Assembly: GCF_022842015.1 (NCBI RefSeq) | Contig: NZ_JALHQJ010000007.1 | Span: forward strand, 1-61,097 | Direction: 5' to 3' | Origin: Nitrosomonas sp. | GTDB lineage: Bacteria > Pseudomonadota > Gammaproteobacteria > Burkholderiales > Nitrosomonadaceae | Length of the DNA stretch: 61,097 bases | In this document: positions 1 through 61,097 of the stretch, piece after piece | Layout: every line of letters begins with the position of its first letter | Position numbering within the stretch: the stretch's first letter is position 1 | Program-made: the position numbers and the translations under genes | Notes under the pieces: model-generated | Seen by the model: the letters and a program-made list of their open reading frames with translations, nothing else | Database searches by the model: none | What the model was told of the DNA's origin: nothing

Positions 1-153
1 GAACCGGTGGCAGCCAACACTTCTCCTGAAAATAGAGCAAAAAATCGTCGTGTAGAGATTTTCGTGAAAGAGCCGCAACCACAACAACAGCGACAACAAG
101 AACTGCCGCAGCACCAAGATCAGCAACAATATATTCAACAACCGGCCTATTAA
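1..153 (+). CDS. OmpA/MotB-type C-terminal domain protein (5' end missing)
   Basis: Open from the first base to a TAA at 151-153, 50 residues visible. The segment NRAKNRRVEIFV is the usual end of an OmpA-like peptidoglycan-binding domain, which anchors envelope complexes to the cell wall. It is followed by a glutamine-rich tail of about 25 residues ending QQPAY. The stop lies 6 bp before the TrbN-like gene, so the two are probably co-transcribed at the end of a trb-type operon. The N-terminus lies outside the window, so membrane or lipoprotein signals cannot be judged. The domain call is good; the role in mating-pair formation is inferred from position. Confidence 0.7.
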   Translation, partial: EPVAANTSPENRAKNRRVEIFVKEPQPQQQRQQELPQHQDQQQYIQQPAY

Positions 154-159
154 TCCATA

Positions 160-600
160 ATGGATTTGCCACCCGATCAGCAAGAAAGAATCGTTTGCTC
201 AATCACGGCGGCCATAAAGTATGAAATACCGGCCAATATACTTTTGGCCGTTGCGGAAAAAGAAGGGGGAAAACCGGGGCAATGGGTGAGTAACCGCAAT
301 GGAACGCATGATGTGGGTTCAATGCAATTCAATACGGCCTACCTGGGCGATTTAGCCCGATACGGGATCACATCCAATGATGTCGCACAACCCGGTTGCT
401 ATCCCTATGATCTAGCAGCTTGGCGAATACGTCTGCATATCAAGCAAGATAAAGGCGATTTGTGGACAAAAGCGGCCAATTATCATTCGCGTACTCCAAA
501 AGTTAATGCAAAGTATCGGGCTGACTTGATGGCTAAAGCCGCTAAATGGGCGGATTGGCTGGAAAATCGTTTCATGACAGCGGACAACCAGAAAAAATAA
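160..600 (+). CDS. trbN: TrbN/VirB1-like lytic transglycosylase
   Basis: 146 residues with the fold signature of a specialised SLT-type transglycosylase. A likely catalytic glutamate sits in AVAEKEGG (about residues 30-37), followed by GTHDVGSMQFN (about 48-58), the block that lines the muramic-acid cleft in VirB1-type enzymes, and CYPYDLAAWR further on. Such enzymes open the peptidoglycan so the mating channel can be built. No clear signal peptide is visible; RP4 TrbN does have one, so the start could be further upstream or export may be atypical. It follows an OmpA-type gene by 6 bp, as expected near the end of an IncP trb operon. The family is confident; the exact symbol rests on context. 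Confidence 0.8.
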   Translation: MDLPPDQQERIVCSITAAIKYEIPANILLAVAEKEGGKPGQWVSNRNGTHDVGSMQFNTAYLGDLARYGITSNDVAQPGCYPYDLAAWRIRLHIKQDKGDLWTKAANYHSRTPKVNAKYRADLMAKAAKWADWLENRFMTADNQKK

Positions 601-664
601 GTTACTAACAAATTCCGTGGATAGAGCTGTGAATAACCGGCCTATGTCACGCAACGATAATGTT

Positions 665-682
665 ATTTAGCCGTGCCTAAAT
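665..682. promoter_or_regulatory. Inverted repeat upstream of the KfrB/ArdC gene cluster
   Basis: ATTTAG and CTAAAT arms around CCGTGC, in the 125-bp gap between trbN and the KfrB-like gene. The half sites resemble those of IncP global-regulator operators (TTTAGC/GCTAAA), but the spacing differs from the canonical KorB site. It is a candidate operator only. Confidence 0.3.
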
Positions 683-725
683 GACAGGCAAAATCCTATG
701 AATCCTTTGTGGGAATAGACCAGGA

Positions 726-1067
726 ATGAAACAGAGAATGATCGTAATGAATGGGTTTCGAATTTTGCAAAGCCACAATGGTCAGGGATGGGAAACTGTG
801 GGCACAATAAAGAAGGTTGAAAAGGGTATTGTGGCGGGTGTTTATAACCTATTTTTGTCAAAAGTAGCTGAAGCAAACAATACCGTTTATGAAGGAATCA
901 TTCTTTATATAGATAAAGAAAAAGAAATTGTTTTTCAAAAGGTAGATAAAGAATTTATCACACACAAACTGAAACCATTTAAAACTAAACCAACCATTGG
1001 CAAGAATGTTTCTATTCGGTACGACAATAACCAATTAAATCTAACCTTAGAAAATCATTGCCTATAG
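726..1067 (+). CDS. KfrB-domain-like protein, copy 1
   Basis: 113 residues. The N-terminus (MNGFRILQ), a central GVYNL and a later FQKV..EFITHKL block match the pattern of KfrB-type domains found on IncP plasmids. The window holds a second member on the minus strand at 54968-55318 with the same layout (MNGQKLVQ, PGVYNLYNA, LYQKNGSQYIKHDL), so this is a two-member plasmid family. Function is not established; KfrB-type domains occur in plasmid stability proteins and in some transfer proteins. ATG start with GGAATGA upstream. It appears to head a cluster with the small ORF and the ArdC-primase gene. The family call is by eye and moderately sure. Confidence 0.55.
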
Positions 1068-1089
1068 ATTTCTTACAGGAGTAAGTGAC

Positions 1090-1299
1090 ATGAATAAGAC
1101 AAAAAATGGGATAAATGGGATGTCGGTGGAAGACCTGAAGATCATGGACGAGATCATAGATGCGAAGCTTCAGGACGCTGAAATACCAGGCTTTCAAGCT
1201 GAATTTGATCCAATGGAAGCTGAAAGGATTGGGGCCTTTGAGGAAGATGCTCTGAGCGAACAAGATGCACTGGATAGCGTGATAGATCAACAAGCATAG
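1090..1299 (+). CDS. Small acidic hypothetical protein
   Basis: 69 residues, strongly acidic, with a predicted helical middle ([20 protein letters not shown]). An AGGAG ribosome-binding site at 1077-1081 precedes the ATG by 8 bp. It lies 22 bp after the KfrB-like gene and 10 bp before the ArdC-primase gene, so translation with its neighbours is likely. I do not recognise the family. An acidic small protein here could be a DNA mimic or a partner of the antirestriction protein, but nothing in the sequence proves it. Confidence 0.55.
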
Positions 1300-1309
1300 G
1301 GGTTAATGC

Positions 1310-3595
1310 GTGATGGAAAAAATCAAAAAGACTTTTCATGAGCAAATAGCCGAAAATTTGATTGAGCAACTAAAGAAGGGCACAGCACCTTGGCAAAAGC
1401 CGTGGCAGCCAGGAGATCCACTTCTAACATTACCGAATAACCCAACAACGGGTAAAAACTACAAGGGCATTAATGTGTTGCAATTGATGTGTCAGGGGCG
1501 CACTGATCCGCGCTGGCTGACGTACAAACAGGCAGTAAACTTTGGCGCACAGGTTCGTAAAGGTGAAAAAAGCACACTGGTGCAGCATTGGAAATTTGCG
1601 GATGAGCGCATCAAAAAAGATGACAACGGTAATCCTGTTTTGGATAGTGAGGGTAAGCAAATAAAAGAACAAGTAAAACTTGAGCGTCCGAGGGTGTTTT
1701 ATGCATCCGTATTCAATGCTGAACAGATTGATAACTTGCCCAAGCTTGAAATTAAAGCCCCCGATTGGGAGCCGCTGGATCGTGCCGAACAAATATTGCA
1801 ACAATCCAATGCCGTCATCCATCATGGTGAAAATGACCGCGCATTTTACCGGCCATCAACGGACAGCATTCATTTGCCGCATAAGCACCAGTTTTCAGCA
1901 CCGGAACACTATTACGCAACGGCGCTACATGAATTGGGACATTGGAGTGGATCAGAGACACGTCTGAATCGTGATCTCTCACATCCATTCGGTAGTGAAG
2001 GTTATGCAAAAGAAGAATTGCGCGCTGAGATTGCCAGTATGTTGCTAGGGGGAGAATTGGGCATTGGTCATGATCCAGAACAACATGCTGCTTATGTGAG
2101 TTCATGGATCAAGGTATTGGAAGAAGACCCGAAAGAGATCTTTAGAGCGGCGGCCGATGCTGAAAAAATCAAGGATTTTGTACTATCATTCTCACAGCAA
2201 CAGGAAATTGTTGATCAGGAGGAAATCACGATGGATCAGACCAGTCAGCAGAATAATGATGCAGGCTCACGTAAATACCTATTTGTTCCTTATGCAGAAA
2301 AAGATCTGGCGAAAGCTGCCGGTGCTTGCTGGGATAACACGGCCAAAGCCTGGTATGTAGGGCCAGAAGCGGATATTCGCACCTTGCAGCGTTGGCTGCC
2401 TGAGAATGTTTCCGGACAGCAGGATCCCGCTATGTCGCCTGAAGCTGAATTTGCCGACTTACTGCGCTCTCACGGTTGCGTTATTGACGACAATCATCCG
2501 CTACTGGATGGCAGCAAACACAGGGTCAAGGTTATCGGTGACAAGCCCGGTGAAAAATCCGGGTTTTATGTGGCACATCTGGATGGGCATCCTGCCGGAT
2601 ATTTCAAGAATAATCGGTCAGGGCTTGAGACACGCTGGAAGGCCAAAGGATATTCCTTAACTGACGAGCAAAAAACGGCACTTGTGACAAAGGCCGCCAT
2701 CAAGCAGCAAAGTAGAAAAACCGAGCAACACCAGCAGCAATTGAAAGTTGCGGAAGCTATCAAGGAATTACTGGCAATTGCACCACTTGCGGATTCTGAA
2801 CATCCTTACCTATTGGATAAGAATGCACGGCCAGGTGATTTGAGAATAGTACCTGAGAATGCAGATGCTTTGCCCGCTGATTCTATGATTAAAATTGGTA
2901 AAGACTGGAAGGAAGCCAAGGCATTACGTGAAGAAAACCCAGGCAGCATCGTTTTAACAGCCGGTGATTTGTTGCTACCGGCAGAAGACATCAATGGACA
3001 AACCTGGACAGTGCAAACGATACAACCGGGTGGTGCCAAGTTTTTTGTAACAGGTAGCAAAAAAGAAAGCAATTTTCATGTGGTTGATAGTGAATATCGG
3101 GGGTTGGCTGCACTCGATGCTGTGACGGCGATTGTGATCGCAGAAGGTTACGCGACCGCAGATACCTTATCGCAAGCCTTAAGTTGTCCGGTTGTGGCTG
3201 CATTTGATTCGGGCAATCTGCTTAAAGTCGCTCAAGTTTTGCAAAATAAATACCCGCAGAAACCTATTGTTATCGCCGGTGATGATGATTTAACACAGGA
3301 ATCAATAAATGGCAAAAATCCAGGTAAGGAAAAAGCAATGGAAGCCGCACAGCTGGTGAATGGTGCTGTAGTTCTTCCCATTTTTGCACCCGGTGAGCAA
3401 ATGTCACAACAATTAAGTGACTTTAATGATCTGGCTAATAAAAGCGTGTTGGGTATTGAAGCAGTCAAACGTCAGGTCGGGTCGGTTGTTGAAAAAGTAT
3501 CTCAGCAGGCTAAACAGGACAGCTTATTGAAGTTACAAGTCCCTATTGAACCTAAACAGCAGGAAATCAAGCAAAAACGGGCATTGGTCAGGTAA
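1310..3595 (+). CDS. ArdC-type antirestriction protein fused to DUF5710 and Toprim primase domain
   Basis: 761 residues in three parts. Residues 1-290 are ArdC-like: an N-terminal ssDNA-binding domain (FHEQIAENLIEQL, APWQKPW) and a zinc metallopeptidase-like domain with HELGH at 207-211. Residues 322-364 form a DUF5710 module (KYLFVPYAEKDLAKAAGACWD). Residues about 480-700 are primase-like, with a Toprim core showing AEGYATADTL near 611-620 and the GDDD acidic cluster at 657-660. ArdC proteins protect incoming single strands from restriction, and TraC-type primases prime the complementary strand. GTG at 1310 (GGGG 7 bp upstream) or ATG at 1313 could be the start. It belongs with the downstream JAMM and SRAP genes. 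The C-terminal 50 residues are glutamine/lysine-rich and unassigned. Confidence 0.85.
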   Translation: MMEKIKKTFHEQIAENLIEQLKKGTAPWQKPWQPGDPLLTLPNNPTTGKNYKGINVLQLMCQGRTDPRWLTYKQAVNFGAQVRKGEKSTLVQHWKFADERIKKDDNGNPVLDSEGKQIKEQVKLERPRVFYASVFNAEQIDNLPKLEIKAPDWEPLDRAEQILQQSNAVIHHGENDRAFYRPSTDSIHLPHKHQFSAPEHYYATALHELGHWSGSETRLNRDLSHPFGSEGYAKEELRAEIASMLLGGELGIGHDPEQHAAYVSSWIKVLEEDPKEIFRAAADAEKIKDFVLSFSQQQEIVDQEEITMDQTSQQNNDAGSRKYLFVPYAEKDLAKAAGACWDNTAKAWYVGPEADIRTLQRWLPENVSGQQDPAMSPEAEFADLLRSHGCVIDDNHPLLDGSKHRVKVIGDKPGEKSGFYVAHLDGHPAGYFKNNRSGLETRWKAKGYSLTDEQKTALVTKAAIKQQSRKTEQHQQQLKVAEAIKELLAIAPLADSEHPYLLDKNARPGDLRIVPENADALPADSMIKIGKDWKEAKALREENPGSIVLTAGDLLLPAEDINGQTWTVQTIQPGGAKFFVTGSKKESNFHVVDSEYRGLAALDAVTAIVIAEGYATADTLSQALSCPVVAAFDSGNLLKVAQVLQNKYPQKPIVIAGDDDLTQESINGKNPGKEKAMEAAQLVNGAVVLPIFAPGEQMSQQLSDFNDLANKSVLGIEAVKRQVGSVVEKVSQQAKQDSLLKLQVPIEPKQQEIKQKRALVR

Positions 3596-3615
3596 TCTCA
3601 TAAGGAGGCCGCAAG

Positions 3616-4740
3616 ATGCGCGATAATATGCTGAAGATTCCAGGAACCCCATCCAATTCTGATGAAGGTGATCTTTATGAAAACATTGAGACTCGTCCCG
3701 GTACTACCGAAAAGCAAAAAGAAGCGGGGCGAGGTGCCTACACAGAACTGCTCGAAGCTCATGCTCGATGGGCAGGTGGCACCTTACTGGGTTGTGATTT
3801 CCCAAAAGATTTCCGAGAAAAAGGAGGAAGCACATTCCTGAATCAGCCTATCAAGTCAGGCCAAGATCTGGCAATAATGGCGCAAATACTGCGCGATCCG
3901 CGCTATGAGACGCTGAGAATCTTCTATACCCGTATGAATCGTATCGTTCATCATACGGCTGTGAGTTCCAGATTGCCGGGTGCAGTCTATCTGGAGAAGA
4001 TTGGACATGCCAAACATGATCTGGGTGTTTTGGTAGAAAAGACTAGGCGACATGTTAAAGCAGATGGTTACTGGTTATTGCATAACCATCCATCGGGTAA
4101 TGCTAAGCCATCAAGTCAGGATGTCAGGCTCACAGAAATAATCGCATCATTTGTTCCGAGTTTCAAAGGCCATGTGGTTATCAATACCAGTCAATACAGT
4201 GTCATTGATAAAGACGGTCAGGTCGATTTTGTGGATTGGATGGGCGATCAGGCAGGGGGTTATCAGAATAATCATTCTAAAAGTCATGAGCTGCTTTTGG
4301 AGAAAATAGCCTCACCGGAGGATCTGGCAAAGATAGGCCATGCTTTAAAAAAGCGAGACCAGTTTTTTAACTTGATAGGCATCAGTGCAACAGGTTATGT
4401 ATTATCGTTAAGTGAGTTACCCCTATCTGTACTGAATCGCCCTCAAAATCTGCTTTTGGCGCGACTACAAAATTTTGCACGTAATTCTGGCGTCAATACG
4501 GTATTTGCCATCGCGAATGCCAATGATTACAGACACCCGGTATTATCTAAAGCCTGTGAAGTTGGCATACTAAAAGATGTGCTAACCGTAGAGGGCTCTG
4601 ATTATCGTTCATTGCGGAAAGAAGGGTTATTTGCGTCCATGCCCGGTGAAATAAGCGCCATTTTTAGGAAGCCCAGAGCCTTTGTGAAGGAAGATGGCGG
4701 ATTGGGCAAATACACAAGGGGTAGAGGGCGCAGTAGGTAA
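3616..4740 (+). CDS. RadC-like JAMM/MPN domain protein
   Basis: 374 residues. Residues about 70-205 form a RadC-type JAB/MPN domain with the metal-binding signature HNHPSGNAKPSSQD (HxH at 156-158, aspartate at 169) and an upstream acidic beta-strand (LRIFYTRMNRIVHH). The C-terminal half (about 215-374) matches nothing I recognise. RadC-like proteins are frequent on mobile elements; their biochemical role is unsettled, and JAMM folds are metallopeptidases or structural. AGGAGG at 3603-3608 precedes the ATG by 7 bp. It lies 20 bp downstream of the ArdC-primase gene and 14 bp upstream of the SRAP gene, so all are probably one operon. Confidence 0.8.
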   Translation: MRDNMLKIPGTPSNSDEGDLYENIETRPGTTEKQKEAGRGAYTELLEAHARWAGGTLLGCDFPKDFREKGGSTFLNQPIKSGQDLAIMAQILRDPRYETLRIFYTRMNRIVHHTAVSSRLPGAVYLEKIGHAKHDLGVLVEKTRRHVKADGYWLLHNHPSGNAKPSSQDVRLTEIIASFVPSFKGHVVINTSQYSVIDKDGQVDFVDWMGDQAGGYQNNHSKSHELLLEKIASPEDLAKIGHALKKRDQFFNLIGISATGYVLSLSELPLSVLNRPQNLLLARLQNFARNSGVNTVFAIANANDYRHPVLSKACEVGILKDVLTVEGSDYRSLRKEGLFASMPGEISAIFRKPRAFVKEDGGLGKYTRGRGRSR

Positions 4741-4754
4741 CGGGCGGGATAGTT

Positions 4755-5168
4755 ATGTGTGGCGGTATTGAATACCAGGATCAGAAGATTTATTTCCCGC
4801 AACCGGATGCACGCTTGCCTGTGCGGCTACGAGATGGCCATGTTACCTGGATAACGTGGGGCAGGCGCAAGGATGAAGCTACCGGTAAATTTCCGAATGG
4901 CGGCTGGGCACGATTGAATTCCATAAAAAACGGTAAATGGAAGCCCTGGCATCCAAGGCCGGTTTTAATTGCCGCTGGCCAGTTCATGGAAAAGGACCAT
5001 GACAATCAATCTCACTGGGTATCCTTGGATACAAGAATGGCGATTCAAGGACTATTGGCAGAAAGAGATGATGAAATGCGGGTTTATGTGGTGACTATCA
5101 ACACGCCACCTGAATATGCCTGGATACATGACCGCTGGCCAAGATTGGTTCGACTGAAGGATCAATAG
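4755..5168 (+). CDS. Short SRAP (HMCES/YedK-like) DNA-protein crosslinking protein
   Basis: 137 residues beginning MCGG. SRAP proteins use Cys2, exposed by Met removal, to make a stable thiazolidine crosslink to abasic sites in ssDNA. All expected landmarks can be placed: Cys2; an ARLN segment with Asn55; RPVLIAAGQFMEKD with Glu79 in the position of the RCLIPADGFYEW glutamate; and IHDRWP with His125 matching the IHDRMP histidine. The protein is well below the roughly 220 residues of YedK, with the N-terminal half compressed. It sits 14 bp after the JAMM gene in what looks like an ssDNA-care operon. The fold call is strong by motif; activity of the short form is inference. Confidence 0.75.
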   Translation: MCGGIEYQDQKIYFPQPDARLPVRLRDGHVTWITWGRRKDEATGKFPNGGWARLNSIKNGKWKPWHPRPVLIAAGQFMEKDHDNQSHWVSLDTRMAIQGLLAERDDEMRVYVVTINTPPEYAWIHDRWPRLVRLKDQ

Positions 5169-5513
5169 TCATTCACGTTTTATTTTATCTGGTCGATGAA
5201 ATAATTGTAGGCATTAATAAATCTTACCGTATGATTTTATTCAGAAACTTTTCCCAGAGAATTGTTCTCCCCTAATGATTCCCTGGGTTCCTCCAATCAA
5301 AACACACCCAATCGTATTATTTCTTTTTATCTGTTTGTTTTGGCTTTGTTGATTTGGCTGCATTGGTTTTCTTAACAGAGGCCGCAGCATCAGATAAAGT
5401 TTTACCTGGCTTGAATTTAACGACCTTTTTGGCAGGAATTGTCATGGTTACACCAGTCGCTGGATTGCGGCCTTCACGACCTGCGCGTTCTGTCACTGAA
5501 AAAGTACCAAATC
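5159..5513. repeat. HU-locus duplication, copy A (partner at 17904-18253)
   Basis: From GATCAATAGTC at the end of the SRAP gene through the HU 3' end, this stretch aligns base for base, with scattered differences, to 17904-18253. Shared blocks include ATAATTGTAGGCA and CAATCAAAACA followed by the TCGTATTATTTCTTTTT run just beyond the HU stop. Copy A stops where a transposon terminus begins at 5514. The 148 bp between the SRAP and HU genes therefore hold no gene, only this duplicated flank. Confidence 0.75.
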
Positions 5514-5814
5514 GGGTTAAATCCCATAAAGGTACGAAACTACCAATAGGATTTTTGAGCATAGATTGAGCGGCCCGGATTCTTTCATCTGTCATGAGGG
5601 TTGGTCGACTACGAATCCGGCCATTTTTGCGGGCCGATTTCAACCCGGCCTGTGTGTTTTCAACGATGATTTTGCGCTGAAACTGATCGAAAGCAGCATT
5701 CATGTAGAAGAAGAGCCCGCCTTCCGGTGTTGATGTGTCGATATTCTGAGTGATGACTTTCAGGCCAATTTGCCATTCCTCTAAATCTTTAACCGTGCTA
5801 ATCACCTGAGTCAA
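5317..5814 (-). pseudogene. Chimeric ORF: transposon resolvase C-terminus fused to HU C-terminus
   Basis: 165 residues, but not one natural gene. Residues about 1-100 are the back half of a serine resolvase ([41 protein letters not shown]). The frame then runs through the transposon terminal repeat ([13 protein letters not shown]) into the C-terminal half of an HU DNA-binding protein ([33 protein letters not shown]) and ends in a lysine-rich tail. The intact HU at 18110-18391 shows what is missing: about 47 N-terminal residues, including the dimerising helices. A hybrid could be translated, but it lacks the resolvase active-site region and the HU dimer core, so it is read as two broken genes joined by insertion. 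Confidence 0.8.
5514..5564 (+). repeat. Left terminal inverted repeat of the Tn3-family transposon
   Basis: Starts GGGTTAAATCCCATAAAGG and runs on to TTTTTGAGCATA. Nearly identical for about 50 bp to the solo terminus at 16682, so the shared part exceeds a normal 38-bp repeat and includes the tnpR 3' end. Confidence 0.85.
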
Positions 5815-6018
5815 TTATCGCGTCAGGCGCGATAATTTCCAAACGACAAGCATATCACCTTCACGCATATAATCGAGGGCTTCCTGTAACTGTTTTCGTT
5901 TCTTGTTGGCGCCGAATATTTTTCCTTAAATATCTTTTGCATCCGGCTTCATTAAGGGCATCGATCTGGTGCTGCAGATTTTGATCAGTGTTGATACCCT
6001 TGCATATCCGATAAGCAT
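5815..6018 (-). pseudogene. tnpR: tnpR resolvase N-terminal remnant
   Basis: Reading minus from ATG at 6018 gives MLIGYARVST, the start of a serine resolvase with its catalytic Ser, but the frame is lost at once. Pieces DQNLQHQIDALNEAGC, FGANKKRKQLQEALDYMREGD and MLVVWKLSRLTR are recognisable in different frames, and a TAA interrupts LTR/LTQV just before 5814. At least two frameshifts and one stop separate this from the C-terminal half at 5514-5814. The gene diverges from tnpA, as in Tn3-subgroup transposons. Cointegrate resolution by this copy should be lost. Confidence 0.8.
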
Positions 6019-6067
6019 ATTTTTAGCTCTCAAAACCATCCTTTTCAGAACATCTCGGGGTTACGCC

Positions 6068-9000
6068 ATGCCAAGAATGAATATTTTGAACAAAAGCGAA
6101 CAAGAGATGTTTGATGCACCTCCTGTTTTTAGTAGCGCTGAGCGTAAACGGTTTTGCAATTTCCCGAATTCCTTAAAAGAAAAAACAGAGACGTTGCGCA
6201 AACCATCAACCAAAATTGGCTTCCTCTTGTCTTGCGGGTATTTCAAAGCCACCAAAAGGTTTTTTAAACCCGAAGATTATCATCAAAATGACACTGCCTA
6301 TGTCGCCCGTATTTTAAATCTTTTACCGGATCAATTTGCTCCAGAGCAATATGTACAAAGCACGCGGCACTGGCACCAGGATATTATTCTGGAATTTTAC
6401 GGCTACAGGCGCTTCGATCAACAAAGTCTCGATGCCATCAGTGAAGAAATTATCTCCATGATGCGCTCACAACTCAAACCCAGATTGATTTTCTGGAGGT
6501 GTATTGATGTTTTGATCCGGGAGCGTGTACAAATTCCGGCATATTTTCAGCTTTCGGAACTAATTTTGAAAGCCGTAAACCAAAGAAAAAAAGAACTCGC
6601 AGCCGTGATTCGCCAAGAATTAAGTGTTGAGGTGAAATCCTTACTGGATGGTATGTTTGCCCAGGAAACAGAAAGCTCGCATGCCAGATATAAATTGACC
6701 CTGCTCAAGAAGCTATCGCAATCGACAAAACCGACACAGATCAAGGAACGGGCTGCCGATCTTCTGTATATTGCTGAACTTTACGATAGTCTGAAACCTC
6801 TCCTTCCTGTTCTTGATCTTGGATATGAAGGTATCCGGTATTTTGCCAATTCCGTTATCAAATCTGATATTTTCCAGCTCAATCAGCGCACCGAAGAAGA
6901 CCGCTACGTACATGTTGTTGCTTTCATCACTCATCAATATTATCGGCTTCAGGATAATCTGGTCGATACACTTTTAGCTTCTGTGAAAACCTTTGAAAAT
7001 AGTGCCAAACGGGATCATAAAGAATGGTGCTACGAGCAGCATAAAACGCAGCATCAATCTCTTAAAACGCTTGCCTTTTCAATTGATGAAAAAGTGTTCG
7101 GTTTTGTGCACCAGATCCAGGACATCATAGACAATGATGAAGCCGATTCTAGAAAACTGGCTCTGATTAAGGGTTTATTGGAAACGCACCAGACCTATTT
7201 TCCGGATATTGAACAACAATGGCAGGATTTTAGAAGCGGATTTGATGCCGATGATCCAAGTTATTACGATATTCTGGAAGAGCGCTCTTTGCGATTGCAA
7301 AACCGGGTCAGTCCCATTCTCAAAGCTTTGGAATTTCATGGTGAAATAAGCGCAAAAGATATTGCTGATGCCATAGACCACTTTAAGAAAACCAATGGCG
7401 TGATCAGGCATAATGCCCCGATGGGCTTTTTGGAAAGCGCCCAACAACAGGCCGTTGCCGGAAACGGGACGTTTCGACCGTCTCTTTACAAAGCCCTTTT
7501 ATTCATGCATGTGGCAAACGCTATCAAATCAGGCCAGCTAAACTTAGAAAACTCCTACAAATACCGCTCTTTGGACGAATATTTAATTTCCAAGGATAGA
7601 TGGAGTGAAGAAAGAAAAAAGTTGTTGCGTAGAGCAGCGTTAGAGCCCTTTGAAAATTGCACAAACGTGCTCAAACAACTGGATCAAGCTTTGTCCGTGC
7701 AGTATCAGAAAACTAACAACAATATCTGTGATAACAACAATCCACATTTCAAGGTCGGAGCCAATAATAATTTCGCGATTGCAACACCGAAACAGGAAGA
7801 TGAAGCAGTCGACCTACTCAAACCGTATTTCCCAGATCGTCATTTTGTACCGCTACCGGAAATATTATCAACCGTAAACGCTCACACAGAATTTTTGCAG
7901 GAATTCCAGCATTGGCAGCAAAGATACGCCAAAGGCCGTACAGATGACAAAGTTCTATATGCCGGAATTGTAGGTATGGGCTGTGCAATCGGCATTCCGA
8001 AAATGTCACGCATATCAAAACTGATAAATGAGAGCGCTCTGCAACATGCCGTCAACTGGTATTTTTCGCTTGATAACATCCGCGCGGCCAATGATTGTAT
8101 TGTTCGGTTTATGGATCGGATGGAACTGCCCAATATCTACCGTAAAAATCAGGAAACCCTGCATACGGCCAGTGATGGACAGAAATTCGAGGTCAGGACA
8201 GATTCCCTGAACGCCAATTACTCCTTCAAATATTTTGGCAAAGGGCAAGGCGTGACAGCCAATACGTTCATTGATGAGCGTAATTTGCTCTGGCATTCCC
8301 TTGTTTTTAGCGCATCAGAACGTGAAAGTGCCTATGTAATTGATGGCCTCATGCACAACGATGTCATCAAAAGCGACATTCATTCTACAGATACGCATGG
8401 TTACAGCGAAGCCATCTTTGCCACCACGCACTTGCTTGGCTTTTCTTATGCGCCACGCATCAAAAACTTGAAGAAACAAACGCTTTATATTTTTAAAAAC
8501 GGAAAAAATAATGTCCAATCAGATTGGAATGTTCAGTCAACAAAATATGTGAATGAAACGGTTATCGAAGAATATTGGGATGATATTCTGAGGCTTGTTA
8601 CCACAATAAAACTCAAGGAAATAAGTGCTTCGGATATTTTCAGGCGACTCAATTCATATTCGAAACAGCACAAATTATATCAAGCCCTTAAATCCTTCGG
8701 ACAGATCATAAAATCCGATTTTATCCTTCGTTATATTGATGATGTTGAATTACGGCAGGCTATTGAAAGACAGCTCAACAAAGTCGAACTGGCCAACAGG
8801 TTCACACGAGCTATCGCCGTCGGAAATCCGCGAGAATTTACGCAAGGAGACAAAGAAGAGCAGGAAATTGCCGAGAGCTGCAACCGACTGATTAAAAATT
8901 CCATTATCTGCTGGAATTATCTGTATTTATCACAAAAACTGGAACGGATAGACAATCCAGAACAAAAAGATAAGCTCCTGTCCGCGATTTCGTCGCATTC

Positions 9001-9103
9001 CCCTATGTCATGGGCACATACCAATCTGCTTGGTGAATATGATTTTTCAGATGAGAAACTTAAAGATACTGCCGGAATCCGACTCCCAAAAATTGCAACA
9101 TAA
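6068..9103 (+). CDS. tnpA: Tn3-family transposase TnpA
   Basis: 1011 residues from ATG 6068 (MPRMNILNKSEQEMF), the normal start and length for the family; an in-frame ATG at 5969 adds 33 unrelated residues and was not used. The N-terminal DUF4158 DNA-binding region (FNFPNS-like block, KIGFLLSCGYFKATKRFF) is followed by the transposase domain with GIVGMGCAIG, HSTDTHGYSEAIFATTHLLGF (catalytic aspartate region) and the closing EEQEIAESCNRLIKNSIICWNYLYL block with the final catalytic glutamate. It acts on the 5514 and 9206 ends by replicative transposition. No frameshift or stop was seen, so it may be active and could mobilise the solo ends at 16682 and 32223. Confidence 0.92.
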   Translation: MPRMNILNKSEQEMFDAPPVFSSAERKRFCNFPNSLKEKTETLRKPSTKIGFLLSCGYFKATKRFFKPEDYHQNDTAYVARILNLLPDQFAPEQYVQSTRHWHQDIILEFYGYRRFDQQSLDAISEEIISMMRSQLKPRLIFWRCIDVLIRERVQIPAYFQLSELILKAVNQRKKELAAVIRQELSVEVKSLLDGMFAQETESSHARYKLTLLKKLSQSTKPTQIKERAADLLYIAELYDSLKPLLPVLDLGYEGIRYFANSVIKSDIFQLNQRTEEDRYVHVVAFITHQYYRLQDNLVDTLLASVKTFENSAKRDHKEWCYEQHKTQHQSLKTLAFSIDEKVFGFVHQIQDIIDNDEADSRKLALIKGLLETHQTYFPDIEQQWQDFRSGFDADDPSYYDILEERSLRLQNRVSPILKALEFHGEISAKDIADAIDHFKKTNGVIRHNAPMGFLESAQQQAVAGNGTFRPSLYKALLFMHVANAIKSGQLNLENSYKYRSLDEYLISKDRWSEERKKLLRRAALEPFENCTNVLKQLDQALSVQYQKTNNNICDNNNPHFKVGANNNFAIATPKQEDEAVDLLKPYFPDRHFVPLPEILSTVNAHTEFLQEFQHWQQRYAKGRTDDKVLYAGIVGMGCAIGIPKMSRISKLINESALQHAVNWYFSLDNIRAANDCIVRFMDRMELPNIYRKNQETLHTASDGQKFEVRTDSLNANYSFKYFGKGQGVTANTFIDERNLLWHSLVFSASERESAYVIDGLMHNDVIKSDIHSTDTHGYSEAIFATTHLLGFSYAPRIKNLKKQTLYIFKNGKNNVQSDWNVQSTKYVNETVIEEYWDDILRLVTTIKLKEISASDIFRRLNSYSKQHKLYQALKSFGQIIKSDFILRYIDDVELRQAIERQLNKVELANRFTRAIAVGNPREFTQGDKEEQEIAESCNRLIKNSIICWNYLYLSQKLERIDNPEQKDKLLSAISSHSPMSWAHTNLLGEYDFSDEKLKDTAGIRLPKIAT

Positions 9104-9159
9104 TCAACACGAATAAAGACAGCCGTCAAAATCATTGAAATAAACGGCCCAAAACGCTT

Positions 9160-9206
9160 CCGGAAAAATCCCATTGGTAGTTACGTACCTTTATGGGATT
9201 TAACCC
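9160..9206 (-). repeat. Right terminal inverted repeat of the Tn3-family transposon
   Basis: Read on the minus strand from 9206 it begins GGGTTAAATCCCATAAAGG and continues TACGTAACTACCAAT then GGGATTTTTCC. It lies about 57 bp beyond the tnpA stop, the normal spacing. Confidence 0.85.
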
Positions 9207-9296
9207 TAATTATGGCTGTTCAAAAATATGATTTAATTGAAATGAGATTGCAGACCGAAGACCCCAAAGATATATTTCTGAATTAGTTTGTATTAG

Positions 9297-11092
9297 TGTG
9301 ATTACCAAGGGAAACTGTCGGTCTAATTACCGAGCGACTTTGTCATAATCACTTTAGCAAGTCGCGCCTCATACCACAATATTATTGTCGCTAATGAGCA
9401 TTTAAGCCAGTTGCTAAAGTGGCTATGTTTTATGCCGATTCTTGCAAGGCCTGTGACCTTTCAACTCTCAGCGCAGTGGTATTCATATTATTTCTTAGCC
9501 ACATACTACGTACACCGCTAGTACTTACATCAACGCCGAGAGCCTCCGTCATCTTCAGTGCCACTTTTTGCTGTCCAAGGTGCGGATGCTCTATTGAGAA
9601 CTGGACAACCGCTTTCTCGATTGCCATATCCACACAGTTTTTATGCCGTAAGTTAGGTGTTTCTTGCCGCTTTAGTGCATCAGCACCACCTTGCTTAACC
9701 AGTTTTAAGTGACGGTAAATAGTGTCACGCGATACACCACTTTGACGCGAAGCCATAGAGACGTTACCCAGTTTTTCAACCAAGGCCAGCACCTCTAATT
9801 TCTTTTGAACCGCTAAGTCTTCTGCCACCAGTTTGCCAGGCTCGGTGACTTCAGTTACTGCGAGTTTGCGCCCCGCGAAGTGCGCCGTGAAACCTTTCTT
9901 GCTGGTATTTCTGATTTCTATCTTTTGGTTAGCAATCGAATACTTAAGCGGTGAATCAATTAAGTAGAACTTGTTGCCATAGCTGAAGGTATGGTCGTTG
10001 CGTATTTTGCGGTGATCTTTGATGACGCATATATTATCAAGGTTTGCATATCCAGGTAGTGGCGTAAATTCAGCAGCCGTGTGTTTAGATTTTACCTGGA
10101 TTTGAGATTGCCAGAACTGCGGGATAAACACATGCTTAAGGTACGCGTTGGCAGCAGCAATAGCGTTGATATTATTCAATCGCAACTCAGGCACTAAACG
10201 GTCTTGGAAGGTATCAAACGCGCGTTCAATGCGGCCTTTACCTTGGGGTGAGTTAGCAAATATGATTTCGATGCCCAGTTCGTTACAGGCACGCTGCATT
10301 TGCGAGAAGTTACACCGTTTAGGTCCACCGAAGATGCCTGCTCTGTCCACGTAAAGTGTTTTAAAGAGTCCTTTCGTTTCAATGCAATCTCGCATGACTT
10401 TCAAGCAACCAGCTGTGGTTTCAGACGGGAAGAACTCAGCATGCACTTCACTGGTCGCATCATCAATCATGGCAATCAGGCAGTGTTTCTTATCACCAAA
10501 CCAACGATGCGGACTGCCATCCATTTGCATCATTAAGCCTGCGGCTTCCATACGCTCTCTGCATTTACGGGCTTTACCTCGTCTACGTTTGGCTCGCTTT
10601 ACATGATGGATATCATGCGCCCAACCTCTCAGCGTTTCTCGTTTCACCACAATGTGTTCATCGGTCTCAAGCTTTTCAGCAAGGTGCAGCAAATTCAAAT
10701 CAAAATACTTGTCTTTAATTAAGGCTTGCACCGTTTTTTTAATCGACGTTGGCGTTTTATTTGGCGGTGACTTGCCACTGTTACCATGCACGACAAACTG
10801 AATACCGACTTGCTGATATCGCGTCACATAGCGTTCAATGGTGCGTCGACACTTACTGAGTAATTTAGCACCATTGGCAATTGTTATTCTGCCTTCAACA
10901 ATTTTAGCAATTATATCAACGGTGAGTTGAGCTTTAGAATCCATCACAATCATCCTCAACATGCCTCCAGTATTCAAAAAAAGAACACTAACAAACATGT
11001 AAAAAAGAGACCGACAGTTTCCCTTGGTAATTAGCGATTACGACAGAATCGCTTGGTAATTAAGATACGACAAAGTCGCTTGGTGTTAACAC
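9297..11092. mobile_element. ISNCY-type insertion sequence
   Basis: One transposase gene between complex ends. A perfect 23-bp inverted pair (ATTACCAAGGGAAACTGTCG plus GTC) lies at 9301-9323 and 11009-11031. The right end adds two further related units reading minus (ACCAAGCGACTTTGTCG and ACCAAGCGATTCTGTCG); the left adds ACCGAGCGACTTTGTC inside. Outer limits are set from TGT-type edges near 9297 and 11092 and are good to a few bases. No obvious target duplication. Multiple subterminal repeats suggest cooperative transposase binding. Confidence 0.75.
9430..10944 (-). CDS. ISNCY-family DDE transposase
   Basis: 504 residues from ATG 10944 (MDSKAQLTVDIIAKI), with GAGG 8 bp upstream; the frame opens further back, but the extra 18 residues look non-coding. 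An N-terminal helix-turn-helix (ITIANGAKLLSKCRRTIERYV) is followed by an integrase-type catalytic core: aspartate in MQMDGSPHRWFG, aspartate in TLYVDRAGIFGG, glutamate in GRIERAFDTFQDRLVPELR. A second helix-turn-helix near the C-terminus (VSMASRQSGVSRDTIYRHLKL) fits this family. Reading frame intact, so the element may be mobile. It sits immediately beyond the Tn3-family transposon with about 90 bp between them. Confidence 0.9.
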   Translation of the reverse strand: MDSKAQLTVDIIAKIVEGRITIANGAKLLSKCRRTIERYVTRYQQVGIQFVVHGNSGKSPPNKTPTSIKKTVQALIKDKYFDLNLLHLAEKLETDEHIVVKRETLRGWAHDIHHVKRAKRRRGKARKCRERMEAAGLMMQMDGSPHRWFGDKKHCLIAMIDDATSEVHAEFFPSETTAGCLKVMRDCIETKGLFKTLYVDRAGIFGGPKRCNFSQMQRACNELGIEIIFANSPQGKGRIERAFDTFQDRLVPELRLNNINAIAAANAYLKHVFIPQFWQSQIQVKSKHTAAEFTPLPGYANLDNICVIKDHRKIRNDHTFSYGNKFYLIDSPLKYSIANQKIEIRNTSKKGFTAHFAGRKLAVTEVTEPGKLVAEDLAVQKKLEVLALVEKLGNVSMASRQSGVSRDTIYRHLKLVKQGGADALKRQETPNLRHKNCVDMAIEKAVVQFSIEHPHLGQQKVALKMTEALGVDVSTSGVRSMWLRNNMNTTALRVERSQALQESA

Positions 11093-11129
11093 AGATCCTT
11101 GTCGGTCAGTCCTAAAATTGTCCTGTTTT

Positions 11130-11239
11130 GGCTCTGTTGCAAAAATTGATTTTTGACGAAAAGTGATTTCAAAAAATAGTGGAGAAACCGCGACTTAAAG
11201 AAATCAGAAAGCTTGTTTTTTGATTTTTGTAACAGAGCC
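11130..11239. repeat. Short inverted-repeat element (MITE-like)
   Basis: GGCTCTGTTGCAAAAAT at 11130-11146 is matched by the complement of 11223-11239 (GGCTCTGTTACAAAAAT). The 110-bp unit between them has no ORF. Related single ends occur at about 11376 on the minus strand (GGCTCTGCTGCAAAAAAT) and at 26069 (GGCTCTGTTGCAAAAAAT). This looks like a non-autonomous derivative of an insertion sequence not present in the window. The rest of 11093-11397 holds no convincing gene. Confidence 0.6.
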
Positions 11240-11397
11240 CACAGCACCCTAAATCTGGCAATAAATTGCTCCTCGCGCCCTGCACCTATCCCCGCGGCAA
11301 GACCACGGGGAATCGCAAGTTGAAACCTAACCTGAAAATACAATAATGCGCCAATCTGCTCATTTTTTGCAGCAGAGCCGGAATCCTTACGATCACC

Positions 11398-12291
11398 CTA
11401 TTTCTTTTGGTATTGCTTTTTTACAGTCTCAATGAATAGCTCCGCTGCAGGACTAAAGTATCTATCTCTTGAGGTGGCTAATACAATTTCTCTTGCAGGC
11501 GTTTGATCATTGCTAACGAGCTTGATATATCGAATCTTGGAATTAGCATTTTCCTCTATCGAAATGGAAGGCAGGATTGAAATTCCATACTGTGATTCTA
11601 TAAGCAGCTTAATTGTACTTAGCTGCGAGGCTTGGAAGGTTATTTTGGGGATAAAGTGTGCATTAAAGCAGAATTGCTCAATTTGTCGTGTTAGACAATG
11701 TGTGTCTTCCAACAAGATAAATGACATGCCATCCAGTGCGTCGATATGAATCTCATCCATTTCAGCCAGATGACTATCCCGGTGAACAGCTAGATAAAAA
11801 GGATCTAAAAATAAAGGTTCGACATTCAGATTGTTTTCGTCAAAAGGTAATGATTCGATAAGAATATCAAGTTCACCACGTTTAGCGGCTATGACCAAAG
11901 ATTCGGATATCTCCTCCCGTAGCGTAACAACTGCTTTAGGAAATTTTTCTGATAAAGCCCTCAGCGTACTTGGTAGTATAAACGGACCCAATGTTGGCAA
12001 AATACCTATGTTAACAGAACCGCCACTGGTACTATCAAAATCGCTGACGCAACGCTTGGCGTCATCCACGCTTTTCAGAATTTTGCTTGCCTGTTCATAC
12101 AGAATATGGCCTGGATCGGTCAGAACAAGCCTGCCATTTACTCTGGTAAATAATTTTTTTCCAACATTTTCTTCCAATTTTGCTATTTGCTGACTAATTG
12201 AAGGCTGTGAAATAAAGCAATGTTCCGCGGCTTTAGTTATGCTGCCGGTGTTGACTACAGATACAAAATACTTCAGTTGGTGTAATTGCAT
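11398..12291 (-). CDS. OxyR-type LysR-family regulator
   Basis: 297 residues: N-terminal winged helix (LKYFVSVVNTGSITKAAEHCFISQPSISQQIAKLEENVG, residues 6-44) and a C-terminal substrate-type domain. The redox loop reads LEDTHCLTRQIEQFC, placing cysteines at 199 and 208, the same numbers as the peroxide-sensing pair of E. coli OxyR, where it is LEDGHCLRDQ. It is therefore probably a disulfide-switched peroxide or reactive-nitrogen sensor. It is divergent from the cytochrome P460 genes, with palindromes directly before its start codon (12298-12344), which suggests autoregulation and control of the P460 operon. Family certain; the OxyR sub-assignment rests on the cysteine loop. Confidence 0.85.
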   Translation of the reverse strand: MQLHQLKYFVSVVNTGSITKAAEHCFISQPSISQQIAKLEENVGKKLFTRVNGRLVLTDPGHILYEQASKILKSVDDAKRCVSDFDSTSGGSVNIGILPTLGPFILPSTLRALSEKFPKAVVTLREEISESLVIAAKRGELDILIESLPFDENNLNVEPLFLDPFYLAVHRDSHLAEMDEIHIDALDGMSFILLEDTHCLTRQIEQFCFNAHFIPKITFQASQLSTIKLLIESQYGISILPSISIEENANSKIRYIKLVSNDQTPAREIVLATSRDRYFSPAAELFIETVKKQYQKK

Positions 12292-12297
12292 AAGTTA

Positions 12298-12344
12298 TTC
12301 CTATTAGCCAATAGGAAACAGGTATTGGCAAATAAAGTTTGCCA
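12298..12344. promoter_or_regulatory. Nested palindromes between lysR and the P460 genes
   Basis: TTCCTATT-AGCC-AATAGGAA at 12298-12317 is a perfect 8-bp-arm palindrome. GCCAATA...TATTGGC (12307-12329) and TGGCAAA-TAAAG-TTTGCCA (12326-12344) overlap or follow it. The CTAT/ATAG halves resemble OxyR contacts. Their place a few bases before the regulator start fits a LysR-type recognition and activation site. Confidence 0.6.
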
Positions 12345-12499
12345 CACATATAATCAAATCGCTATCTTTTTGGTTCCTAATCCACAATTCAATCAGTTTA
12401 AAGGAGAAAATGAAGGCTCATCATAGCGGAGAACCACTTCTGTAGTGAATTTAAGCGTACGATTTTGACATAATTAAATTATTGAAAAGGAATAAACAA

Positions 12500-13099
12500 A
12501 TGAAAAGCAAAATATATCTAACCAGTTTATTCATTGCAAGCACTGTCGTCATGTTTTTTTTGATGTCTAGCAGTGTTTCTGCAAAAGAGTACTTCACTAT
12601 CAAAAATGGCGAATTGGAACGCCCTACCGGATATCGTGAGTGGATTTATGTGGGCGCTCCAGTTACACCCAATGACATGAATAACGGAAAAGCTAGCTTT
12701 CCAGAATTTCACAGTGTTTACATTGATCCAGAGAGCTGGGAACACTGGAAGCAAACAGGAAAGTTTCGTGATGGCACCATTCTTGTCAAGGAAATGAATA
12801 GTGTTGGCACTAAATCTGCTCCAAGTGGACAGGGCTACTTTATGGGTAGATTCATGGGTCTTGAGGCAACTATAAAAAGTAAACGTGAATTTCCAAATGA
12901 GCCTGGTAATTGGGCTTACTTCAGCTTCTCAACAGAAGATCATAAGTCTCTGAAAAAGACAACAAAGGCTGAGCCAACAGCAAGTTGTAACGCTTGTCAT
13001 GATGCGTCAGCAAAAGACGACTTCGTATTTACACAATATTATCCAGTCTTAGAAGCCGCTAAAGCGAATCCTAAGAAGGCTGTCGGGGGGGAATGGTGA
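12500..13099 (+). CDS. Cytochrome P460 (hydroxylamine/NO-oxidising c-type haem protein)
   Basis: 199 residues from ATG 12500 with AAAGGA 8 bp upstream. A signal peptide is visible (residues 1-28, ending SVSA), so the protein is periplasmic. The body follows the ammonia-oxidiser P460 closely: YREWIYVGAPVTPND, SVYIDPESWEHWKQTGKFRDGT, YFMGRFMGLEA, EPGNWAYF, and the haem motif CNACH at 163-167. In the known enzyme a lysine in the HWK block crosslinks to the haem; Lys84 occupies that place here. The known reaction is hydroxylamine with NO or oxidant to N2O. Overlaps the next P460 gene. Probably controlled by the divergent OxyR-like gene. Confidence 0.92.
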   Translation: MKSKIYLTSLFIASTVVMFFLMSSSVSAKEYFTIKNGELERPTGYREWIYVGAPVTPNDMNNGKASFPEFHSVYIDPESWEHWKQTGKFRDGTILVKEMNSVGTKSAPSGQGYFMGRFMGLEATIKSKREFPNEPGNWAYFSFSTEDHKSLKKTTKAEPTASCNACHDASAKDDFVFTQYYPVLEAAKANPKKAVGGEW

Positions 13100-13101
13100 T
13101 A

Positions 13102-13698
13102 ATGGAAAACTTTATGCTAACAAGAAAGTTGAGCTTATCCTCTATAGGTTCAACTTTAATTATTTTGTCGATGGTAACAATGTTGCTACAAACGAGCGAG
13201 GCGATAGCCGATGACACAGGTTTTTCACCTTATGTTGATAAATCAGGAAATATCAGTCTACCTGAAGATTTTCGTATTTCAATGATACATCTGGGTTCCT
13301 GGTTCGTGCCAGAAGGTGACGCAAGTGGATTCCATGATGTATATACAGAAGCAGAAACCGCGCTCTACTATCGGAAACATGGAAAGTTTCCAGATGGCGC
13401 TACTCTGGTTAAAGAATTACGCCCATCAAAAGCCGGAGATTACACAACTGGAAAAAACGTTAGTTATGCAACAGGCGATATTAAACAGTGGTTCGTAATG
13501 GTAAAGGATACTAAAGGACGTTTTAAAAACAATCCTATATGGGGTGATGGCTGGGGTTGGGCATTGTTCAAAACCGACGACACCAGTAAAAATGCATCCA
13601 ATGATTATAAAGCAGATTGCTTAGGCTGCCATATGCCAGCTAAGCAAAACGATTGGATCTATGTTGAAGGTTATCCTACTTTGACTACGCCCAAGTAA
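13102..13698 (+). CDS. Second cytochrome P460-family protein
   Basis: About 198 residues from ATG 13102 (ATG 13093 is an alternative that would overlap the previous stop by 7 bp). A signal peptide reaches about residue 36 (SEAIADD). Family marks: LPEDFRISMIHLGSWFVPEG, YRKHGKFPDGATLVKEL, IWGDGWGWALF, and haem motif CLGCH. It is more divergent from classical P460 than its neighbour: GDGWGWALF replaces EPGNWAYF, so the active-site glutamate is not obvious. It may have a different electron-transfer or NO-binding role, like cytochrome c'-beta relatives. Translationally coupled to the first P460 gene. Confidence 0.85.
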   Translation: MENFMLTRKLSLSSIGSTLIILSMVTMLLQTSEAIADDTGFSPYVDKSGNISLPEDFRISMIHLGSWFVPEGDASGFHDVYTEAETALYYRKHGKFPDGATLVKELRPSKAGDYTTGKNVSYATGDIKQWFVMVKDTKGRFKNNPIWGDGWGWALFKTDDTSKNASNDYKADCLGCHMPAKQNDWIYVEGYPTLTTPK

Positions 13699-13761
13699 GA
13701 TCTATTGGTTTGATTCCCCGTCCCTTTGGGGTAAACCAACTGATAGAAAAGCGCAGTTAGC

Positions 13762-13783
13762 ACCCCGCTGCTTGCGGCGGGGT
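13762..13783. terminator. GC-rich stem-loop downstream of the P460 genes
   Basis: ACCCCGC and GCGGGGT arms around an 8-base loop, followed by ACTTTATTT. The T tract is poor, so termination may be weak. The same sequence with changed arms occurs at 41541-41564, and a looser relative reads minus near 11290, so it is a dispersed hairpin. Confidence 0.5.
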
Positions 13784-13948
13784 ACTTTATTTCTAGTGCA
13801 TGAAAATTGGAAAACGGATATCTTGAGTTTCGGTAGAGCCACATGCAAGTTTCTTTGTGCCGTTCAACGCAATAATCCACTGCTTGTGATTTTATACAGT
13901 GCTTTCCTGGGCACTACCCGCTAATAAATAGTCATGGAGATTGTATTT

Positions 13949-15340
13949 ATGAATATTCAAAAAACCTGTGAGCTTACTGAGGAAAGGTGCAATAAAAGCC
14001 ATTCTGGTTCCGATAAGCTAAAAATAATTCTAGGATTTTTATCGCTGATAATATTCGGTCTAGGATTTCAAGTGAGTAATGCTGCACCCAAAGAGCCGGT
14101 ATCCGATTTGGAGGGCGTGGTCTATGTAGTGAGCAACGATCCGGTTGATAATGGCAATGCAATACTCGGATATCGGCGAGATCATCGAGGTAATCTAACC
14201 CCATTGCCAGGCTCACCATTTCATACAGGAGGCAAGGGTTATGCCACTAAAGAAAAAGAATTTGGGTTGCCCCATTTCGGGCCTTTTGATCTTGATCAGA
14301 ATATTATTGTCAATTCTGAACACACACGCCTTTTCGCCACCAATGGAGGCTCGGATACTATTGCGGTTTTTGATATTCAACCTGATGGCGGATTAGTGTC
14401 TATTAAGGGGTCACCTTTCCCGTCGGGTGGTAAAAATCCTGTCAGTCTAGCTTTGGCGGGAGATAAATTATATGTCGTCAATAAAAATGAAGACCCTGAG
14501 CGTGATATGACAAAAACCAAGCCTAACTACACGGGCTTCAGAGTCGACAAAAACGGGAAACTCACGCCGATTCCAAATTCAACGATTGAATTATCGACTG
14601 CGAGTCGATCACCCACTCAGGCATTGCTTGTCAGAGATAAATTCATTTTTGACGGTGACTTTGGTCGCTTCCCCTTGGCCAGTCGTGTCGCCATGTGGGG
14701 TGAAGATATCAAAAAGGATACCCCGAGCATGATCAGGTCGTTCAAAATCAATCCCAATGGAACATTGACACAGCATGCACCCACACCTGCACCGCCAGGT
14801 GCATTTGAAGGCGGGCTTGATGTGGATAATGATGGCGAACCTGATCCTCTGATGTTTGGATTGCAAGCACACCCTAAAGAACCACTGGTGTATGTCAGCA
14901 TGGTTTCAAGCGCCCGTCTTGCAGTCTTTAAATATAACAATGACGGCCAGCTATCGTTTTTGCGTTTAGTGCCCAATAAGGGTCAACTGATTTGCTGGAT
15001 CAAAATTAACCAAGCTGGCACGCGCGCTTATACCACCAATAATGGAGATAATACTGTTTCTGTTTATGACCTTGCCGACCCAACCAATCCCATAGAGATT
15101 CAAACGCTGAAACTCAAGGGCAATGGTCACCCTTATCAAATGGATTTGGATTCTTCGGAAGAATTTTTACACATCGTCAAACACAGGACTTTTTCTGAAA
15201 CACCTATAGGTAAAGGCAGCGAACTGAATGTGCTTAAGATAAAGCCTGATGGCACACTCGAGGAAGTTGCTTCATCACCCCAAATACTACCCGTTCGAGA
15301 CGATCTGCTGGCTCGGCCTCAGGGTGTTGTCGCTTTGTAA
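13949..15340 (+). CDS. Secreted beta-propeller protein (lactonase/YVTN-like)
   Basis: 463 residues from ATG 13949; GGAG at 13936-13939 favours this over ATG 13934. A hydrophobic segment (KIILGFLSLIIFGLGFQVSNAA, about residues 24-45) looks like a long signal peptide. The rest is repeated blades such as GVVYVVSNDP, LFATNGGSDTIAVFDIQPDG, LYVVNKNEDP, PLVYVSMVSSARLAVFKYNNDGQL and AYTTNNGDNTVSVYDL, typical of seven-bladed 6-phosphogluconolactonase-like propellers. An Asp-rich DVDNDGEPDP insert could bind calcium. The reaction is unknown. It follows the P460 genes by 250 bp with a hairpin between, so it may have its own promoter. Confidence 0.75.
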   Translation: MNIQKTCELTEERCNKSHSGSDKLKIILGFLSLIIFGLGFQVSNAAPKEPVSDLEGVVYVVSNDPVDNGNAILGYRRDHRGNLTPLPGSPFHTGGKGYATKEKEFGLPHFGPFDLDQNIIVNSEHTRLFATNGGSDTIAVFDIQPDGGLVSIKGSPFPSGGKNPVSLALAGDKLYVVNKNEDPERDMTKTKPNYTGFRVDKNGKLTPIPNSTIELSTASRSPTQALLVRDKFIFDGDFGRFPLASRVAMWGEDIKKDTPSMIRSFKINPNGTLTQHAPTPAPPGAFEGGLDVDNDGEPDPLMFGLQAHPKEPLVYVSMVSSARLAVFKYNNDGQLSFLRLVPNKGQLICWIKINQAGTRAYTTNNGDNTVSVYDLADPTNPIEIQTLKLKGNGHPYQMDLDSSEEFLHIVKHRTFSETPIGKGSELNVLKIKPDGTLEEVASSPQILPVRDDLLARPQGVVAL

Positions 15341-15377
15341 TTTGTAATTTGTAAACTGAATAATAAGGATGGCGGTT

Positions 15378-16165
15378 ATGAAATGTGCAAAAACTTTTAT
15401 GGCTGCTTTAACCGTATTGGTCACAAGTCAGGATGACTCTGTTGCAATGTCTGATCAAAATCATGGACATAACACCGCTGCGTCTAAATATGTTTATCAA
15501 CAAGAATTTATACCCAGACAAATAGTTGAAATTGATTTGAGCAAAACGGCGATTTTTATTACTGACCCACAAAATGATTTTTTATCTGAAGGAGGAGCTG
15601 GTTGGCCTTTGGTCGGCGAAGGCGTAGTGTCGGGCAAAGTTGTCGAGCGCTTGGTTCAATTAAGAAATACAGCTAAGAAGGTAGGAATCCCGGTATTTTA
15701 TTCGACACATATGTATACCAGGAAGGACTACGCCAATTGGACCAGCTTTAACAGAATCGACAAGATCATGTTTGATAACAATTTTTTTATCCAAGGCACA
15801 TGGGGTCATGATTTTCATCCGGACATAAAACCTGATGATAATACAGTTGTTTTGAATCCACATAAGGGTCTTAGTAACTTCTGGACCGGTGATGCAGCGC
15901 TGCAACTCAGGCAATATGGCGTAACAACGTTAATCATGGCGGGTATGGCAGCTAACATGTGTGTTGAATCGCATGCCAGAGATGCCATTGAAAATGGTTT
16001 TGATGTAATTATTGTTGCGGATGCAACTGCAGCAGCTGGGACTGATTCATTGAGGCGGCGCACACTAACTATGAGTTCCTCGCGCATGAGGTTGTAACTG
16101 CTGAGGAAATAATTAAGCGACTTAATAAGGCCAAAGCTGCAAAACAAGCTAGCGTTACTAAATAA
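15378..16165 (+). pseudogene. Isochorismatase-family cysteine hydrolase, frameshifted near the C-terminus
   Basis: The first 230 or so residues carry the whole triad region: TDPQNDF (Asp), NPHKGLSNF (Lys) and AANMCVESHARDA (nucleophile Cys). At about 16055 the frame changes: the open frame ends RRRTLTMSSSRMRL at 16097, while the +1 frame continues the expected AAHTNYEFLAHEVVTAEEIIKRLNKAKAAK to TAA at 16163-16165. One indel in the GAGGCGGCGC run would explain it. ATG 15378 has AAGG upstream; ATG 15369 is possible. A weak signal peptide suggests export. The family hydrolyses amide or vinyl-ether bonds of small molecules; the substrate is unknown. The catalytic core is complete, so a truncated active protein is possible. 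Confidence 0.75.
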
Positions 16166-16378
16166 TAGCAGGGATGTTTCAAGCCATTTTTACTCGGATA
16201 TTGACAGGTAATTCTTGGGAAGCGGCTCTTTACTTTGTTACTTCACAACTGTCACATGTATTGAAGAGATTAAGCATGTCCATCACTTCTCTTGTTGAGC
16301 TCGCTCTTCTTGATACATAAGTGCACGGAATCAAAACTTTTTAAACTGAATGCTTTCAAATGGGAAAGGAGATCAATA

Positions 16379-16717
16379 ATGAAATTCAGGATTAGCGTTT
16401 GGGACAGAACTGCAAGGACTCATCAATCATTTGACCAGCGTTCCTTCGTCGCCATGGTTTTCTCATGGACCCTCCTTTTCTCCATACCGGTCTTATCCTT
16501 TGTAGCACAGGCCAACGAAAAGACCGAGGAGTTGCATAGAAAACTCACAACCACCCCCGAGGACGAACCCAGGAGGGCTCACTGGGACTATTTGGGCATC
16601 GAAGGCCCAAAACACTGGGGAATGCTCAGTGAAGAATACATGGCCTGCGAAACAGGTGGTCGGCAGTCACCGATAAACATTGGGTTAAATCCCATGAAGG
16701 TACGAAACTACCAATAG
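16379..16717 (+). pseudogene. Alpha-type carbonic anhydrase, truncated after the first 100 residues
   Basis: ATG 16379 with AAAGGAG 8 bp upstream. Signal peptide (AMVFSWTLLFSIPVLSFVAQANE), then HWDYLGIEGPKHWGMLSEEYMACETGGRQSPINI, the usual N-terminal block of periplasmic alpha-carbonic anhydrases. The sequence then enters the solo transposon terminus at 16682, and the last codons (GLNPMKVRNYQ) come from that repeat. The zinc-binding histidines lie downstream in this family and are absent, so the product cannot hydrate CO2. The remainder of the gene was not found elsewhere in the window. Confidence 0.85.
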
Positions 16718-16732
16718 GATTTTTGAGCATAA
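16682..16732 (+). repeat. Solo Tn3-type terminus (copy of 5514-5564)
   Basis: Matches the transposon left end from GGGTTAAATCCCATGAAGG through TTTTTGAGCATA with a single A/G change, then diverges. No transposase follows within reach, so this is a relic left by insertion into the carbonic anhydrase gene and later deletion. Confidence 0.85.
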
Positions 16733-16826
16733 ATGCCTCAAGCAAAACCCTTCAAATACTCACGGTCAATTTTCACCCTAACTCCCTAATGTGTACGCCG
16801 TTGCTCAACCAGCTTGGAGCACGTTG

Positions 16827-17558
16827 TTAGCGCTGAATCAACTTTAAAACTAGCCCTTTCGGGAGCTGATACAGCACTGATTTTTCTATCCTATTCTTAT
16901 AACCATAGTTTTGAATTGATGTCTTATATGCCTTAAGCAGATGTTCGTTAGACCTTGGATCAAAAACGATTTCATCAAACAAATCACAAGGATCGATAGA
17001 AAATTTATGCAAACTTCCTTTTCCATTCGTATAAATTAAACGCACTTCCTTTTCATGACTAAATTCCTTTCGCTTATAGAGTAATGATCTGGCTATTCCC
17101 GATCCGTTGGGATTGAATAGGTCTAAACCTGACAAAGTTGTTACTAAATCTGTTTGTGTCAAGTAAGCAACTCTGCCGATGAAGCAATGTATATCAGCAA
17201 AATTGCTATCACATGAATTTAATGCCCCTAGCAATTTCCTCGGAGTAGTCTTTACTTTTGCTCCACCTTTATCGGGAGAATAAATCCTCCACATAGCATC
17301 GGTCTCACGATGCAGGGTCCAGCATTGGCCAAAAACTTGATTCCGAATGGGCTCTATTCCTCCAATTTCACCGCTTTCTGAAACAACCACTTGCGATGAA
17401 AGTAGTAGATTTTCGAATGGATCATCCCATTTCTTCGGCGGCACCAGGACGATGCTTTTTTCTTCAAAACACTGAAGAAGCCTGTCGATGGGCATGATTC
17501 GATAAATGGGCACATCGAGTTCAGAGTTGTCTAAGTTTATGAAATTTTCAAATGACAT
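16827..17558 (-). CDS. DUF2971 family protein
   Basis: 243 residues. Typical landmarks: IYRIMPIDRLLQCFEEKSIVLVPPKKWDDPFEN near the start, FGQCWTLHRETDAMWRIYSPDKGGAKVKT in the middle, and YKRKEFSHEKEVRLIY further on. DUF2971 proteins are common in accessory and defence regions; no activity is established. It is a single gene on the minus strand between the truncated carbonic anhydrase and the HU locus, with no obvious partner. The 350 bp upstream (17559-17903) contain only short unsupported ORFs. Confidence 0.75.
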   Translation of the reverse strand: MSFENFINLDNSELDVPIYRIMPIDRLLQCFEEKSIVLVPPKKWDDPFENLLLSSQVVVSESGEIGGIEPIRNQVFGQCWTLHRETDAMWRIYSPDKGGAKVKTTPRKLLGALNSCDSNFADIHCFIGRVAYLTQTDLVTTLSGLDLFNPNGSGIARSLLYKRKEFSHEKEVRLIYTNGKGSLHKFSIDPCDLFDEIVFDPRSNEHLLKAYKTSIQNYGYKNRIEKSVLYQLPKGLVLKLIQR

Positions 17559-17903
17559 GGTTTGTGCTGATAGTCACTAACATAATGTATACGGCATCAG
17601 TTGTCCAATAATCCGATGGATTTGTCGTGTAACTCCAGTTGTTTATGTTTAAGTAATTGATTTTATGTTTGTCTCTTAATTCAATGCCCCAGGTGGGGTT
17701 GATAAATATGACATTCAGCCGGAAACCAAAAAGAGACTGCTTCTTCCAACTAACCAAATTCCAGTCAAATAAGCTCAGAAATGTTTTTCAGCTTCTATTA
17801 ACTTCTCTTGTAATGGCGTGCAATGCGACACAAACCAGTCAATCAATGTCAATTGAATACAGACCAATATTTGGAGCTGTAAACTCAAGTTTGAGCTACT
17901 ATA

Positions 17904-18253
17904 GATCAATAGTCGTTTAATTTTTATTTTGAATGGTCGATAAAATAATTGTAGGCACTAACAGAACCTACAGTAGGATTTTCTTCATATAACCTTTTCC
18001 ATGGAATTGTTATACCTTGATGATTCTCTGGTTCTTCCAATCAAAACATGCCTGATCGTATTATTTCTTTTTTGCAGTCTGTTTAGCCCCTGCTCAATAG
18101 CTTCATGGCTTACTTTACACAAGCTGCAGCATCAGATAGAACCTTACCTGGCTTGAATTTAACAACCTTTTTGGCAGAAATTTTGATGGTTTCACCAGTC
18201 GATGGATTGCGGCCTTCACGACCTGCACGCTCTGTCACTGAAAAAGTGCCAAA
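17904..18253. repeat. HU-locus duplication, copy B (partner at 5159-5513)
   Basis: Same order as copy A: GATCAATAGTC, a roughly 150-bp non-coding flank ending in TCGTATTATTTCTTTTT, then the HU 3' half. Copy B continues into an intact HU N-terminus, copy A into a transposon end. Confidence 0.75.
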
Positions 18254-18391
18254 ACCCACTAACTGAACATCGTTGCCGTTTGCTATAGTTTCTTGAATAA
18301 CTTCAAGTAATCCATTCAGCATGGCAGTTGTTTGGGTTTTGGTCGTTTGGGAGCGAGTAGCAACAGCATCAATCAGTTCAGTCTTGTTCAT
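18110..18391 (-). CDS. HU-family DNA-binding protein
   Basis: 93 residues with the full HU layout: MNKTELIDAVATRSQTTKTQTTAMLNGLLEVI (dimerising helices), [25 protein letters not shown] (saddle and start of the arm) and [14 protein letters not shown] (arm end and last helix). It bends and packages DNA and may help origin or recombination complexes. Ends CVK, whereas copy A keeps an extra lysine-rich tail, so this copy has probably lost the tail through a stop. The next 300 bp upstream of its start are AT-rich and non-coding. Confidence 0.92.
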   Translation of the reverse strand: MNKTELIDAVATRSQTTKTQTTAMLNGLLEVIQETIANGNDVQLVGFGTFSVTERAGREGRNPSTGETIKISAKKVVKFKPGKVLSDAAACVK

Positions 18392-18689
18392 GGGAACGCT
18401 CTATTAGTAGTTTAAGAAGTAAATGGTAATCTAGCAGGATATAACCATAAATCAATAGCTTTATGTATTTATCGCCTGAAAAATACTATATTCGCAAAAT
18501 ATAAGACAAAGTAGGATTTTAATCTTGATGGAATGCATTGTATTTCCATATAGGTGGGATTATGTGACCAAGTTTTGTCGTTACAATTATTCTGTTTGCC
18601 TCATCACCGATCAATATAACTACTGTTAAGGCTAAGCTACCGTTGCAAATATGAAAATAGCATCATCAATTGATCATCCCTCTTTCCGA

Positions 18690-18924
18690 AAACTGATTTA
18701 AGATCTGGCTGAAATTGAACGAGAGCTTACAATCGAGCATAACCGCGCAAGATTGAAAATCGCCAGACAACTTGGTCGTAGAAGAACGCAAACGCTAGAT
18801 GACCGACAGCAAGATCGAATCTGCCAAGAGACTTTTGGCTAATGTGGTACCACCTTGGGATGTAGCCAAGAATCTTGGGGTGTCAGTGCCAACTCTATCT
18901 CGATGGATTTCTGACTCTATTTAG
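18690..18924 (+). pseudogene. Serine resolvase C-terminal relic
   Basis: Translating in two frames gives DLAEIERELTIEHNRARLKIARQLGRR, then, after a shift near 18780-18795, MTDSKIESAKRLLANVVPPWDVAKNLGVSVPTLSRWI to TAG at 18922-18924. This is the linker and helix-turn-helix end of a Tn3-type resolvase, of a different lineage from the tnpR remnant at 5514-6018. No catalytic domain is visible upstream. The rest of 18392-19341 holds no other gene that I can support. Confidence 0.7.
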
Positions 18925-19341
18925 CTTTAGCGTACTTCGCATTCGTTGAAAAAGCTAACTTCAGAAATTCTGAGGGTTTCGGCTTACAACACCTATTAAT
19001 GCCGCCAAGATCAAAAAAACTTGATTAAAGCGATCCTATTTGTTTTTTATAGAATTGATCTAAACCCGATCTTTTACGGTAATACTTTCTAGCAATTGTT
19101 CACGATTATTATCAATTATCATTGATTACCTCTTTCATCAGTAAATAACCGATCAAATTGGATTATGTTAGATATTACGGTACATTTACAAACTGGATAG
19201 AGATATTAAAATAAAAGATTCATCTTGGTGAGAATCCGTATATTAATATAGTGAGTCGTTAAGCCGACTGCTATGAACTAAATGATGTGGCGATTTTTGA
19301 ACCACAAACAGCGGGCAATAATAATTCATGAGGAATAATGA

Positions 19342-21726
19342 GTGCCATTGAATGAGGCGGATACTTGTCGTGTCTATGTAACCCGCAGAATTAGGGAGGC
19401 GGGCTGGGAGCAGCATCCACATTCTATCACTGAACAAAAAACTTTTACCGATGGGCGTGTGGAGGTACGGGGTAATGTTGTTCGCCGCCGAGAACAGAAA
19501 AGAGCCGATTACCTTCTCCGCTACACTCGAGATTTTCCACTAGCCGTAGTTGAGGCAAAACCTGAATCCGATTCGCCTGGCAAAGGCATGCAGCAAGCAA
19601 AAGAATATGCCGAGATTCTTGGATTGAAGTTTGCCTATGCCACAAACGGTCCCCAGATCATTGAATTTGATTACTTGACTGGGCAAGAATCAGAGCTTAC
19701 GGCCTACCCGTCACCTGCAGAACTCTTCTCTCGACTAAAGGCTAATCATGGGATAGAAGACGAAATAGCGAATAAATTGTTGACGCCCTATTACCACATT
19801 CCTGGACATATACCGCGCTATTACCAAGAGATTGCTATCAATCGGGCCGTACAGGCTATTTTGCAAGGCAAGAAGCGCAATCTACTAACTATGGCGACCG
19901 GTACAGGTAAAACTGTGGTGGCATTTCAGATCAGCTGGAAGCTATGGAATGCTCGATGGAACCGTGAAGGTGCGCACCGTAAACCCCGTATCCTGTTTTT
20001 GGCAGATCGGAATGTCCTAATTGATGATCCAAAAGATAAAACTTTTGCTCCCTTCGGCGATGCTCGTCATAAAATCGAGGGTGAAGCAATCAAAAGTCGG
20101 GAGATGTACTTTGCCATCTACCAAGCCATTGCCAAAGATTCCCGTCGCCCCGGTCTCTATCGCGAGTATCAAAAAGACTTCTTCGATCTCATTATCGTGG
20201 ATGAGTGTCACCGTGGCAGTGCCCGAGACGATAGTAATTGGCGAGAAATTCTTGAATATTTTGAGCCAGCCTATCAATTAGGCATGACTGCCACCCCACT
20301 ACGCGAGGACAATCGCGATACTTACGAATACTTCGGCAATCCACTTTATACTTACAGCCTAAGGCAAGGGATCGAAGACGGCTTTCTTGCTCCTTACCAA
20401 GTTCACAGGGTAATCACACAGGTCGATGCTACCGGATGGAGACCCAGCAAAGGTGAAGTCGATCGTTATGGTCGGGAGATTCCCGACGGGGAATATCATA
20501 CTCGAGACTTTGAGCGCATTATTGCTTTGCGCGCCCGCACAGAGGCTATAGCTCGCCATCTTGCTAAGTTCATGGAGCGCACGGATCGTTTCGCCAAGAC
20601 CATCGTTTTTTGTGTTGATCAGGAACATGCCGACGAGATGCGGCGTGCCCTAAACAATTTCAACACCGACTTGGTGAAAAAATACCCAGACTACGTTGCT
20701 CGTGTTACTTCTGAAGAAGGCAAGGTCGGCAAGGGGCACCTGAGCCGTTTTCAGGAACTGGAGACCATCAATCCGGTCATTCTCACTACCTCACAGTTAC
20801 TGACCACGGGTGTTGATGCACCTACCTGTAAGAATGTGGTACTGGCTCGCGTTGTTAATTCCATGACCGAGTTCAAGCAAATCATCGGGCGTGGTACTCG
20901 CATGCGTGAAGATTACGGCAAAACCTGGTTCAACATCATCGACTATACAGGATCGGCCACTCAGAACTTTGCTGACCCCGATTTCGATGGTTTCCCAGAG
21001 ATCGAAGAGGAGATTACTATCGACGAAAAAGGCTATGAGACCAAAGCGGAAGTGTTAATTCAAGAAACAGAAGGAGAATTCCAAGCCGAGGATCGAAGTG
21101 AATACGGAATTGAGATAACCGCTGGTCCGGGTGAAGGTGGCGGAAAAGGTGAGCCCCGCAAGTTCTATGCGGACGGTGGTCGTGTCGAGATCGTAGCTCA
21201 TTTAGTCTACGAATTGGATGCGGAAGGCAATCAACTTCGTGTTGTGCAGTTTACCGACTATGCAGGCGAAAAGGTTCGCACTCTGTTTACCTCTGCCAAC
21301 GAACTACAAGATAGCTGGGCTGATCCACTCAAACGTGAAAAAGTGATTCTGGAGCTGGAAGAGCGAGGTATAGCATTAAAGGAACTATCGGAGGCAACGG
21401 GAAAGTTTGCCATCGATCCACTCGACTTACTTTGTCACCTCGCTTTCAATACTCCGCTACGGACAAGAAAAGAACGCGCCGACTATCTGCGCAAGAATCA
21501 GCCTGATCTATTCGACCAATATGGACTGGAGGCACGAGAGATACTCGCCGCGCTTCTCGATAAGTACACCGATTTCGGTCCCAGCCAATTCAACATTCCC
21601 GATACTTTGCAAGTACCGCCCATATCCGAACACGGTAATGTAATGGAAATCGCCAGCCTATTCGGTGGTGCAGCACAGATGAAACAAGCGGTGGATCGCC
21701 TTCAGGAAATGATCTACACCCAATAA
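19342..21726 (+). CDS. hsdR: Type I restriction enzyme R subunit
   Basis: 794 residues. The PD-(D/E)xK nuclease comes first (Asp56 in RADYLL, Glu71-Ala-Lys73 in AVVEAK), then an SF2 translocase with ATGTGKT at 185-191, DECH at 287-290, GMTATP and a motif VI region QIIGRGTRMREDYG, then the EcoEI-type C-terminal domain that docks to the methylase. In complex with HsdM and HsdS it translocates and cuts unmodified DNA. The length fits the EcoEI-like branch. GTG start at 19342 with AGGAA 6 bp upstream; the nearby ATGs run into stops. First gene of a hsdR-hsdM-hsdS operon that continues into the HipA-like and DUF3037 genes. No lesion seen. Confidence 0.93.
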   Translation: MPLNEADTCRVYVTRRIREAGWEQHPHSITEQKTFTDGRVEVRGNVVRRREQKRADYLLRYTRDFPLAVVEAKPESDSPGKGMQQAKEYAEILGLKFAYATNGPQIIEFDYLTGQESELTAYPSPAELFSRLKANHGIEDEIANKLLTPYYHIPGHIPRYYQEIAINRAVQAILQGKKRNLLTMATGTGKTVVAFQISWKLWNARWNREGAHRKPRILFLADRNVLIDDPKDKTFAPFGDARHKIEGEAIKSREMYFAIYQAIAKDSRRPGLYREYQKDFFDLIIVDECHRGSARDDSNWREILEYFEPAYQLGMTATPLREDNRDTYEYFGNPLYTYSLRQGIEDGFLAPYQVHRVITQVDATGWRPSKGEVDRYGREIPDGEYHTRDFERIIALRARTEAIARHLAKFMERTDRFAKTIVFCVDQEHADEMRRALNNFNTDLVKKYPDYVARVTSEEGKVGKGHLSRFQELETINPVILTTSQLLTTGVDAPTCKNVVLARVVNSMTEFKQIIGRGTRMREDYGKTWFNIIDYTGSATQNFADPDFDGFPEIEEEITIDEKGYETKAEVLIQETEGEFQAEDRSEYGIEITAGPGEGGGKGEPRKFYADGGRVEIVAHLVYELDAEGNQLRVVQFTDYAGEKVRTLFTSANELQDSWADPLKREKVILELEERGIALKELSEATGKFAIDPLDLLCHLAFNTPLRTRKERADYLRKNQPDLFDQYGLEAREILAALLDKYTDFGPSQFNIPDTLQVPPISEHGNVMEIASLFGGAAQMKQAVDRLQEMIYTQ

Positions 21727-21744
21727 CCGTGTACAAAAAACAGA

Positions 21745-23313
21745 ATGACAAATAAGAAAAAAATAGAACAACCTATGACAACTGCCCAACAATTGGGCAG
21801 TATCATTAAATCCGCCCGCCAGATTATGCGTAAGGATAAGGGCCTTTCCGGTGACCTAGATCGCTTGCCTATTCTGACATGGGTAATGTTTCTGAAATTT
21901 CTCGATGACCTGGAGCAGCTCCGCGAGACCGAGGCTGTGCTGAAAGGTGAAACGTTTCAACCCGCAATCAAACTGCCCTACCGTTGGCGCGACTGGGCAG
22001 CAGTGGAAGGGGGTATCACCGGTGATGAACTGATTGCCTTCATTAATCAGGAGCAGGCAATATTACCTAACGGCAACGAAGGCCCCGGTCTGTTCACCTA
22101 TCTGCGCAATCTCCAGGGTACCAATGGCGGCGATCGGCGCGACGTGATCGCAACCGTCTTCAAAGGTCTGCAAAACCGCATGCTTAATGGTTATTTGTTG
22201 CGAGATGTAATCGATAAGATCAATGGCATTCATTTCAACTCCTCTGATGAAATGCACATCCTCAGTCGCCTGTATGAAACCATGCTACGCGAGATGCGCG
22301 ATGCGGCAGGTGATTCCGGTGAATTCTATACACCTCGGCCGGTAGTACGTTTTATGGTGGAAGTGATTAATCCCAGATTAAGTGAATCCATTCTCGATCC
22401 AGCCTGCGGCACCGGGGGATTCCTAGCCGAGGCTATGAGTCATTTGGAGAAACAGTGCCACACTGTCGAAGATCGCGAAATCCTGCAAAACAACAGTCTC
22501 TATGGTGGCGAAGCCAAGCCCTTGCCCTATTTGCTGGTACAAATGAATCTATTGCTCCATGGATTGGAATACCCGCGTATTGATCCAGACAACAGTCTTC
22601 GTTTCCCACTACGCGAAATCGGCGACAAGGATCGGGTAGATATAATCTTGACCAATCCGCCTTTTGGAGGAGAAGAGGAGAAGGGCATACTCGGTAACTT
22701 TCCCGATGACATGCAAGCTACCGAAACTACACTATTGTTTCTGCAGCTTATTATGCGCAAGTTGAGGCGACCTGGGAAAGGCAGTGATCGTGGCGGGCGT
22801 GCTGCCGTGGTGGTACCCAACGGTACCTTGTTTGCAGATGGCGTCGCCGCTCGCATCAAAGAGGAATTGCTTAAGAACTACAATCTGCACACCATCGTGC
22901 GCTTGCCTGAGGGTGTTTTTGCTCCCTATACAGATATTCCCGCCAATCTGATTTTCTTTGATCGTTCCGGTTCGACCAGCGATATTTGGTTTTATCAGAT
23001 ACCACCGCCACAAGGTCGCAAGAAATACACTAAAACCAAACCTATGGAGTATGCAGAGTTCGATGTCTGTCTGACCTGGTGCATCGAACGCAATGAGAGC
23101 GCTCATGCCTGGAAGATCCACGCTGCCGATGTATTGAAATATGACACGGAGAACAAGTTAATTTCGGTCAATCTCGACATCAAGAATCCCAACAGCCTGG
23201 AAGCGCTGGAACATCGGCCACCGGATGAGTTGATTGTCGACATGTTGGAGAAGGAACGGCGAGTAATGGGGATTATGGAAGAAATTCAAGTGACGTTGGG
23301 TGTGCAGCCATGA
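21745..23313 (+). CDS. hsdM: Type I restriction-modification methylase subunit
   Basis: 522 residues. HsdM N-terminal helical domain (GSIIKSARQIMRKDKGLSGDLDRLPILTWVMFLKFLDD), then an adenine methylase with the SAM-binding DPACGTGGF at 218-226 and the catalytic NPPF at 304-307. Makes N6-methyladenine at the site chosen by HsdS. Lies 18 bp after hsdR and overlaps hsdS by the ATGA at 23310-23313. ATG 21745 is used; ATG 21775 is a possible alternative because the ribosome-binding site is weak. Confidence 0.95.
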   Translation: MTNKKKIEQPMTTAQQLGSIIKSARQIMRKDKGLSGDLDRLPILTWVMFLKFLDDLEQLRETEAVLKGETFQPAIKLPYRWRDWAAVEGGITGDELIAFINQEQAILPNGNEGPGLFTYLRNLQGTNGGDRRDVIATVFKGLQNRMLNGYLLRDVIDKINGIHFNSSDEMHILSRLYETMLREMRDAAGDSGEFYTPRPVVRFMVEVINPRLSESILDPACGTGGFLAEAMSHLEKQCHTVEDREILQNNSLYGGEAKPLPYLLVQMNLLLHGLEYPRIDPDNSLRFPLREIGDKDRVDIILTNPPFGGEEEKGILGNFPDDMQATETTLLFLQLIMRKLRRPGKGSDRGGRAAVVVPNGTLFADGVAARIKEELLKNYNLHTIVRLPEGVFAPYTDIPANLIFFDRSGSTSDIWFYQIPPPQGRKKYTKTKPMEYAEFDVCLTWCIERNESAHAWKIHAADVLKYDTENKLISVNLDIKNPNSLEALEHRPPDELIVDMLEKERRVMGIMEEIQVTLGVQP

Positions 23314-24461
23314 CGTTTGGTTGGGTAACTGTTCCGATTGGTGAAGTTGTTACACTGGTTGATAGACAAGAATCTCCGCAACCTGGAATAATCTATCGGC
23401 AGATTGGTGTTCGTCTATGGGGGGAAGGTGCATACGAACGCGAATCGATGGACGGCGCTGATACGCAGTATCAAACGCTTAATTGTGTCGAACCAGACGA
23501 CATCATCGTCAATAAAATATGGGCAAGGAATGGTAGCGTAAGCGTCGTAAACAGGACTTTAGCAGGTTGCTACTGTTCCAATGAATTTCCGCTTTATCGT
23601 CCAATCCCAGACGCACTTTATCCCAAGTGGTTTTATTGGATTACCAAGGCGCGCTGGTTCTGGAACAGTTGTGATGAAAAATCACGCGGCACAAGTGGAA
23701 AGAACAGGATTAAGCCACACAAGTTTCTTGAAATTGGCATACCGTTACCTCCTCTCGACGAACAACGCCGCATCGTCAATAAGATTGAATCCCTTGTGTC
23801 CAAGATTGATGAGACCAGACAACTGCGACAAGCGATCCAGGCTGATGCTCGGGCCCTGCTGCAAAGCGCTTTCCAGCAAGCTATCGAAGGAGCGGGATAT
23901 CGCTCCATGGCTGAAGTTGCTCCCATTGTCCGTCGCCCAGTAGTAGTCGAAATAGAGAGCGAATATCAGGAATTGGGTGTACGATCATTTGGCAAAGGCA
24001 CCTTCCACAAGCCGGTGCTCAACGGGGTTGATGTTGGCACGAAGAAACTCTACCGCATTTGCCCTGGAGATTTGGTGTTCAGCAACGTTTTTGCATGGGA
24101 GGGTGCTATCGCCGTCGTGCAGCCAGAAGATGCTGATCGAGTCGGTTCGCACCGGTTTATTACTTGTGTGGCCAAAAAAGGTATCACTACACCGGAATTT
24201 CTCTGTTTCTATTTGCTGACGGATGAAGGAATTGAAAAAGTGCGTGCAGCGTCACCGGGGGGTGCAGGGCGGAATCGCACGCTTGGCTTAAATAAATTGG
24301 AAAAAATCGAAGTTCCCATTCCACCCTCCGATAAACAACTCTGGTTTAACCGCCTCCAAACCCAGGTCATGGCCATTCAGCAGATCCAAGCCGATAACCA
24401 AGTCGAGCTTGATGCTTTACTTCCTTCTTTATTGAATAAAGCGTTCAAAGGAGAATTGTGA
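23310..24461 (+). CDS. hsdS: Type I restriction specificity subunit
   Basis: 383 residues in two target-recognition halves. The first runs to about residue 150 and closes with IPLPPLDEQRRIVNKIESLVSKIDETR, the conserved spacer helix. The second (about 200-340) closes with IPIPPSDKQLWFNRLQTQVMAIQQI. The two halves read different half sites of a split recognition sequence; the target cannot be deduced by eye. Starts inside the hsdM stop (ATGA), which enforces coupled translation. Intact, so the system should be functional. Confidence 0.93.
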   Translation: MTFGWVTVPIGEVVTLVDRQESPQPGIIYRQIGVRLWGEGAYERESMDGADTQYQTLNCVEPDDIIVNKIWARNGSVSVVNRTLAGCYCSNEFPLYRPIPDALYPKWFYWITKARWFWNSCDEKSRGTSGKNRIKPHKFLEIGIPLPPLDEQRRIVNKIESLVSKIDETRQLRQAIQADARALLQSAFQQAIEGAGYRSMAEVAPIVRRPVVVEIESEYQELGVRSFGKGTFHKPVLNGVDVGTKKLYRICPGDLVFSNVFAWEGAIAVVQPEDADRVGSHRFITCVAKKGITTPEFLCFYLLTDEGIEKVRAASPGGAGRNRTLGLNKLEKIEVPIPPSDKQLWFNRLQTQVMAIQQIQADNQVELDALLPSLLNKAFKGEL

Positions 24462-24486
24462 ATAAACAATTTAAGGTTTTTCACAT

Positions 24487-25221
24487 ATGACAGTACAAAT
24501 TGTCGAAGTTATCCGCCGTTCCGAGCAGGGCATCACACAGCCCTATATTTGTCGGGGGGACAACGATAAAGTTTATTTCGTCAAAGGAATTGGCGCCGGC
24601 CGGCGCAGTCAACTCTGCGAATGGATTGCCGGTAATTTAGGATTGGCCCTTGGTTTGCCGATTGCACCATTTGATATCGTAGAAGTACCAGAAGAATTGA
24701 TGGAATTGAACTTCACCCTCAATCTCTCTGACCTAGGATCAGGGCCTGCTTTTGGCTCCCAACGACAAGAAGTAATGGAACTCAACGTTTCTGCCGTAGA
24801 TGAGGTATCTGAATTACTTCAACAGGATGTCTTTGCATTCGATTGGTGGATACGAAACAGTGATCGTCTTTTGACGGAAAAAGGCGGAAATCCCAATTTA
24901 TTCTGGAATCCTAGAGATCAGGAATTGATAGTCATCGATCACAATCAAGCTTTTGATGCTGCATTTAATCCCGACGTTTTCAATGAGCTTCATATATTTC
25001 GTTCTCAGAGACATCGGGTTTTTGGTGACATGCTTTGCCATCAAGACTATAATCGGCGGTTCACTTTGGCCTTGAATAATTGGCCAGAAATATGCAATGG
25101 CCTACCAAAAGAATGGTTCTTTGCGGACGCAGAAATGACGGTGCCTGTGAATTTTTCATTAGGCGACGCCTATAAATTGTTAGAAGAGTACAAAAAAGAC
25201 GGCTTCTGGACTGTCCCATGA
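24487..25221 (+). CDS. HipA-like small kinase-fold protein
   Basis: 244 residues, about half the length of classical HipA. YICRGDNDKVYFVKG resembles the kinase nucleotide-binding strand pair with its lysine. LCEWIAGNLGLALGLPIAPFDIVEVPEE matches the HipA segment after it. FAFDWWIRNSDRLLTEKGGNPNLFW gives the catalytic loop (NSDR with asparagine and aspartate) and VIDHNQAFDA the metal-binding DHNQ. The HTH partner HipB is missing; instead the next gene, overlapping by ATGA, encodes DUF3037. It lies 25 bp after hsdS, so it may act with or be controlled alongside the restriction system. Kinase fold likely; target unknown. Confidence 0.75.
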   Translation: MTVQIVEVIRRSEQGITQPYICRGDNDKVYFVKGIGAGRRSQLCEWIAGNLGLALGLPIAPFDIVEVPEELMELNFTLNLSDLGSGPAFGSQRQEVMELNVSAVDEVSELLQQDVFAFDWWIRNSDRLLTEKGGNPNLFWNPRDQELIVIDHNQAFDAAFNPDVFNELHIFRSQRHRVFGDMLCHQDYNRRFTLALNNWPEICNGLPKEWFFADAEMTVPVNFSLGDAYKLLEEYKKDGFWTVP

Positions 25222-26057
25222 ATAAAATCGCCTGCCAATATACCATTGTTCGTTTTTCCCCTTTCATTGAAACGGGGGAATTTGCCAATGTGGGAATCGT
25301 ATTGATGGCTCCCAGTCAGCGCTATTTCGCCTCTAAACTAGAAACACAGCGCTATGGTCGTATCACTCGATTTTTTGAAGAGCTGGATAAAAAACTCTAT
25401 ACCCAAGCAATCCATATACTCAAAATTGAACTTGAACGTCTACATCAGGTACTGAAGGCGCATGGCTTCGATCGACGGTTTAAGGTTAATGATGTGAATT
25501 TCGCACAGCAACTCTTTGTTGAGCTCATTCGCCCACGGGAGAATATTGTCCGTTTTAGTGAACCCCGCATTATCTTGGTGGAAAATCCTAAAGAAAAACT
25601 CAATGAACTTTTTTCGTTCTATGTTGAGCGAAATTTTGTGACCAAAGAGTATATTGAAACACGTCTTGAAAAAGGTATCCGAAAGTGGTTATCTCAAGCC
25701 AGCATTGGCGAGCGTTTCCAGCGATTAGCTGTAGGTGACGATGAGTATGAGGCGATATTTCCTTTTGTCGAGCAAATTGATAATAGACCAGTAAAGATTA
25801 TCAAACCGTTAAATCTTGCTCAAGAAAAACCGAGCAAGATAATTGATCATGGAAATCTATGGCGTTCTCGAATCGAAGAACTCAAACGACGTAAGCGGCT
25901 GCCTGGAAAGGTATTATTTACTGTCAGGGGTCCGGAAGATATCGACAACAATCGATACCACGCTTATATAGATAGCATAGACAGACTGAAAGGTACCGGT
26001 GTAGAAATTGAACCTTACGAAAATAAGGAACAGATTATCGGATTTGCCCGTTCGTAA
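25218..26057 (+). CDS. DUF3037 family protein
   Basis: 279 residues. The start CQYTIVRFSPFIETGEFANVGIVLMAPSQRYFASKL is the defining block of DUF3037. The C-terminal third is basic (ELKRRKRLPGKVLF). It overlaps the HipA-like gene by 4 bp (ATGA), and HipA-like/DUF3037 neighbours form a recurrent pair. No motif suggests an enzyme; it could be the regulator, substrate or antitoxin of the kinase-fold protein. Last gene of the hsd-linked operon; after it the sequence turns into insertion-sequence debris. Confidence 0.75.
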   Translation: MNKIACQYTIVRFSPFIETGEFANVGIVLMAPSQRYFASKLETQRYGRITRFFEELDKKLYTQAIHILKIELERLHQVLKAHGFDRRFKVNDVNFAQQLFVELIRPRENIVRFSEPRIILVENPKEKLNELFSFYVERNFVTKEYIETRLEKGIRKWLSQASIGERFQRLAVGDDEYEAIFPFVEQIDNRPVKIIKPLNLAQEKPSKIIDHGNLWRSRIEELKRRKRLPGKVLFTVRGPEDIDNNRYHAYIDSIDRLKGTGVEIEPYENKEQIIGFARS

Positions 26058-26335
26058 TAGGGATTGTGGGCTCTGTTGCAAAAAATAATATTGGCCAACG
26101 CTTATCCCCTCCCATCTGATATACCTGATTATGTTGTTAGCGCGGGGTTTAAATTGACCAGGCGATATAGCGTACTCAACAGATCCGGGATGTTACTCAT
26201 TTACGCAGGAATCCTTACGGAACTCCATGTTTAACGCAGGTGTCAGGCAGTTACCCTTAACTTCCTATTCATGCGCCCACAAAAAACGACAGATTGTGCT
26301 TTATTCATACCTAAAAACCAACAAGGTGCAGAATA
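26058..26335. other. Intergenic stretch with insertion-sequence debris
   Basis: No gene seen. It begins with GGCTCTGTTGCAAAAAAT at 26069, the terminal motif shared with the 11130-11239 element, and contains GGAATCCTTACG (26209), also present at 11379. The helicase-nuclease start follows, so this is probably the seam between two defence modules that joined through mobile DNA. Confidence 0.5.
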
Positions 26336-28855
26336 ATGGATTTTTCTCAATTAGGAACGACAGCTAAGAAAGCAGCACCCGTTGAACCTATAAAATTATT
26401 TGAAAGCCTGCCTAGTCTAGAAAATACCCCAAATGATCTGTGGCGCGGGCAAGCTGAGGCTTTGACGAATTGGCACACAGTTCGAAATAGTAAAGATGTT
26501 CTGGTGTCACTTAATACTGGTGCTGGAAAAACAATTGTAGGATTGCTTATAGCTCAAAGCTTGGTTAACGAAGGTACTGAAAATGTAATTTATGTTTGCT
26601 CTACCATTGATTTGGTAAACCAAACGGCAGCTGAAGCCAGACGTATCGGCATACCTCATACAATTCGTATCAAAACAAATTTTAGCAATGATTTATTTGA
26701 AACTGCAAAATCATTCTGTATTACAACGTATCAGGCATTATTCAATGGACATAGTGTTCTTCGTCGTAAATTTTTTCCTGGAGCTGTCATATTTGATGAT
26801 GCCCATGTGGCAGAAAGCGTTTTAAGAGATGCTTTTACGGTAAGAATTGCCAGCAAAGATTATGCGGATCTTTTTAATGAAATAGCTCAATTATTTGAGC
26901 CACATTTTAAGGAATTAAAAGCACTATCAAGGTTTAAAGACAGCTTGAGTTTAGGTGAGCAGGCAACAGCGTTTGCAGCCCCGAGAGGGGTGCATCAGCG
27001 CACAGCACAACTTTTGCAACTTTTTGAAAAATACAATCTGAAAGATGATAGTAATTTAACTTATGCCTTTGAACATATAAAAGATCACATTGAAGCATGT
27101 GCTGCAATTTTTACTCGTGGAATTTTTGAGCTTGCGCCACCTTTTTTACCATCATTGGCACTAGATATTTTTGAGAGACCTATTCGAAGAGTTTATTTAT
27201 CAGCGACATTGCAATCTCAAACTGAATTCATAAGAGCCTTCGGACGGAAGCCTTCAGAGACGGTTATGCCTTCCAATGACGCTGGTAATGGCGAGCGTCT
27301 AATAATTGACGGACGTAATATTCAAGGTGGATTCTCTGCTGAATACATTAAAAAAATTGCTCAGGAAAGAAAGATAGTTATAGCTGTCCCAAGTTATTTA
27401 GCGTCTGAGAAATGGAAAGAAATATCAACGCCTCCAGCGACAGAAAATTTTTCTGAAGCTTTGAATGAGTTTCGCAAAGCAAGCAATGGTGCTTTTACCT
27501 TGGTTTCTAGAGTTGATGGCATTGATCTACCGCATGATGCATGCCGATTAATGCTTATGGAGGGCTTACCCAGTGGTACGTCTCTTATTGAGAGATATCA
27601 GTGGGAATTCTTAAAAATGAATAATGTACATGCGGCCCGCGTTGCAAATAGGTTGGCTCAATTATTTGGTCGTATAAACCGTGGAAGAAATGACTACGGG
27701 GTTTTTTTTATGGAAGGTAAAGATCTCAATATCTGGTTAGCAAAAGATCGGAATGTTTCACTGCTTCCGCCGTTATTGCAAAAACAAGTTATGTTAGGAA
27801 GATCTGTCCAAGAAGGCATGTCATTAGACAATACAAGTAAAGTATCTGATGCAATAAATTCTGTGCTAAACCGTGATGAAACATGGCTTAATTATTATGA
27901 ACGTGAAGTTAAGCTCGGAGAGCTTGATCAGAGTCAAATAGAACGAGCCGAAGTTGCTGAACCAATTATGATAGAAGCTACTCTGGCAGAATCTGAGTAT
28001 GCCGCATTTATTTGGAATGGGGATTATACTAAAGCAAGACAAGTCATGGAGAATTCTATTGATAGGGTAGCGAGCGCAGATACTCCGCTAGGAGGATGGC
28101 ATAGTGTGTGGCTTGGGGCAGCATTTGATCTTGAAGGGGATGTCAATAGTGCGGAACGTTCTTATGGTATAGCTAAATCAAGAATAGGGACTGCTATCGC
28201 TTTGCCTCAATCAAGTAATCAGAGACCAACAGTAGCAAATGAACAATCAAATTCTTTTGCTTCAAGCTTAAGAGGATATCTTGGATTTTCTAGTGGTGGA
28301 AAAGCCAATTCTGAAATTATGAAGCTTAAGAGTGAATTGAGTTTTATAGATAAGGGAACATCTAAGCAAGCAGAGGTGTCCGTACGAAAATTAGGGGAGA
28401 TTCTTGGTTTCAGCTCTACAAGACCTGATAATGACCAAGGTACTGGGCCAGATGTCTTATGGGTTGATGATGAAAGTCATATTACTATTGGCTTCGAACT
28501 AAAAACAGATAAAAATGCTCCTGCAAGATATCATAAGATCAAAGATATTGGGCAAGGACATGATCATCTTAGTTGGATTGAGCAGCAATACGTTGATCAT
28601 ATTCATTTAGGTCTTTTATATGTTGGCCCAAATGGGACTGTAGATGATAATGCAAACCCGTCTTCAATGATGGGACTTTGTCCCATAGAAGCGATGATAG
28701 TCTTAAGGGGACAGGTAATTGCTTTAATCGATGATTTGATGAAATCAACTCCCATTGAGAGGGTTGCTGCAATTGAAAAAGAAAGTATTCTTGAGAAATG
28801 GAAATTAACTTCTTTAGTTAAACAGTTATGGATAAAAGGCATGAATGATATGTAA
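26336..28855 (+). CDS. XPD-like SF2 helicase fused to PD-(D/E)xK nuclease domain
   Basis: 839 residues. Helicase core: GAGKT within TGAGKT at 61-66 (Walker A), FDDAH at 153-157 (a DEAH box with the first Glu replaced), SAT at 289-291, SRVDGIDLP at 391-399 and QLFGRINRGR at 442-451 (motif VI). The DDAH box and compact motif VI recall Rad3/XPD-like enzymes, but no four-cysteine iron-sulphur cluster is evident. Residues about 520-660 form a helical linker. The end holds a nuclease-like site: GPDVLWV with Asp706 and IGFELKTDK with Glu721 and Lys723, preceded by a conserved-looking helix. ATG 26336 lies 14 bp after an AAGG. Gene is more AT-rich than hsdRMS. A DNA-degrading defence role is inference. 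Confidence 0.75.
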   Translation: MDFSQLGTTAKKAAPVEPIKLFESLPSLENTPNDLWRGQAEALTNWHTVRNSKDVLVSLNTGAGKTIVGLLIAQSLVNEGTENVIYVCSTIDLVNQTAAEARRIGIPHTIRIKTNFSNDLFETAKSFCITTYQALFNGHSVLRRKFFPGAVIFDDAHVAESVLRDAFTVRIASKDYADLFNEIAQLFEPHFKELKALSRFKDSLSLGEQATAFAAPRGVHQRTAQLLQLFEKYNLKDDSNLTYAFEHIKDHIEACAAIFTRGIFELAPPFLPSLALDIFERPIRRVYLSATLQSQTEFIRAFGRKPSETVMPSNDAGNGERLIIDGRNIQGGFSAEYIKKIAQERKIVIAVPSYLASEKWKEISTPPATENFSEALNEFRKASNGAFTLVSRVDGIDLPHDACRLMLMEGLPSGTSLIERYQWEFLKMNNVHAARVANRLAQLFGRINRGRNDYGVFFMEGKDLNIWLAKDRNVSLLPPLLQKQVMLGRSVQEGMSLDNTSKVSDAINSVLNRDETWLNYYEREVKLGELDQSQIERAEVAEPIMIEATLAESEYAAFIWNGDYTKARQVMENSIDRVASADTPLGGWHSVWLGAAFDLEGDVNSAERSYGIAKSRIGTAIALPQSSNQRPTVANEQSNSFASSLRGYLGFSSGGKANSEIMKLKSELSFIDKGTSKQAEVSVRKLGEILGFSSTRPDNDQGTGPDVLWVDDESHITIGFELKTDKNAPARYHKIKDIGQGHDHLSWIEQQYVDHIHLGLLYVGPNGTVDDNANPSSMMGLCPIEAMIVLRGQVIALIDDLMKSTPIERVAAIEKESILEKWKLTSLVKQLWIKGMNDM

Positions 28856-28938
28856 TTGTAATAAGGGTGTGTGCTATGCATATTTGTTCAGAATTACGGT
28901 ATAAGCTTTTCTGAACAGTGAAAGGAGTAACTCAAGCT

Positions 28939-29055
28939 ATGAGCAAATATAGAACGATTGGTGAGGTTGAAGAAAAACACCTACGCAATCTTCCCGAAGA
29001 AGTAGATGACTATATTGCCGTGCTAAGCGAAATCATAAGGGATATCACGCAATGA
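28939..29055 (+). CDS. 38-residue ORF coupled to the GmrSD-like gene
   Basis: ATG 28939 with AAAGGAG 12 bp upstream; ends in TGA overlapping the next ATG (ATGA at 29052-29055). The product, MSKYRTIGEVEEKHLRNLPEEVDDYIAV then LSEIIRDITQ, resembles the first third of small helix-turn-helix antitoxin-type regulators, but the DNA-binding part is absent. It may be a trimmed regulator fused into the operon or a functional leader peptide for translational coupling. It was missed by ORF calling because of its size. The coupling is seen; the family is a guess. Confidence 0.5.
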   Translation: MSKYRTIGEVEEKHLRNLPEEVDDYIAVLSEIIRDITQ

Positions 29056-30165
29056 GGGAAATTCTCGGCAAAGCAAAAACCGTCCGCGAACTGCTCAAGG
29101 GTGTTAAGTATTCGATTGACTACTATCAGCGGGAATACAAGTGGCAGGACAAGCAAATCCGCGAGTTGGTCGATGATCTCACCGGCAAATTTCTTGAAGA
29201 ATACGATCCCAGCCATGCGCGGAATATGGTCGCGGAATATCCTCATTACTTTCTCGGTTCGATCATCATCAGCAAGAAGGAGAGTGCAAGCTATATCGTT
29301 GACGGCCAACAGCGGCTCACCAGCCTTAGCTTAATACTAATCCTACTTCGTCAGCTTCAGCAGGATCGCCCAGAAGAAGTGAACATTGATGAGCTGATTG
29401 TGTCGGAAAAGTATGGTCAGAAGTCATTCAATCTGCACGTTGATGAACGTGCACCATGCATGGATGCTCTCTTTAACGGGGATCAATTCGATCTGACCGA
29501 TCGAACAGAGTCAGTGCAGAACCTCTACCAACGCTATCAAGACTTGAACCAGTCTTTCCCTGAAGAACTGCGCGGCGAGGCGCTGCCTTACTTCATCGAC
29601 TGGCTACTGGAAAATGTCCACCTGGTCGAGATTACCGCATATTCGGATGACGACGCCTACACGATTTTCGAGACAATGAATGATCGGGGGTTATCGCTCA
29701 GCCCTACAGACATGCTCAAAGGTTACTTGTTGGCTAATATTGACGACGGCTCCAAACGCACTGTCGCTAACAATCTTTGGCGGGAACGTATCCGCGAACT
29801 GAATGAAACCGGAAAAGAGGTGGAACCAGATTGCTTTAAGGCATGGTTGCGCAGTCAGTATGCTACTAAAATTCGCGAACGGAAAAAAAACGCGAAAGCC
29901 GAGGACTTCGACCGGATTGGTACGGAATTCCATCGCTGGCTACGCGACGCAAGTAATTCCGTCGGCCTTAAGCATAGCGCCGACTTTTATCGCTTCATCG
30001 ACCGCGACTTCAATTTCTACAGCCGCCAATATCTGCGATTAACTAAAGCCTCACAGACGAAAGTCGATGGACTGGAGCATGTGCTCTACAACGCCCAACA
30101 CGGCTTCACGCTGCAATACATGCTGCTGCTCGCGCCTCTTAAGCCTGACGACAGCGAAGCAGTAG
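29052..30165 (+). pseudogene. GmrSD-type (DUF262/DUF1524) restriction protein, 5' part, split by IS3 element
   Basis: 371 codons before the insertion. DUF262 marks: IDYYQREYKW at 22-31 and DGQQRLTSL at 84-92, the GmrS-type nucleotide-binding motif. VEITAYSDDDAYTIFETMNDRGLSLSPTDMLKGYLL is the second conserved block. The reading frame then enters the IS3 element and ends at 30254 with foreign residues. Removing 30166-31497 and one copy of the GTAG duplication rejoins the frame to 31502-32211 without a shift, giving one 607-residue protein. GmrSD enzymes cut modified (glucosylated hydroxymethylcytosine) phage DNA. Start ATG 29052 is coupled to the small ORF. Confidence 0.85.
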
Positions 30166-30196
30166 TGGAGTTGTCCCCTTTTGGCGGACATTTTTT

Positions 30197-31123
30197 TCAT
30201 GGAGTCGAGAGAGTCTCGACCTGTGAAAGCGGATTGCAGTTTATCGCGATTTGATTTTTCTCATTCAGTTTTCTCTCAAAATTGTTTGGTGATAAGTATC
30301 CCAGCCTGGAATGCCTGCGAGTTGGGTTGTACCATGACTCGATCCAGGTGAATATGGCTAACCTTGCTTCAGTTTTATTTTTCCAGGAGCGCCTATCGAT
30401 CAATTCACATTCCAGGCTGGCAAAAAAGCTTTCAGCCATTGCATTGTCGTAAGCATCACCCACACTGCCCATGGAGGGATGCACACCCATTTCCCTGCAT
30501 CGCTTGCCGAATTCAACACTGGTGTATTGACTGCCCTGATCGCTGTGGTGAATCACTTTGCCCGGTTTACGAGTGATTAACGCCATGTTCAACGCACTGA
30601 TCACCAGGCTTGCTGTCATGGTTTCACCGAAAGACCAACCCACTACCTTACGGCTGAATACATCGATGACCACGGCCAGGTACAGGAACCCTGCCCAGGT
30701 AGGAATGTAAGTCATGTCCGCAACCCATAGTTGGTTGATGCTAGTTGCCTTGAAATGGCGTTGCACTAAATCCGGTGCAGGGCGGTCACGCTTATTCCGA
30801 TGAGTCGTGATCACAAAGCCTCGCCTGCGACTCACCCCTTTAATTCCAGCTTCACGCATCAACCTGCCTACGCGCTTATGATTGACCCTGACTCCACGAT
30901 CGGCTAGCTCAACGGTAATGCGGGGGCGGCCATACGTACAATCGCTTGTACGGTATATGGCCATGATCTGCTCGATCAATCGACAGTTGGTAATGGCCCG
31001 TCGGCTGGGTGTGCGTTTTGCCCAGTCATAGTAACCGCTGTGCGATACACCGAGTGTCTCGCATAGAACACGAGCCGGAAATTGGGCCCGGTTTGCCTTG
31101 ATTAATTGGTACACCTTCCCCAT
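30197..31123 (-). CDS. IS3-family transposase OrfB
   Basis: About 308 residues from ATG 31123, which overlaps the orfA stop (TGATG). Contains HTH-21 (QFPARVLCETLGVSHSGYYDW), the rve core with Asp in WVADMTYIP, Asp in IHHSDQGSQYTS and Glu in YDNAMAESFF, and the closing YNPTRRHSRLGYLSPNNFE. In this family the active enzyme is usually an OrfAB fusion made by programmed -1 frameshifting in the overlap. Its last residues read into the right of the terminal repeat. Intact. Confidence 0.92.
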   Translation of the reverse strand: MGKVYQLIKANRAQFPARVLCETLGVSHSGYYDWAKRTPSRRAITNCRLIEQIMAIYRTSDCTYGRPRITVELADRGVRVNHKRVGRLMREAGIKGVSRRRGFVITTHRNKRDRPAPDLVQRHFKATSINQLWVADMTYIPTWAGFLYLAVVIDVFSRKVVGWSFGETMTASLVISALNMALITRKPGKVIHHSDQGSQYTSVEFGKRCREMGVHPSMGSVGDAYDNAMAESFFASLECELIDRRSWKNKTEARLAIFTWIESWYNPTRRHSRLGYLSPNNFERKLNEKNQIAINCNPLSQVETLSTP

Positions 31124-31443
31124 CAATCCTTGTTGTTTGCAAACCAGGCCGTAGCCTTTGCCAATATGTCACGCTCCATCTCCACACGCTTGAGCTTCTT
31201 ACGCAATTCCAGCAGTTCCTGCCGTTCGTTGGCACTCAAGGAAGCAACACTCGATGTCGCAGCGAAAGCAATTGCCTGGCTTGATCTAATTGGTACACCT
31301 GCTGCTCGACACCAGGTTTGTATCGAAGTGTAGTGGCATCCAAATTCCTTGGATAATTGCTTGGGGCATTTGCCTAATGCTACCAATTCCACCATCTGCT
31401 GACGAAACTCAGGTGGGTAAGCAGGTTTGTAGTTTTGTGTCAT
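31123..31443 (-). CDS. IS3-family transposase OrfA
   Basis: 106 residues: a helix-turn-helix (YPPEFRQQMVELVALGKCPKQLSKEFGCHYTSIQTWCRAA) followed by a leucine zipper-like coiled coil (LSANERQELLELRKKLKRVEMERDILAKATAWFA). It binds the IS ends and provides the N-terminus of the OrfAB transposase. ATG at 31443 has AGGAG-type sequence upstream (GGAGAAGA). Confidence 0.92.
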   Translation of the reverse strand: MTQNYKPAYPPEFRQQMVELVALGKCPKQLSKEFGCHYTSIQTWCRAAGVPIRSSQAIAFAATSSVASLSANERQELLELRKKLKRVEMERDILAKATAWFANNKD

Positions 31444-31497
31444 ATTTCTTCTCCTTTAAACAGAACATAATGTGTCCGTTCAAAGGGGGCAACTCCA

Positions 31498-32211
31498 GTA
31501 GTGAATCAGAAACTCCGCCTCGTTGGCCGCTTCATCGACATTTTGCTTACTTGGCGGTTGTGGAATTTCCGTAGCATTGCTTATTCGACCATGCAGTATG
31601 CCATGTTCATCGTTATGCGCGACATTCGCGGACTTGCACTTGAACCGCTTGCCCACAAGTTGCATGACGTGCTTGCCAAGGAAACAGAGACATTCGCTAG
31701 TAACGACCGGCTAAGAGCCCATCAGCAGAATCGTTACTCATTACATCGGATTCTTGCCAGACTTACAGATTATGTGGAGACGCAATCAGGATTGCCTTCA
31801 CGCTATCTTGACTATATAAGTGAAGGCAAGGGGCGCTACGAAGTAGAACACATTTGGGCAGATCATCCAAAACGCCATATGGATGAATTCGGACACCCAG
31901 CTGATTTCGCAGAACATCGCAATCGTATCGGTGGGCTGTTACTTTTGCCGAAAAGCTTCAACGCGAGCTACGGCGACCTAACTTACGAAGAAAAGCTCCC
32001 GCACTACAACACACAGAATCTATTGAGCCGTTCGTTACATCCGCAGTGTTACGAACATAATCCTGGCTTCCGCCACTTCATGCAGGAAAGCAATCTATTG
32101 TTCAAACCACATTCGCAATTTAAGAAGACCGACATTGAGGAGCGTGGTGTTCTCTATAGAGAGATTGCTGAGCGCATTTGGAATCCAGATAATCTGTTGC
32201 TGCCTCATTAA
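31498..32211 (+). pseudogene. GmrSD-type (DUF262/DUF1524) restriction protein, 3' part
   Basis: 237 codons in the same frame as 29052-30165, separated only by the IS3 element. The GTG at 31501 that opens the frame is formed from the target duplication and is not a real start. YEVEHIWADHPKR is the DUF1524 His-Asn/His-type nuclease block (the GmrD half), followed by AEHRNRIGGLLLLPKSFNASYGDLTYEEKL, which is standard for the family. A separate C-terminal polypeptide is not expected to be made well, as no ribosome-binding site is near. Precise excision of the IS would restore the enzyme. Confidence 0.85.
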
Positions 32212-32222
32212 ATCCCAATCTT

Positions 32223-32248
32223 GGGCTAAATCCTATAAAGGTACGTAA
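32223..32248 (+). repeat. Degenerate Tn3-type terminus
   Basis: GGGCTAAATCCTATAAAGG then TACGTAA: 24 of 26 bases match the transposon terminus at 5514/9206, after which similarity stops. It lies 12 bp after the GmrSD stop, at the right edge of the defence island, in the same orientation as the 16682 copy. Confidence 0.7.
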
Positions 32249-32270
32249 GGCGACATACAATTAAGAATAA

Positions 32271-32612
32271 CTACAAATCAAATACAAGTGTGAAAGCTTG
32301 TTTGATCGATTGCAAATATTCACTCTCAAGCCTACCTTGCTTTTTGCCAATTCGAGAGATATCAACTGCACGTAATTGCTTGAGATTTATATGACGATCT
32401 TTATCCAATCCGTTATTACTGGTTGGCGTTAGATTTACTGCAAATGGCCAGGATTTATGGTTAGGTAGCATCGGTGCCACAACCAGGGTTTTTGATTGGA
32501 TATTCACAAGGTCGCTTTGAACAATCACGCACGGTCTTAGCTTTTTAGTTTCCGTACCCTTGGTTGGCTCCAGGTCAACCCAATAAATATCTAGTCGCTT
32601 AAACTCAGTCAT
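32271..32612 (-). CDS. MazF/PemK-type mRNA interferase toxin
   Basis: 113 residues from ATG 32612 (MTEFKRLDIYWVDLEPTKGTE). Family marks: DIYWVDLEPTKGTETKKLRPCVIVQSD, LVVAPML and LKQLRAVDISRIGKK (the conserved Q-x-R-x-D-x-R region). Cuts single-stranded RNA and stalls growth when free. Overlaps the antitoxin gene by 8 bp, so the two are coupled. An in-frame upstream ATG (32624) would overlap more and was not preferred. Confidence 0.9.
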   Translation of the reverse strand: MTEFKRLDIYWVDLEPTKGTETKKLRPCVIVQSDLVNIQSKTLVVAPMLPNHKSWPFAVNLTPTSNNGLDKDRHINLKQLRAVDISRIGKKQGRLESEYLQSIKQAFTLVFDL

Positions 32613-32835
32613 TTGAGAGACCATCGGACAGAGTTGTATCCCATTCTTTTAGTTCTTTCTGATAGTCAGAATCCTGAGCTTCCTCCTGATTTGCCTTGAG
32701 TAAAGCTTGCTTGAGATAGTTTTTGCGTTCCTGGTTCAAAAGCTCGTTGATATAAGCACTACGATTATCACCTGCAATATTATTCAGAAATGCAAAACTT
32801 TCATCATCCAGAGTAATGGTCGTTCTATGTGTCAT
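32605..32835 (-). CDS. MazE-like ribbon-helix-helix antitoxin
   Basis: 76 residues. TTITLDDESFAFLNNIAGDNRSAYINELLNQER is a ribbon-helix-helix DNA-binding domain; the acidic, flexible C-terminus (EEAQDSDYQKELKEWDTTLSDGLSND) would wrap and block the toxin. First gene of a two-gene operon with the MazF-like toxin. A perfect 28-bp palindrome 28 bp upstream of the start (32863-32890) is its probable operator. Confidence 0.88.
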   Translation of the reverse strand: MTHRTTITLDDESFAFLNNIAGDNRSAYINELLNQERKNYLKQALLKANQEEAQDSDYQKELKEWDTTLSDGLSND

Positions 32836-32862
32836 ATAATTCTCACACTATTTATAAAAAAT

Positions 32863-32890
32863 ATATATCATACTATATAGTATGATATAT
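32863..32890. promoter_or_regulatory. Perfect 28-bp palindrome, probable mazEF operator
   Basis: Each 14-base arm is ATATATCATACTAT and its complement, with no spacer and no mismatch. Lies directly before the MazE-like gene. Fits a ribbon-helix-helix antitoxin binding site. Confidence 0.75.
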
Positions 32891-32939
32891 AAATACTCCA
32901 TCTAATATTTCATGTAAAAATACTTTTTGATAAGTCTCT

Positions 32940-32977
32940 ACTCTACTATTGATAAAATATGTTATCAATAGTAGAGT
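32940..32977. promoter_or_regulatory. Perfect inverted repeat with 16-bp arms
   Basis: Arms ACTCTACTATTGATAA and TTATCAATAGTAGAGT around AATATG. Located midway between the two divergent toxin-antitoxin operons, so it may be an operator or a shared bidirectional terminator; no T tract of note. Confidence 0.65.
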
Positions 32978-33031
32978 GATGCTACAATTTAGGAAGGTTG
33001 AAATATTTTTTGCTTTATTAAATTTCCTTGA

Positions 33032-33048
33032 GTAGGATATTATCCTAC
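33032..33048. promoter_or_regulatory. Palindrome upstream of parD, probable operator
   Basis: GTAGGATA-T-TATCCTAC, perfect about its central base, 38 bp before the parD start. Placement suits autorepression by ParD/ParDE. Confidence 0.65.
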
Positions 33049-33086
33049 CATTGGAAGGTGTTAGAAACATACATAGGAAACAAAAA

Positions 33087-33383
33087 ATGAAGCGCACCGA
33101 TAAAGCAGAAAAAATCAGCATTACACTTCCACCGGATATGCTGAATATTATTAGGGAAAAAGTGAAGGATGGCGCTTACGCTTCCACAAGTGAGGTTATT
33201 CGTGAAGCGATGCGTTTATGGCAAAGACAGGAAGAAGAACATCTTGCGAGAATTGCTTCCATTCGAGCGCGTCTGGAGCAATCGGCACACAGTGGCGAAC
33301 CTGTTTTGCTGGATACGGCCTTTGAAAAGCTAGAACAACTTCATCAACAACGGATAAGCGCACTAGGTCATGAAAAGCTATGA
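33087..33383 (+). CDS. parD: ParD-type ribbon-helix-helix antitoxin
   Basis: 98 residues from ATG 33087 with AGGAAA 7 bp upstream (the upstream ATG 33051 lies within the regulatory region). KISITLPPDMLNIIREKVKDGAYASTSEVIREAMRLWQRQEEE is the classic ParD N-terminal domain; the C-terminus is charged and binds ParE. Overlaps parE by 14 bp. Forms an operon with parE and the tyrosine recombinase. Confidence 0.9.
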   Translation: MKRTDKAEKISITLPPDMLNIIREKVKDGAYASTSEVIREAMRLWQRQEEEHLARIASIRARLEQSAHSGEPVLLDTAFEKLEQLHQQRISALGHEKL

Positions 33384-33717
33384 GGTGTATCTAACACCCG
33401 ATGCCATACAAGACCTCACTGATATTTATGGATATATAGCTGCAAAGAGCGGACTTCCTGAAGTCGCGTGGGCATATATAGAGAAATTACGCCAAAAGTG
33501 TCATGACCTTAAAACAATACCTTTGATTGGACAACAGCGCGATGATTTGCGCAAGAATCTCAGAATCGTTGCCATTGATAAAAACGCGATTGCAGCTTTT
33601 GAGGTTATTGAGGATAAACAAATCGTCACTATTCTTAATATTTTTTATGGTGGCCGAGATTATGAAGCGATTATGGGTAGTGAAACACCGCATATAAATG
33701 ATGGGCTAGATAGATAA
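33370..33717 (+). CDS. parE: ParE/RelE-superfamily toxin
   Basis: 115 residues: YEVYLTPDAIQDLTDIYGYIAAKSGLPEVAWAYIEKLRQKCHDLKTIPLIGQQRDDLRKNLRIVAIDKNAIAAFEVIEDKQIVTILNIFYGGRDY follows the ParE plan, ending in the FYGGRDYE block. ParE toxins poison DNA gyrase. Stop at 33715-33717, one base before the recombinase ATG at 33719. Confidence 0.9.
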   Translation: MKSYEVYLTPDAIQDLTDIYGYIAAKSGLPEVAWAYIEKLRQKCHDLKTIPLIGQQRDDLRKNLRIVAIDKNAIAAFEVIEDKQIVTILNIFYGGRDYEAIMGSETPHINDGLDR

Positions 33718-33718
33718 C

Positions 33719-34669
33719 ATGACAGATCTTATAACTACAGTCAATCGTGCACTCACTGCAAAAGAATTTCAGGGTCTTGCTGATGTTCCACCTGAAGTTG
33801 AATGGTTTGCCAATTTAGGTAACGCCGAGACTCGGCGCGCTTATGAAAATGCCTTAAAGGATTTTATGAATTTCACAGGTATTCAGAATCCGGAAGAATT
33901 CAGGATTGTAACTCGTGCCCATATTATTGCCTGGCGCGATGATTTGTTGAGTCGAACATTAAGTAGTATGAGCATTCGCCACCGTTTGGCGGCAATATCT
34001 TCTTTATTTGAGTACTTGTGTGAGAAAAATACAGTTACGCATAATCCAGTCAAGGGTGTGAAGCGACCAGCGGTAGAAAGTTATGAGGGGAAAACTCCGG
34101 CAATCGGCGATCATCAGGCACGCGAGTTGCTTAATGCGCCAGATGGTAGCTCACTTAAGGGCAAGCGCGATCGTGCAATACTGGCCACCCTACTCTATCA
34201 CGCACTGCGGCGTCATGAATTGTGCAAATTGAAGGTTAAGGATTTTAAGCAGGAGCGCCGTGGTGTACCCCATATAAAGATTTCCGGCAAAGGAGGAAAA
34301 ACTCGTTATGTACCACTGCATCCTGCTGCAAGCGGTTTAATCCATGATTATTTGGATGCTGCAGGACATAGTCTGGAAGATACTGGGGCATTATTCCGTT
34401 CAGCCAGTAATAACCGAGATAAGGAATCACAAAAACCAATTACGCCAGACGGCGTATACAAGTTGGTACAGAAATACTCTGAAAAATTGGGTTTCAAGAT
34501 CGGCGCACATTCGTTACGCGCAACGGCAGCCACTAATGCACTGGATCATCAAGCAGATATTGCGAAAGTGCAAGAATGGTTGGGTCATGCCAATATTGCT
34601 ACCACAAGAATTTATGATCATCGTAAAACCCGACCAGAGGATAGTCCAACGTTTAAGGTTGCTTATTGA
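33719..34669 (+). CDS. Xer-like tyrosine recombinase
   Basis: 316 residues. N-terminal SAM-like domain (NLGNAETRRAYENALKDFMNFTG), then a catalytic domain with the full set: Arg164 (HALRRHEL), Lys in GKGGKTR (about 191-194), HSLR at 264-267, His290 (WLGHANI) and nucleophile Tyr299 (TRIYDHR). One base after parE, so it is expressed with the toxin-antitoxin pair. It could resolve plasmid dimers or act as an integron/cassette-type integrase for this cargo block. No attachment site could be recognised. Confidence 0.9.
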   Translation: MTDLITTVNRALTAKEFQGLADVPPEVEWFANLGNAETRRAYENALKDFMNFTGIQNPEEFRIVTRAHIIAWRDDLLSRTLSSMSIRHRLAAISSLFEYLCEKNTVTHNPVKGVKRPAVESYEGKTPAIGDHQARELLNAPDGSSLKGKRDRAILATLLYHALRRHELCKLKVKDFKQERRGVPHIKISGKGGKTRYVPLHPAASGLIHDYLDAAGHSLEDTGALFRSASNNRDKESQKPITPDGVYKLVQKYSEKLGFKIGAHSLRATAATNALDHQADIAKVQEWLGHANIATTRIYDHRKTRPEDSPTFKVAY

Positions 34670-34917
34670 TTGCTTAATTGTTTGTGTCAAACAACATAGC
34701 ATAGGATTTATTCTGGATAATCTGAGTAAGTTTAGGTTTGAATTGATTGTGGATTATGTATGGCTTTTCAGTATCGCGTCAAAAGTTCACATAAATCATT
34801 AACTGGATTCACGTTTGATCTTGGTTCAGTGATGAAGTGAATCACTGAATTGTTTGCAGCATACTAATTTTTATTAGGGCTAAGTAATACTTTTTCGTAC
34901 GATAGAATTCGTTTTGA

Positions 34918-35688
34918 TCAAAGCCACAAAAGCCAAACTCCCCAACCAAGAAACAGAACACCGACCGTTTTTGAGAAATATTGCTGATGTATCGGCAAGA
35001 CCTTTTCAATTAAAACAAGCACCGTGATCAATGCCATCGCCAGCAGATTCATTACGCCTACAGCGAACATGATCATCATCTGCGCCCAGCAGCAACCTAG
35101 GCACATGCTGCCATGCTTCAGCCCCATTTGAAAAGATCCTCTTGCGCCATCACGCCATTCGGTTAACAAAAATCCCATGGGAGATCGACAATTTTGCAGA
35201 AAACTATTTTTTAACGGCGTAAATTGATAGATACCCGCCAAAATAAAAATAATTGCAGCCATTGTTTCATTCTGATTATCCATCATCGGCGATAAAAAAT
35301 GCAGCCCATGCATTTGCCATTGCAATACTGTTAGCGCGATACTAAACACTAACCATACCAGTAAATATGCCAATGAAAATAATGAAACAAACGGATGAAT
35401 TGTCTGCGTGTGCTGCTGACAGATTCTGGCATATACCAAAATCATCGGAATGGCGGAAGGCAACATCATGGCTGCCATCATTACCGCCCACATCAGATAA
35501 ACTAGGCCAAAATCTATCCATTTCCAGGCAAATGTTTCAGATGGCGGCATCCACATTTCAGACATGGGCAGGGATGTCATTTGCCAGTTCTGATAAAACA
35601 GATAAAACCAGGCAGCTACAATAACTGCCAGCATGGCTATCCAAGTAGCCAGTTGATTTTTAGGCATTAAATAGTTATAGGCAATCAT
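34918..35688 (-). CDS. DUF2182 integral membrane protein
   Basis: About 256 residues from ATG 35688 (an ORF opens upstream, but that part overlaps the DUF1326 gene). Several membrane helices: ATWIAMLAVIVAAWFYLFY, FGLVYLMWAVMMAAMMLPSAIPMIL, FSLAYLLVWLVFSIALTVL, MAAIIFILAGIYQFTPLKN, and a C-terminal pair. WAVMMAAMMLPSAIPM and KHGSMCLGCCWAQMMIMFAVGVMNL are family hallmarks; the Cys/Met-rich segment suggests metal binding. Directly downstream of DUF1326, its usual partner. The exact start is uncertain because no ribosome-binding site stands out. Confidence 0.8.
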   Translation of the reverse strand: MIAYNYLMPKNQLATWIAMLAVIVAAWFYLFYQNWQMTSLPMSEMWMPPSETFAWKWIDFGLVYLMWAVMMAAMMLPSAIPMILVYARICQQHTQTIHPFVSLFSLAYLLVWLVFSIALTVLQWQMHGLHFLSPMMDNQNETMAAIIFILAGIYQFTPLKNSFLQNCRSPMGFLLTEWRDGARGSFQMGLKHGSMCLGCCWAQMMIMFAVGVMNLLAMALITVLVLIEKVLPIHQQYFSKTVGVLFLGWGVWLLWL

Positions 35689-35740
35689 TTTGGTAGAGAT
35701 TGTCCATGCGTAAAATATTTCAAAAATGTTGTTTAATGCT

Positions 35741-36349
35741 TCAAGGTTGATACGTAAATGGCGAGTAATAACCATTACGTTCGGTAAATTTCCAGGCCTT
35801 ATCATAATCGTGGTATTCATATTGACTGGATTTTGCCACCACAGCCGGGTGGCTGGGTACAACACATAAGGGTGGGTTATCAATGGTTGCATCTCCGCCT
35901 TTGATTCCCTGGATACTCTCAATTGTTGCCTGTGCGATATCAGGAATAATTAATTGCCGCTTGCTACCTTGTTCCTGATAATCAATTTTAACCTTCTTGA
36001 CACCCCATACTTCAGTGACGAAACCCATCAAAATAGCCGGATGACCACCAAGTTTTCCTGCAAAGATTTGTGTGATCGCATCAAACTGCGCGTCCGTGGC
36101 GCGTTCATCCACATACAACGCGGCTTGCCAGTTACCCTCTTTCATATGACCCGGCGAATAGCAGGCTAATGCAACATTCAGACCATCCAGTTTTTCACTA
36201 TTCAAATAGCCGGAATCAATATGCCACGCGACCAGCAGTTTGCAGTTCCCTTCAGAGGGCGGTTGCAGCCAGACACATGGGCAGGCGGTTTCACAATTAC
36301 AGGCTTCAAAATAACTGCCCTGCAAGTTCCAATTAGTTGTTGTATTCAT
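35741..36349 (-). CDS. DUF1326 family protein
   Basis: 202 residues from ATG 36349 (TAGGAAAT 4-11 bp upstream). The start NWNLQGSYFEACNCETACPCVW with four clustered cysteines defines the family; GNCKLLVAWHID and YSPGHMKEGNWQAALYVDE are further conserved parts. The CNC/CPC cluster suggests metal or redox chemistry. The DUF1326-DUF2182 pair is recurrent; no activity is established. Third gene of a four-gene operon with DUF938, the SDR and DUF2182. Confidence 0.85.
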   Translation of the reverse strand: MNTTTNWNLQGSYFEACNCETACPCVWLQPPSEGNCKLLVAWHIDSGYLNSEKLDGLNVALACYSPGHMKEGNWQAALYVDERATDAQFDAITQIFAGKLGGHPAILMGFVTEVWGVKKVKIDYQEQGSKRQLIIPDIAQATIESIQGIKGGDATIDNPPLCVVPSHPAVVAKSSQYEYHDYDKAWKFTERNGYYSPFTYQP

Positions 36350-36365
36350 AATATTTCCTAATAAT

Positions 36366-37100
36366 TTAGAACGGCTCCTTGAAGGGCCGCAAATCCAGTT
36401 CATGAGTCCATGCGCTGCGTGGTTGCTGATGAATGGCCCAGTACGTTTGCACAATATCTTCCAATTGCAGCAGCCCTTCCTGACCTTTGGCCTCAACATA
36501 CTCTGGAAACTGACTGCGTGCACGGTCACCATCAATCACACCGTCAATCACCGTATGCACCACATGCACACCTCGCGGTGAAAATTCTCTCGCCAATCCT
36601 TGTGCCAGTGCCCTCAATCCAGCCTTAGCTGATGCAAATGCAGTAAAAGGGGGCTTGGCTCTTAATGAACCGGTTGCCCCAGTAAAAAATACTGTGCCTT
36701 GCTGTTGCGCTTGCATGATTGCCATGATTTCTTTGGCAAACAGGAATGCACCCAAACAGTTCTGTTGCCACAGAGTGGTGAATGTTTTCACGTCAGTCTG
36801 CAGAAATGGTGCAGGGATATTGCTGTCCACATTGTAGGCAGCAACCCGAATGACATCGCCGCGTTCCCGCAGCACACCAAAACACTGCGCAACATCCTGC
36901 TCAACAGTCACATCAGCAATAATGGATGTTGCTGTCCCCCCTACTTTTTGTATGAGCTGTACGACATGATTTAATTTTTCTTCACTACGGCCTACAATAA
37001 AAACATGCAAGCCTTTTTCAGCAAAATACGTGGCCAGCGCTGCACCCAAACCGCGCTCAGGCCCGACACCGACAACAATTGCTGAACCCGGCTGGTCCAT
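36366..37100 (-). CDS. Short-chain dehydrogenase/reductase-like protein
   Basis: 244 residues. Rossmann nucleotide-binding site VVGVGPERGLGAALATYFAEKG, and NCLGAFLFAKE in place of the usual NNAG-type strand. The active-site segment reads TGATGSLRAKPPFTAFASAKAGL: the catalytic Tyr of YxxxK appears to be Phe, with Lys kept. It is thus an atypical member that may not perform the standard oxidoreduction. The start codon ATG at 37100 is 2 bp after the DUF938 stop, so the genes are coupled. Confidence 0.8.
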   Translation of the reverse strand: MDQPGSAIVVGVGPERGLGAALATYFAEKGLHVFIVGRSEEKLNHVVQLIQKVGGTATSIIADVTVEQDVAQCFGVLRERGDVIRVAAYNVDSNIPAPFLQTDVKTFTTLWQQNCLGAFLFAKEIMAIMQAQQQGTVFFTGATGSLRAKPPFTAFASAKAGLRALAQGLAREFSPRGVHVVHTVIDGVIDGDRARSQFPEYVEAKGQEGLLQLEDIVQTYWAIHQQPRSAWTHELDLRPFKEPF

Positions 37101-37102
37101 CG

Positions 37103-37756
37103 TTAAATCTTCCCGAAGATCAATGAAAAGTTATTGCTGGGCATATTAATTCGTTCCTTGAGTTCCAAACCATAATTGGCGGCTGCCTTCTTCAAATCGG
37201 CGACATCCTTCAAACCCCATTCGGGTACTCCGACAGAACTTAAGGTTTCATGGAAAGCTTTATTGGAATCGGTAGAAAACTGGCCTTCAATCTGGAATGG
37301 TCCATAGATCAGCAAAAAACCATCATCTTTCAGCAGATGTGCAGCACATTTCATCATGCCATCGGCAATTGAAATCGGTGCTACCTGAAAAATATTAATG
37401 CAGAAAATAGCGGCAAATGATTTTTCTGGCCCTGGATTAAACCAAGTCTGCGGATCCGTCAAATCCAGATGAACCGGATCTGCAATATTATTATTGCCGA
37501 GATTGCCGCTTAATTCTTTGATGTTATCAAAAACTTCGACATCTTTATCCGATGGCTGAAAATGCAGATGTTCAAAATGCGGTGCAAAATAATTAATATG
37601 CATACCGCTACCGCTGGCCATTTCCAAAATACGCTCAGGATCTTTTGGTAATTTGTCTTTCAACACACCTAAAATTGGTTCACGATTACGCCCACCCGCC
37701 CAAGCAACATACTCACTCAGTGGATGTGGATCTAACGGAGGGATTTCCTGATTCAT
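37103..37756 (-). CDS. DUF938 SAM-dependent methyltransferase-like protein
   Basis: 217 residues. Start LDPHPLSEYVAWAGGRNREPILGVLKDKL and the SAM-binding ILEMASGSGMHINYFAPHFEHLHFQPSD are standard for DUF938; FAAIFCINIFQVAPISIADGMM and LLIYGPFQIEGQFSTDSNKAFHETL follow. Substrate unknown. First gene of the minus-strand operon, divergent from the DsrE gene; the 134-bp gap must hold both promoters. Confidence 0.85.
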   Translation of the reverse strand: MNQEIPPLDPHPLSEYVAWAGGRNREPILGVLKDKLPKDPERILEMASGSGMHINYFAPHFEHLHFQPSDKDVEVFDNIKELSGNLGNNNIADPVHLDLTDPQTWFNPGPEKSFAAIFCINIFQVAPISIADGMMKCAAHLLKDDGFLLIYGPFQIEGQFSTDSNKAFHETLSSVGVPEWGLKDVADLKKAAANYGLELKERINMPSNNFSLIFGKI

Positions 37757-37890
37757 GCTTGGCTCCTTTGGTAATTGAATTGTAAATTCTGAGGTATAGT
37801 ATAACGCAATGGCGCTTATCGATCATCAAACCGTTGTCAACATGACATTTGAGAGTCTAACGAACGACTATTGGAACTGAAGGAGATTAA

Positions 37891-38211
37891 ATGAAGCTTG
37901 TAATTATCATTTATTCGAATGACCCTGAAACTGTATGGAACGCCTTCCGGCTTGGAATTTTCTCCCGCAAGCAAGGGGATGTTGTTTCAGTCTTTTTGCT
38001 TGGAAAAGGTGTGGAAGTAGAATCTCTTGATAGAGACAAGTTTGATATTACCGGACAGATTCACAGTTTTTTGGATATAGGTGGTGCAATTCTAGCTTGT
38101 GGAACCTGTCTTAAACTTCGCCAGTCTGAAGAGTTAGGAATCTGCCCGATATCCACGATGCAGGATTTATATACGCTGATTCACGATTCAGATAAGGTAT
38201 TGAGCTTTTAG
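37891..38211 (+). CDS. DsrE-family protein
   Basis: 106 residues. KLVIIIYSNDPETVWNAFRLGIFSRKQGDVVSVFLLGKGVEVESL is the DsrE fold start, and ACGTCLKLR gives a CxxC pair in the place of the sulphur-carrier cysteine. DsrE-like proteins hand over persulphide sulphur. AGGAG is 5 bp before ATG. It lies 12 bp before a methyltransferase and probably forms an operon with it. Confidence 0.85.
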   Translation: MKLVIIIYSNDPETVWNAFRLGIFSRKQGDVVSVFLLGKGVEVESLDRDKFDITGQIHSFLDIGGAILACGTCLKLRQSEELGICPISTMQDLYTLIHDSDKVLSF

Positions 38212-38223
38212 AGAAATTACCCC

Positions 38224-38838
38224 ATGGATAATAAGCAGCATTGGGAACAGGTATATACCACTAAGGCATCTGACTCAGTTAGTTGGTTTCAGGAACACGC
38301 TGACCAGTCTCTGCGACTAATCCATAATACAAGACTCGGTAAAGATGCGGCCATTATTGATGTGGGAGGGGGAACTTCCAGACTAGTAGATGACCTTGTG
38401 GCAGAAGGCTATACTGATTTGACAGTATTTGATCTGTCATCAACTGCGCTTGCTGTTGCAAGGCAGCGTTTGGGGAAACATGCGGATATTGTTCACTGGA
38501 TAGAAGGCGATATTACCCGTGCAAAGTTTCCCATGAACCGATTCGACATTTGGCATGACCGTGCAGTGTTCCATTTTTTGACTGATCCGGCAGATCGCCA
38601 TGCTTATGTCGAGCGTGTCTTAAGTTCGGTTCGGCCAGGTGGACATGTGATTGTTGCCACTTTTGCCGAAGATGGACCAGAAAAATGTAGTGGTCTACCC
38701 GTGATGCGATACCAACCTGAAGCCCTACATGCGGTATTTGGAGATACTTTCCAGCTGGTCGAACATGAGAAAGAGGCACATCACACTCCGTTTGGCACCG
38801 TTCAGCAGTTTGTGTATTGCTATTGCCGCAAGAGGTAA
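38224..38838 (+). CDS. Class I SAM-dependent methyltransferase (TPMT/Tellurite-resistance-like)
   Basis: 204 residues: HWEQVYTTKASDSVSWFQEHADQSL, SAM-binding IIDVGGGTSRLVDDLVAEGYTDLTVFDLS, DIWHDRAVFHFLTDPADRHAYVERVLSSVRPGGHVIVATFAEDGPEKCSGLPVMRY. The WHDRAVFHFL and EKCSGLPV parts are typical of a group that includes thiol or metalloid methylases. Substrate not deducible. Coupled to the DsrE gene; downstream lies an arsenic-type permease on the other strand, so a metalloid link is possible but unproven. Confidence 0.8.
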   Translation: MDNKQHWEQVYTTKASDSVSWFQEHADQSLRLIHNTRLGKDAAIIDVGGGTSRLVDDLVAEGYTDLTVFDLSSTALAVARQRLGKHADIVHWIEGDITRAKFPMNRFDIWHDRAVFHFLTDPADRHAYVERVLSSVRPGGHVIVATFAEDGPEKCSGLPVMRYQPEALHAVFGDTFQLVEHEKEAHHTPFGTVQQFVYCYCRKR

Positions 38839-38910
38839 TAGCTAATTCTCCGAATATTTTTAGTAACTGCATAATCTTTCCCGCATAGAAGCACAACTTA
38901 TTTATCCTGA

Positions 38911-39909
38911 TTACTTCTTTTTGCTAAGCGCTTTTGAGATTTCTAAACTTTTAGACTCTTGAAAGATAATCGAAGGCACCAAGCGTATGTAAATCAACTC
39001 ACCGACCAACTCCACCAGCGTTTGAGTAACGATTACGACAGATGCCAGAATCCAACCGTCCGGCAAAGCTAGCGCTAAAGGCAGAACCACCAATGAATTC
39101 CGCGTTCCTGCGCTAAAAACGAGCGCTCTTCCTGCCTGTGTGTCCAGGCGAAATGCATATGCTATCAAGCGAGCAAGAAAGGGCATGATAGCCATAAAGG
39201 CAATATAAACTGGCACGACTTGTTCCACAACAGGGAGGTATTCTTCTATTCTGCCAATTTGAGATGCCACAACGAGAAGTAATGTAACCGCCATAAATGG
39301 CACCGGAAACCACGCCGTGACCTCAAGCCAGGTTGCACCGCTACGCTGGCGCTTTGCCCAAAACTCCGTTAGTAAGGCAAGCCCCAGTGGAAAAGCAATG
39401 AGTATAAGAAAAGCCTCAAGGAATGGCTCAGCACTCATGACTTGTGCAGCTTGTTCTCCCATGAAAAGCCATAGATACACGGGCAAAAGAAGCATCTGGG
39501 TAAGTAGCAGCAAAGGCGTGGAAGCAAGTACAAGCCGGGCATTGCCACGACCAAGGTGAGTAAAAACTACAACATAATCAATACAAGGTGTTAACAGAAC
39601 CAGATATACCCCTAGTAACAGCGGCGGGTGTTCCGGTAAAAGAAGCGACAATAACCAAACCACGATGGGCACGATGATAAAATTAACTAGCAATAGCGCA
39701 GCTGTAAACCGCTTATTCGCGAACGCCTCGCGCAGTTGAAGAAAAGGGATTTGCGCAAACATGCTATAAAGCAACAGCGCAAGCACGGGAGAAATCAAAT
39801 ACTCCAGGCTTGCGCCAAAGCTAGAATTCCACAACCCAAGCCCCATCCCGACAGCCAAGGCCACAGCATATAACCATATCTGATTTTCTTCTAGTCGTTC
39901 TCTTCGCAT
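38911..39909 (-). CDS. Arsenic-resistance/BASS-family permease
   Basis: 332 residues with about ten hydrophobic helices. ISPVLALLLYSMFAQIPF, LTPCIDYVVVFTHLGRGNARLVLASTPLLLL and FSAGTRNSLVVLPLALALP match the bile-acid/ACR3-type transporter plan; the Cys in TPCIDYVV is where ACR3 proteins carry their essential cysteine. Likely exports an oxyanion such as arsenite. No arsR or arsC lies beside it. Monocistronic on the minus strand. Confidence 0.8.
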   Translation of the reverse strand: MRRERLEENQIWLYAVALAVGMGLGLWNSSFGASLEYLISPVLALLLYSMFAQIPFLQLREAFANKRFTAALLLVNFIIVPIVVWLLSLLLPEHPPLLLGVYLVLLTPCIDYVVVFTHLGRGNARLVLASTPLLLLTQMLLLPVYLWLFMGEQAAQVMSAEPFLEAFLILIAFPLGLALLTEFWAKRQRSGATWLEVTAWFPVPFMAVTLLLVVASQIGRIEEYLPVVEQVVPVYIAFMAIMPFLARLIAYAFRLDTQAGRALVFSAGTRNSLVVLPLALALPDGWILASVVIVTQTLVELVGELIYIRLVPSIIFQESKSLEISKALSKKK

Positions 39910-40106
39910 TGTGTTTCCTTAAAATACATACCGTCATGGTACAGTGAAAAATTTGTGCCATAATTTGGCGCAGCGTTTTATTTCAATGTTTCTGATCATT
40001 TTGGTATAACCATTGTAGTTCAGTCTACGAATCTTCGATCAGTTCCATATAATTTTAATAAATCCGCTGAATTTAGAAATTCACATGCCGGAAAGAGAAT
40101 CTATTT

Positions 40107-41027
40107 ATGGCACATAACCACTCCCACGATCATGATCATGGCCATATCCCAAAAAACTTTGATCGCGCATTCGCAATTGGGATTGCGCTAAATGTAGGTT
40201 TCGTTGTGGTTGAAGTTATTTTTGGTTTATTTGCAAATTCTCTCGCGCTATTGGCAGATGCAGGCCATAACCTCAGCGATGTTTTGAGTTTATTATTCGC
40301 GTGGGGCGCAAGCGTCTTAGTACGCAAGTTACCAACACAGCGGCACACTTATGGTTTGCGCCGTACTTCGATATTGGCTGCATTGATTAATGCGCTAGTT
40401 TTGCTTGTTGCTGTCGGCGCCATCGCCTGGGAAGCCATTCTCAGATTTGGCCATCCCGAGTCAGTGGCAAGTGACACAGTCATTTGGGTGGCGTCAGTTG
40501 GCATAGTCATTAATGGATTCACGGCATGGTTATTCATGTCCGGCCAAAAGCAAGATATGAATATTCGCGGTGCATATTTGCACATGATGGCTGACGCAGC
40601 AGTTTCTCTTGGTGTTGTTTTGGCAGCTATTGCCATAAAATTTACGGACTGGTTGTGGTTGGACCCATTCATGAGCCTTGTGGTCGCCGTAATTATTGGT
40701 ATTGGCACTTGGGGCTTGCTCCGTGAATCGCTAAGTCTTGCTCTTGATGCTGTGCCAGCAAATATCCACCCGGCCAAAGTTGAAGCTTACCTCGCTAGTC
40801 TTCCAGGAATAGAAGCAGTTCACGACTTGCATATCTGGGCAATGAGCACGACGGAAATTGCGCTAACCGTGCATTTAATCAAGCCAGATGCAGTCATTGA
40901 TGATTTGCTATTGGTTCAAATTAATAATGAATTGCGTGAGCTGTTTGGAATTCAGCATACTACTGTTCAATTTGAACGTGGAGATACATCCCATCCCTGT
41001 AAGCAAGCACCAGCAGAAGTGGTTTAA
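40107..41027 (+). CDS. czcD: CDF-family cation exporter (CzcD-like)
   Basis: 306 residues. His-rich N-terminus (HNHSHDHDHGH), six membrane helices with the metal site residues in ADAGHNLSDV (helix 2) and YLHMMADAAVSLGV (helix 5), and a cytoplasmic C-terminal domain (EAYLASLPGIEAVHDLHIWAMST). Exports Zn, Co or Cd against protons. GGAAAG-type ribosome-binding site 11 bp upstream. Preceded by 197 bp of non-coding sequence after the divergent arsenic-type permease. Confidence 0.92.
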   Translation: MAHNHSHDHDHGHIPKNFDRAFAIGIALNVGFVVVEVIFGLFANSLALLADAGHNLSDVLSLLFAWGASVLVRKLPTQRHTYGLRRTSILAALINALVLLVAVGAIAWEAILRFGHPESVASDTVIWVASVGIVINGFTAWLFMSGQKQDMNIRGAYLHMMADAAVSLGVVLAAIAIKFTDWLWLDPFMSLVVAVIIGIGTWGLLRESLSLALDAVPANIHPAKVEAYLASLPGIEAVHDLHIWAMSTTEIALTVHLIKPDAVIDDLLLVQINNELRELFGIQHTTVQFERGDTSHPCKQAPAEVV

Positions 41028-41127
41028 AGTAGAAATGAGTAACTTTTGTTTTATCATCACAATAAATAATTATTCGAGAGCTCCGCAGGTTTTGTAAAAT
41101 TAATAATTACGTGACAAATATACACAA

Positions 41128-41355
41128 ATGAATACGATACAGTTGCAATCGACTATTACTTGCCCGAATTGTGGAACTCAAAAACTGGAGACGATGCCGA
41201 CCAATGCTTGTCAATTCTTTTATGAATGTGGATCTTGCCATCATTTATTGAAGGCTAAAGCGGGAGACTGCTGTGTTTACTGTTCTTATGGCAATGTGCC
41301 GTGTCCACCGATTCAACTGTCCGCTAGCAATTCTTCTGGTTGTACAGATTCTTGA
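41128..41355 (+). CDS. GDCCVxC-domain protein
   Basis: 75 residues with nine or more cysteines: ITCPNCGTQKLETMPTNACQFFYECGSCHHLLKAKAGDCCVYCSYG carries the diagnostic GDCCVYC plus two upstream CxxC pairs. Probably a small metal- or mercury-binding protein; in some relatives one Cys is selenocysteine, but here all are plain TGC/TGT. Stands 100 bp after the CDF gene within the metal block. Confidence 0.85.
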   Translation: MNTIQLQSTITCPNCGTQKLETMPTNACQFFYECGSCHHLLKAKAGDCCVYCSYGNVPCPPIQLSASNSSGCTDS

Positions 41356-41717
41356 ATTACCAAGTGCTAAACGTTATCGTGGTTTCTAGTCCTTATTGGA
41401 ATTCTGTCAAGGTTGCAATAAACCTGTTTAGACTTAACTTAAAAGGCACTCAATTTGATAAGTTAATATAAATGCGTACATTAAATATCTATATCATCTT
41501 GAACGCTACTAATTTTTAAGTTAAACAAATTCTTAATAAAGCACTCCGCTGCTTGCGGCAAGGTATAAACTACGCATTTCAATGTACTAGTTTCAACTAG
41601 CTTCTCTGTTCCAAGGAGTGGGGAATTGAACCTGCAAAGATTGTTCAAATCGAATGTTAAGCAGATTATTGCTTACCAATATGTGTGCAAAACTATATTT
41701 ATATCGGAGTGATAATC
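41356..41717. other. Non-coding stretch with a dispersed hairpin
   Basis: No gene seen. At 41541-41564 GCACTCCGCTGCTTGCGGC followed by AAGGTA repeats the hairpin found at 13760-13784 with weakened arms. The rest is AT-rich and contains the promoter for the CusF-like gene. Confidence 0.45.
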
Positions 41718-42068
41718 TTGAAAAGAAACATTAGTAATGTTTTTACCAATATTTGCAGTATGTTCGTGCTAATAATATTGTCTGGAGTGTTGGCCATGCA
41801 ACTTGCCGATATAGCAATCGCAGCACAGGAAGAAATGGTCGTCTCTCATGAGGGTATAGCAACTGTCAAAGCGATTGATATGAACCAAGGCATCGTGAAG
41901 CTAGCCCATGGCCCGATTGCATCCCTCAAATGGCCGTCTATGACCATGAATTTCAAGATTAAGGATAGAGCATTATTGCAAGAAATCAAGGTGGATAATG
42001 TTGTGACCTTTACATTCATTCAATCAGGCAGTGACTATATAGTCACGCGTATCCAGTCTAGCAAATAG
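41718..42068 (+). CDS. CusF-like periplasmic copper-binding protein
   Basis: 116 residues from TTG 41718, chosen because GGAG at 41706-41709 sits 8 bp upstream and the protein then starts MKRN-like with a signal peptide (SMFVLIILSGVLAMQLADIAIA). The body is a small beta-barrel: EGIATVKAIDMNQGIVKLAHGPIASLKWPSMTMNFKIKDR with the W-x-x-M-x-M Cu(I) ligands (WPSMTM). Works as a metallochaperone for Cus/Czc-type efflux; no RND pump is in the window. A GTG at 41685 is the longer alternative. Confidence 0.82.
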   Translation: MKRNISNVFTNICSMFVLIILSGVLAMQLADIAIAAQEEMVVSHEGIATVKAIDMNQGIVKLAHGPIASLKWPSMTMNFKIKDRALLQEIKVDNVVTFTFIQSGSDYIVTRIQSSK

Positions 42069-42097
42069 CCATCAAAACCATTTTTTAGAAAAATATA

Positions 42098-42898
42098 GTG
42101 CCAACTCCGGATATGCGCTTCTTTACCAGATACAAATTTATAATATTATTATTTTTATTAATACCAGTTTCAGCGTTAGCACACGGTATTTCTGAGGAAG
42201 ATAAGCTGCGAATGTTGAGTGGTGGATACCTCCAATACATAGGGCTTGGTGCTACCCACATGCTGACTGGATATGATCATTTACTGTTCCTATTTGGGGT
42301 AGTGTTTTTCCTGACCAGTTTCAAGGATATAGCAAAGTTTGTAACAGCCTTCACGGTCGGACACTGTATTACACTGATTTTTGCAACCTTCTACCAGATT
42401 ACCTGGAATTATTTTTTGATTGACGCGATTATTGCACTTAGTGTTATCTATAAGGGTTTTGACAATAACGGCGGCTTCCAGAAGTATCTGGATATGAAAT
42501 CACCCAACCTGTTAGGCGCGGTTTTTTTATTTGGTTTACTACACGGCTTTGGCCTTTCAACTCGCCTTCAGCAGTTGCCACTCGGCGACGATAGCACTGA
42601 CATTCTATTACGAATATTGAGTTTTAATCTGGGTGTAGAAATAGGGCAGATCGTTGCTTTGGTGGTCATGGTGGCTTTGCTTTCTTTATGGAGACATAAA
42701 CCATCTTTTCAACGATTTAGCTTTGCATCTAACCAATCTCTTATTTATGCCGGAGTACTCTTGCTGTTGATGCAATTACACGGGTATCAGCATGATTCTG
42801 ATCCTGATAGTTTCCGCTTTCCCAGCCAAGAACACAAACATGCGCATGAGGATCTAGAAGTTGAGCAGAGCATTGATACGGGGCGTGAAAGCCTTTAA
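42098..42898 (+). CDS. HupE/UreJ-2-family membrane protein
   Basis: 266 residues. Signal peptide (FIILLFLLIPVSALAHG), then GATHMLTGYDHLLFLFGVVFFLTSF, FTVGHCITLIFATF, FLFGLLHGFGLSTRLQQLPL and ILSFNLGVEIGQIVAL, all typical for HupE/UreJ. Proposed nickel or metal permease, with His residues in several helices. The last 40 residues are His/Glu-rich (HGYQHDSDPD, HKHAHED). GTG 42098 or ATG 42113 may start it. Sits between CusF-like and DUF6488-like genes and is likely co-transcribed with them. Confidence 0.85.
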   Translation: MPTPDMRFFTRYKFIILLFLLIPVSALAHGISEEDKLRMLSGGYLQYIGLGATHMLTGYDHLLFLFGVVFFLTSFKDIAKFVTAFTVGHCITLIFATFYQITWNYFLIDAIIALSVIYKGFDNNGGFQKYLDMKSPNLLGAVFLFGLLHGFGLSTRLQQLPLGDDSTDILLRILSFNLGVEIGQIVALVVMVALLSLWRHKPSFQRFSFASNQSLIYAGVLLLLMQLHGYQHDSDPDSFRFPSQEHKHAHEDLEVEQSIDTGRESL

Positions 42899-42924
42899 TT
42901 TACTAACTACCGAGGAGTAATTTA

Positions 42925-43275
42925 ATGAAGAAACTATTGATGATAACGATTTTGGTTGCTGGAATATTTGGGGCTGGCGGGGCAATGGCAGCGGAAAGCA
43001 GTAGTTGCCATTTTCACGGCAGCAAGGTTGCTACGGAAGAGACTGTAATAAACTGCGCGACTGAGCGAAAAGAAATATTGATTAAGCAAGGTAAGATCGA
43101 TCCATCATGGAAAATGATTGAACAAGATAAGATCGAGATGGTAGATGGGAAAAAAGGCAAAGAATGGCTAGTCACATTTACTAATCCTGCTGTTGATGAT
43201 AAGACGAAAGAGAAACTTTATTTATTTTTCACATCCACAGGCAATTTTATTGCCGCAAACTTTACCGGCAATTAA
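42925..43275 (+). CDS. Small periplasmic protein, DUF6488-like
   Basis: 116 residues with a clear signal peptide (KKLLMITILVAGIFGAGGAMAAE). The body is CHFHGSKVATEETVINCATERKEILIKQGKIDPSWKMIEQDKIEMVDGKKGKEWLVTFTNP with two cysteines and a CHFHG metal-type motif. I place it with DUF6488 proteins, which accompany metal-transport genes, with moderate certainty. GAGGAG 7-12 bp before ATG. Followed by a good intrinsic terminator. Confidence 0.65.
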   Translation: MKKLLMITILVAGIFGAGGAMAAESSSCHFHGSKVATEETVINCATERKEILIKQGKIDPSWKMIEQDKIEMVDGKKGKEWLVTFTNPAVDDKTKEKLYLFFTSTGNFIAANFTGN

Positions 43276-43317
43276 GCACATTCACACTTAGAGATAACAC
43301 TTTGCGCACCAATTCTT

Positions 43318-43343
43318 GACCGCTATGGCAGCGGTCTTTTTTT
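43318..43343 (+). terminator. Intrinsic terminator after the metal-gene operon
   Basis: GACCGCT-ATGGC-AGCGGTC, a perfect 7-bp stem, followed at once by seven or more T. It ends the cusF-like/hupE/DUF6488 transcript and abuts the 3' end of the convergent DUF3147 gene. Confidence 0.85.
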
Positions 43344-43692
43344 ATAGTTGAACCCCGATCCTGGGTAAAAAAAACATGAAACTAAAATAACAGCTAATGG
43401 TAGCCACACCGGATAAGCTAAGGCTAAGCCAAAAACCCAAGCCATGTTTAAGAAATATGGGCAGCAATACGAAAAACAGAAGCGATGGCAATACGAACCA
43501 AAATATTTGCTTTGACAGATCTGCGATTTGCGATACTGCAGCTCCCTCAATATGGAGCCAGATAAAAGCTAATAACGATGTAAGCGGCAGAGACGCTACA
43601 AGTGCAGCAAGTCCTGTATTTCGCTTGGCAATCTCTGCAATCGCTACTATTACAATGGCCGAAATAATTATTTTGAGTGCGTAATAAAGCAT
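43342..43692 (-). CDS. DUF3147 membrane protein
   Basis: 116 residues, four hydrophobic helices: LKIIISAIVIVAIAEIAKRN, LAALVASLPLTSLLAFIWLH, IFWFVLPSLLFFVLLPIFL and FWLSLSLSGVATISCYFSFMFFL. The pattern ALVASLPLTSLLAFIWL is typical of DUF3147. No function is known. Convergent with the metal operon and monocistronic. Confidence 0.75.
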   Translation of the reverse strand: MLYYALKIIISAIVIVAIAEIAKRNTGLAALVASLPLTSLLAFIWLHIEGAAVSQIADLSKQIFWFVLPSLLFFVLLPIFLKHGLGFWLSLSLSGVATISCYFSFMFFLPRIGVQL

Positions 43693-43741
43693 AAGGTCTA
43701 ATTTTTAATAGCCATAAGTATGGCAATACTATTCATAGAGA

Positions 43742-44029
43742 ATGAATATATTCATGAAAAACTTTTCTGCAGTATCATATCAAACCGACTCTCAGGCACT
43801 AATCACGAAACAAACAAACCCTTTTCAGCATCAAACTTGGAAACAACGCCAACAGTATTGGAAGAAAAAGTCTGTTCCCTGGCTTGAACATCAAGCTGAA
43901 CGTGGCAACGAATATTGCAGTGCTGTTTACCGTGCATTACAAGCCAGCTGTGGCATACAAACTTCCATGAGTTGTAAGGGTAATTGTTTCTTTGACACGC
44001 TAAAAACTGAAAACTTGCATCATTATTGA
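43742..44029 (+). CDS. Hypothetical cysteine-containing protein
   Basis: 95 residues, not recognised. The middle is basic (HQTWKQRQQYWKKKSVPWLEHQAERGNEYC) and the end carries CGIQTSMSCKGNCFF. No signal peptide or membrane helix. Short purine-rich GAGAATG before the ATG serves as a ribosome-binding site; ATG 43754 is possible. Expressed alone, between DUF3147 and the broken carbonic anhydrase gene. Confidence 0.5.
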   Translation: MNIFMKNFSAVSYQTDSQALITKQTNPFQHQTWKQRQQYWKKKSVPWLEHQAERGNEYCSAVYRALQASCGIQTSMSCKGNCFFDTLKTENLHHY

Positions 44030-44172
44030 TTTAAAACGAGAGAAAATGTTAAATGGCTTATTTTTGAGTATATCAAAGTATATTATAATCGCACGAGGCG
44101 ACATGCAAAGATCAGTAACTAAATACCTGCTCATTTACTCTGATGTGAATGATTTTAAATACCGGAGCTTTT

Positions 44173-44403
44173 ATGTGTCAGGTATGTGACAAAAAGAACG
44201 AATACCTTCAGCATGATTCACGAAAACGTTTATTCCTGAAATTGGCGGCAGCCTCTGCGCTGGGTTTGGGTATTAGTGGTGCAGGTATCGCCAGTGTGGA
44301 AGAAACAAAGGTACCTTTGCCGTCATCTACCAAAATCCCGCCCCAGCCTGAGAACGTGCTTACCCCTGATATAGTAAGCCATGTATTTGTATATCGGTTA
44401 TAG
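44173..44403 (+). pseudogene. Beta-type carbonic anhydrase, periplasmic form, truncated
   Basis: ATG 44173 with GGAG 7 bp upstream. MCQVCDKKNEYLQ, then a twin-arginine-like segment SRKRLFLKLAAASALGLGISG, then PPQPENVLTPD, which is how exported beta-carbonic anhydrases begin before their catalytic domain. After LTPD the sequence changes abruptly (IVSHVFVYRL, stop 44403), and the zinc ligands are absent. The protein is thus a leaderless stub. It is the second truncated carbonic anhydrase in the window. The 237 bp that follow (44404-44640) contain no supported gene. Confidence 0.65.
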
Positions 44404-44640
44404 CAGATTCTCTGGTCTGATAGACATTGCCGGTCAATCTCTTTGCCTACATTTAAGGCAACAATCAGGAGTCTATTTGCCCCTATACTTAGCACATTCA
44501 TCTACAACCTCATCCACAGATTTTGTGGAAAAAATCTCTTACTGATTATTGGTATTCTACAAAGAAAAACGGTCTTCCAGCCACTCGATCTAAATCCAAC
44601 GAATATGGCCCTTTATACGGGTATTGCAGAAGAACCCCAC

Positions 44641-45183
44641 TTAATAACCCCAAGTAAAAAACGGTTCAACAACATGCTGAATCTGCAAACCCGCAATCAG
44701 TCCAAAATACCGTGCATCAAAAGAATTTGGGTTTACATCAGACATAAGCAGATATTCAGAATCATCCAAAATTTTCTCCTCCAAACGATATTGCGGCATT
44801 TCATGACCATCAATATCCGCGCTGATCTGCGCACTATTTGGCAGTAGTTCATTATTAACTCTAATCCCTGCCTCACCAATAGAAACACTGTCCCCGGCTA
44901 CCGCAAAAACACGTTTCAGCAACATCCCATAACCGCCCGGACAATTACCCGTGCTAATGTAATGCCGTGCCATAGCCATATCAAAAACTTCGTTTTGCGG
45001 CGGACAAAAGGAAACATACGCACCCTTCCCTACCGGCGCATCGATGATCTTGTAAAACCCCACCGGAAAACTCGGCGTATTATTGTAATAAATACCAGTG
45101 AGTCGAAAAACAATACTCAACAGAAATATACCGGCACTGACAGACAAAACAATGCCTGCCAGAATATTGCGTGTTTTTCTCAT
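44641..45183 (-). CDS. traF: Conjugal transfer peptidase TraF (S26 family)
   Basis: 180 residues. An N-terminal membrane anchor, then NNTPSFPVGFY with the nucleophile Ser38 and LLKRVFAVAGDSV with the general-base Lys90, close to the RP4 TraF pair. SFDARYFGLI ends the fold. It cyclises and matures the TrbC pilin in the periplasm. Its start overlaps the traG stop by 4 bp, giving the IncP order traF-traG-traI-traJ read from the far end. Confidence 0.9.
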   Translation of the reverse strand: MRKTRNILAGIVLSVSAGIFLLSIVFRLTGIYYNNTPSFPVGFYKIIDAPVGKGAYVSFCPPQNEVFDMAMARHYISTGNCPGGYGMLLKRVFAVAGDSVSIGEAGIRVNNELLPNSAQISADIDGHEMPQYRLEEKILDDSEYLLMSDVNPNSFDARYFGLIAGLQIQHVVEPFFTWGY

Positions 45184-47069
45184 GATGCTTGGATTATTTT
45201 GTCGCTGTAAGCAGGTGCAGGAACAGCAGCCCGCGCAGAAAACACAAAATCTTGAAAGTACAAAGGCTGCTTGCCATATATAGCAGGATAACCCGCCACA
45301 TAAATGATCATGTCACCCGGCTTGGTAATCTTGCCTTCAGCATCTTTTTCTGGTGAAGTCATGCGTAAACACTCGTCAGGTGTTAGTAAAGGACGCTGTG
45401 TTTCCTGCATGGTTCGCGTCACGTTACCATGCATCACCCCTACCCGCCTACCACTGGTCGTAATCTGCTCCTTGATGACCGTGGTTTGTCCGGTCAGCTT
45501 GGATAAATGCTCGGCTGTCTCAATCCGGTTGGGTGGAAAGGCATTTTGAATATGGCAATTGGACGTGATCGCTTCATCGTGGCCGTATCCCGTCTCGCGG
45601 CTTTTAAGTTGGTTGATATCTTGGCAGATCAAATAGGCTTTAATACCGTAGCCAGCAATAAACGCCAAGGATTCCTGAAAGATTTCCAGTTTACCCAGAC
45701 TGGGAAATTCATCGAGCATCAACAAAAGCCGGTGCTTATAGTTCGCCACCGGCTGACCATCCTTAAAATCAAGCCTGTCTGCCAATGTCCGCACAATCAT
45801 ATTCATCATGATGCGAACCAGTGGCCGTAAACGAGTCTTATCGTTAGGCTGCGTCACAATGTATAAACTGACAGGGTTAGCGTTGTGCATCAAATCACGA
45901 ATTGCAAAATCCGAGCGGCTAATATTCTTTGCAACAAGTGGATCACGGTATAAGGATAGATAGGATTTAGCTGTAGATAAAACTGACCCTGCTTCCTCAG
46001 AGGGACGATCCAGCATATCTCGTGCGCTGGCGCCTACCACCGGATGGTTTTGTCCATTAACATGCGGATAGGTAGCCATTTCCATCCATAGTTCACCAAT
46101 ATCCCGCTCAGGATCGGATAGCATTGAATCAACAAGAGGCAATGTGGCCTCAGTCCCTTCAGCGCCTTCATTTCCCGATTTATATAAAACATGCAAAATC
46201 ACACCAACAAGAAGCGCCTGACTGGTTTTCTGCCAGTGGTCTCTTAGTCCCTTTCCATCTGGATCAACAATTAAAGTAGCGAGATTTTGCACATCACCGA
46301 CTTCAAGCCCATCATGCATCCTGATTTCATCCAACGGATTCCAACAAGCACTCCCTTTTGGTGAGGCAGGATCAAAGCGAATGACTTTATTACCGGCATG
46401 AACCTTCCGCCAACCGGCTGTTACAGACCATAGTTCGCCTTTCAGATCAGTAATAACCGCACTATGCCCCCATGAAAGCAAGGTTGGAATAACCAAACCA
46501 ACACCTTTACCCGAGCGAGTCGGCGCATAACATAAAACATGTTCGAGGCCGTTATGTTTAAGGTAATGGGTTTTGCCTTTTTTATCCTGCCAGGCACCTA
46601 CATATACATAATCATTTTGTGGAATCTTTTTCGAGGTTAATCTTTTGAAGAAGGATTGTCTTAAAGGAAGCAGCCTTGCCGCTTGGATGTCTATTTCATC
46701 CGCCCAGCGCGCTGACCCATGTAAACTTGAGTTCGGACGCGATGAATTATCCGCAACCATTTTTACAATCAGTGTCAGAATCAGCCCCGCTCCTGCAAAT
46801 AAAACACCCATACTTCCGGATAGCTCAATAATATCCGGATGCTGGCCATACCATTTATTAGCCCACTCAAAAATCGACCAAGGCGGGTATAACTGGTTAA
46901 AGTGAACACCAAGCTGCGGTTGATATTGGAATCTATAGGCAAAATATTGCGTTGCAACCTGAACCCCACCCAACATAAAGAAAATCGCCATCATTTGAGT
47001 AAGCCTGGTTTTAACCAATCCTTCGTTCTTTACTAGTGGATTTCCCGCATTTTGGTTTGAATGGTTCAT
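45180..47069 (-). CDS. traG: Type IV coupling protein TraG (VirD4-like)
   Basis: 629 residues. Two N-terminal membrane helices, Walker A region APTRSGKGVGLVIPTLLSW, Walker B LLMLDEFPSLG, and the closing TVIKEQITTSGRRVG and RPLLTPDECLRM segments. The hexameric ATPase links the relaxosome to the Trb channel and pumps the DNA. Overlaps traI by 4 bp and traF by 4 bp. No lesion. Confidence 0.95.
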   Translation of the reverse strand: MNHSNQNAGNPLVKNEGLVKTRLTQMMAIFFMLGGVQVATQYFAYRFQYQPQLGVHFNQLYPPWSIFEWANKWYGQHPDIIELSGSMGVLFAGAGLILTLIVKMVADNSSRPNSSLHGSARWADEIDIQAARLLPLRQSFFKRLTSKKIPQNDYVYVGAWQDKKGKTHYLKHNGLEHVLCYAPTRSGKGVGLVIPTLLSWGHSAVITDLKGELWSVTAGWRKVHAGNKVIRFDPASPKGSACWNPLDEIRMHDGLEVGDVQNLATLIVDPDGKGLRDHWQKTSQALLVGVILHVLYKSGNEGAEGTEATLPLVDSMLSDPERDIGELWMEMATYPHVNGQNHPVVGASARDMLDRPSEEAGSVLSTAKSYLSLYRDPLVAKNISRSDFAIRDLMHNANPVSLYIVTQPNDKTRLRPLVRIMMNMIVRTLADRLDFKDGQPVANYKHRLLLMLDEFPSLGKLEIFQESLAFIAGYGIKAYLICQDINQLKSRETGYGHDEAITSNCHIQNAFPPNRIETAEHLSKLTGQTTVIKEQITTSGRRVGVMHGNVTRTMQETQRPLLTPDECLRMTSPEKDAEGKITKPGDMIIYVAGYPAIYGKQPLYFQDFVFSARAAVPAPAYSDKIIQAS

Positions 47070-48724
47070 TTTGACCGTCCTTTCCGAGGTGATTTGATAC
47101 TGCTTCTGGACACTTTCTGCTGCAATGGATTATCTTGCTTATCTAAACCATTCGCATCGCGGCCCTCTAATCCTTGACCCGTTCTGGTATTGATTAAATC
47201 TAATCGGCGTTGTTCTAATGCTTCGTCAGCAAATGTAACATCAAGATTTGTATCTACAGCGACTTGAACAACTTTTTCACGGAAATCATCCGACCCATTG
47301 ATAGTCAATTTCTTACCGTACTTAATCTTAGCCTCTTGTAATATTCCTGAAATTTTCTCTTTGGCCGCACCAGCCATAATGACCAACCGATTGCCGCCAT
47401 CACGAATGGCGATTGATCCGATATTACAAATAATCGTGCCCGTTCTAGTAATCGTCTCTATAAAATCCTTATTCTTTAGAGAATCGTCATTAGTCTGTGT
47501 ACCCGAGACATTATTTGTCTGCGCGCTATAATCTTTTCTGGCTCGCAATATGTCCAGCGCTTCCTGATTTCCCTGCCGGGATTCCTTAACCAGCCAACTC
47601 AACCAGTCCATTCTTTTATGCCTTGCTTTTGAGGCTTGATATCCTTCCTTAAAGTCTTTATTAATCGCTCCAATGCTGGTTTTCAATTCACTATAAACAG
47701 ACGCAGCCATTATTTTTTTGGACAGCCTACCCGCAGTAACATTTTTGATCAGCAGTCGTTTTAGCTTGGCTTTGGTTTTGACAGCTTCTATGGCTTGATT
47801 CTTTTTATCACGCAGTTTATTCCATTGGTTTTTTCCAAGTATTGCCGCCTTATTCTGCTCTTTTGTGTATTGCGCATAAAGTTTTGATGTATCAATTTTG
47901 TTACGCAGTGGCCTGGGTTCATATTGCTTTGAATATTGCTTTTTTGTTGTTGTATCATCATCAAACCCGACATAATCACCAAGCCTCTTAACCAAATTGG
48001 CCTTTGATAAGGCTCTGTCAATAGAACTGGCTTTAACACCAATCCCATTACTGGAAACAAATACAAAACCATTACCGCGTTCACGCAATTCAAGGCCATG
48101 ATCCTTTAATACTTGGTGTAATTCAGTCCAGCTTGTCGCAGCTTGAATCTGCGCCAGGCATTCTTGTTGCATCCAACCTATAAGACTCTCAGATCCAGCC
48201 TTGAACTCAATATTGGACGCCCTACCCTGCGCGCCACGCTTTTTTGTTTCGTGATTATCTGGTGTTAATCCATACTCTTGTTCCAACTTTTCACAAAGTT
48301 CACCAATGACTTTATAGTCATAATGCGGGTTATGGATCGTAAGCCTTTCCGGATGTATTTTGTTGATCGCAATATGCATATGCAGATGATCAGTGTCATG
48401 ATGCACCACACTGAGTCGTTGGTGTTCACCAAAGCCTAGGCCATCGCAGAGTTGATCCTCTATTTGCTGCAAAGTAGCTTCGGATAGTTCATCATCACGA
48501 AAACTAACCACCAGATGATAGGTTTTGTCAGAAGTCGCGCGCTGATTCATCTGCTGCGTATTAAGCACTTCTGCAACCACACAATCCGGACGATCCGAGT
48601 AACAATTAACTGCTCGGATTAAACCGATGCGCTCAGTCTTATTTTGTGGGTCAACAATATAATTCACCAATCCGGCAAAGTTGCTTTTCTTAACTGAATT
48701 GATTGGGATGTGTTTGGCTATCAT
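47066..48724 (-). CDS. traI: Relaxase TraI (MOBP)
   Basis: 552 residues, shorter than RP4 TraI. MIAKHIPINSVKKSNFAGLVNYI places Tyr22 exactly where RP4 TraI has its nicking tyrosine; HHDTDHLHMHIAINK at 108-122 is the three-His metal site. It cuts at oriT and stays bound to the 5' end. The C-terminal half is basic and ends KSRSSIKSPRKGRSK; RP4 has a longer tail. Start is 2 bp after the traJ stop, so expression is coupled. It also contains a VTFADEALEQRRLDLINTR segment near the end resembling an LPD7-type domain. Confidence 0.93.
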   Translation of the reverse strand: MIAKHIPINSVKKSNFAGLVNYIVDPQNKTERIGLIRAVNCYSDRPDCVVAEVLNTQQMNQRATSDKTYHLVVSFRDDELSEATLQQIEDQLCDGLGFGEHQRLSVVHHDTDHLHMHIAINKIHPERLTIHNPHYDYKVIGELCEKLEQEYGLTPDNHETKKRGAQGRASNIEFKAGSESLIGWMQQECLAQIQAATSWTELHQVLKDHGLELRERGNGFVFVSSNGIGVKASSIDRALSKANLVKRLGDYVGFDDDTTTKKQYSKQYEPRPLRNKIDTSKLYAQYTKEQNKAAILGKNQWNKLRDKKNQAIEAVKTKAKLKRLLIKNVTAGRLSKKIMAASVYSELKTSIGAINKDFKEGYQASKARHKRMDWLSWLVKESRQGNQEALDILRARKDYSAQTNNVSGTQTNDDSLKNKDFIETITRTGTIICNIGSIAIRDGGNRLVIMAGAAKEKISGILQEAKIKYGKKLTINGSDDFREKVVQVAVDTNLDVTFADEALEQRRLDLINTRTGQGLEGRDANGLDKQDNPLQQKVSRSSIKSPRKGRSK

Positions 48725-48726
48725 GA

Positions 48727-49095
48727 TTATTTTTTTGAGTTGATGATTTTCATCATGATGGCCGTCATTTGTGTGCGGGTTTCTTCAATGTCTTTTAACA
48801 GACCATTAATTGTTTTCTTGTCAAAATGCGCTGCACGCCGGTCATCGCTTAACCATAATTTTAAAAGCCCCCCTAGCCTGCCTAGATCACCGTTTATTTT
48901 TGCCAGTTCGTTTACTTTTTGGTTATCGATGATGCTGGTTGGCTCATAACCTAATCCTAGTTTTTTTAAATATTCTGAAATACTCAGGCCGCATTTTTCG
49001 GCTTGCTCCCTGATGATTTTTCCTTCTTCCGGTTCCACTGGAACCCTGAGATGAAGTTTGTATTTTCTTTTATTCTTTGGGTTTGTCTCACTCAT
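48727..49095 (-). CDS. traJ: oriT-recognising protein TraJ
   Basis: 122 residues. LRVPVEPEEGKIIREQAEKCGLSISEYLKKLGLG is a ribbon-helix-helix-type domain, and VNELAKINGDLGRLGGLLKLWLSDDRR matches MobC/TraJ proteins. It binds the inverted repeat beside nic and brings in TraI. First gene of the minus-strand relaxase operon, divergent from traK across oriT. Confidence 0.9.
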   Translation of the reverse strand: MSETNPKNKRKYKLHLRVPVEPEEGKIIREQAEKCGLSISEYLKKLGLGYEPTSIIDNQKVNELAKINGDLGRLGGLLKLWLSDDRRAAHFDKKTINGLLKDIEETRTQMTAIMMKIINSKK

Positions 49096-49218
49096 TGCTT
49101 TTGTTGGTTCTTGGTTTTCTCGATTGCTTTTGTGTTTCTTATTTCATTTATTTGGCGTTGCCTCTACCTCGGACTTTGAATTTGCTTTGCGTCTGCTTTT
49201 GCTTCTGCTTTTACCCTT

Positions 49219-49318
49219 GCCTCGCAGAGCAGGATTATCGTTGAGCACACCGTGCGAATAAGAGCTTGTGATGTTGGATGACAAGTTTACTTGTTAGCTA
49301 ACATCACATATCCTGCCC
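49219..49318 (+). other. oriT: Origin of transfer, RP4-type
   Basis: Matches the RP4 oriT piece by piece: GCCTCGCAGAGCAGGATT at 49219-49236, GTTGAGCAC at 49240-49248, GTGCGAATAAG at 49252-49262, and the nic core TATCCTGCCC at 49309-49318, predicted cut after G49315. Between them the arm region is plasmid-specific: an imperfect 19-bp inverted repeat, GTGATGTTGG... and its mate ...CTAACATCAC (49268-49307), the TraJ site. By the IncP rule the strand would enter the recipient starting with traK and partition genes and finish with traI-traG. Confidence 0.9.
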
Positions 49319-49546
49319 TATTTTGTAGTAATTGTTCTTGAATGAGTATAACATTATTGTTGTAACTTACTTAAGTGTAGTATATTTTAATGAATTATGC
49401 GCATAGTATGTATGCTGGTAATTATTCTTAATTACTTCTAAATTACCTCTTAATGCTCCTGATTTAATGGTAATGCTTGTGTGTTCATTCAATACAACTT
49501 ATAGTCAACAATTATTACTAATAATGTACTGGGTTCTATAAGTGCT

Positions 49547-49933
49547 ATGAAAAAGGATCTTTCTGCACGTCTTGCTGAAAAGTTAGCTCATAGTGATTCA
49601 CAACATGCCAAACGAAATCTTGCGATTTTCTTTGTTTTGCGCGATGAAATAAATTCAGCAATCAATACTGGGTGGTCGGTTAAGGATATCTGGCAGTTAT
49701 TGCACGAAGAAAAAAAGATTGTTATTAGCTATCAAGTGTTCTTGAGGCTGGTTAAAAAACACACCGAATACACGGCTTTTAAAAGAAAAGGAAGTAGTAA
49801 AAGAATAAGTAAAGAAAATGAATTAGAACCAAAAACTGAAACAAAAGAAACACAGAAATTAGCTAAGGATGCAGGCAAAGCAGAAGGTTTTGAATGGAAT
49901 AATGAATCCAATCTAGATGATCTTGTTGGATGA
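49547..49933 (+). CDS. traK: oriT-binding protein TraK
   Basis: 128 residues. AKRNLAIFFVLRDEINSAINTGWSVKDIWQLLHEEKKIVISYQVFLRLVKKH is the TraK DNA-binding domain; the tail is charged, rich in Lys/Glu. TraK wraps the oriT flank and helps expose the nick site. First gene of the plus-strand traKLM group; the 450 bp before it contain oriT and AT-rich promoter sequence. Confidence 0.9.
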   Translation: MKKDLSARLAEKLAHSDSQHAKRNLAIFFVLRDEINSAINTGWSVKDIWQLLHEEKKIVISYQVFLRLVKKHTEYTAFKRKGSSKRISKENELEPKTETKETQKLAKDAGKAEGFEWNNESNLDDLVG

Positions 49934-50011
49934 CTATAAAATTGTTTTAGATTCATCCAATGATGTCAGAAGTATTATTTCTCCATAATTTAACTCAAAG
50001 GATTATTCATA

Positions 50012-50743
50012 ATGGCTAAAATACATATGGTATTGCAAGGCAAAGGAGGCGTTGGTAAATCTTTCATCGCATCAATCATTGCACAACATTGTTACGCCAA
50101 GAAAAAAGATACGCTTTGTATTGATACCGATCCGGTGAATGCCACTTTCCTTGGGTTTAAGAAATTAAATGTTAAAAAACTGGATTTAATGGAAGGCGAT
50201 GAAATTGATCCTCGTAAATTTGATAATTTGGTTGAATTAATCTCCAAAAGTAAATCAGATGTAGTGATTGATAACGGCGCCAGCACCTTCGTGGCCTTAT
50301 CCCATTATTTAATTAGTAACCACATACCTGCCCTGCTTAAAGAAATGGGACATGAGTTGATCGTGCATACCGTAATTACTGGCGGTCAGGCACTATCAGA
50401 TACATTAAATGGGTTTGACTTAATGATTAAACAGTTCTCGAGTGATATTACTTTTGTCGTGTGGCTTAACCCTTTCTGGGGAAAGATAGAATCCAATGGA
50501 AAGAGTTTCGAGTCAATGAAAGTTTATTTGGATAACAAAAGTCGCGTATCAGCTATTATCAAAATACCAGACTATAAGGCTGAAACTTTCGGTCGTGATT
50601 TAAGTGAAATGTTACAAGCTAAATTAACTTTTGACGATGCGATAGATAAACCAGAATTAACAATTATGATGCGCCAACGGCTTAAAATAGTTAAAAGCCA
50701 ACTCTTTGAGCAATTAGAAGGTGCACAAGCCGTATTAGCATGA
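50012..50743 (+). CDS. traL: TraL, ParA/MinD-type ATPase of the transfer region
   Basis: 243 residues. Starts KIHMVLQGKGGVGKSFIASIIAQ with a deviant Walker A (GKGGVGKS), then CIDTDPVNATF and VVIDNGASTFVALSHYL (Walker B). The length and place between traK and traM equal RP4 TraL, whose role is not essential for transfer and remains unclear. Overlaps traM by 4 bp. Confidence 0.88.
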   Translation: MAKIHMVLQGKGGVGKSFIASIIAQHCYAKKKDTLCIDTDPVNATFLGFKKLNVKKLDLMEGDEIDPRKFDNLVELISKSKSDVVIDNGASTFVALSHYLISNHIPALLKEMGHELIVHTVITGGQALSDTLNGFDLMIKQFSSDITFVVWLNPFWGKIESNGKSFESMKVYLDNKSRVSAIIKIPDYKAETFGRDLSEMLQAKLTFDDAIDKPELTIMMRQRLKIVKSQLFEQLEGAQAVLA

Positions 50744-51189
50744 GTACGATCGATGAAAAGATTGATGAAGCAATTCAGCAAATCGCATCCAATCATGGCA
50801 TAGCAGTATCAAAAGATGATCCAATCATGATACTGCATACCATGAATGATCGCCTCATTTCGGATAGCAAGGCTGCACAAAAGGAATTGTTGGATAATTT
50901 CAGAAGTGAACTTGAAGTGACTGTTTCTGAATTGTCACTTCAAGCTAAAAACCATTCTGACCGAATTCTCAATACAACAATAACGACAAGCAAAAATGAA
51001 ATGGCGCGAGTGATGGAAGAACAATCCAATATTATTATTGAGCGCTGGAAAGCTGATTTGCATGCTGAATTTAATGAAGCCTGCAAAACAATGACAACTT
51101 CAAGACAAACTGCAATATTGAATATTATTGCTTCATTTATTACTTTAATTTCTGCTGGAATTATTTTGACTATTTTTCTAACGAAATAA
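50740..51189 (+). CDS. traM: TraM
   Basis: 149 residues. A long helical, coiled-coil-like body (QKELLDNFRSELEVTVSELSLQAKNHSDRILN) and one C-terminal membrane helix (ILNIIASFITLISAGIILTIFL). The size, topology and place match RP4 TraM, an accessory transfer protein. Starts within the traL stop. Confidence 0.85.
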   Translation: MSTIDEKIDEAIQQIASNHGIAVSKDDPIMILHTMNDRLISDSKAAQKELLDNFRSELEVTVSELSLQAKNHSDRILNTTITTSKNEMARVMEEQSNIIIERWKADLHAEFNEACKTMTTSRQTAILNIIASFITLISAGIILTIFLTK

Positions 51190-51241
51190 AAGGTAACACC
51201 AGAAGAAGCTACTCTACCCTATCGCAAGCTGAAGAAATATC

Positions 51242-51721
51242 ATGAAGCATCATGACCGCAGCGCCGGTTACCAACTCCTGGAATCAGCCTCGCTGGTCGA
51301 ATTCAGAATCGGTAAACCACTTATTCAAACCTGTACTGACGGGGAAAATATCTTCCTCCAGATTGATTTGATGTTGGGAGTCGCTGACGAGGAAGAACCC
51401 GCCGATATCGCTGAATGGGCGTCTTTTGGACTCATTTTCGCTCTGGCTGTTTTGTCTTTTGCAGATGCTCGACCACGGGGCTTATCAGATCAAGATTTGG
51501 TCGATGGCGACGAATTTACAGTAAGCGATTTGTTCGAGTGCCTACGCTTTGTCAGCGGAGAATTACGATTTTCATCCGATTACTTACGCGGACGTTGTAT
51601 GAAGACAGACATCACCGTAAGAAAGGACGGCATGCTGACCTTGAGCACCAGAAATCGAGGACAAGCTGCATTGTTCTGGCTAGATCGATTACAAGGCAAA
51701 AAGAAGCTGGCACTCATATAA
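51242..51721 (+). CDS. Conserved hypothetical plasmid protein
   Basis: 159 residues, not assigned to a named family. The middle is the most structured part: ADIAEWASFGLIFALAVLSFADARPRGLSDQDLVDGDEFTVSDLFECLRFVSGELRFSSDYLRGRCMKTDITV. It is followed by basic residues and no membrane helix longer than the AEWASFGLIFALAVL stretch. ATG 51242 lies 52 bp after traM. Transfer-linked by position; the role is unknown. Confidence 0.6.
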   Translation: MKHHDRSAGYQLLESASLVEFRIGKPLIQTCTDGENIFLQIDLMLGVADEEEPADIAEWASFGLIFALAVLSFADARPRGLSDQDLVDGDEFTVSDLFECLRFVSGELRFSSDYLRGRCMKTDITVRKDGMLTLSTRNRGQAALFWLDRLQGKKKLALI

Positions 51722-51906
51722 AACGATTACTCATCCATGTCGATCACCATGCCTCACATAATGACCGATTTGCTTTGACTATTTTTTCCTTGGAAATACG
51801 CAAACCCCTTCAGACTAATTTCATATTGGAAGAGACTAGATTTTTACCTAATTGGCACGATTCGATTATAATGAACGATTCGAACGATATTAATAAGGTC
51901 ACAATA

Positions 51907-52167
51907 ATGGATGCACTTTCAGCAAATGAAGCAAAAACTCAATTTGGTGACATGCTGTTAAAAGCGCAGCGTGCCCCAATTCAAATTAACAAAAACGGGA
52001 AACCAGTTGCTGTAGTCATCTCGATGGATGAATACGAAAGCATTGAGGCGCTCAAGCTTCGATTTTTGCAATCGAGAGCCGTCCAAGCCCAAATGGATAT
52101 CAAGGCGGGCAACATCGTTGATGGCGATTCTTTTTTTGGTACATTAGAAACTGATCAGTACGACTAA
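51907..52167 (+). CDS. Phd/YefM-type antitoxin
   Basis: 86 residues from ATG 51907 with AAGG 8 bp upstream. The open frame continues further back, but that part has no antitoxin similarity. ALSANEAKTQFGDMLLKAQRAPIQINKNGKPVAVVISMDEYESIEAL is the classic Phd fold. GATTCGATTATAATGAACG and the following ATTCGAACG half sites just upstream are candidate operator elements. Its stop overlaps the toxin start. Confidence 0.88.
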   Translation: MDALSANEAKTQFGDMLLKAQRAPIQINKNGKPVAVVISMDEYESIEALKLRFLQSRAVQAQMDIKAGNIVDGDSFFGTLETDQYD

Positions 52168-52475
52168 TGCCTGGTTTTCGTTTAACCCCAGATGCTCAGA
52201 CCGACCTTATTGAAATACGCCGTTTTACGATCAGACAATGGAGCAAAGCGCAGTCGCAAAAATATTTATCAGAACTTCAGCAAACGATTCGATTGCTGGC
52301 TGAAACACCTTCTCTCAGTAAATCAAGGCCAGATGTTGGACCGAAAGTATTAAGTTTTCCCTGCTCAAGTCATGTCATTTACTACGTTGTGTATGAGCAA
52401 CAATTGGTTGTATTCGGCGTATTGCATAAACGCATGGTGCCATTTAACCACCTTACTGTGCGAGAGACGTTTTAA
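52167..52475 (+). CDS. RelE/ParE-type toxin
   Basis: 102 residues: FRLTPDAQTDLIEIRRFTIRQWSKAQSQKYLSELQQTIRLLAETPSLSKSRPDVGPKVLSFPCSSHVIYYVVYEQQLVVFGVLHKRMVP has the ParE plan, ending in the VLHKRM block. Overlaps the Phd-type gene by one base. The third toxin-antitoxin module of the plasmid. Confidence 0.88.
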   Translation: MPGFRLTPDAQTDLIEIRRFTIRQWSKAQSQKYLSELQQTIRLLAETPSLSKSRPDVGPKVLSFPCSSHVIYYVVYEQQLVVFGVLHKRMVPFNHLTVRETF

Positions 52476-52624
52476 TATGTAATAACTACCCCTATATTAA
52501 ACAACAAATTCCTTTCTGCGCCTGCGTTGTGCCGATTTCTCTACGCTTATTTTTCCTATAGTGCTTATACAACCCCTCTTTGCGCTAAAGATAATCCGGA
52601 CAGATCATCAGCTCTGCTGCTTAT

Positions 52625-52735
52625 TTTCAATAGTTAACTAATAGATAACTATAACATAAAGTTATCTATTAGTTATTGATAATATAACAAACAGATACCT
52701 ATACAATAACTACTTACGGTGATGAAAAAGATAAT
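52625..52735. repeat. AGTTATC-type repeat field, part 1
   Basis: AT-rich stretch with several copies of AGTTA(T/A)C and its complement GATAACT, e.g. AGTTAACTAATAGATAACTA and AAGTTATCTATTAGTTATTG. A unit with ACAATAACTA then GTGATGAAAA and GATAATT at 52700-52730 recurs at 53419-53450. See the parts at 53335 and 53750; all lie upstream of parA. Confidence 0.7.
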
Positions 52736-52754
52736 TAATAATAGGTAAGCCCCC

Positions 52755-53273
52755 GGCAGAGCCCTGTCTTTTGATCACAACTCAGCGAACACAACCGTGC
52801 CAAACAGTGTCCCATCTGGGGCGTCCCGTGCACTTGGTATCAGCAAATCCACCCAGTTATGAAATGGCGTAAAACGCCCAATGCGCAGACGGCGGAATCT
52901 TTGGCAAGGGATGGCTGTGCTCTATCGATAACCACAACACTTTCCATTCGTCTTTGCTTAGCACCGTTTCACACGCCATTTCAGGTACGTCGATGTGTGC
53001 ATCCAGACGTTCTCTTAGTTGCAGTAAACACGGTAAAAATGCCGTGATGACCAGCATCCGTTCCAGATTTTCCACCGTTTGAAACCGTTGTCGCTCCATA
53101 CCAACACCACTCTTACACGCCTTGTGATAGTTTTCAATGCACCAGCGCAGCTCTCGTAATAGCGCGCACCACTTACCGTGCCTCCTCCGCGCTATTGATG
53201 CCCTCTGTCAGAGCGTATATTCGAGACCAGGAAAAGGAAAATTAACGTTATGATCAGCCCCCCGGCTCTGCTG
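52755..53273 (-). pseudogene. IS4-family transposase remnant
   Basis: Minus-strand reading gives LRELRWCIENYHKACKSGVG, ERQRFQTVENLERMLVITAFLPCLLQLRERL, VLSKDEWKVLWLSIEHSHPLPKIPPSAHWAF, the C-terminal part of a Tn5/IS50-like transposase, then stops and frame changes. The ends GGCAGAGCC (52755) and GGCTCTGCT (53265) are roughly inverted. Only about 500 bp remain, without the catalytic triad's first part. It was inserted into, and now splits, the AGTTATC repeat field. Confidence 0.7.
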
Positions 53274-53334
53274 GAAGTAATTTAACTTAAAACCATACCA
53301 CAGTTACCTAAAAGAAAACCAAAAGTTATGGTTC

Positions 53335-53545
53335 ATACATAGTTAACTATTATATAACTATATATTATAGTTATATAATAGTTATCAAACGATTACCAAA
53401 CAGTTACTGACACAATAACTATTTTCTGTGATGAAAAGATAATTTAAAACTTTACTACAGTTATCTAATAGGTAACTATGTATTTCAATAAATACCTAAT
53501 AGGTAACAACAAAATAACTTTATGTTATCATTAGTGTTCCGTTAA
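53335..53545. repeat. AGTTATC-type repeat field, part 2
   Basis: At least eight AGTTA(T/A)C-type words on both strands, including the near-palindromic ATAGTTATATAATAGTTATC and CAGTTATCTAATAGGTAACT. The unit ACAATAACTA ... GTGATGAAAAGATAATT matches part 1. No gene. From 53546 to 53750 the sequence is AT-rich without clear repeats. Confidence 0.7.
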
Positions 53546-53749
53546 CGTATACTTACAACATAGGAAATTAATTCATAAATTACAATTGACTATAACAATA
53601 TGAGATCGCAAAGATTCCACATTTCATAAAACAAACCTCAAAATTTTGTAGTTAAAATGAAATTATTTGTTGATAACATTATTCTTATCTGCTTATTAAA
53701 TAGGGAAAAGATAGTTTTTTTAAGTGATGGTTAATGAGATACCAGTGTT

Positions 53750-53875
53750 ATGTTATAGTTATCATTTAGTTATCTAGTTGATAACTGTTTTACTGCGATA
53801 AAAAGATATATTGTTATCTTTTAGTTCTATAGTGTATAACTATTAGATATAGTTATCTCTTTGGTAACTACTGAT
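53750..53875. repeat. AGTTATC-type repeat field, part 3, adjoining parA
   Basis: ATAGTTATCATTTAGTTATCT, GTTGATAACTG, TGTTATCTTTTAG, TATAACTATTAG, ATAGTTATCTCTTTGG and GTAACTA follow one another at roughly 20-25 bp intervals, up to the parA ribosome-binding site (GAGGAG at 53876). The position fits an operator/centromere bound by the small parA partner. Confidence 0.75.
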
Positions 53876-53891
53876 AGAGGAGTGGGGATAT

Positions 53892-54614
53892 ATGCCTGTT
53901 ATAGTTTTTGCATCAAGTAAGGGAGGGGCAGGGAAGACAACAGCTTGTGTTGTTCTTGCTTGTGAGCTTGCCAGACAAGGTTATGATAAGAATATAGAGG
54001 TTTCTTTAATTGATGCAGACCCGAACCAGCATAGCGCAGCATGGGCAAAGCTGGATGGTAAACCCAGTAATATACGATTATATGAAAATGTTACAGAAGA
54101 AAATATTCTAGATGTTATTGATCAGGCACAGGAACAAACACCATTTGTTCTGGTTGACCTAGAAGGAGTTGCAAGTAGTGCAGTAGTTGGTGCAATAAGT
54201 CGTGCCGATCTTGTAATAGTCCCTTGTCAAGCTTCACAGAATGATGCTAAGGAAGCTGTTAAAACCATTAAAACTATTAAGTATGGGGCGAATATTGCTC
54301 GCCGCGAAATTCCTTTCTCTGTTATGTTTACTCGGTTAAGTGCAGCAATTATTACTAAGACAGGTAAGTATCTTACACAGTCATTTGATGAGGCTGGTAT
54401 AGATATACTTAAATGTTCTTTAATTGATAGGGAGGCATTTAAATCTATTTTTTCTTTTGGTGGTTCAGTTAATACCCTGAAAACTGAAAATAGAAAAGAA
54501 CAATTAAGTATAGATAAAGCCGCTAAAAACTCTGAAAATTATGCTGAAGAGATTAAAAGGTTATTAAAAAAAGGTATTAAACAGCATTTTGAAAGGAGCA
54601 TTACAAATGTCTAA
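53892..54614 (+). CDS. parA: ParA partition ATPase (short type)
   Basis: 240 residues. VIVFASSKGGAGKTTACVVLACELARQG holds the deviant Walker A (KGGAGKTT), VSLIDADPNQHSAAWAKL the A' motif, FVLVDLEG the Walker B. There is no N-terminal HTH, so this is a type Ib ATPase, which normally works with a small non-ParB partner. GAGGAG 11-16 bp before the ATG. The next gene overlaps by 8 bp. It moves plasmid copies apart on the nucleoid. Confidence 0.9.
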   Translation: MPVIVFASSKGGAGKTTACVVLACELARQGYDKNIEVSLIDADPNQHSAAWAKLDGKPSNIRLYENVTEENILDVIDQAQEQTPFVLVDLEGVASSAVVGAISRADLVIVPCQASQNDAKEAVKTIKTIKYGANIARREIPFSVMFTRLSAAIITKTGKYLTQSFDEAGIDILKCSLIDREAFKSIFSFGGSVNTLKTENRKEQLSIDKAAKNSENYAEEIKRLLKKGIKQHFERSITNV

Positions 54615-54960
54615 TGACCGCGCATCATTGGGTTTAAATGAGGAACAAATAGATCTTGAAGAACTTGTAATTAAAGGGCAACAACCCCATAAGCTAACCT
54701 TAGATCAACAGAAGACTATGGAAAGAGAAGGGGCGAAACTTGGTTTTGTTAGTCGTCAACCAAAAAAACGTCGAAGGGTTTCTCCTTATACAGCACAGTT
54801 TGGGGGAAAGTGTCGAGAGGGTATGAAAACTTTATTTCAGGATATAGGTGAGCATTTGGGTTGTTATGATACTGAAACCTTAGAAAAAGCCATATTGGCA
54901 TTACTCGAAAAAGAAGCTTTAGAAGATTTAGAAAAGCGTTTTAGAGAAATTACAAAATGA
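54607..54960 (+). CDS. Small partition partner, probable centromere-binding protein
   Basis: 117 residues from ATG 54607 (GAAAGGAGC 8-16 bp upstream). Basic patch KKRRRVSPYTAQFGGKCREGMKTLFQDIGEHLGCYDTETLEKAILALLEKEALEDLEKRF is compatible with a ribbon-helix-helix or helical DNA-binding domain, preceded by a flexible acidic N-terminus. Size, overlap with parA and the repeat field upstream suggest a ParG/ParB-small analogue; the family name is not recognised. Confidence 0.6.
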   Translation: MSNDRASLGLNEEQIDLEELVIKGQQPHKLTLDQQKTMEREGAKLGFVSRQPKKRRRVSPYTAQFGGKCREGMKTLFQDIGEHLGCYDTETLEKAILALLEKEALEDLEKRFREITK

Positions 54961-54967
54961 TTTATAT

Positions 54968-55318
54968 TCACAATTTAATTCTTTGACGGAGTTTCTTAGT
55001 AACTTCAGTTGTACTTGTTTTGTTGTTTTCGTACTTAATATTCATCATATGGCCTGTTTCGGGGATTTGGTCGAAACAGCTTAAATCATGCTTAATATAT
55101 TGAGATCCATTCTTTTGATAAAGCACATTTTCTTTTTTGTCGATATGGATAACTTCTCCAATATTGTCTTTTGATTGGTCTGCATCAATAGCGTTGTATA
55201 AGTTATATACGCCAGGCTTTATGCCTTCAGCTTTGCATACTTTCTCTGTTTTCCATTCGCCGACAAAATCGTTTTGTACTAATTTTTGGCCATTCATAAC
55301 AAGTAATCGTTTTTTCAT
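54968..55318 (-). CDS. KfrB-domain-like protein, copy 2
   Basis: 116 residues, paralogue of 726-1067: MKKRLLVMNGQKLVQNDFVGEWKTEKVCKAEGIKPGVYNLYNA, then IHIDKKENVLYQKNGSQYIKHDLSCF. This copy carries the family pattern more clearly (PGVYNLY, YQ...YIKHD). It is convergent with the parA operon and its start lies 330 bp from the DnaA box. Probably a plasmid stability or regulatory protein; function unknown. Confidence 0.6.
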   Translation of the reverse strand: MKKRLLVMNGQKLVQNDFVGEWKTEKVCKAEGIKPGVYNLYNAIDADQSKDNIGEVIHIDKKENVLYQKNGSQYIKHDLSCFDQIPETGHMMNIKYENNKTSTTEVTKKLRQRIKL

Positions 55319-55650
55319 ATCTAAGTTTCAATAATTTTAAACACGAATCTCGTAATCACCGTTTTTTCTTGGCGTAAATTATTTGTACTAGGTTTTTAAT
55401 AATCGAGGCCAATTTATATTTAAATGGATTTAATGAGGGTTTAACGAGGTTAAAATAGGTTATGGTACCATCCCGTTGTATGTTGTTATTAGATTGTCTT
55501 GTAGTAGATTTATAATGACTTGTAGGAGGGGTTTTAATACTTTAGTTATGCTGTAACTTTTAAATATATTCTTTAGGGATTATTATACATTTTAAATAAT
55601 ATTCTTGTGATTGCTTATTTATATGATTAAAAGAAGAAAAGAATAGGAAG

Positions 55651-55659
55651 TTATCCACA
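55651..55659 (+). promoter_or_regulatory. DnaA box
   Basis: TTATCCACA, the perfect consensus DnaA-binding 9-mer, 51 bp before the first iteron, inside AT-rich DNA. Marks the origin side where DnaA helps open the duplex. Confidence 0.8.
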
Positions 55660-55710
55660 GGATGATAAATCAATTATATCAATATATTGCGAACAAAATT
55701 ATATTTTAAC

Positions 55711-55997
55711 TGTGAGCTATACCAATAACATGGGATTTAACTGTGAGTTATACCTATAACTAAAGGGTCTAATTGTGAGTTATACCTCTAAGATGTGTGA
55801 GTTAAACCTATATGATCTGTGTGTTTAAGCTATAGATGTGTGAGTTAAACCTATATCATCGAAGCTTCTCTGTGGGTCAAACCTATAACATTGATATTAA
55901 TTGTGAGTTATACCTATAACTAACTGTGGATTAGACCTATAACTTCTGGTTCCGAATGTGAGTTATACCTATAACATGTGTGAGTTACACCTATAAC
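55711..55997 (+). repeat. oriV: Replication iterons, main array
   Basis: Eleven direct 19-bp units, consensus TGTGAGTTATACCTATAAC, starting at 55711, 55742, 55774, 55796, 55818 (degenerate), 55839, 55871, 55902, 55925, 55957 and 55979. Start-to-start distances alternate around 22 and 32 bp, i.e. about two or three helical turns, so bound initiators line up on one face. Variants swap TA/AA at the centre. The AT-rich region and DnaA box are at the left. The initiator gene lies to the right, on the minus strand, with its 3' end towards the array. Confidence 0.9.
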
Positions 55998-56139
55998 TTC
56001 TGCCCAAATTCCGCGATTGGATTCTTATTCTCTTCCTTTAGGGTACCGAAGTAAATTAATGGTAGCGGAAATAGGTAGGAAACAGTGAATTTGATGGTGA
56101 GTGCGAGCATAACAGCATTATTTTGCTGTTATCAATAGG

Positions 56140-56650
56140 CTATGTCGTATAATTATTTGTTGAAAATTTATTAACTATATGGAGAGCATGCAAAACCGGG
56201 AAGCTAAGCCGCCTTTTTGAGCATCTCATTGTTCTCCACCTGGAAGCAGGGATATCATTATTTAAATGTTTGCTCCAATTCGTCGTTGAGCACCCTGGCT
56301 CGAATCTGTATAAGTAAATGTGCAACCTTTTCTGGCTCTATTGCATTTGTTGTCGCTTGGCTAAGAATTTGGTAACGACATAGTTTACGGTTGATTCAAT
56401 GAAAGCTAAACTGATTCGGTCGCCCGGGCGATAGCGCTCAGCGTAGTTTGCGATAAATGCATGATTATTGGCATTTTACGTATGAGATTTTTCAACCGCT
56501 CCAGCCCATAGACAAATTTTCCAAACAATGTCAATTCAGTGTTTGCCGTTAATAATTTATCCGTATCTTCCACTCTGAACGGAAGCACGCTTTGCACCAA
56601 AGTTCCCATTGCCTTGCTTCCTCTTGTCCTCCAGGGGGTGAATGTTACGA
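56140..56650 (-). pseudogene. Transposase remnants within the origin region
   Basis: Minus-strand fragments: LPFRVEDTDKLLTANTELTLFGKFVYGLERL (56500-56609), like the start of an IS transposase, and further on ARVLNDELEQTF and FQVENNEMLKKAA (56210-56310), like its end, with stops between. The central part is deleted. The relic separates the main iteron array from the three units at 56740-56814. IS family not certain (IS4/IS1380-like). Confidence 0.55.
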
Positions 56651-56739
56651 TGGTCTTGATTCTACCAAACCACTTATGAGACGGGGCATTCTTTTACGTC
56701 AAGATTCTTGAATTTCGGATCTTGGGTTCTGGTTTCGTA

Positions 56740-56814
56740 TGTGAGGTAAACCTATAACATGTGTGATCTAAACCTATAACCAATAAATACGAAAGTGTGG
56801 TTTAAACTCATGAC
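56740..56814 (+). repeat. Replication iterons, outlying group next to rep
   Basis: TGTGAGGTAAACCTATAAC at 56740, TGTGATCTAAACCTATAAC at 56762 and a weak TGTGGTTTAAACTCATGAC at 56796 that runs into the rep stop. Same strand and 22-34 bp spacing as the main array. They were probably contiguous with it before the transposon relic arrived, or they serve copy-number control. Confidence 0.75.
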
Positions 56815-57881
56815 TATGTTGTTTTAAAGAGTCTAATGCCTGATTTTTGCGCTATTGTTCTTATATCAGTTGTTCGTTTGTTAGAAGCTATTTGTTCTTT
56901 AATGAATTGTGGTGTTGCTTTAATCGTATATTTGACATCTGTTATGGCGCGTCCAGTTTTGCGTTCGTCCATTTCATAGCAAAGAATAATGCCTTTTTGT
57001 TTTAATTCACTAAAGGCTAATCCAATTTTTCTTCGGTTATCAATTTCCCGTGCTTGTTGCAATAACCCACTCGATTGTTTTATATCTGAGTACATACATG
57101 AATATTCTGTTATGGGACTGGCTTGAGTAAAGCGGTTGATTAGTCGTTTATATAACCATCGTGTTAATTGTTCGTTACAACTCATTAGACGGTCATAGTT
57201 AAATTGTCGATAATCAAGATTGTTTATACTGTGGCTAATGAATAGGGGAAGTCTTGCTATGTGATGATTATCAGTGGAGGCGAGGTATTCTTCACGACCA
57301 ACGGTAACAAGGTCTTGTAAAATAGCGCCTCTCCAGAGCTCTTTACCTCCTTTGCTAAATGTTAGAAGGCAAGAACTCATGACATTGATGCCTTGCTTAA
57401 TTTCATCAATGCTTCTGGATCGTCCTTTTGTTTTAAGCGCTTTTTGTATCATTCCTAATGTGAATCTAATCCAACTTTCTGTTTTTTCAGGGTCATGAAT
57501 AGCATATTGCTGATCACTAAATATCTTTTTCAGCGCTTCTTCTATAAGTTCTTCTGTAACGCCAGGGAAAAAAGCTTTGTATTTTCCATCTTTTTGTTTA
57601 ATCAATGCCGGTTGAATTGAAACTGTGAATTCGTTTCCATTTTCTGTATAGGACCATTCGTACGGTTTTGCTAGTCCATCAATAGTACGTAGCTTTTCAA
57701 CTTGTTTAGCTGTAAAGAAATACTTTGGTATTCGCTCCCAAAGCTCAATCGTGTTAGAAACCTGACTTTGATCATTGGTTACAAATTGAGAAAATAAATC
57801 AAGCTGTAAGCTTTTTATAGGATCTTTGGGTGGCTTTTTCATTTGTTTGACCGTGTTTATTAAAACTGGCACATTTTTCAT
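56814..57881 (-). CDS. repA: Plasmid replication initiator
   Basis: 355 residues from ATG 57881 (GGGAG 10 bp upstream). LWERIPKYFFTAKQVEKLRTIDGLAKPYEWSYTENGNEFTVSIQPALIKQKDGKYKAFFPGVTEELIEEALKKIF is the first domain; RSRSIDEIKQGINVMSSCLLTFSKGGKELWRGAILQDLV and FNYDRLMSCNEQLTRWLYKRLINRF the winged-helix part. It is an iteron-type initiator, but not RK2 TrfA. It should bind the TGTGAGTTA repeats downstream of its own gene. Read towards the origin, so rep transcription could influence initiation. Confidence 0.85.
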   Translation of the reverse strand: MKNVPVLINTVKQMKKPPKDPIKSLQLDLFSQFVTNDQSQVSNTIELWERIPKYFFTAKQVEKLRTIDGLAKPYEWSYTENGNEFTVSIQPALIKQKDGKYKAFFPGVTEELIEEALKKIFSDQQYAIHDPEKTESWIRFTLGMIQKALKTKGRSRSIDEIKQGINVMSSCLLTFSKGGKELWRGAILQDLVTVGREEYLASTDNHHIARLPLFISHSINNLDYRQFNYDRLMSCNEQLTRWLYKRLINRFTQASPITEYSCMYSDIKQSSGLLQQAREIDNRRKIGLAFSELKQKGIILCYEMDERKTGRAITDVKYTIKATPQFIKEQIASNKRTTDIRTIAQKSGIRLFKTT

Positions 57882-58024
57882 TAAAAGCAAACTCCCTTTA
57901 TAAACCCTAAAAATGGATTAGAAGGTTTTTTTACTTAAACCCTTCTTTGCCAAATTCCAGTATAAAGAATATTAGCTAAATAATACAACCATTATTTCGG
58001 TTGTTTTTGTGCCTGTTTCTTAAA

Positions 58025-58933
58025 TTAATCACCTTTAATTGTTTTTCCAAACGTAACGAGCTTGTTGAGTAAATAGGCTAATTGATTTTTTTCTTCTTTA
58101 CTTAACAGCGTCAGTGTTTTATCCAGAACACTGTTTTTATTATTTATAATTACATAAAACTCATCGATCAATTTTACCATTGTAGCCATTGGAGGAATGG
58201 ATTTAGTCACCGGATTAGAATTCACGGATACAGCAGTTACATCTTCATGAGTAATATCATTTGATTCTTGATAATGTGTATCTTTATTTTTTATAAATTC
58301 GCGGAAAAGTCTAATTGAACTGCGAGTTATCTCTTGATCTGGATTATTTAACCATTTAGTTAATCTTGCTTGATCCTGCTTGTAAGCTCTTAAGAGATCG
58401 TTAATAACGATCACATCACGAATTTCACCCGAATTGAATAATTTCGCGATTGGATCAGGTAAATTCAGTAAATTGAGATGTTGTGACACAAACGCTTCCG
58501 ATTTTCCAATTTCGTTGGCAACTTCCACGCTCTTTAACCCTTTGGATACCTGCCGACCGATAAAATCGGCTATTTCTCTTGGCGTTAAATTGTCTCGTTG
58601 CAGGTTCTCAATCAATTGATCTGATTGCGTATAATCTGAATCAATGAATGCAGGGATTGATTCTTTCCCGGCAAGAATAGAGGCACGAAAACGACGTGCC
58701 CCATGATTAATGATGAAATACCCATCCTTTTGTAAATTGGGATGCACAGAAATGGGTGTTTTTACTCCACGCAGACGAATAGTATCTGCAAGCTCCTGTA
58801 AGGTAACGGGGTCAAATTCATTACGAGGCTGATTAGGGTCTTCTTCAATTAAATCCAAGGCCAGTTCTAGTGAGGCTACTGTGCTGATTTTATCTTTTTG
58901 AGTTGTTTTTAATGTTCCAGCTGTTTTCTTCAT
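58025..58933 (-). CDS. ParB/KorB-like protein
   Basis: 302 residues. IEEDPNQPRNEFDPVTLQELADTIRLRGVKTPISVHP and INHGARRFRASILAGKESIPAFI form the ParB CTPase domain (GARRFRA motif). IENLQRDNLTPREIADFIGRQVSKGLKSVEVANEIGKSEAFVSQHLNLLNLP is the HTH. The C-terminal dimer region is separate. No parA stands beside it, so it may act as a KorB-type global repressor for trbA/trbB and rep as well as in partition. Divergent from trbA with a palindrome between. Confidence 0.88.
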   Translation of the reverse strand: MKKTAGTLKTTQKDKISTVASLELALDLIEEDPNQPRNEFDPVTLQELADTIRLRGVKTPISVHPNLQKDGYFIINHGARRFRASILAGKESIPAFIDSDYTQSDQLIENLQRDNLTPREIADFIGRQVSKGLKSVEVANEIGKSEAFVSQHLNLLNLPDPIAKLFNSGEIRDVIVINDLLRAYKQDQARLTKWLNNPDQEITRSSIRLFREFIKNKDTHYQESNDITHEDVTAVSVNSNPVTKSIPPMATMVKLIDEFYVIINNKNSVLDKTLTLLSKEEKNQLAYLLNKLVTFGKTIKGD

Positions 58934-59059
58934 GACTTTTGTAAGTAATTTATATTACGTAATTTTATTTATACATAACCAGTTCGGTAATTTAACATTC
59001 TTTATTATCAGTTTTTTTTGGTATACAGTGGCGGGCTCATGGTGTAAGTTAATGTTTAT

Positions 59060-59078
59060 GTGCGACATATTGTCGCAC
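59060..59078. promoter_or_regulatory. Palindrome between parB/korB and trbA
   Basis: GTGCGACA-TAT-TGTCGCAC, perfect 8-bp arms, the only copy seen. Sits in the divergent promoter region; candidate site for TrbA or the ParB/KorB-like protein. Confidence 0.65.
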
Positions 59079-59172
59079 CTGGTCATATTTTTAAGTTTAA
59101 AGTTGTTCTCAAACAATGGGTTGACTTTACCAGATAAAGAAACAGACTACATTTATTAAATGGATCGATAAC

Positions 59173-59553
59173 TTGTACAATAAAATTCTTCTAACAAACA
59201 TATTACGTCTAATCGAAGAACTGGGCATCAATAAAAAAGAACTGTCTGAAAGATCAGGTGTTTCAACATCTTTTATGTCTGATCTGACGCATGATAAAGC
59301 CAATCCATCACTTAGGATCATGGAATCCATTGCCGATGCTTTGGAAACACCACTTCCAGCACTTCTGGAGCTGACAAATATTGATAAAGAAGTCGTGGAT
59401 GAACTCATGAAAGGCAAGCCCCAATCAAGATTGCCAGAAGGGTATGTTCACGTTAGTGCGCTACTTACTGATTTTCAGGCATATCAAGTATCTCTTTGGA
59501 ATGAAGAGAATAAGAAACAGGTATTAACCCGTAAAAAAAGAAAAGTAAAATAG
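59173..59553 (+). CDS. trbA: TrbA-like transcriptional repressor
   Basis: 126 residues from TTG 59173. LTNILRLIEELGINKKELSERSGVSTSFMSDLTHDKANPSLRIMESIADALETPLPALLE is the XRE-type HTH of TrbA, and LPEGYVHVSALLTDFQAYQVSLWNEENKK its C-terminal part as in IncP TrbA. Represses transfer operons. The TTG start is unusual but supported: the upstream ATG (59160) meets a stop at once. First gene before trbB, as in RP4. Confidence 0.88.
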   Translation: MYNKILLTNILRLIEELGINKKELSERSGVSTSFMSDLTHDKANPSLRIMESIADALETPLPALLELTNIDKEVVDELMKGKPQSRLPEGYVHVSALLTDFQAYQVSLWNEENKKQVLTRKKRKVK

Positions 59554-59581
59554 TAGTTGCATTAATTAGTATCTCGTTATA

Positions 59582-59601
59582 TTGTTAATTAAGTTTAACA
59601 A
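59582..59601. promoter_or_regulatory. Inverted repeat in the trbB leader
   Basis: TTGTTAA-TTAAGT-TTAACAA, 18 bp before the trbB ATG, a likely operator for transfer repression. Confidence 0.5.
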
Positions 59602-59618
59602 ATAAACGGGATATATCC

Positions 59619-60581
59619 ATGTTAGATTCTGAAGATAGTTGCGCGACGCTGAAAGACAGAGCCAAGCGAAAGCTGGATCGAGACATGGGACCATTACTAA
59701 TCAATGCGCTGAATGATCCCCAAACGGTTGAATTAATGGTCAACGCGGATGGTCGCGTCTGGCTTGAAAAACTGGGTGAGACAATGGCGTGTATCGGTGA
59801 TCTGCGGCCAGCCCAGGCCGAAGCCATTATCAAAACAGTCGCCGGATACCACAGCAAAGAAGTCACCAAGCTAAAACCCATTATTGAAGGCGAGTTTCCA
59901 CTCGATGGTTCTCGTTTCGCCGGACAACTTCCTCCCGTAGTGTCATCCCCAACATTCGCTATCCGCAAAAAAGCGGTTGCGATATTCACGCTAGAACAAT
60001 ATGTTGAGCAAAGAATGATGACGGTTAAGCAATGCCAGAAAATCAAATCTGCCGTTGCAGAACATCGCAACATCCTTGTTGTGGGTGGCACCGGCTCCGG
60101 TAAAACCACACTGGTTAATGCAATCATCAATGAAATGGTCAACCATGATCCGACTGAGCGGATTTTCATCATTGAAGATACCGGGGAGATTCAATGTGCT
60201 GCAGAGAATTTTGTTCAATACCACACGTCATTAGATGTTTCGATGACCCAACTACTCAAAACAACGCTGCGCATGCGTCCAGATCGAATACTGGTAGGGG
60301 AGGTGAGGGGTGAGGAAGCACTGGATTTACTCGATGCCTGGAATACAGGCCATGAAGGTGGAGCGGCCACACTACACGCCAATGATGCACTTTCAGGACT
60401 AACCAGATTAAATTCATTAATTACACGTAACAAATCAGCACCGGCGGATATTGATGCACTAATCGGAGAAGTTGTGCATTTGGTCGTGCATATATTGCGC
60501 ACACCAACGGGACGTCGTATTCAGGAAATCATAGAAGTAGATGGTCACAGGCGGGGTAGTTTCCGCATCAAAAAATTCTAA
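59619..60581 (+). CDS. trbB: TrbB secretion ATPase (VirB11-like)
   Basis: 320 residues. [18 protein letters not shown] (Walker A at 156-164), [11 protein letters not shown] (Walker B-like), [39 protein letters not shown] (His box) are the full set of the VirB11 family. Hexameric traffic ATPase on the inner face of the mating channel. First gene of the trb operon. Confidence 0.95.
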
Positions 60582-60600
60582 ATCAAAAAAGAGGTATTCA

Positions 60601-61035
60601 ATGAAATATGCCATGGCACTGGAAGACTCGAAAGCTTCTGTTCTCAAAAACTCATTAATCCTATTAATTCTGTTTCTACTATTTATTCCGGAGCTAGCGC
60701 TTGCATCAGTGGGTGGCGGAGGTGCATTACCGTATGAAACTTGGCTGGTGAGTTTGAGAAATTCAGTCACTGGCCCCGTTGCTTTTACGCTCTCCATTGT
60801 CGGCATTGTTGTTGCCGGTGGTATTTTGATCTTTGGTGGCGAACTAAACGCATTTTTCAGAACTTTGATTTTTATTGTTCTGGTCATGGCGCTATTGATC
60901 GGCGCACAAAACATCATGACTAATCTGTTTGGCGGTGCTGTCATTTCATCAAACGGTGAGGTATTACAACTCACGCCGGAATCGACTGACGAATTGATTA
61001 CGCCAGAAAGTAACACAAGTGAGGGCAGGGGATAG
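60601..61035 (+). CDS. trbC: TrbC pilin precursor
   Basis: 144 residues from ATG 60601 with GAGG 7 bp upstream (a longer in-frame start lies inside trbB). A signal segment ([18 protein letters not shown]) and two membrane helices ([40 protein letters not shown]), as in RP4 TrbC, which is trimmed and cyclised by TraF. The tail [26 protein letters not shown] is the part to be removed. Confidence 0.9.
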
Positions 61036-61037
61036 CT

Positions 61038-61097
61038 ATGTCCTTGCGCTTAACGCAGATCAGGCAATCCGCGAATCGCCCCAATCTTTTTATGGGC
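61038..61097 (+). CDS. trbD: TrbD (3' end missing)
   Basis: Twenty codons visible, MSLRLTQIRQSANRPNLFMG, close to the start of IncP TrbD (IRRAGNRENLFMG). ATG 2 bp after the trbC stop. The window ends here. Confidence 0.8.
   Translation, partial: MSLRLTQIRQSANRPNLFMG

Follow-up and report, generated by a model that had tools for sequence, protein, structure and literature searches.

An Hna homologue with replaced regulatory residues on an apparent conjugative element of Nitrosomonas

Introduction

Hna is a named, structurally solved defence system, and its founding paper is that of Sather et al. in 2023. PMC12445080 describes the defence phenotype of Hna in S. meliloti and reports that hna alone restores phage resistance. 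The S. meliloti protein is a 3'-5' single-stranded DNA exonuclease that ATP holds back until phage SSB releases it, and it acts through abortive infection (PMC13381803). Phage SSB is reported to stimulate Hachiman, Nhi and AbpAB as well as Hna (PMC13381803), and PMC12278908 lists Hna among helicase-bearing systems.

A second line of work has catalogued candidate systems under provisional labels. According to the main text of PMC11811056, PDC-S28 is among the candidates whose proteins also occur in systems for which DefenseFinder uses other names; the word 'Hna' is absent from that main text. Our literature search returned no paper naming both 'Hna' and 'PDC-S28'.

Here we analyse a gene in a 61,097-nucleotide stretch of Nitrosomonas DNA (the window). 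We conclude that it is very probably a one-gene defence of Hna type, acting by abortive infection and located on an apparent conjugative element.

Results

The encoded protein resembles Hna in sequence and predicted fold

An uninterrupted open reading frame at 26336-28855 (+) encodes a protein of 839 amino acids that belongs to the hna family; we refer to the gene as hna. Its helicase part (residues 34-470; 26435..27745, +) contains the Walker A motif TGAGKT (residues 61-66; 26516..26533, +), motif II, here FDDAH (residues 153-157; 26792..26806, +), and motif VI, QLFGRINRGR (residues 442-451; 27659..27688, +). A helical linker (residues 471-660; 27746..28315, +) leads to a PD-(D/E)xK nuclease domain (residues 661-839; 28316..28852, +) marked by P705-D706, E721 and K723. 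Pfam recognizes ResIII/DEAD at residues 38-161 and Helicase_C_2 at residues 357-459, and has no match in the C-terminal half. The first-pass annotation had located the three helicase motifs and D706/E721/K723 at these same positions, and its description of an XPD-like helicase joined to a PD-(D/E)xK nuclease agrees with both the sequence and the predicted fold.

The iron-sulphur cluster of DinG and XPD is held by four cysteines that lie between Walker A and motif II. Only C88 and C128 occupy that interval in the hna protein. Because it has just five cysteines in total (88, 128, 255, 403 and 782), of which C403 alone is invariant among 60 aligned family members, the protein lacks a four-cysteine iron-sulphur set, as had been noted earlier. 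The DinG and XPD families carry such a cluster as a rule (PMC13381803).

Searching the PDB with phmmer, we found that S. meliloti Hna (10uj/9yhn/9ykj) matches residues 5-754 with an E value of 1.1e-52; the second-best entry is yeast Rad3/XPD, at 5.6e-4. The two PADLOC models for PDC-S28, PDLC04987 and PDLC04986, score the hna protein at 1118 and 509 bits and Hna of S. meliloti 1021 (845 aa) at 400 and 1020 bits. Since both proteins score on this pair of models, we place them in one family. Identity to S. meliloti Hna is 21% overall, with 24.4% in the helicase part, 16.9% in the linker and 19% in the nuclease.

To compare folds, we used a full-length AF2 model built from 28 aligned sequences (pLDDT 86.1, pTM 0.70). 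Foldseek ranks 9yhn, the 'Hna Monomer', first with an E value of 2.1e-42, and the first non-Hna chain follows at 2.8e-14. VIA-align likewise favors 9yhn (Z 35.0 over 737 residues, model 16..839), although the whole-chain rmsd is high (9.2) and the match therefore leaves the domain arrangement unconfirmed. The 'Hna Dimer' chain 9ykj_B comes second with Z 26.9, and the best non-Hna chain is DinG, with Z 17.9 and an alignment that ends at residue 501. Modelled alone, residues 640-839 reach a pLDDT of 96.1, with an order of helix, strands, helix and strand that is compatible with a PD-(D/E)xK core. This model aligns with the nuclease of 9yhn over 193 residues (Z 20.3, rmsd 2.6); after Hna come R.BspD6I/Nt.BspD6I, FokI and HindIII, at Z 10.3 and below. 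The nuclease fold on which the initial reading of this gene depended is thus predicted to be present.

By sequence and predicted fold, then, the hna protein is an Hna homologue, corresponding to the PADLOC candidate PDC-S28. The first-pass annotation could not attach the gene to a named defence system; it can now be attached to Hna. We rejected a new, unnamed defence system as its identity, the family being Hna.

Catalytic residues are kept in a clade with replaced regulatory residues

We placed the protein among its relatives with a quick, midpoint-rooted tree. Its input was 73 proteins of 700-1000 aa, of which 13 were dropped at >90% identity to leave 60; it omits L001, L006-L011 and L092 (the gene's own record, fragments and other helicases) and, by length, nine loci whose genes are broken or cut off (L035, L043, L044, L047, L048, L052, L053, L055 and L056). 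The window falls in a clade of 27 rows with an SH-aLRT support of 100. Beside it stands a clade of 28 rows that includes S. meliloti Hna, and five rows lie outside both. At 58-60% identity, the closest relatives are found in other classes and families and in part on plasmids: a Kordiimonadaceae MAG, Gluconacetobacter, Xanthobacter, Brevundimonas and Devosia, along with plasmids of Janthinobacterium lividum and Swingsia samuiensis.

Positions P712, D713, E727 and K729 of the S. meliloti nuclease have been mutated (PMC13381803), and they align with P705, D706, E721 and K723 of the hna protein. Mutating these four or the S. meliloti equivalent of Q39 abolishes or reduces nuclease or ATPase activity (PMC13381803). 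The 60 non-redundant members keep P705 in 58 cases, D706 in 60, E721 in 59 and K723 in 59. Conservation is complete (60/60) for Q39, for T61, G62, G64 and K65 of Walker A, for the two aspartates of motif II, and for Q442, G445, R446 and R449 of motif VI.

The regulatory positions behave differently. In S. meliloti Hna, T30/D31/P34 form a dimer loop and R36 contacts ATP (PMC13381803). R36 aligns with W36 here and T30/D31/P34 with E29/N30/D34, the loop alignment being less sure as the loop has one more residue than in S. meliloti Hna. Across the family R36 occurs in 23 of 60 members and P34 in 12 of 60, so neither R36 nor the T30/D31/P34 loop defines the family. The S. meliloti clade has R36 in 21 of its 28 rows. 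In the window's clade the loop mostly reads NDLW.GQ, with W36 and G38 in 27/27 rows and N33 and D34 in 24/27 each.

Because R36 and the dimer-loop residues differ, the lock that restrains the nuclease may be built differently in the window's clade, and judging from these alignments neither lock nor trigger need be that of S. meliloti Hna. We tentatively suggest that this clade could be a second functional Hna branch, in which contacts other than R36-ATP and the T30/D31/P34 loop restrain and release the nuclease, possibly with a different phage trigger. The same replacements could instead mark an Hna relative that no longer serves in defence or that is controlled in an entirely different manner, perhaps with a role in plasmid-plasmid competition, which would also suit a gene that is often plasmid-borne. 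That account, which partly overlaps the defence reading, seems to us rather unlikely: the frame is open, the ATPase and nuclease sites retain their residues, and the clade conserves its own replacements, with the invariance of W36 and G38 in all its rows pointing to function.

The family is patchily distributed and often plasmid-borne

Family members are sparse in the genomes that we sampled. At E < 1e-40, and counting the source genome each time, matches occur in 5 of 85 genomes of the genus, 5 of 399 of the order, 4 of 369 of the class and 6 of 398 of the phylum; at E 0.001 the tallies are 5, 9, 6 and 22, which include short matches to other helicases. The four other genomes of the genus hold five genes, one genome having two, and all of them lie outside the window's clade. 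The genome with two appears to be that of Nitrosomonas sp. sh817, as one of its matches nearly shares the coordinates of a gene on the sh817 plasmid and is over 90% identical to that gene. These frequencies agree with the value of about 2% stated for Hna (PMC13381803). Among 72,556 plasmid records, 195 have a match that spans 80% or more of the hna protein. A single-protein scan of viral contigs gave three pattern matches and no relative.

This distribution bears on whether hna might encode a DNA-repair enzyme of the DinG/ExoDinG or XPD type rather than a defence protein. DinG and XPD are the best fold matches after Hna, the PADLOC typeIV_DinG model matches residues 129-459 (E 2.1e-13), and at 5 of 33 loci the homologue has a uvrB gene no more than about 230 bp away. 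Against a repair role stand the patchy occurrence, the 195 plasmid records, the missing iron-sulphur cysteines and a fold score that is higher for Hna than for DinG (Z 35.0 vs 17.9). We consider such a role highly unlikely, and continue to read hna as a defence gene.

hna lies among known or candidate defence genes in a mobile setting

The window probably belongs to a conjugative plasmid or similar element, since it carries a relaxase, a coupling protein, a VirB11-like ATPase, ParB and a ParA/VirC1-like protein. Comparison of the window's ends for circularity gave no repeat, and an ORF at 56814-57890, a putative replication protein, matches no Pfam family. When compared with plasmid DNA, the stretch upstream of hna yields pieces of 37-54 bp in four records and nothing longer. 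Rfam has no match within 16000-34000. Promoter-like sites number 4, vs 8.9 in shuffled sequence, and terminator-like sites 2 vs 1.8.

Upstream of hna, PADLOC identifies the type I restriction genes hsdR, hsdM and hsdS (19342..24461, +), and PADLOC and Pfam identify a HipA_2 and DUF3037 pair (PDC-M66A/B; 24487..26057, +). Between this pair and hna lies the relic sequence GGCTCTGTTGCAAA (26069..26082, +), which we take to be a terminal repeat of IS6-family type; with up to one mismatch it occurs at four sites in the window, vs 0.02 expected by chance. Downstream, GmrSD_N and GmrSD_C domains, which Pfam does not find in the hna protein itself, occur in a neighbour that is broken into an N-terminal part (29052..30167, +) and a C-terminal part (31501..32211, +). 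The interruption is an insertion sequence with a two-ORF transposase (30168..31495, -), presumably of IS3 type, flanked by the 8-bp direct repeats CAGTAGTG at 30160 and 31496. A Rhodococcus homologue aligns on either side of this repeat-bounded transposase pair (residues 6-381 before it and 371-612 after it), from which it follows that a single GmrSD gene has been split. The first-pass annotation was right about the HsdR/M/S, HipA_2 and DUF3037 neighbours and about the mobile setting; its GmrSD-type neighbour does have GmrSD_N, but the gene is not whole.

Base composition separates some of these genes. The G+C fraction is 0.388 in hna and 0.388 in the gap that holds a small ORF downstream, compared with 0.48-0.49 in hsdRMS and 0.494 and 0.472 in the two GmrSD parts, a contrast that supports an arrival of hna separate from that of hsdRMS and GmrSD. 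HipA_2 has 0.442 and DUF3037 0.411. For the HipA_2-DUF3037 pair, G+C says little.

The small ORF (28939..29055, +) encodes 38 amino acids and runs into the GmrSD gene, whose start is at 29052. The first-pass annotation suggested that it may belong with hna or GmrSD. On its own it matches no family in Pfam or NCBIfam. A 72-aa protein encoded on a Leptolyngbya plasmid shares 72% identity with residues 1-29 (E 5e-6), and an antidote protein of Pseudanabaena shares 48% with residues 3-31 (E 0.07); these two proteins match the addiction-module antidote family dnstrm_HI1420 (PF21716) with E values of 1.3e-6 and 7.3e-16, respectively. At the DNA level the match with Leptolyngbya spans 28919-29022 and then ends. 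These homologue matches are best explained if the ORF is the beginning of a dnstrm_HI1420-type antitoxin gene that was truncated at the GmrSD junction, and not part of hna. If it is such a stump, it would overlap the GmrSD start codon only because the junction happens to fall there. At E 0.001 the 38-aa ORF matches only itself in 399 genomes of the order, and at E up to 10 it matches 2 of 72,556 plasmid records. Given its likeness to an antidote gene, we rejected the idea that it encodes a small partner protein.

Homologue loci show a weak excess of defence and mobile genes, with only uvrB recurring in a minority

We searched 88 loci by tblastn at E 1e-3; the set includes a few loci without hna, and many of the flanks reach only about 1.5 kb. 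HipA_2, DUF3037, the 38-aa ORF and GmrSD gave no match in the other 87 loci, so that co-occurrence with GmrSD and HipA-like genes is confined, among these 88, to the window. HsdM and HsdS relatives lie near one locus (L024) and an HsdS relative near another (L004). In a survey of 33 loci retrieved with the clade profile, which covered 550 neighbour ORFs, included the window and kept six loci with broken genes, uvrB was the only family found near more than three.

With PADLOC at E 1e-20, 14 families, with one ORF each, appeared among 148 neighbour ORFs of 30 loci, these being the nearest of 342 eligible; hits were counted per family, and the 14 families possibly represent fewer than 14 ORFs. 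Control stretches, taken at one fixed position per genome and unmatched for plasmids or islands, comprised 138 ORFs from 12 genomes and gave four hits, in two families. Most neighbour ORFs of the homologues match no PADLOC family. On the same 148 ORFs, Pfam found uvrB domains (5), resolvase (4), HATPase_c_3 (4), phage integrase (2) and the Shedu domain SduA_C (2). These counts weakly suggest that defence and mobile genes are in excess beside homologues.

Adjacency on one strand in the window and the closeness in G+C of DUF3037 to hna are what speak for hna being a member of a multi-gene defence system with HipA_2-DUF3037, the 38-aa ORF and/or GmrSD, but we reject such a functional link as scarcely credible, because none of the proposed partners gave a tblastn match at the other 87 loci, no neighbour family besides uvrB exceeds three of the 33, hna differs in G+C from hsdRMS and GmrSD (0.388 vs 0.47-0.49), the GmrSD gene is split and the 38-aa ORF resembles a truncated antitoxin.

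Discussion

For hna we have shown membership in the family, the predicted fold, an unbroken frame with its ATPase and nuclease residues in place, the lack of a recurring partner gene other than uvrB at a minority of the loci surveyed, and a mobile setting. The anti-phage role proposed in the first-pass annotation is, in our judgement, right as a probable one. Counting against it are the low identity to S. meliloti Hna, the replaced regulatory residues and the neighbours of homologues, most of which are not recognised as defence genes. For the protein's activity, its direction of digestion, its inhibition by ATP, its trigger and the abortive outcome, we infer the behaviour from S. meliloti Hna. 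By that analogy, the helicase part would bind ATP in the uninfected cell and restrain the nuclease part. Once a phage infects, one of its factors or proteins would free the nuclease, which would then digest single-stranded DNA from 3' to 5'; phage replication would fail, and the cell would die or stall before phage release.

In itself, hna is probably an ordinary defence gene that has moved horizontally. Its value lies in settling a formerly unnamed helicase-nuclease as Hna, in tying the provisional PDC-S28 to that system, and in drawing attention to a large Hna clade in which two regulatory sites of the S. meliloti protein are replaced. We know of no member of this clade that has been tested for defence, and it allows the generality of the published ATP-lock model to be tested directly.

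Among known systems, Hachiman (HamAB), Nhi and AbpAB also combine a helicase with a nuclease, but they are other families, and HamB matches to the hna protein are short and weak (best E 4.7e-5). DinG, ExoDinG and XPD share the helicase fold (Z 15-18); unlike them, the hna protein has no iron-sulphur cysteine set, and among the matches listed their alignments end by residue 522, leaving the nuclease outside. PDC-S28 matches over the full length and showed no difference from the hna protein; the label is provisional, and its pair of models scores members of both clades. The closest system is Hna of S. meliloti (SMa2245 on pSymA; PDB 9yhn, 9ykj and 10uj), a single-gene system whose protein has 845 aa vs 839 here; hna, too, is probably such a stand-alone gene. 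Both proteins have the same helicase-linker-nuclease order, the same fold (from predicted models here), the same ATPase and nuclease residues, no iron-sulphur cluster and a plasmid-type setting. They differ in their low overall identity, in falling into separate clades, and in the dimer-loop residues and R36, which they do not have in common.

Sequences surrounding hna

A 37-bp stretch upstream of hna, the Hna-family helicase-nuclease gene, is identical between the window (26181-26217) and a plasmid of Nitrosomonas sp. sh817 (locus L015, 3209-3245). On the plasmid, the stretch is reversed and precedes a distinct hna-family gene by about 0.9 kb. Pieces resembling it also occur on Methylobacter and Methylomonas plasmids.

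Downstream of hna, the GmrSD gene is interrupted by an insertion sequence (30160-31503) that encodes its transposase in two ORFs and is flanked on both sides by 8-bp direct repeats. Apart from this insertion, the gene is 58-59% identical to an uninterrupted homologue on a Rhodococcus plasmid.

Elsewhere in the window, HipA_2 and DUF3037 genes that overlap by 4 bp (24487-26057) match the PADLOC candidate PDC-M66A/B, and a protein encoded on the minus strand at 16827-17558 matches another such candidate, PDC-S31 (E 7e-86). A cytochrome P460 gene (PF16694) is followed by a second gene (12482-13698 for the two), which resembles it by eye.

Hna-family genes at other loci

Of the 33 loci surveyed, a set that includes the window, five (L039, L044, L045, L048 and L049) have uvrB close to the hna-family gene, at a distance of no more than about 230 bp. 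Perhaps the uvrB-adjacent position is an insertion hot spot for these genes in Alphaproteobacteria.

Six homologues (L035, L044, L047, L048, L052 and L055) carry apparent stops or frameshifts, judged from a short reading frame set against a longer tblastn match. Such disruption would fit a costly gene; errors in draft sequence are another possible source of the apparent breaks.

The family also extends to pMRC01, a Lactococcus plasmid typed as conjugative, whose member (L019, 3959-6493) shares a clade with the biochemically studied Hna of S. meliloti.
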